From a bacterium (GTDB taxonomy: Bacteria; Lindowbacteria; 2-12-FULL-62-27): a DNA stretch of 19,425 bases. Below the pieces are notes generated by a model. That model did not search any database, was not told where the DNA came from, and worked only from the letters and a program-made list of their open reading frames with translations. This document shows, one piece after another, positions 1 to 19,425 of the stretch (positions are counted from its first letter, which is position 1; every line of letters begins with the position of its first letter). The position numbers and the translations under genes are program-made. The stretch is taken from contig JACQOF010000144.1 of the NCBI GenBank assembly GCA_016202645.1, positions 1-19,425 of the forward strand, given 5' to 3'.

Positions 1-4
1 CCCT

Positions 5-80
5 CCCCCCCTTGAGGGGGAGGTTGGGAGGGGGGAACTCCACTCGGAAACCCCCCATCCAGCTTCCCCCTCAAGGGGGG
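5..80. repeat. Imperfect GC-rich inverted repeat upstream of ade
   Basis: Bases 6-35 and the reverse complement of 51-80 match at 26 of 30 positions. Each arm also contains its own small hairpin, a C5/G5 stem around TTGA or TCAA. This looks like a dispersed intergenic palindrome and might also end transcription arriving from the left. No coding sequence is visible in 1-177. Confidence 0.75.
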
Positions 81-122
81 AAGAGGTGAATTTGAATACA
101 CTGCCGTCAATAGCGTGCTGAA

Positions 123-151
123 TTGACTTGCCTCTCCGCGATGGATACACT
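123..151 (+). promoter_or_regulatory. Candidate sigma-70-type promoter of ade
   Basis: TTGACT (123-128) and TACACT (146-151) are separated by exactly 17 bases, matching the consensus at 5/6 and 4/6 positions. The predicted transcript would start near 158, about 20 bases before the TTG start, leaving room for the GGTGA ribosome-binding motif at 167-171. This is a sequence match only. Confidence 0.5.
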
Positions 152-177
152 GATTCAAAAGTGGGCGGTGAAGCATC

Positions 178-1908
178 TTGAATGACGATTTGAAAGACCT
201 CATCCGGGTTGGCGCGGGGGCGAAACCCGCGTCCCTGGTTTTCAAGCACGCGCGAGTCCTCGACGTGTTTACCTGCACGGTCCTCGAGGACATGGACGTG
301 GCGCTCTGGAAGGACAAGATCGCGGGGATTTCCCGGGAGGGATACGCGGGCGAGCGCGAAATAGACCTCGCCGGCAAGACCCTCGTGCCGGGACTCCTCG
401 ACGGGCACCTTCACGTCGAAAGCACCATGCTCACGGTCAGCGAGTTCGCCCGGTGCGTGGTGCCGCACGGGACGACCACCATCATCATCGATCCCCACGA
501 AATCGCCAATGTGCTCGGGCTCGACGGAATCCGTTACATTCTCGAGTCGGCCAAGTACCAGCCGCTCACCGTGCACGTGTGCCTGCCGTCCTGCGTTCCC
601 GCGACGGACTTGGAGACGGCCGGGTCGAAGCTGTCGGCGTTTGACCTCTGGAGTTTTTTCCAGAACAAGTGGGTCGTGGGTCTTGCGGAGATGATGAACT
701 ACCCCGGGGTGATCAACGGCGACAAGGGCGTCCTCGAAAAAATCGAGCTGGCCCAGTCGATGGGCAAACGCATCGACGGGCACGCGCCGGGCCTCCGCGG
801 AAAACCCCTCAACGCCTACCTCGCCGCCAACGTGAAATCCGACCACGAGTGCATCAGCCTCGAGGAAGCCGAAGAGAAACTTTCGCGCGGCATGCACATC
901 ATGATCCGCGAGGGAAGCCTCGCCCAGAACATGGAGGATCTTCTGCCCCTGGTCAATGACCGCAACCACACCCGGTTCATGTTCGTCACCGACGACCGCC
1001 ACCCGCACACCCTCCGGGACCACGGACACATGGACGCGATCGTCCGGAAAGCGATCCGGCTGGGACTGGCACCCGAGATTGCGATCAAGATGGCCTCCTA
1101 CAACACGGCGATCTACTTCAAGCTTGAATCCCTCGGCGCGATCGCGCCCGGTTATTTCGCGGACCTCGCCGTCGTCGGCGACATCAAATCCTTTCAGGTC
1201 GAGATGGTCTTCAAGAACGGCGAGATGGTCGCGCGCGACAACCGCCTTCTCTACACGCCGCCTGACCGCCGGGACCTTGAGATCCGAAGTACGGTCAACA
1301 TCAAATGGCTCGAGCCCGGGGATTTTTCGGTGCCGGTAAAGAACGGAAAACTGCGCGTGATCGAAATCATCCCGAAATCGCTCTACACCCGAGAACTCCG
1401 GGTCGCGCCCAAAATCCGGGGAAATGAGGTGGTGGCCGATCCTGAAAACGACATCGCCAAAATCGTCGTCGTCGACCGCCACCAGGCCCGGCACGTCGGG
1501 GTCGGGTTCGTCCGGGGGTTTGGCCTCAAGTCCGGCGCGTGGGCGCAGACCATCGCGCACGACTCGCACAACGTCATCGCGGTCGGGATGAACGACACCG
1601 ACCTCATGAAGGCGATCATCCGGATCCGGAAAATCGGCGGGGGGATAGCGGTCGCCGAAAATGACGCCATCCTCGAGGAACTGCCTCTGCCGATCGCGGG
1701 GCTGATGAGCGACAAGAGCTTTCCGGAAGTCACCGAGGCGATGGACCGGCTGTTTCTGGCCCTGCAAAAACGGCTCGGGTCCCCCATCGGCGATCCGTTC
1801 ATGACCCTCTCCTTTCTGGCCCTCCCGGTAATCCCCGAACTGAAGATCACCGACCGGGGGCTCGTCGACGTCAAAACTTTCCGGCACGTCGACCGCTGGG
1901 TGGAGTAG
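178..1908 (+). CDS. ade: Adenine deaminase
   Basis: This is a purine-salvage enzyme that deaminates adenine to hypoxanthine and ammonia in the cytoplasm. Its 576 residues are typical of the bacterial Ade family (amidohydrolase superfamily, dinuclear metal site). Visible metal-site motifs are HLH at 77-79 in GLLDGHLHVEST, DPHE at 106-109, E171, H202 in GHAPGLRGK, H223 in SDHE and TDD at 271-273. The C-terminal family-specific domain is present (GFGLKSGAWAQTIAHDSHN). The start is TTG at 178. It is the most upstream possible start, because an in-frame TGA lies at 169-171, and GGTGA lies 6 bases before it. The stop is one base from the next ATG, so the two genes are probably co-transcribed. The alternative, a paralogous Ade-like amidohydrolase, is unlikely given the complete motif set. 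Confidence 0.95.
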   Translation: MNDDLKDLIRVGAGAKPASLVFKHARVLDVFTCTVLEDMDVALWKDKIAGISREGYAGEREIDLAGKTLVPGLLDGHLHVESTMLTVSEFARCVVPHGTTTIIIDPHEIANVLGLDGIRYILESAKYQPLTVHVCLPSCVPATDLETAGSKLSAFDLWSFFQNKWVVGLAEMMNYPGVINGDKGVLEKIELAQSMGKRIDGHAPGLRGKPLNAYLAANVKSDHECISLEEAEEKLSRGMHIMIREGSLAQNMEDLLPLVNDRNHTRFMFVTDDRHPHTLRDHGHMDAIVRKAIRLGLAPEIAIKMASYNTAIYFKLESLGAIAPGYFADLAVVGDIKSFQVEMVFKNGEMVARDNRLLYTPPDRRDLEIRSTVNIKWLEPGDFSVPVKNGKLRVIEIIPKSLYTRELRVAPKIRGNEVVADPENDIAKIVVVDRHQARHVGVGFVRGFGLKSGAWAQTIAHDSHNVIAVGMNDTDLMKAIIRIRKIGGGIAVAENDAILEELPLPIAGLMSDKSFPEVTEAMDRLFLALQKRLGSPIGDPFMTLSFLALPVIPELKITDRGLVDVKTFRHVDRWVE

Positions 1909-1909
1909 C

Positions 1910-2578
1910 ATGATCCGGAACGAACTGCCGCTCTTCCCACTGCCGAACGTCGTTCTGTTCCCGGACGTCATTTTGCCCCTCCACATTTTCGAGCCTCGGT
2001 ACCGGCTGATGGTGGACGAGGCCCTCCAGACCCACAAAAAAATCGGGATGGTGCTTTTGAAGAAAGGCTGGGAGCAGAACTACGAACAGAACCCGGACAT
2101 CTTCGACGTCGGATGCATGGGCCAGATCGTCGGGCACGAGCGACTCGAGGACGGACGGTTTAATATTCTACTGAAAGGCGTGAACCGATTCAGCGTCGAC
2201 CGCATCGTCGTGCCGGCGCCGTACCGGCAGGCGAAAGTGGCCCTGCTCGAAGACCGGGTGGAGGATCTGTCGGAGGAGGATCAGGACAAGACCAAACGAA
2301 ACATCGCCGAGGCTTCGGCCGCCATCCCGGAATATTTCGTCTACAACAAAATGCGCCTGGGCCGGGCCCCGGTCGATTTCTCGGCGCCCCTGCCCACCGT
2401 GATCGACACCCTCGCCTACTATCTGGCCATCGACCCCTACGACAAACAGCCGATCCTGGAAGAAACGATTGTCGGACGGCGCGCGCAACTTCTCTACGAA
2501 AAAATGATATCGCTCCTCCAGCTCAAAAACGTCCTCGGAAATTCCGGCCACGCAGGCGGCGACCCGGACCTGAATTAA
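1910..2578 (+). CDS. Stand-alone Lon N-terminal (substrate-binding) domain protein
   Basis: The 222-residue protein opens with NELPLFPLPNVVLFPDVILP followed by LHIFEPRYR. This is the signature start of the Lon protease N-terminal domain (PF02190 type). The domain fills most of the protein, and there is no AAA+ ATPase or Ser-Lys protease domain, so it is not a protease. Small proteins of this kind are widespread and poorly characterised; binding of unfolded or specific proteins is inferred only from the Lon homology. The ATG follows the ade stop after one base, which suggests operon membership without showing a functional link. Its TAA overlaps the stop of the convergent hydrolase gene. Confidence 0.88.
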   Translation: MIRNELPLFPLPNVVLFPDVILPLHIFEPRYRLMVDEALQTHKKIGMVLLKKGWEQNYEQNPDIFDVGCMGQIVGHERLEDGRFNILLKGVNRFSVDRIVVPAPYRQAKVALLEDRVEDLSEEDQDKTKRNIAEASAAIPEYFVYNKMRLGRAPVDFSAPLPTVIDTLAYYLAIDPYDKQPILEETIVGRRAQLLYEKMISLLQLKNVLGNSGHAGGDPDLN

Positions 2579-3906
2579 CCGGCGGGGGCCACCACCAGCC
2601 TCCGGAGGATCGCTTCGTAGGCGCGGATGGCCGTGTCGAGGTCGGCCAGACGGTTGTGCTCGTTGGGGCTGTGGATGTTTCCTTCGGATTGGCCCGGGCC
2701 GAAGACGAGCGCGGTACAGCGCTGGCCGAAAAGGGCCGCTTCGGTCGATCCCATCTTCGTGACATATTCCGGCTCGATGCCCGACTCCCTCAGCGCTCCG
2801 AAAACGCTTTCGACGTGCCAGGCGGAACTGGTTTCGAAAAACGAAGCATCCTTCCGGATCACCCGGCCCGCGGCCGGCACGCGGGCGAAGGCAGCCTCCG
2901 GAAAAGATTCCGCCTCCTCCCAGTAGCGGCTGTCGAATTCAAATATAAACGCGTTCTCATCCGCGCTCGTCCGCGCCGTGACGCAGGCCCAGGACGTTTC
3001 CGGAGAAATTTGCCGGCGCTCCTCCCGCAGGGCGCGCCAGAAGGGCCACAGGCCGGAGGTATCCCGCAAGTCCACCCGGCCCGCGTGCGTGGAAACCACC
3101 GCTCGGCCTCGGACGGCGGCAAGCAGAGCAGCCGATCTCGGAGCAACGACGACGCATCGGTCGGGGATGATGTTCAGGAGGTGGCCGCCGTCGATGTGAA
3201 GACGATCCGGCGGAACATCCAGGCCGGCCATGAGGTCCAGCGCCTGTTCGATGGCGTTGACGCCCTTGTGCGGCGTGCTCGAATGGGCCGCCTTGCCCGA
3301 AAATTCCACTTTGACGAGATCCGATGCGGCCTGAGCCGGCGGCGCCGCGACCTTGAAGGCATAACACCCGCGGCCCTTGTGGCGGTTGACGAGTTTTAAA
3401 CTCGTCGGCTCGCCCACCAGCGCGAAATCGAGCTGGCCCGTGTAATTCGCGAGAAACGCGCGCGCGCCGATCAGGCCGACTTCCTCGCCGAACGTGCCCA
3501 GCAGAATAAACCGGTTGCAGAAGCGTTTACCCACGGTCGGCTCCAGGGCCTTCAGCTTGCACAGAAAATCGAGTTTCACGTCCGCCGTGCCCAAACCGTA
3601 AATGTTTCCGTCCCGGACGGTCGCCCGGAAGGGATCGCCGCCTGTTTCGGTCCAGCGCGCGGGGTCGCCCGGCGAAACGGTATCGAGATGTGTGTCGAAA
3701 AGAATCACGTCCGGGCCGCCGCCCTTCTCGGCAATCAGGTTCACGCCGCGATAGCCGTCGGCATCAACAGGCTCCGTGCGGACCTTGAGATCAAATTTGT
3801 CCAGAATGCCTTTCAGGAACTCCACATATTCGTCATTCCCGTGGCTCGAGGTCGAATCGATCGATATCGCCCGCCGACACGCCTCCCGAAAATCAAATCC
3901 GCTCAT
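2575..3906 (-). CDS. M20-family metallohydrolase (ArgE/DapE/aminoacylase-like)
   Basis: This is a 443-residue cytoplasmic zinc hydrolase of the M20 (acetylornithine deacetylase / succinyl-diaminopimelate desuccinylase / carboxypeptidase) family. From the start at 3906, the visible metal and catalytic residues are H73 and D75 in FDTHLDTV, D109 in GLGTADVK, the EE pair 141-142 in GTFGEEVG, E166 in LVGEPT and a C-terminal His near 412 in IHSPNEHN. A dimerisation (lid) domain lies between. The usual GxxDMKGG motif reads GTADVKLD, so it is divergent but keeps the Asp. Substrate cannot be assigned; an N-acyl amino acid or short peptide is the family expectation. I chose the ATG at 3906 over the longer start at 3978. 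It has a GGGAG motif 4 bases upstream and the same position in a leader shared with the gene at 7917. It is divergent from the metallo-beta-lactamase gene. Confidence 0.87.
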   Translation of the reverse strand: MSGFDFREACRRAISIDSTSSHGNDEYVEFLKGILDKFDLKVRTEPVDADGYRGVNLIAEKGGGPDVILFDTHLDTVSPGDPARWTETGGDPFRATVRDGNIYGLGTADVKLDFLCKLKALEPTVGKRFCNRFILLGTFGEEVGLIGARAFLANYTGQLDFALVGEPTSLKLVNRHKGRGCYAFKVAAPPAQAASDLVKVEFSGKAAHSSTPHKGVNAIEQALDLMAGLDVPPDRLHIDGGHLLNIIPDRCVVVAPRSAALLAAVRGRAVVSTHAGRVDLRDTSGLWPFWRALREERRQISPETSWACVTARTSADENAFIFEFDSRYWEEAESFPEAAFARVPAAGRVIRKDASFFETSSAWHVESVFGALRESGIEPEYVTKMGSTEAALFGQRCTALVFGPGQSEGNIHSPNEHNRLADLDTAIRAYEAILRRLVVAPAG

Positions 3907-3977
3907 CCCGCTCCCACCCATCCCGGGTTTCGCGGGATTCCCTCCATCCAGTCGGTCATAAGAGCGGAACTCTACCA
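3903..3977 (-). promoter_or_regulatory. Extended -10 promoter plus 57-base leader mini-ORF, copy A
   Basis: On the minus strand an extended -10 (TGG-TAGAGT, plus-strand 3969-3977) lies 9 bases before an ATG at 3959. That ATG opens an 18-codon ORF reading MTDWMEGIPRNPGWVGAG, whose TGA (3905-3903) overlaps the hydrolase ATG (3906-3904) as ATGA. The segment includes the GGGAG ribosome-binding motif of the downstream gene. It matches copy B (7914-7970) without gaps at 49 of 57 positions. It may be a translationally coupled leader peptide, or a repeat that supplies a promoter and ribosome-binding site. Confidence 0.6.
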
Positions 3978-3991
3978 CACGGAAGGCCGGC

Positions 3992-4021
3992 TTGACATCA
4001 TTTTCCGGTTCGGCCTAAACT
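3992..4021 (+). promoter_or_regulatory. Candidate promoter of the metallo-beta-lactamase-fold gene
   Basis: A perfect TTGACA (3992-3997) is followed after 18 bases by TAAACT (4016-4021). The -10 ends only 6 bases before the ATG at 4028, which would put the transcript start at or next to the start codon. No ribosome-binding motif is visible, consistent with a leaderless mRNA. The -35 region is shared with the divergent leader. Confidence 0.5.
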
Positions 4022-4027
4022 CCCGCC

Positions 4028-4651
4028 ATGATCGTCAAATCTCTCCCGGTGGGACCGATGCTGAACCGCTGTTATCTCATCGTCTGCGAGGAAACCCGGC
4101 AGGCCGCGCTGGTCGATCCGGCGTGGGAGGAGGATACGCTCATCCGGGAGATCAAATCCCACAAGGCGTTTCTCCAGTACCTGCTCTGCACCCACGGCCA
4201 CGGGGACCACGTGAACCTGGTGCCGAGCCTGCTCAAGGCATTTCCCGAAGCCAAAGCGGTCTTTCACAAGGACGAGCGGATATCCGCGCCCAAAGAGCGG
4301 TCGGTGCGGCTCACCGACGGCGACCGGCTGAAACTCGGCAACCTGGACATCCTCGCGATGCACACGCCCGGACACACGCCCGGCGGCGTTACGTACATCG
4401 CCGGTGATTACGCTTTTTTCGGGGACACGATTTTTTGCGGAGAGGACTGCGGAAGGGTCGATTTCTACAAGGACGGCCCCAGAGACATGGTCGCATCCCT
4501 CGGAAAAATCCGTCAGCTTCCAGATCACCTCACGGTTTGTTCAGGGCACAAGTACGGCCGGTTCGAGACAACAACGATGAAATTCGAAAAAGAAAACAAC
4601 GCGGCGCTGAAGTGCCGAACCCTGGAGGAATTTCTGGAGCTTAAGGGTTAG
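4028..4651 (+). CDS. Metallo-beta-lactamase-fold hydrolase (glyoxalase II-like)
   Basis: The 207-residue protein carries the full metal-binding set of the MBL superfamily. THGHGDH is at 55-61 (H56, H58, D60, H61), a His in MHTPGHTPGG near 118, an Asp in FFGDTIF near 137, and a final His in CSGHKYGR near 177. The size and the TPGHTPGG and SGHKYG motifs place it with the glyoxalase II-like / thioester hydrolase branch rather than true beta-lactamases. Hydrolysis of a glutathione-type or other thioester is the family expectation; the substrate is unknown. No signal peptide is visible, so it is cytoplasmic. It is a single-gene plus-strand unit between a divergent hydrolase and a convergent fusion gene. 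Confidence 0.9.
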   Translation: MIVKSLPVGPMLNRCYLIVCEETRQAALVDPAWEEDTLIREIKSHKAFLQYLLCTHGHGDHVNLVPSLLKAFPEAKAVFHKDERISAPKERSVRLTDGDRLKLGNLDILAMHTPGHTPGGVTYIAGDYAFFGDTIFCGEDCGRVDFYKDGPRDMVASLGKIRQLPDHLTVCSGHKYGRFETTTMKFEKENNAALKCRTLEEFLELKG

Positions 4652-4671
4652 CTTTTTCGTAACTACCAGGT

Positions 4672-4743
4672 CGTCATTCCCGCGAAAGCGGGAATCCAGT
4701 CCACACTGCGATAATCTGGATTCCCGCTTTCGCGGGAATGACG
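4672..4743. repeat. Long perfect palindrome with 28-base arms, copy 1
   Basis: Bases 4672-4699 are the exact reverse complement of 4716-4743, with a 16-base spacer. Each arm is itself a small hairpin (ATTCCCGC, loop, GCGGGAAT). It fills the gap between convergent genes and could act as a two-way transcription stop or mRNA stabiliser, although no T-run follows. The same arm occurs again at 19311-19338. The core resembles widespread ATTCCC...GGGAAT intergenic repeats such as neisserial dRS3. Confidence 0.9.
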
Positions 4744-4768
4744 GAGAGGGATGAATAGTAACGCTTTT

Positions 4769-7090
4769 TCAACAATTCGTGTGCAGGATTTTTCCCGACG
4801 CGGCGCCGATATTCGCGCACCCCGTCAGCAGCATCGCCTTTCTCAGCTCTTTTTCCATCCGCCGCACATACAAGCTGACGCCTTCGGCCTTGCCGCCCAC
4901 CGCCGCGATCATGAGGGGGCGGCCGACGAGGACCGCGTCGGCGCCGAGCGCGAGGGCCTTGAGCGCGTCGTCGCCGGTGCGGATGCCGCCATCAACAAAA
5001 ATTTTCATCGAACGCCGGGCGTTTTGGCCCTTTAACGTCTTCACGTGCGACGCGATGCCGGGAAGGACAGACGCCGTTGAGGGCATATGATCGAGAACGC
5101 GGCCGCCGTGGTTGGAGACGACAATCGCCGAGGCGCCGACTTTCATCGCCAGCTCCGCCTGGTCCGGGGTCATGATGCCTTTCAGAATGAACGGACGGCC
5201 CGAATAGCGGATGTAGTCCCGGAGCTGGTCGGGCGTCTTGGCTTCGACCGCCACGCCCTTTTTCTGCATTGTGATGAAATTCGCCGCGTCGATGTCCATC
5301 CCGACGGCCGGACAACCGACCTCGCGCGCGAGGTCAAAGCGTTTGCGGAGTTCCTCCTCGTCCGCGCGGGGCTTGAAGATCGGGATGGCCCAGCCGTCGT
5401 AGCGGGCGGCGACGTCGAGGATGATCTGGTATTTGTTGATGGAAGCGCCGTCGCCGACCATCGGGATGCATCCGGTGTCGGCCATGCCGCGGATGAAATA
5501 ATCGGTGAATTCCTCCTCCGTCAAAACACCGCCCATGTTCGTGCTCGTGCCGGTCATCGGCGCGGCCAGGATCGGGTGTCGAAGGGTCAGCCCGAAAAGT
5601 TCTATTTCGGAATGGACTTCCTTGACCTCGTGGATCGTCCGAAGCTCGAGCCGCAGCTGCCGCCATGCGCGGAAATTGTCCATGAAGGTCTCGCCCGTGC
5701 CGACGCCGCCCACGCCGGGCACCTGACCCGCGCACGCCTTGCCGTCGCACTCCTTGCAGGCGGTACACACGGCGCCGAACCGGGCGCGCGCGGCGGTCCG
5801 GATCTCATCCCAGCCGAGAACGGTCGGCGCGCCGATCTCGATCTGGATCCGGGCAAGCGCTTCCTCAGCCAGACGCAGAGCCGATTCCCGGTCCGGACCC
5901 ACCACGATCACGTGGCCGGCTTTGTCGAGGTTGGATTTCGGCGGAGATATCAGATCGCCTTCCTTGACGTCGACAAACAACTCCACCACGCCCGGCATCC
6001 GGCGGACTTCCTCCTGGCCGCCGACGGAAAGGACCCGGCCGGGTGGAGGGATGATCGACCGCTCGACGGAAACCTGCTGGAGCGTGGGGCGAAGATCGGA
6101 CGGCGTCCGGCCGAGCGCGATCTCAATCGCCGCGCGGATGATCTCGACGCCGGTGGCGGCCGGACACGTGTAGCCGGACATGAACCCTCCGGAAAGACGG
6201 GCCGCCAGCTCGCCGATTTTCGGGCCGGCCGGCGTCAATTTGATGTCCGATTTCGCGGCGCCCTGCGTGATGCCCAGAGCCCGGCAGCCCTGCACCGTCA
6301 GCGCCACCGCGGCGTCCTGCTGGTCGGGCGGTTTGGCCGACGGCAGGATGTGGCCGATTTCGACGAAGTAAGGCGGGTGGCGGATGATGCGGTCGGCCAC
6401 CACGCTGAAGACGGGGCGGCCGTCGAAAATCAGGACGTCAATCGACAGCTCGTCCCCGGGCATGAACTCCTCCAGGATCACGCCGCCCGATGTCGACGCG
6501 GCCTTGGCCTCCCGAAAGGCCGTCTCCAGCTCCCATTCCTTTGAAATTTTTTTCACGCCGCGCGCGCCCATGTTGTCCGCGGGCTTGATCACCGCCGGGA
6601 GGCCGATATCCGCGAGAGCCATTTCGGCCTCGGAGAGGGTCCACACGCCGCAGAATTTCGGCGAGGGGACGCCGGCCGACAGAAAAGCGCTCCGCATTTT
6701 GATTTTGTCCGTCGCGCGTTCCGCCGCGTCAGTCCGGATGCCCGGCAGGCCCAGGGCTTCGCAGACCGCCGCGACGGTCACCGAAGCGTCGGTGCCGACG
6801 GTGAGGCATCCCCGGATCGGATACTTGGCGTGCGTTTCGCGGGCGATCCGGATGGTGCCCTGGACGTCCCGCGTGCTCATGACGACGGGAATGTCCGCGA
6901 GCGTCATGCCGGGGGCGTGGGGATTGTAGTCGGTGACGACCGTTCTGAGCCCCATCGCGCGGGCGATTTTGATGGCCGGTACCTGCATGACCCCGGCGCC
7001 GATGATGAGCAGGGTCTGGGTCTTTTCGGTCTCGGCATAGCGGCTTTCCGGGAGCGTGAATTTACGGCTTTGTTTTAACGCGCTGCGCAT
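4769..7090 (-). CDS. ATP-grasp ligase / Cys-motif / FMN-dependent alpha-hydroxy-acid dehydrogenase fusion
   Basis: The protein has 773 residues in three parts. Residues 27-420 form a carbamoyl-phosphate-synthase or biotin-carboxylase-like ATP-grasp ligase: a Rossmann-like start LLIIGAGVMQVPAIK, lysine 169 in VIKPADNMGARGV, and Mg/ATP residues around E294 in GELAARLSGG. Residues 442-453 hold the motif C-x2-C-x2-C-x4-C, which could bind a metal or Fe-S cluster. Residues 454-773 match the lactate oxidase / glycolate oxidase / IPP isomerase FMN barrel: K637 in ILKGIMTP, H661 in VSNHGGRVLDH and VDGGIRTG, then LGADAVLVGRP. The Cys motif plus barrel resembles stand-alone 'alpha-hydroxy-acid oxidizing' proteins of anaerobes, so the unusual part is the N-terminal ligase. 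The reaction is unknown; ATP-driven activation coupled to flavin oxidation or reduction is inference. The start at 7090 is the only ATG before the Rossmann segment. It lies 38 bases after the aldolase, probably in the same transcript. Confidence 0.88.
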   Translation of the reverse strand: MRSALKQSRKFTLPESRYAETEKTQTLLIIGAGVMQVPAIKIARAMGLRTVVTDYNPHAPGMTLADIPVVMSTRDVQGTIRIARETHAKYPIRGCLTVGTDASVTVAAVCEALGLPGIRTDAAERATDKIKMRSAFLSAGVPSPKFCGVWTLSEAEMALADIGLPAVIKPADNMGARGVKKISKEWELETAFREAKAASTSGGVILEEFMPGDELSIDVLIFDGRPVFSVVADRIIRHPPYFVEIGHILPSAKPPDQQDAAVALTVQGCRALGITQGAAKSDIKLTPAGPKIGELAARLSGGFMSGYTCPAATGVEIIRAAIEIALGRTPSDLRPTLQQVSVERSIIPPPGRVLSVGGQEEVRRMPGVVELFVDVKEGDLISPPKSNLDKAGHVIVVGPDRESALRLAEEALARIQIEIGAPTVLGWDEIRTAARARFGAVCTACKECDGKACAGQVPGVGGVGTGETFMDNFRAWRQLRLELRTIHEVKEVHSEIELFGLTLRHPILAAPMTGTSTNMGGVLTEEEFTDYFIRGMADTGCIPMVGDGASINKYQIILDVAARYDGWAIPIFKPRADEEELRKRFDLAREVGCPAVGMDIDAANFITMQKKGVAVEAKTPDQLRDYIRYSGRPFILKGIMTPDQAELAMKVGASAIVVSNHGGRVLDHMPSTASVLPGIASHVKTLKGQNARRSMKIFVDGGIRTGDDALKALALGADAVLVGRPLMIAAVGGKAEGVSLYVRRMEKELRKAMLLTGCANIGAASGKILHTNC

Positions 7091-7128
7091 GGATCGGGTC
7101 GGCCGGCCGGCGGCGACGTTCGTCGCGG

Positions 7129-7917
7129 CTACCTGTTTTTTCGGCCGCGCAGTTTCGTAATCCGGTTGGCGAGGGCGGCGACCGCGCGGCGGCCGGAGAG
7201 TTTCTGGTGTTCGAGGACGGCGATTTCAAAGTCGAGAATACTGCGGATCGCGGCGGGAAGATCCGCGCAGGCGGCGGGATCGAAACCGACGTCGCGCGTG
7301 TTGAGAAGCGTCGGCGCGCTGGTCTCCATCAGCCGCTGGGCGTCCTTCGGCGTGATCCGTCCGCCAACCGAAACTTCGATTTCACGCGATTTCGCGGCAG
7401 TGACCACGGCCGCCACCCGGCTCATCACTTCGGGATGGTCCGGGTCCTTGCCGAGCGACCGGCACAGGTCCGTCCGGCCGACGGTGATCTGGTCGATTTC
7501 GGAAATTTCGGGCTGGGCAAAAATCCGGTCGAGGTTCCGGCAGGCGGTCTCGGTCTCGATGTTGATCTGCTTGCGGACAAACCCGTAGACTTTCTCCCCC
7601 AGCTCCTCCCGCAGGCTCTCGATGAATTTTTTCAGGGAATAGGGGGATTCGATCATCGGCGCCACCACGCCCCGGCAGCCGATGTCGACGACCGCCCGCA
7701 TGTCCTGCCGGGCCTCGGGCCCGCCGATCTTGGCGGAGAGCGGCAAAATATCGTGAAACAAACGGTGAACGGTGCGGATCTCCCCGTAACTCATCCCCGC
7801 ATCCTCCGTTGAAACCTTCAGCGACACTGCCCCGCAATCCTCGGCGAGCGCCACCAGCTGTTCCCGGAGAACCTCCTCCTCGTCCAACCAAACCCGCTCC
7901 CCCACTCGAACATTCAT
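7129..7917 (-). CDS. HpcH/HpaI-type aldolase (citrate lyase beta-like)
   Basis: The 262-residue TIM-barrel protein has the motifs of the HpcH/HpaI aldolase / CitE family: K63 in LSAKIGGPEAR, E90 in GVVAPMIESPYS, E121 in INIETETA (Mg ligand) and D150 in TVGRTDL (Mg ligand). These enzymes cleave or form C-C bonds on 2-keto-acid or acyl-CoA substrates; the substrate is not predictable here. The ATG at 7917 sits inside a leader cassette shared with the hydrolase at 3906. The gene is upstream of the ATP-grasp/FMN fusion on the same strand with a 38-base gap, so the two enzymes plausibly act in one pathway. No signal peptide or membrane segment is visible. Confidence 0.82.
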   Translation of the reverse strand: MNVRVGERVWLDEEEVLREQLVALAEDCGAVSLKVSTEDAGMSYGEIRTVHRLFHDILPLSAKIGGPEARQDMRAVVDIGCRGVVAPMIESPYSLKKFIESLREELGEKVYGFVRKQINIETETACRNLDRIFAQPEISEIDQITVGRTDLCRSLGKDPDHPEVMSRVAAVVTAAKSREIEVSVGGRITPKDAQRLMETSAPTLLNTRDVGFDPAACADLPAAIRSILDFEIAVLEHQKLSGRRAVAALANRITKLRGRKNR

Positions 7918-8007
7918 CCCGCTCCTCCCCCTCCCTGGCCTCGCGGGATTCCCTTCATCCCGTCGGTCATGCGGGGGATTCTACCAGTGGGACACAAATA
8001 TTTTCAA
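7914..8007 (-). promoter_or_regulatory. Promoter plus 57-base leader mini-ORF, copy B
   Basis: On the minus strand TTGAAA (plus-strand 8002-8007), an 18-base spacer and an extended -10 TGG-TAGAAT (7978-7986) form a good promoter. The -10 ends 7 bases before an ATG at 7970. That ATG opens an 18-codon ORF reading MTDGMKGIPRGQGGGGAG, whose TGA (7916-7914) overlaps the aldolase ATG (7917-7915). Length, start, stop and overlap are identical to copy A. All 8 differences between the copies change the encoded residue, so a conserved peptide is not supported by this pair alone. Confidence 0.65.
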
Positions 8008-8037
8008 GCTAAAGTTTACCGGAGGTTGTTCCGAATA

Positions 8038-8077
8038 GGGGGTCAAGAGGTTGTCACAGAAGAAATACCTCACCCCC
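8038..8077 (+). promoter_or_regulatory. Stem-loop in the cob operon leader
   Basis: GGGGGT (8038-8043) pairs with ACCCCC (8072-8077), and GAGGT (8047-8051) with ACCTC (8067-8071). A 3-base bulge separates the helices and the apical loop is 15 bases. It lies upstream of the terminator at 8100-8132 in the 7918-8209 non-coding stretch, which otherwise holds only the divergent promoter of the aldolase. I cannot match it to a known riboswitch class. Confidence 0.4.
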
Positions 8078-8099
8078 ACTCCACCGTAATTAAAAGGTG

Positions 8100-8132
8100 C
8101 CCCCCGGCGGCAACGCCGGGGGGAATTTTTTT
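8100..8132 (+). terminator. Strong Rho-independent terminator (possible attenuator) before cobU
   Basis: A perfect 10-bp GC stem (8100-8109 with 8114-8123) is closed by a GCAA (GNRA) tetraloop and followed by AA and seven T residues (8126-8132). No plus-strand gene lies upstream back to 4651, so it is not an obvious gene end. It could be an attenuator in the cob leader or the 3' end of a small RNA. A second hairpin (7-bp perfect stem, 8136-8142 with 8147-8153) follows at once. Confidence 0.88.
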
Positions 8133-8209
8133 GTGTGCGCCCGGCTGGGCGCATCCATATTGCAGCCCCCCTCCCGAAAAGCTACCCTGCCGAAGTGAAG
8201 AATTTTCCC

Positions 8210-8737
8210 ATGATGCTGGTGACAGGCGGTGTATCCAGCGGTAAAAGCGAATTTGCCGAAAAAAAGGCGGCGGCGTTCGGCCGACGCGTTGTCTATCTGG
8301 CCACTGCCGTCGCCACGCCGTCAAAGGACGCGGAATTGCGGCGAAAAATCGCGGTCCACCAGGCCCGCCGCCCGAAACACTGGCGGACGGTGGTGCTGAA
8401 CGGAACCCTTCCGGAGGATGGTCTCCGGATTCCGGCCGATGCAATCCTCTTGGACAGTCTGTCTCTTTGGATTTCGGCGAGACTGACCCGCCCGCTAACC
8501 GGCCTCAAGGCGGAGATCGGGTCGGTGATCAGGCGGCTCCGCTTATTGGCGCCCGTCATCGTGGTTTCCGACGAGGCGGGACTCGGAATGGTGCCGCTGA
8601 CCAAATCCGGCCGCCGGTTTTTGGACGCGCTGGGCCGGATCAACGCGGATGTCGCGCGCGCGGCCGATGAAGTCTTTCTCGTCGTCGCGGGCCAGCCTCT
8701 CCAGATCAAAAAACCCGGACATGCCCGCCCTCGCTGA
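8210..8737 (+). CDS. cobU: Adenosylcobinamide kinase / guanylyltransferase
   Basis: CobU phosphorylates adenosylcobinamide and transfers GMP to give adenosylcobinamide-GDP in cobalamin nucleotide-loop assembly. The P-loop TGGVSSGKSEFAE directly follows the start. IAVHQARRP holds the His expected to carry the GMP, and the C-terminal INADVARAADEVFLVVAGQP is family-typical. From the ATG at 8210 the 175 residues match the usual length of about 180. This start gives MMLVTGG, as in characterised CobU proteins. A GTG at 8195 is an alternative, and the upstream GTG at 8135 is unlikely because it would translate the post-terminator hairpin. The 3' end overlaps cobT by 17 bases. It is the first gene of the cob cluster. 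Confidence 0.93.
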   Translation: MMLVTGGVSSGKSEFAEKKAAAFGRRVVYLATAVATPSKDAELRRKIAVHQARRPKHWRTVVLNGTLPEDGLRIPADAILLDSLSLWISARLTRPLTGLKAEIGSVIRRLRLLAPVIVVSDEAGLGMVPLTKSGRRFLDALGRINADVARAADEVFLVVAGQPLQIKKPGHARPR

Positions 8738-9782
8738 ACTGATTCAAAGCGTCCGGCCGGTTTCGGACGCGTGGACCGCCCGCGCCGTCGACCGGCTGAA
8801 CCGGCTGACGAAACCGGTCGGCAGTCTCGGCAAACTGGAATCCCTGGCGGCGGCCCTCGTGCGCATCCGGGAGAGTCTGGACATTCAATTTTCCCGGAAA
8901 GTTGTCTTTACCTTCGCCGCGGATCACGGGGTGGCCGAGTCCGGCGTGAGTCTCTTTCCCCAAAGCGTCACCGGCCAGATGGTCAAAAATTTTCTGGCGG
9001 GCGGCGCCGCCGTGAACGTCCTCGCGCGATTGGCCGGCGCGGAGGTCCGGGTGATCGACGCGGGCGTGATCGAGCCGAGCGGGGCGGCGGGCCTCATCGA
9101 AAAAAGGCTGGGACCCGGCACGCTAAATTTTCTGAAGGAGAATGCCATGAGCCTGGAAAATGCCCGGCGCGCGGTGGAATGGGGCGCTGATGTTTTTCTC
9201 GACGAATTCGCCGCGCATCCGATCGATCTGGCGGGAGTCGGTGAAATGGGCATCGGCAACAGCACCTCCGCCGCCGCCGTGTTCTGCGCCCTTTTGGATA
9301 TGCCGCCGGAAAAAATCGCGGGCCGCGGCACCGGCCTGGACGACGCGGCACTCGCCAATAAGCGCCGCGTGGTGGCGGACGGACTCCGGCTGCGGCGGCC
9401 GAATCCGTCGGATCCGCTCGACGTTTTGTCCAAGGTCGGCGGTTTTGAGATCGGGCAGATGGCCGGCTGTTATATCGCCGGCGGGTCCAAACGCGTGCCG
9501 ATGCTGGTCGACGGCTTTATCTCCACCGCCGCCGCGCTCCTGGCGGAACGGATGTGTCCGGCTCTCAAACAGTATCTCTTCTTTTCGCACGCGTCGGCCG
9601 AAGGCGGCCACGCGGAAATTCTGAAACAAATCGGCGCAACGCCCCTTCTGGACCTCGACCTGCGTCTGGGTGAAGGCACCGCGGCGGCGCTGGCCATGCG
9701 GGTGCTGGAGGCGTCCGCCGCGATCTTCACGGAAATGGCGACGTTCGAATCCGCCCGAGTCGACGAGGCCGAATCGCGTTGA
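8721..9782 (+). CDS. cobT: Nicotinate-nucleotide:dimethylbenzimidazole phosphoribosyltransferase
   Basis: CobT makes alpha-ribazole phosphate from nicotinate mononucleotide and the lower-ligand base. At 353 residues it is full length. Recognisable motifs are LNRLTKPVGSLGKLE near the N-terminus, FTFAADHGVAESGVSLFP, a glycine-rich GEMGIGNSTSAAA, and the catalytic glutamate E318 in LGEGTAAALAM followed by FTEMATFESA. The ATG at 8721 lies within the end of cobU, giving a 17-base overlap, and the TGA overlaps the TTG of cobS. No dimethylbenzimidazole synthesis gene (bluB or bza type) is in this window, so the natural base cannot be inferred. Confidence 0.95.
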   Translation: MPALAELIQSVRPVSDAWTARAVDRLNRLTKPVGSLGKLESLAAALVRIRESLDIQFSRKVVFTFAADHGVAESGVSLFPQSVTGQMVKNFLAGGAAVNVLARLAGAEVRVIDAGVIEPSGAAGLIEKRLGPGTLNFLKENAMSLENARRAVEWGADVFLDEFAAHPIDLAGVGEMGIGNSTSAAAVFCALLDMPPEKIAGRGTGLDDAALANKRRVVADGLRLRRPNPSDPLDVLSKVGGFEIGQMAGCYIAGGSKRVPMLVDGFISTAAALLAERMCPALKQYLFFSHASAEGGHAEILKQIGATPLLDLDLRLGEGTAAALAMRVLEASAAIFTEMATFESARVDEAESR

Positions 9783-10570
9783 CTCCCATTCTGCGAAGCC
9801 CCCAGGAGCGCAAGCGTACACCCGGCGAAGCAGAATTCTTCAAAGCCGCACGCCTTCTCACAATCCTTCCCTTCCCCGCCGGCCGCGAACCTCCCCGCGC
9901 GTCGATCCTCATGTATTTTCCCGCGGTGGGACTGATCGTCGGGCTTCTCTTGGCCGCGCTCGCCTGGCTCCTCGGCCCCCTGCCGGCTTCCATATCCGCG
10001 CTTCTCATCGTGGCGTTCTGGATTCTCATCACACGCGGACTCCACATGGACGGCGTCAGCGATACGGCCGACGCCCTCTTTTCCGTAGCCGACCGCATCC
10101 GACGCCTCGAGATCATGCGGGATCCCCACGCCGGACCGATGGGCATGATGGCGGTGTTCCTCGTCATCCTCGGTAAAACCCTTGCGCTCTGGGAACTCGC
10201 TCCGGACCTCCGCGTCCCGGCCGTCCTTCTGGCGGCGATATACGCCCGATGGATACTCGTTCCGGCTTGCGCGCTGTTTTCGTACGCGCGGTCCGAAGGA
10301 CTTGGCGCGGCTTACATCGGCAAGGCTACCTTCGGCCACGTGGCGGCGTCGACCGCCTGCGCAGCCGGATTGGCTTACGCGTTCGGCGGGACCGCCGCGC
10401 TCCTTCTCATCCCTCTGTCGATCCTGGCGGGACTGGGCGTGGGCCTCGCCGCCAACCGCGCATTCGGCGGGATCACGGGGGACGTCCTGGGAGCGATGGT
10501 GGAAGTGACGGAACTGGCGGTCCTGCTTGGCGCGGCGTGTTTTCGCCCGGCGGGTTTGATTTGGGTATGA
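9779..10570 (+). CDS. cobS: Adenosylcobinamide-GDP ribazoletransferase (cobalamin synthase)
   Basis: CobS is an integral membrane protein that joins adenosylcobinamide-GDP to alpha-ribazole (or its phosphate). The 263-residue sequence has several hydrophobic segments, for example 43-67, 72-88, 122-136 and 186-225. It also has the acidic motif HMDGVSDTADALF (D91, D95, D98), then EIMRDPHAGPMG and GGITGDVLGA, as expected for the family. Translation starts at TTG 9779 in a TTGA overlap with the cobT stop, suggesting coupling. The first 20 residues are polar and divergent. Confidence 0.93.
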   Translation: MTPILRSPQERKRTPGEAEFFKAARLLTILPFPAGREPPRASILMYFPAVGLIVGLLLAALAWLLGPLPASISALLIVAFWILITRGLHMDGVSDTADALFSVADRIRRLEIMRDPHAGPMGMMAVFLVILGKTLALWELAPDLRVPAVLLAAIYARWILVPACALFSYARSEGLGAAYIGKATFGHVAASTACAAGLAYAFGGTAALLLIPLSILAGLGVGLAANRAFGGITGDVLGAMVEVTELAVLLGAACFRPAGLIWV

Positions 10571-11640
10571 CGGAAAAACCCTGGCACGGCGGGAATCCGC
10601 CCCCCACGCGCAATGATGTGATCGATTTTTCGTCCAATCTGCATCCCGCGCCGCCGCCGGAATCTGTCCTGCGCGCGGCCGAGGCCGGCGTGGCCCGGGC
10701 CGCCGCCTATCCGGATGCCGCCGTGCAGGAGATTCGGAAAACGCTCGCCGATAGATATGGCGTCCCGGCGTCCCAGATCTTTCTGACGGCCGGCAGTTCC
10801 GCCCTGCTTTACCTGATTGTGTCCGTTCTTCGTCCCAAGTCCGTCGTTTTGCCCGTCCCCTGTTTTTCCGAATATCCTTATCTCGCGTCGATTGCCGGCG
10901 CGCGGGTCACAGAATGCGCGTCGACCGCCGAGCGGGATTGGCAATATACACATCCGCCCGATTTTTCTCCCGGGGCGCTCGGGATCATGGCAAACCCCTG
11001 CAATCCGACGGGCCGCCTCGCCGACCCGGAATGTCTGGACCTGTGGCTTCGCGCCGCGGAAAGGTCCGGCGGTGGGCTGATTTTGGATGAAGCCTACGCC
11101 GATTTTGTCGAGAGTGGATCCGTCCTCCGCCCTGCCGATGCTCTCGGCCGCGGCTGCGCCGCGATTCTCCGGTCGCCCGCCAAATTTTTCGGCCTTCCGG
11201 GACTTCGCATCGGCGTCGGATTTTTGTCGAGGGAACTGGCCGAACGCGTTGAACGCGTTTTGCCGCCCTGGCCCATCTCCTCCCCCGCCTGCGGGGCGCT
11301 CGAGGCGATCATGGATCTTGATGCCGCCTTCCTGCGGGCCCGCGCCCGACAGATTCAAACCTGGACGGCGGCGTTCCGGAGGGCGCTCGCGTCGGTGCCG
11401 GGCCTGAAGATTTTTCCGACGGACGCTCACTATTTCCTGATGAGGCTTGTTTCATCCGATTGGGACGGATTTCGCCTCGCTGAGTCGCTCCTCGACCACG
11501 GCGTTTGGATCCGGACACGCCGCGGCATGCCCGGGCTGACGGACAGGGACGTTCGCGTATCGACGCGCCTGCCCGAGGAAAACGGCCGGCTGGTCGTGGC
11601 GCTGAAGAGCGTGACGAAAGCGGCCGGAGTTTCAGCGTGA
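10567..11640 (+). CDS. cobD: L-threonine-O-3-phosphate decarboxylase-like PLP enzyme
   Basis: This 357-residue fold-type I PLP enzyme most resembles CobD/CobC of cobalamin synthesis, which supplies (R)-1-aminopropan-2-ol phosphate for the linker. Visible features are DFSSNLHPAPPPESVL near residue 20, the PLP-phosphate and ring-binding region, D174 and Y177 in LDEAYADF, and the Schiff-base lysine K206 in SPAKFFGLPGLRIG. Histidinol-phosphate aminotransferase is the main alternative, but the position between cobS and cobQ favours CobD. The start is the ATG at 10567 in an ATGA overlap with cobS; the frame is open further upstream but overlaps cobS. The stop overlaps the next GTG. Confidence 0.88.
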   Translation: MTEKPWHGGNPPPTRNDVIDFSSNLHPAPPPESVLRAAEAGVARAAAYPDAAVQEIRKTLADRYGVPASQIFLTAGSSALLYLIVSVLRPKSVVLPVPCFSEYPYLASIAGARVTECASTAERDWQYTHPPDFSPGALGIMANPCNPTGRLADPECLDLWLRAAERSGGGLILDEAYADFVESGSVLRPADALGRGCAAILRSPAKFFGLPGLRIGVGFLSRELAERVERVLPPWPISSPACGALEAIMDLDAAFLRARARQIQTWTAAFRRALASVPGLKIFPTDAHYFLMRLVSSDWDGFRLAESLLDHGVWIRTRRGMPGLTDRDVRVSTRLPEENGRLVVALKSVTKAAGVSA

Positions 11641-13130
11641 GTTCGAACCAATCCATGAGGCCTCTCATGATCCAGGGCACCGGATCGCACGCCGGGAAAA
11701 GTTTTCTCGTCACCGCGCTCTGCCGGATTTTTCTGAACCGCGGACTCGAGGTCGCGCCCTTCAAGGCCCAGAACATGGCCCTGAATTCCGCCGCGGTGAC
11801 CGGCGGCGAGATCGGCCGCGCTCAGGCCTTGCAGGCCGCCGCGGCGCGGATTGATCCGGACGTCCGGATGAATCCACTCCTTCTTAAACCCTGCGGCGAC
11901 CGCAAGAGCCAGGCGGTCCTCCTAGGGAAACCGGCCGGGACTTTCAGCATTCGCGCGCTCGACTCGAAAAAACCCGTCTGGTTCCGGCGCATTCGCGCCG
12001 CGTATGAATCTCTGGCGCGGGAAAATCAGATGATGGTGATCGAGGGCGCCGGAAGCCCCGCGGAGATTAATTTACGCAAGTCCGACTACGCCAACATGCG
12101 GGTGGCCGCGATGGCGGACGCGGCCGTGATCCTGGTCGGCGATATCGACCGCGGCGGGGTGTTCGCGGCGCTCTATGGGAGCTATGAACTGCTGAGGCCC
12201 CGCGAGCGGGCCCGGATTCTCGGGTTTGTCATCAACAAGTTCCGGGGAGACCCGGCGCTCCTCGAAAGCGGCATCCGGTTTCTCCGGCGCAAAACCGGCA
12301 AGCCCGTTCTCGGCGTCATTCCATACGATCTTGATCTGAAACTTCCAGAAGAGGACAGCCTCGCGCTGGATAGGACCGAATTTCCTCCGGTTCGCATTGG
12401 GGGCAGGCTGGCCCTCGGACTGGTGAGGTTTCCGCGGATCGCCAATTTTACGGACTACGATCCGTTCCGAGCCGAACCCGATGTCGTTCTCCGCGACGTT
12501 TTTTCCGCTGGAGACCTCGACGGCCTCGCGGCGGTCATCCTGCCGGGATCCAAAAATGTTTTTGAGGACATCGAATTTCTTCGCTCGCGCGGACTGGCCG
12601 GCGCCCTCGAGAAAAATCGGGCGGTTCGGGTGGTCGGCATCTGCGGCGGGTATCAGATCCTGGGCCGTCGGCTGGACGATCCGGTTGGCGTAGAATCCGG
12701 CCGCCCGGCGGAGTCGACGGGACTGGGGATCCTGCCGGTCAACACCCGGTTCCACGCGGACAAAATCGTGAGGCCCGTTCGCTGGACTCACCGGCCTTCC
12801 CGGTCGGCAATTCGCGGATACGAAATTCATCATGGAAGAATCTTCTCGAACAATGGCGAACCCCGCCGCCCGATGTTTCACGGCGCCGCGGGAGTTACCG
12901 AGGGGACGCGGTCCGCGGACGGCCGGGTCTGGGGCACGCTGACCCATGGGGTCTTTGATTCGGATAAATTCCGGGCCGCTTTTCTGAATGAACTTCGCGC
13001 GGCCAACGGCCTGCCCCGGAGACCGGCCGGGCGGTTTGATGTCGAGCCCGCGATTGACCGGGCGGCGCGGCTGGTCGAATCACATCTGGATGTCGGCGCG
13101 ATTCTCCGCGCGCTGGGGAAATCGTCATGA
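11637..13130 (+). CDS. cobQ: Cobyric acid synthase (CbiP/CobQ)
   Basis: This enzyme amidates adenosylcobyrinic acid a,c-diamide at four carboxylates using glutamine and ATP. The 497-residue length is typical. An N-terminal dethiobiotin-synthetase-like domain has the loop IQGTGSHAGKSFLVTALCR and PFKAQNMALNS; FPRIANFTDYDPF follows. The GATase-1 domain has nucleophile C336 in GICGGYQILG and H437 in LTHGVFDSD. The start is GTG 11637, overlapping the stop of the cobD-like gene as GTGA. Residues 248-256 are encoded by a 27-base segment very similar to part of the hairpin inserted in cbiB (see findings). Confidence 0.94.
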   Translation: MSSNQSMRPLMIQGTGSHAGKSFLVTALCRIFLNRGLEVAPFKAQNMALNSAAVTGGEIGRAQALQAAAARIDPDVRMNPLLLKPCGDRKSQAVLLGKPAGTFSIRALDSKKPVWFRRIRAAYESLARENQMMVIEGAGSPAEINLRKSDYANMRVAAMADAAVILVGDIDRGGVFAALYGSYELLRPRERARILGFVINKFRGDPALLESGIRFLRRKTGKPVLGVIPYDLDLKLPEEDSLALDRTEFPPVRIGGRLALGLVRFPRIANFTDYDPFRAEPDVVLRDVFSAGDLDGLAAVILPGSKNVFEDIEFLRSRGLAGALEKNRAVRVVGICGGYQILGRRLDDPVGVESGRPAESTGLGILPVNTRFHADKIVRPVRWTHRPSRSAIRGYEIHHGRIFSNNGEPRRPMFHGAAGVTEGTRSADGRVWGTLTHGVFDSDKFRAAFLNELRAANGLPRRPAGRFDVEPAIDRAARLVESHLDVGAILRALGKSS

Positions 13131-14137
13131 CGGCGGCGCCGATCGCCTGCGCGGTCGCCCTCGATTGGGTTTTCGGCGATCCGCAAGTGCGCTGGCATCC
13201 GGTGCGGCTGGTCGGGCTTGCGGCGGAGTCGGCGGAACGCCTGTTGAGAAAATACGGGATGGAGGGCCGCCCCGGCGGCGGAATATTCCTGGCTTCCATC
13301 CTGGCGGTGTGCGGCCTCCCGGTGTTCCTGCTGGTGTCCCTGATCGATTCCGCCGTGCTGAAGTTTGCCGCGGAGTCTCTGATCATCTATTTCTCGATTT
13401 CCCTCCGGTCTCTCTTCGATGCCGCGGGCCGCGTTCATACGGAGCTTGCTGCCGGGAATATCGAGTCCGCGCGCCGCTCTGTCTCGGAAATCTGCGGCCG
13501 GGACACCGGCGGACAGGGAAGTCCAGCCCCCAATGCCTCAGTCTCAGAAAATTCCACGAGGGAATTTTCTCCATTGCGCATTGGGGGCGGTCTTGATGAG
13601 GCGGCGCTGACACGCGCGACGGTGGAAAGCGTCGCCGAAAACAGCGTGGACGGATTTACCGCACCGATTTTTTTCGCCGCGCTCTTCGGCCCGGCCGGCG
13701 CCTGGTTCTACCGGATCGTGAATACTCTCGATTCGATGGTTGGGTACAAGAACGAAAAATATCTCCGATTTGGATGGGCCTCCGCCCGTCTCGATGATCT
13801 TTTGAATTTGATCCCGGCTAGAATTACCGCTGTTCTCATCAGTCTCTGGGCGCCGTCTGCGGGCGGCCGGATCGGCGAAAGCTTTGTGACCCTCGCGCGC
13901 TTCGGATGCCTTCACCCGAGTCCCAACGCCGGGTGGTCGGAATCCGCCGCGGCGGGCGCGCTCGGCATCCGGCTGGGCGGCCCGTCCTTCTACGGCGGCC
14001 GGGAAGTGAGCAAACCCTGGCTGGGCACCGGCGTGCGTGTTCCGGCGCCCGAAGACATTCGCCGGGCGATGCGGCTGTCGGCCGGCGCGTCCCTGAGCTT
14101 CGCCATCCTTTTTTTGGCGATATCGAGCTGTATCTGA
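13127..14137 (+). CDS. cbiB: Adenosylcobinamide-phosphate synthase with an in-frame insertion
   Basis: CbiB is a membrane enzyme that attaches aminopropanol (phosphate) to cobyric acid. The 336-residue protein has several membrane segments (about 53-75, 80-96, 180-200, 318-334) and conserved motifs: DWVFGDPQVRWHPV, RATVESVAENSVDGFTAPIF, LDSMVGYKNEKY, WASARLDDLLNLIPAR and HPSPNAGWSESAAAGALGIRLGG. Between GRDT (124-127) and LDEAAL (156 on), where the family normally has a short junction, there are about 28 extra low-complexity residues. They are encoded by a hairpin-forming segment (13526-13588). The insertion keeps frame, so the gene is probably functional. The start overlaps cobQ by ATGA. Confidence 0.93.
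   Translation: MTAAPIACAVALDWVFGDPQVRWHPVRLVGLAAESAERLLRKYGMEGRPGGGIFLASILAVCGLPVFLLVSLIDSAVLKFAAESLIIYFSISLRSLFDAAGRVHTELAAGNIESARRSVSEICGRDTGGQGSPAPNASVSENSTREFSPLRIGGGLDEAALTRATVESVAENSVDGFTAPIFFAALFGPAGAWFYRIVNTLDSMVGYKNEKYLRFGWASARLDDLLNLIPARITAVLISLWAPSAGGRIGESFVTLARFGCLHPSPNAGWSESAAAGALGIRLGGPSFYGGREVSKPWLGTGVRVPAPEDIRRAMRLSAGASLSFAILFLAISSCI
13526..13588. repeat. Two-part palindrome inserted in frame within cbiB
   Basis: An outer perfect 11-base inverted repeat (13526-13536 with 13578-13588) encloses an inner perfect 10-base one (13546-13555 with 13561-13570) around a 5-base loop. The two helices are separated by unpaired stretches of 9 and 7 bases. It encodes most of the extra residues of CbiB and looks like a small dispersed palindromic element captured in a coding frame. 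Confidence 0.8.
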
Positions 14138-14138
14138 C

Positions 14139-15500
14139 ATGACGTCGGCACTCGTTGTTTCAGGACTTCGAAGCGGCGTCGGAAAAACCACCGTGACCCT
14201 CGGACTCATTCGGGCGTTCTCGGCGGCGGGCCTGAAAGTGGCGGCGCTGAAAGTCGGGCCTGATTTTCTCGACCCAAGCCACTACCGCGCGGCCGGCGCG
14301 GCGGTCAGCCGCAACGTCGATCCGATCCTTCAGGGAAACGCCGGTATGCGAAAAGCGTTTGCGGTCTCGGCCGGGTCCGACATCACCCTCATCGAGGGCG
14401 TGATGGGCCTGTTTGACGGACCGATTCCCGGAAAAACAACCGCCAGCACCGCCGACGTCGCGGCGCGGCTTGGAGTTCCGGTCCTGCTGGTCTGTGACGC
14501 GCGGTCCTGCGCGCAGAGCATCGCCGCCGAAATCATCGGCGCAAGGCGGCTTCTCGGCCGGACGCCGCTCCTCGGCGTGATCCTGAATTTCGTGGGCTCG
14601 AAACGGCACGCGGATCTCCTCACACGCGGCGTCCATCAGCTGGCCAAAACGCCCGTGTTGGGGTGTCTCTTCCGGGACAGTCTCACGCCCATTCCCTCCC
14701 GCCATCTGGGTCTTGTGTCCGGAATGGAAATGAAAACCACGCCCTACGAGGAATATGGCAGGGCCCTTTCAGCCGCCGTTCAAATCGACCGCCTGGCGAA
14801 TGCGGCTCGTAGCCTGAAAAAAAAGATCGGGCCGTCCGCGCCGCGCGCGTCGGGCAAAACAAACGGCGGCCGGCTCGCAGTCAGGGTCGGCATCGCCCGC
14901 GACGAGGCATTTACGTTTTATTATCCGGAATCTCTGGAGTATTTTCAGAACACCTGCGAAGAGGTGACTTTTTTTTCGCCTCTGACCGACCCGGCGCCGC
15001 CCCCCGCCGACCTCTATTATTTCGGCGGCGGCTTTCCGGAAATCTACGCCCGCCGGCTCTCCGCGAACCGGCCGTTCCGCGAGGCTCTGCGGCAAAACCT
15101 TCAGGCCGGCGCGAAGGCCTACGCGGAATGCGGGGGCCTCATGTATCTTTCGAAAGCGATCATCGCCACGGACGGCCGCGAATATCCGATGACCGATCAT
15201 CTCCCGGGATCGTGCATCATGCACAAAACCCGGCAGGCCCTCGGATACTGGCGGGCGAAAATCCGGTCGAAGTCGCTGTTTCTCGACAAAGCCGAAACGC
15301 TCGTCGGACACGAATACCACTGGTCCTCCTATGTCCCGGCGGGCCTGAAGACCATCTACCAGGCCGAAAAAATCGGTGCGCGCGGAGAGCTCAAAGACGG
15401 CGGGTGGATCTCTCAGAATACATTCGCCTCCTATCTGCACCTCTCGCCCCTCGGCAACCCCGGGTTTTTTCGGCGCCTGGTGGAGTGGGCCGAACGCTGA
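14139..15500 (+). CDS. cbiA: Cobyrinate a,c-diamide synthase
   Basis: CbiA amidates the a and c side chains of cobyrinic acid using glutamine and ATP, in the anaerobic pathway after ring contraction. At 453 residues it has the expected two domains. The N-terminal P-loop domain carries VSGLRSGVGKTTVTLGLI, KVGPDFLDPSHY and EGVMGLFDG. The C-terminal GATase-1-like domain carries YYFGGGFPEIYA and nucleophile C331 in YAECGGLMYL, and ends with GHEYHWSSY and SYLHLSPLGNP. The size and motifs fit CbiA better than the larger family of CobQ. The ATG lies one base after the cbiB stop. Confidence 0.95.
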   Translation: MTSALVVSGLRSGVGKTTVTLGLIRAFSAAGLKVAALKVGPDFLDPSHYRAAGAAVSRNVDPILQGNAGMRKAFAVSAGSDITLIEGVMGLFDGPIPGKTTASTADVAARLGVPVLLVCDARSCAQSIAAEIIGARRLLGRTPLLGVILNFVGSKRHADLLTRGVHQLAKTPVLGCLFRDSLTPIPSRHLGLVSGMEMKTTPYEEYGRALSAAVQIDRLANAARSLKKKIGPSAPRASGKTNGGRLAVRVGIARDEAFTFYYPESLEYFQNTCEEVTFFSPLTDPAPPPADLYYFGGGFPEIYARRLSANRPFREALRQNLQAGAKAYAECGGLMYLSKAIIATDGREYPMTDHLPGSCIMHKTRQALGYWRAKIRSKSLFLDKAETLVGHEYHWSSYVPAGLKTIYQAEKIGARGELKDGGWISQNTFASYLHLSPLGNPGFFRRLVEWAER

Positions 15501-16288
15501 TGTTTCTGTTCCGGTGGATGTTCAAGATCATTCTGGCAATCGTCCTCCTCTGCGGTCTGGCGTATTATCTCAGAGACGAAGCCATCCGCTGGGCGCTGCC
15601 GAAAATATCCGAAGGGAAACTCGGCGTGGAAATACGCGCCAAGTCCGTCCGGACGGAGCCGTTTCGGGGAATCGTGGAGATGAAGGGGGTCTGGATGGGA
15701 AATCCCGCGAAGTTCGGCGCCGGGCGGGTCAGCGCCTCCGGCGCCCCAAGTGCCGGCGTCTCCGACGCCGGCCGCCCGATGCTCCTGGCGGACCGGATTT
15801 ACCTCGATCTTCAAGGCATCCCGGTCCCGGGCGCGCCGACGTCGTTCGAAGCGGCGCTGTTTGACATCGAGAGGATCACGGTCATCAGAAGCGCGGACGA
15901 GAAAATCAATTGGAAATTCCTGGCGGATCATGAGGAAGAGGGGAGCGGATCCGCCGGGTCCGTCTCCACGGCCCGGCCCTCCCGCCGGTTCGACCGGCTG
16001 GATATTTCCCTGAAGGAAATCGAATGGGTCGATCACAGGAGAAACCCTCCGACGCGACTCACGATACCGGTCAAGATCGACCATCTGGTCCTGCACAACG
16101 TGACCGAGGATGACCTGGCCCGGAAAATTCTCGCGGAGGCGATGAGACGGGGCGGCGGAAAAGTCTTGAAGGAACTGCTGAACGGACAACTCCTCGACGC
16201 GCCCGACCCCCTGCTTCGCGGATCGGGCAAAGTCCTCGACAAACTCCGGCGGACGACGGACCGGCTCAAGGACAAGCTGGGGTTGTGA
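15500..16288 (+). CDS. AsmA-like single-span membrane protein of unknown function
   Basis: The 262-residue protein has a short charged N-terminus and one hydrophobic segment (about 8-23), followed by an extracytoplasmic region. KISEGKLGVEIRAKSV and RTEPFRGIVEMKGVWMGNP, then MLLADRIYLDLQGI and FDIERITVIR, resemble the repeating beta pattern of AsmA / DUF748-type envelope proteins. These are implicated in lipid transport or outer-membrane assembly. The C-terminal third is charged and helical. Nothing points to corrinoid chemistry, although the gene sits inside the cob cluster. The ATG overlaps the cbiA stop by one base (TGATG). Residues 77-94 are encoded by two hairpins (15732-15772) and look like an inserted repeat. 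I am moderately sure of the family and do not know the function. Confidence 0.7.
   Translation: MFLFRWMFKIILAIVLLCGLAYYLRDEAIRWALPKISEGKLGVEIRAKSVRTEPFRGIVEMKGVWMGNPAKFGAGRVSASGAPSAGVSDAGRPMLLADRIYLDLQGIPVPGAPTSFEAALFDIERITVIRSADEKINWKFLADHEEEGSGSAGSVSTARPSRRFDRLDISLKEIEWVDHRRNPPTRLTIPVKIDHLVLHNVTEDDLARKILAEAMRRGGGKVLKELLNGQLLDAPDPLLRGSGKVLDKLRRTTDRLKDKLGL
15732..15772. repeat. Tandem TCC-loop hairpins inserted in the AsmA-like gene
   Basis: Two perfect hairpins lie in tandem: a 5-bp stem (15732-15736 with 15740-15744) and a 9-bp stem (15752-15760 with 15764-15772), both with the loop TCC. They encode the low-complexity peptide ASGAPSAGVSDAG between two segments that read as continuous AsmA-like sequence. 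This fits an in-frame insertion of a small GC-rich palindromic repeat. Confidence 0.65.
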
Positions 16289-16311
16289 GGGATTTTTTCG
16301 GCATGTATCAT
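16283..16311 (+). promoter_or_regulatory. Candidate internal promoter before cbiC
   Basis: TTGTGA (16283-16288) and TATCAT (16306-16311) are 17 bases apart, matching consensus at 4/6 and 5/6. The -10 ends 8 bases before the cbiC ATG. This 31-base gap is the largest in the cob cluster, so cbiC and the genes after it may have their own, possibly leaderless, transcript. It is a sequence match only. Confidence 0.4.
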
Positions 16312-16319
16312 CCATCCCG

Positions 16320-16958
16320 ATGACACAGCCCAGACTGCTCGCGCCGGAGGCAATCGAGGCCGAGAGTTTCAGAATTATCGAGGAGGAACTCGGCCCGCAC
16401 GCCTTCCCCCCGCGGGAATTTACCGTCGTCCGGCGGGTCATTCACGCGACGGCCGATTTTGAATTCGCGAAAAATATCGCGTTCCACCCGGAAGCCATCG
16501 ACCGCGGCGTCGCGGCCCTCCGGGCGGGCTCGGACCTCGTGGTTGATGTCGCCATGATCCAGGCCGGCGTGTCCAAACCGGCGCTGGCCGCGTTCGGAGG
16601 GACCGTGCGGTCCTACATCACCGATCCGGACGTCGTGGAGGAGGCGCGCCGCGAGGGAATCACGCGCGCGATCGCGTCGATGCGCAAGGCCGCCCGGGAG
16701 GCGCCCGGGGCCGTCTACGCGGTGGGAAACGCGCCGACGGCGCTATTTGAAATTCTGAATCTGATTGAGGCCGGAAAAATGCGGCCGGCCCTCGTGGTCG
16801 GCGTGCCCGTCGGGTTCGTGTCGGCGGTCGAGTCCAAAGACGCCCTCATCGCGTCGGGATACCCGCACATCTCGGCGCGCGGCCGGAAAGGCGGCACGCC
16901 GGTCGCGGTCTCGATCCTGAACGCGCTCCTCGCTCTCGCCAAATCCGGTGGACGTTGA
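16320..16958 (+). CDS. cbiC: Cobalt-precorrin-8 methylmutase
   Basis: CbiC moves the C11 methyl group to C12, producing cobyrinic acid (hydrogenobyrinic acid in the aerobic counterpart CobH). The 212-residue length is usual. H42 in RRVIHATADFEFAKN is the expected catalytic histidine. DLVVDVAMIQAGVSK, GAVYAVGNAPTALFEIL, VVGVPVGFVSAVESKDAL and the terminal GRKGGTPVAVSILNALL are all clear family segments. The gene overlaps cbiD by 11 bases and sits 31 bases after the AsmA-like gene. Confidence 0.95.
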   Translation: MTQPRLLAPEAIEAESFRIIEEELGPHAFPPREFTVVRRVIHATADFEFAKNIAFHPEAIDRGVAALRAGSDLVVDVAMIQAGVSKPALAAFGGTVRSYITDPDVVEEARREGITRAIASMRKAAREAPGAVYAVGNAPTALFEILNLIEAGKMRPALVVGVPVGFVSAVESKDALIASGYPHISARGRKGGTPVAVSILNALLALAKSGGR

Positions 16959-18051
16959 AAGATCTCCGGCACCGGCCGACAAAAAATCCCTGAGGTCCGG
17001 CTATACCACCGGCGCCTGCGCCGCCGCCGCGACCAAAGCCGCCGCCACGGCGCTCCTGACCGGGTCCCCGGTGAAAGAAATCGAGATCACTCTGCCCATC
17101 GGCAAAAAGGTGACCTTCGCCGTCGTTCGGTGTGAATTGAGCGGGGACACCGCCGAAGCCGAAGTCGTGAAAGACGCCGGCGATGATCCGGACTGCACGC
17201 ACTTGGCCCACATCATTTCGACGGTCCGCCGGAACGGCCCGGGCATTTCGATTGAAGGAGGAGCGGGCGTTGGCCGCATCACAAAGCCGGGTCTCGGCCT
17301 CGAAGTCGGCGGCCCGGCGATCAACCCGGTGCCAAGGCAGATGATCGCGCAGGCGGTCCTCGAAGCCACGGGCGCGTCGGATGGATTTGCCGCAGTCATT
17401 TCCGTCCCCGGCGGCGAGGAGATGGCGAAGAAGACGCTGAACGCGCGTCTCGGCATCGTCGGCGGTATTTCCATTCTGGGAACGACAGGGATTGTGAAAC
17501 CATTTTCGACGGCGGCCTACAAAGCCAGCATCGAGCAGGCCATCGACGTGGCGGTCACGGGTGGATCCAAAACCGTGGCGCTGACGACGGGCGGAAAAAG
17601 CGAGCGCTTCGCCCAGGCGGCCTTCCCGGACATGCCGGAGGACGCCTTCATCCAGATGGGCGACTTCGTCGGGTTTTCCCTGAAGGCGGCCCTTCAGAGA
17701 GGCGTCACCGAAATCCGGATCTGCGGGATGCCCGGCAAAATTTCAAAAGTGGCGCAGGGCAGAATGATGACGCACGCGGCGGGTTCGGAAGTCGACCTCG
17801 GCCTGCTTTCGAAAATCGCCGCGGCCTGCGGCGCGCCACAGGGCGTGGTCGGGGAAATCGCCGCCGCCAACACGGCGCGGCACGTCTACGAAATCGTCGA
17901 AAAACACGGCGTGCCGGGGTTCTTCGACAAAATCTGCGAACGGGTCGTCCAGAACTGCGAAAAACACATCGCCCGCAAAGCAAAGGTCGCTTGTCTTCTG
18001 ACCGATTTTGAAGGAAAAAGACTGGGTAGCCATGGAATTGCGAAGAATTAG
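16948..18051 (+). CDS. cbiD: Cobalt-precorrin-5B (C1)-methyltransferase
   Basis: CbiD transfers the C1 methyl group during ring contraction in the anaerobic route and is a marker of that route. The 367-residue protein has the signature LRSGYTTGACAAAATKAA at 15-32, followed by ITLPIGKKVTF, KDAGDDPDCTH, the conserved NPVPRQMI region, ILGTTGIVKPFS and QMGDFVGFSLK. The start is GTG 16948 inside the end of cbiC, because the signature lies only 14 codons further in. The next gene begins 6 bases after the TAG. Confidence 0.95.
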   Translation: MDVERSPAPADKKSLRSGYTTGACAAAATKAAATALLTGSPVKEIEITLPIGKKVTFAVVRCELSGDTAEAEVVKDAGDDPDCTHLAHIISTVRRNGPGISIEGGAGVGRITKPGLGLEVGGPAINPVPRQMIAQAVLEATGASDGFAAVISVPGGEEMAKKTLNARLGIVGGISILGTTGIVKPFSTAAYKASIEQAIDVAVTGGSKTVALTTGGKSERFAQAAFPDMPEDAFIQMGDFVGFSLKAALQRGVTEIRICGMPGKISKVAQGRMMTHAAGSEVDLGLLSKIAAACGAPQGVVGEIAAANTARHVYEIVEKHGVPGFFDKICERVVQNCEKHIARKAKVACLLTDFEGKRLGSHGIAKN

Positions 18052-18057
18052 ATCTGT

Positions 18058-19290
18058 ATGACGACAAATATCCATCTCATCGGCATCGGTGACGACGGCC
18101 TGGCCGGCTTGCCGAAAAAATACGCGGACCTGATCGGCGCGGCGCAACTTCTGGCCGGAGGCACGCGCCACCTGTCATTTTTTCCTGATCATGGCGCCGA
18201 GAAATTCCCGGTGAAATCCAATCTCAAGGAACTGGCCGAACGGCTGGCGCGGGGTTTGGAAAAAAATGAACGCATGGTCGTCCTCGCGTCCGGCGACCCA
18301 CTCTTCCACGGCATCGGAAGTTTCCTCCTGAAAAAAATTCCGCCGGACCGCCTGGAAATCCTGCCGGCGCCTTCGGCCATGCAACTCGCTTTTGCGGCCG
18401 CCAAGCTCCCGTGGGACGAGGCGGAACTGGTTTCGGTCCACGCCAAACCCCTCGAACGGCTCCTGGAACCGGCCCGGTCGGCGAACGTCATTGGGGTATT
18501 CACAGAGGACGGCGCCTCCCCAGGGAAAATCGCGAAATTCCTGGGCGAGCGCGGCCTAGATCTGTTTGATGCGATTGTCTGCGAAAAACTCGGAAACGAA
18601 AACCAGCAGGTCCGGCGGTTCCCGCTTTCGGAACTGAACGGCCATATTTTCGATCCCCTCAATACGCTGATCCTCGTCCGGCGTAATGGCCCCGGCTCGC
18701 CGGAACGCATGGACCTGGGCCTGCCCGAGGAGGCCTTCGCGCACCGGAAACCCAAACTGGGGCTCATCACCAAATCCGAAATCCGCATTTTGAGCGTCGC
18801 CAAACTCCGGCTCTTTGACGCCGCGGTCGTGTGGGACATCGGCGCCGGATCGGGAAGCGTGTCGATCGAGTGCGCGCGTCTTGCCCCGGGGGGAAAAGTA
18901 TTCGCCGTCGAGAAAAACGAAGAGGACATCGCCAACGTCCGGGAAAATATCGAACGGTTTCATGTGCCGAATGTGGTTCCCATCCACGGCCGCGCGCCGG
19001 AAGCCCTTGCCGATATCCCGGCAGATCCGGACGCGGTGTTCGTCGGCGGCAGCGCCGGCAGGATGCTGGACATTCTCGACGCCGTTCTTAAACGCCTCCG
19101 GCCGGCCGGCCGAATCGTCCTGAACCTCGCCACCGTCGAAAACCTCGCCGAAACCATCCAGTCCCTCAAAACTCTCGGGTTGCAGTATGAACTCATCTCC
19201 GTCCAAATCAGCCGGGGTTCCCCCATCCTCGAAATGACTCGCTTCGAAGCCCTCAACCCCGTTACAGTGGTGACGGCATGGAAAAAGTGA
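18058..19290 (+). CDS. cbiET: Fused CbiE-CbiT: cobalt-precorrin-7 C5-methyltransferase / C15-methyltransferase-decarboxylase
   Basis: The 410 residues combine two enzymes. Residues 1-210 are the CbiE tetrapyrrole methylase: HLIGIGDDGLAGLP, VVLASGDPLFHGIG and ILPAPSAMQLAFA. Residues 221-410 are CbiT, a class I methyltransferase: TKSEIRILSVAKLRL, SAM-binding DIGAGSGSVSIE at 260-271, AVEKNEE and DAVFVGGSAG. The same arrangement exists in aerobic CobL, but the surrounding cbi genes indicate the anaerobic pathway. It probably carries out the last methylations at C5 and C15 and the decarboxylation of the C12 acetate before CbiC acts. The ATG is 6 bases after cbiD. A long palindrome begins 20 bases after the stop. 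Confidence 0.95.
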   Translation: MTTNIHLIGIGDDGLAGLPKKYADLIGAAQLLAGGTRHLSFFPDHGAEKFPVKSNLKELAERLARGLEKNERMVVLASGDPLFHGIGSFLLKKIPPDRLEILPAPSAMQLAFAAAKLPWDEAELVSVHAKPLERLLEPARSANVIGVFTEDGASPGKIAKFLGERGLDLFDAIVCEKLGNENQQVRRFPLSELNGHIFDPLNTLILVRRNGPGSPERMDLGLPEEAFAHRKPKLGLITKSEIRILSVAKLRLFDAAVVWDIGAGSGSVSIECARLAPGGKVFAVEKNEEDIANVRENIERFHVPNVVPIHGRAPEALADIPADPDAVFVGGSAGRMLDILDAVLKRLRPAGRIVLNLATVENLAETIQSLKTLGLQYELISVQISRGSPILEMTRFEALNPVTVVTAWKK

Positions 19291-19310
19291 TGTTACGATT
19301 CAGACATCCC

Positions 19311-19425
19311 CGTCATTCCCGCGAAAGCGGGAATCCAGTCTGCTCAGCCACTGTCGGGATGCCCACCGGAGTTTACCCCGTGCTGGATTCCCGCTTTCGC
19401 GGGAATGACAGGCACGGGGTGGGCA
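19311..19425. repeat. Long palindrome, copy 2, continuing past the window edge
   Basis: The arm at 19311-19338 is identical over 28 bases to the left arm at 4672-4699. Bases 19383-19409 repeat its reverse complement over 27 bases, with a 44-base spacer. A second nested inverted repeat surrounds the right arm: ACCCCGTGC (19375-19383) with GCACGGGGT (19412-19420), and TGCCCACC (19360-19367) with GGTGGGCA (19418-19425). That structure reaches the last base of the window, so its true limit is not visible. Confidence 0.88.

Follow-up and report, generated by a model that had tools for sequence, protein, structure and literature searches.

The two similar 57-nt segments that precede unrelated genes in the 19,425-nt contig analysed here (hereafter the window) are very probably copies of a short, structured, non-autonomous mobile mini-repeat of Ca. 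Lindowbacteria, a MIRU-like and RPE-like element with a 54-nt unit that is tolerated at translational junctions. Copies of this element are dispersed, occur also in tandem, end in NTGA, form covarying hairpins and are missing from orthologous sites in related genomes. At gene boundaries they are placed in the sense orientation only, others lie in frame inside proteins, and 12-nt partial copies are found at gene starts.

A dispersed repeat family in Ca. Lindowbacteria

Copy A (3903..3959, minus strand; 57 nt from ATGA to ATGA, with a net insert of 53 nt at 3907-3959) precedes a gene encoding an M20 family peptidase/hydrolase (2575..3906, minus strand; PF01546, 3.7e-25, and PF07687), which starts with ATGAGCGGATTT. 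Copy B (7914..7970, minus strand; 57 nt, with a net insert of 53 nt at 7918-7970 and a decayed inner hairpin) precedes a gene encoding an HpcH/HpaI aldolase (7129..7917, minus strand; PF03328, 2.4e-13), which starts with ATGAATGTT. The original prediction, made from the letters of the window, had recognized both host genes as unrelated and had aligned the two segments without gaps; the domain matches bear out the first point and the identity of 49 out of 57 positions (86%; 3903-3959 versus 7914-7970) the second. A search of the window's genome with copy B recovers copy A at E=4.6e-13, which excludes chance. Read on the minus strand, both copies run from ATGACCGAC to GGGATGA. The 18-codon ORF that had been described is also present in each of them (MTDWMEGIPRNPGWVGAG in copy A and MTDGMKGIPRGQGGGGAG in copy B), with its TGA overlapping the ATG of the M20 gene or of the aldolase gene. 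The gene adjoining that of the aldolase (4769-7090, minus strand) encodes a 773-aa protein in which an ATP-grasp/L-amino-acid-ligase-like half is fused to an FMN-dependent dehydrogenase half, an unusual combination of domains.

We compared the genome of the window (G000; 2.9 Mb in 146 contigs, 82% complete) with that of Ca. Lindowbacteria nzgw232 (G002), which belongs to the same family, and with that of another relative (G001), all genomes compared being draft assemblies with heuristic gene calls. A covariance model built from eight G000 copies detected about 11 copies in G000, 42 in G002 and three in G001; in 57 other genomes, the same search gave one weak match in one distant genome and none in the rest. 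The census thus goes far beyond the duplication of just two copies that had been envisaged, and the approximately 50 dispersed copies in three genomes, together with the empty orthologous sites described below, agree with the wording ‘mobile or duplicated’ of the original prediction. The exact 26-nt core was found on 12 contigs, all from Ca. Lindowbacteria nzgw232, in a scan of 84,980 species genomes that may omit the window's own genome, and it had no match outside of Ca. Lindowbacteria among them. The degenerate 15-mer TGACCGNCNGGATGR occurs 15, 7 and 37 times in G000, G001 and G002, respectively, versus 0, 1 and 0 times for a reversed control. A second, diverged subfamily (CCGACCGACCGGATGGAGGAAGTGCCGC...) is present in G002 (C325, C358, C117, C196 and C209) and in G001 (C27 and C17); its members often begin with CCGACC and have outer stems TGCCGC/GCGGC or GTCGC/GCGAC. 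A viral origin of the element was rejected, the exact 19-nt core being absent from viral contigs. A literature search of partial coverage found no publication on this repeat in the uncultured lineage Ca. Lindowbacteria.

The orthologues of both host genes are empty in the relatives. For the aldolase, ...GTTAGATTTGGGGT is directly joined to ATGAGTGCG in G002 (L114) and ...GCTAGAGTCGCTGT to ATGAGCCTG in G001 (L119), and the corresponding region of the window reads ...GGTAGAATCCCCCGC, then 53 nt, then ATGAATGTT. For the M20 gene, the start in G001 (L227) consists of GGCGCCGGC directly followed by ATGAGCGGTTTTGATTTC, without insert, and closely matches the ATGAGCGGATTTGATTTT of the window; this empty site lies at the matching ATGAGCGGTTTTGATTT start. 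The M20 gene of G002 (L101/L228) is also empty, and the sequence 5′ of this gene differs in the relatives. Orthologues of the mcm-, aroE-, gpsA-, argC-, cofH-, cofD-, pheA- and flhB-like genes that host copies in G002, named here from sequence similarity judged by eye, carry no insert either.

Unit, fold and gene contexts of the element

The repeat unit is 54 nt long, with a 4-nt NTGA (mostly ATGA) at each end. The 5′ end is NTGA in most copies, tandem copies repeat every 54 nt and the commonest form spans 58 nt, from NTGA through ATGA. The first ATG of the 58-nt copies shares the reading frame of the host gene (54 nt being 18 codons), and most of the copies located at starts have this length, their ORF continuing into the gene. 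Copies A and B are one base short (53-nt insert), so that their 18-codon ORF stops on the ATGA of the gene, as does the mini-ORF of the 57-nt copy C73. A 57-nt copy at the gpsA junction of G002 likewise has an ORF that ends on the ATGATC of the gene (CCATGATC). The start copies that are shorter by 1 nt in G000 (A, B and C73, n = 3) may reflect selection for coupling, which we do not claim.

Partial copies of 12 nt (ATGACCGACNGG immediately before ATG) stand at gene starts whose orthologues are without them (e.g., EEVPEKA* junction, hemN-like gene); one of them reads GAAAAGGC[ATGACCGACCGG]ATGAGCGGC in G000, versus GAAAAGGC directly joined to ATGAACGGT in G001. These remnants resemble the products of a deletion from the internal GGATGA of the element to its terminal GGATGA, insertion of a short form being a possible alternative. 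In seven copies, including those with the rare variants GTC and GCC, the 5′ bases and the 3′ flank past the TGA are identical over at least 8 nt, and the agreement between 5′ bases and 3′ flank exceeds that of permuted pairs (permutation, p = 0.0013). This match points to a target duplication or to templating at the 5′ end of the element; three of the seven copies, with matches of 15-17 nt, may be truncated tandem copies.

On the strand shown, the element folds into an outer helix, in which ATCCCGC pairs with GCGGGAT, and an inner hairpin. Among 45 distinct copies, 88.5% of cells are paired, two inner pairs are each changed on both sides in 11 sequences, and the covariation score reaches 0.191, compared with 0.075 +/- 0.010 in shuffled controls and at most 0.057 in slid controls. 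Pairing and covariation across copies indicate that the hairpin is maintained throughout the family. Copies A and B look decayed, given their weak fold z-scores (-1.9 and -1.0, respectively). At the gathering threshold, Rfam contains no match to the element in the window or in L068, L077, L086, L106 and L007. A c-di-AMP riboswitch (RF00379, 71 bits) is present at positions 1453-1603 of L077 (G002:C195), near one element copy.

The contexts of 51 copies were assigned under strict rules with a heuristic hexamer gene model. The exact start and/or stop of a sense gene coincides with 21 of these copies (six stop+start junctions, nine starts and six stops), 10 are internal in sense frames, a single one is internal antisense, and the remaining 19 are other or uncertain, several of them, including copy B, being clearly at starts by homology. 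Boundary copies are always in sense orientation. The sites comprise ATGA stop/start overlaps, leaderless ATG starts, TGA stops and positions in frame inside proteins. A TANNNT motif lies 5-10 nt 5′ of the element in five copies, each of them at a start that no upstream gene overlaps, which fits an insertion into putative leaderless mRNAs. Within the window (3992-4028, plus strand), the divergent gene of a metallo-beta-lactamase-fold protein has a promoter-like TTGACA-18-TAAACT just 6 nt from its ATG, a spacing that suggests the presence of leaderless mRNA in this organism.

Eight of the internal sense copies are in frame +2 and two in frame 0, and the favoured frame encodes a hydrophilic peptide, DRRDGGNPAKSMDGRERD. 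One in-frame insertion reads ...DDNGD[YDRRDGGNPAKSMDGRERD]DDISDAD in G000 versus ...DDNGDD-DDLSAAD in a G001 homologue; in a G002 homologue, this linker contains an almost identical peptide. These proteins (L007, i.e., G000:C86, together with G002:C307 and the G001 homologues) form a multi-copy family, whose acid-rich linker bears the element at about the same place in G000 and G002, corresponding either to an old shared insertion or to repeated hits on one linker. A second palindrome in the C86 protein (CTCCGCTAAAGCTACGGAG) was dropped, as it has a single exact copy.

Mobilization and alternative explanations

It is possible, but unlikely, that the Y1 (RAYT-like) transposases encoded in these genomes mobilize the element as a palindrome of the REP type, in the same way as the nearby GTCATTCCCGCGAAAGCGGGAATCC repeats. 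The repeat is indeed short, forms a hairpin and prefers a short target sequence, and the three genomes contain 10, 8 and 6 matches to Y1 transposases. However, no element copy lies near any of the 12 Y1 loci inspected, and REPs are typically extragenic, whereas the element is found in genes and at junctions. The window contains REP-like palindromes (GTCATTCCCGCGAAAGCGGGAATCCAG) arranged as inverted pairs at 4672-4762 and 19292-19412. We counted 169 exact copies of the 25-nt palindrome in G000, 8 in G001 and one in G002; it is thus abundant in the G000 lineage only, the reverse of the distribution of the element. Links of the element to these palindromes and to the Y1 transposases were both rejected, the former for this opposite distribution across G000 and G002, the latter for the 12 element-free transposase loci. 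More generally, the element resembles REP/RAYT palindromes and MITEs in being non-autonomous, hairpin-forming and dispersed, but no linked RAYT gene was found among the 12 loci, the element has no evident terminal inverted repeats, and its location is not extragenic.

A second lineage of translation-junction-seeking mini-elements, evolved independently, would go further than the mini-repeat favoured here: insertion would be targeted to stop/start overlaps, the 5′ end would copy target bases, and the element would be a portable, leaderless coupler of translation, decaying to a scar of 12 nt. We consider this reading rather improbable. Of the 505 TGA trinucleotides that the window contains, approximately 16-19 are gene boundaries by our count, and the 21 boundary copies among 51 strongly exceed this background (binomial p < 1e-15; 1.5e-18 using 16/505), but this enrichment may mostly be a survival bias; with little intergenic DNA and most insertions in coding sequences being lost, it does not prove targeted insertion. 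The original prediction had proposed to regard copies at random positions relative to gene starts as a neutral repeat; positions are in fact strongly non-random, with sense orientation at every boundary, although starts are not the exclusive site.

The element could also act in cis as a regulatory leader, with a leader peptide and an RNA switch. It would then control the M20 and aldolase genes together, perhaps within a larger regulon, and its hairpin would hide the start region of the gene until translation of the mini-ORF opens it. Such a leader is favoured by the conserved covarying hairpin, with its 3′ arm GCGGGA immediately next to the ATG, by the overlap geometry of the mini-ORF and by the marked bias of sense-oriented copies towards gene starts. 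However, the element is missing from both orthologues of both genes, it has no match to an Rfam family, and most start-located copies are 58 nt long, so that the ORF enters the gene instead of stopping on its ATG. Copies are also found in proteins, at stops, in tandem and in intergenic positions, and their hosts are functionally unrelated (homologues of pgsA, aroE, gpsA, argC, flhB, cofD and pheA, among others). We thus consider a regulatory leader very unlikely, and the earlier proposal that the cassette co-regulates two loci does not hold for a family with such hosts and with about 11 of 51 copies inside proteins.

A mobile promoter cassette, in which the -10/-35 region would have been duplicated along with the leader, is very unlikely too. 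The motif GGTAGA[A/G]T does occur immediately 5′ of both window copies, and the -10 hexamers announced 7-9 nt before the mini-ORF are there: the -10-like TAGAGT (3969..3974, minus strand) lies outside the element, 9 nt 5′ of the first ATG of copy A, and TAGAAT, extended by TGG (7978..7983, minus strand), lies 7 nt 5′ of that of copy B, with a TTGAAA -35 hexamer at 8002..8007 (minus strand) and a spacer of 18 nt. However, the similarity between A and B upstream of the mini-ORF is restricted to the region of the GGTAGA hexamer, which precedes only 2 of the 51 copies, and junction copies have coding sequence upstream. Moreover, the element-free aldolase orthologues carry TAGATT and TAGAGT 6 nt 5′ of the ATG. 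The -10 hexamer and its leaderless spacing are therefore ancestral to the aldolase gene, the repeat having been inserted between them and the ATG, and the cassette is refuted for copy B. The original prediction thus saw the repeat correctly but took a native promoter, external to the repeat and variable among copies, as part of a ‘promoter-leader cassette’. Finally, an ordinary tandem or segmental duplication of a single locus, suggested by two window copies that lie 4 kb from each other, is practically untenable, since the similarity ends at the element ends and the census refutes it with about 50 dispersed copies in unrelated contexts.

Likeness to MIRUs and RPEs

MIRUs (mycobacterial interspersed repetitive units) reportedly occupy DTGA-type sites, form tandem copies and have a length similar to that of the Lindowbacteria element. 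The latter is also a short dispersed repeat at ATGA/DTGA translational junctions, with DTGA at both ends. A 2025 review (PMC12548453, citing Supply et al. 1997) presents MIRUs as repeats with apparent mobility, whose insertion at a start codon couples their internal ORF at a -4 nt spacing and affects the gene only minimally. This -4 nt (ATGA) overlap geometry is found in copies A, B and C73 and at the gpsA junction of G002, whereas most start copies fuse with the gene instead. The Lindowbacteria element further differs from MIRUs in its phylum, in its strong covarying hairpin, in that most copies are 54 nt long with the ORF fused in frame, and in having about one fifth of its copies in frame within proteins; the comparison is one of description and geometry. 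RPEs (Rickettsia palindromic elements), according to a review (PMC10969869; Ogata et al. 2000, 2002), are in-frame insertions encoding a conserved peptide. Like them, the Lindowbacteria element is a small hairpin repeat that lies in frame inside unrelated proteins and adds a conserved peptide. It is shorter (about 54 nt, 54-58, versus about 150), its commonest site is a gene start or stop boundary, and it comes from an unrelated lineage: the RPE family of Rickettsia consists of elements of about 150 bp in Rickettsiales, whereas the exact core is present in Ca. Lindowbacteria only. By analogy, the Lindowbacteria family would work like both MIRUs and RPEs; we do not claim membership of either, the length and lineage of RPEs being different.

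For the mini-repeat favoured here, we propose that a separate factor moves the element and that its insertions are mostly retained at sites where they are compatible with translation. Inserts of 54 nt would add 18 codons in frame, as an N-terminal or an internal peptide. With 53 nt, the length found in copies A and B, the result would be a leaderless ORF of 18 codons with a stop that overlaps the ATG of the gene, and ribosomes ending this mini-ORF could then initiate again on the native protein, in the manner suggested for MIRUs. From their sequence, copies A and B are thus candidates for translational coupling. The ‘translational-coupling device’ of the original prediction stands as far as geometry is concerned, for the 57-nt copies only, and the coupling itself is an inference. 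These observations suggest that the strategy of MIRUs (a repeat in a 4-base gene overlap) and that of RPEs (insertion in frame inside proteins) can share one element, and that such elements exist beyond mycobacteria and Rickettsia. The approximately 50 copies and the empty sites in sister genera form a natural series for insertion, translational tolerance and decay, and start codons and N-termini are easily misannotated in these genomes.

From about 8135 to 19290 (plus strand), the window carries an apparent cobalamin biosynthesis cluster, recognized by eye. It has many ATGA or TTGA starts that overlap or abut the preceding stop (e.g., at 13127, 14139, 18058 and 9779), and these starts are many potential target sites for the element.
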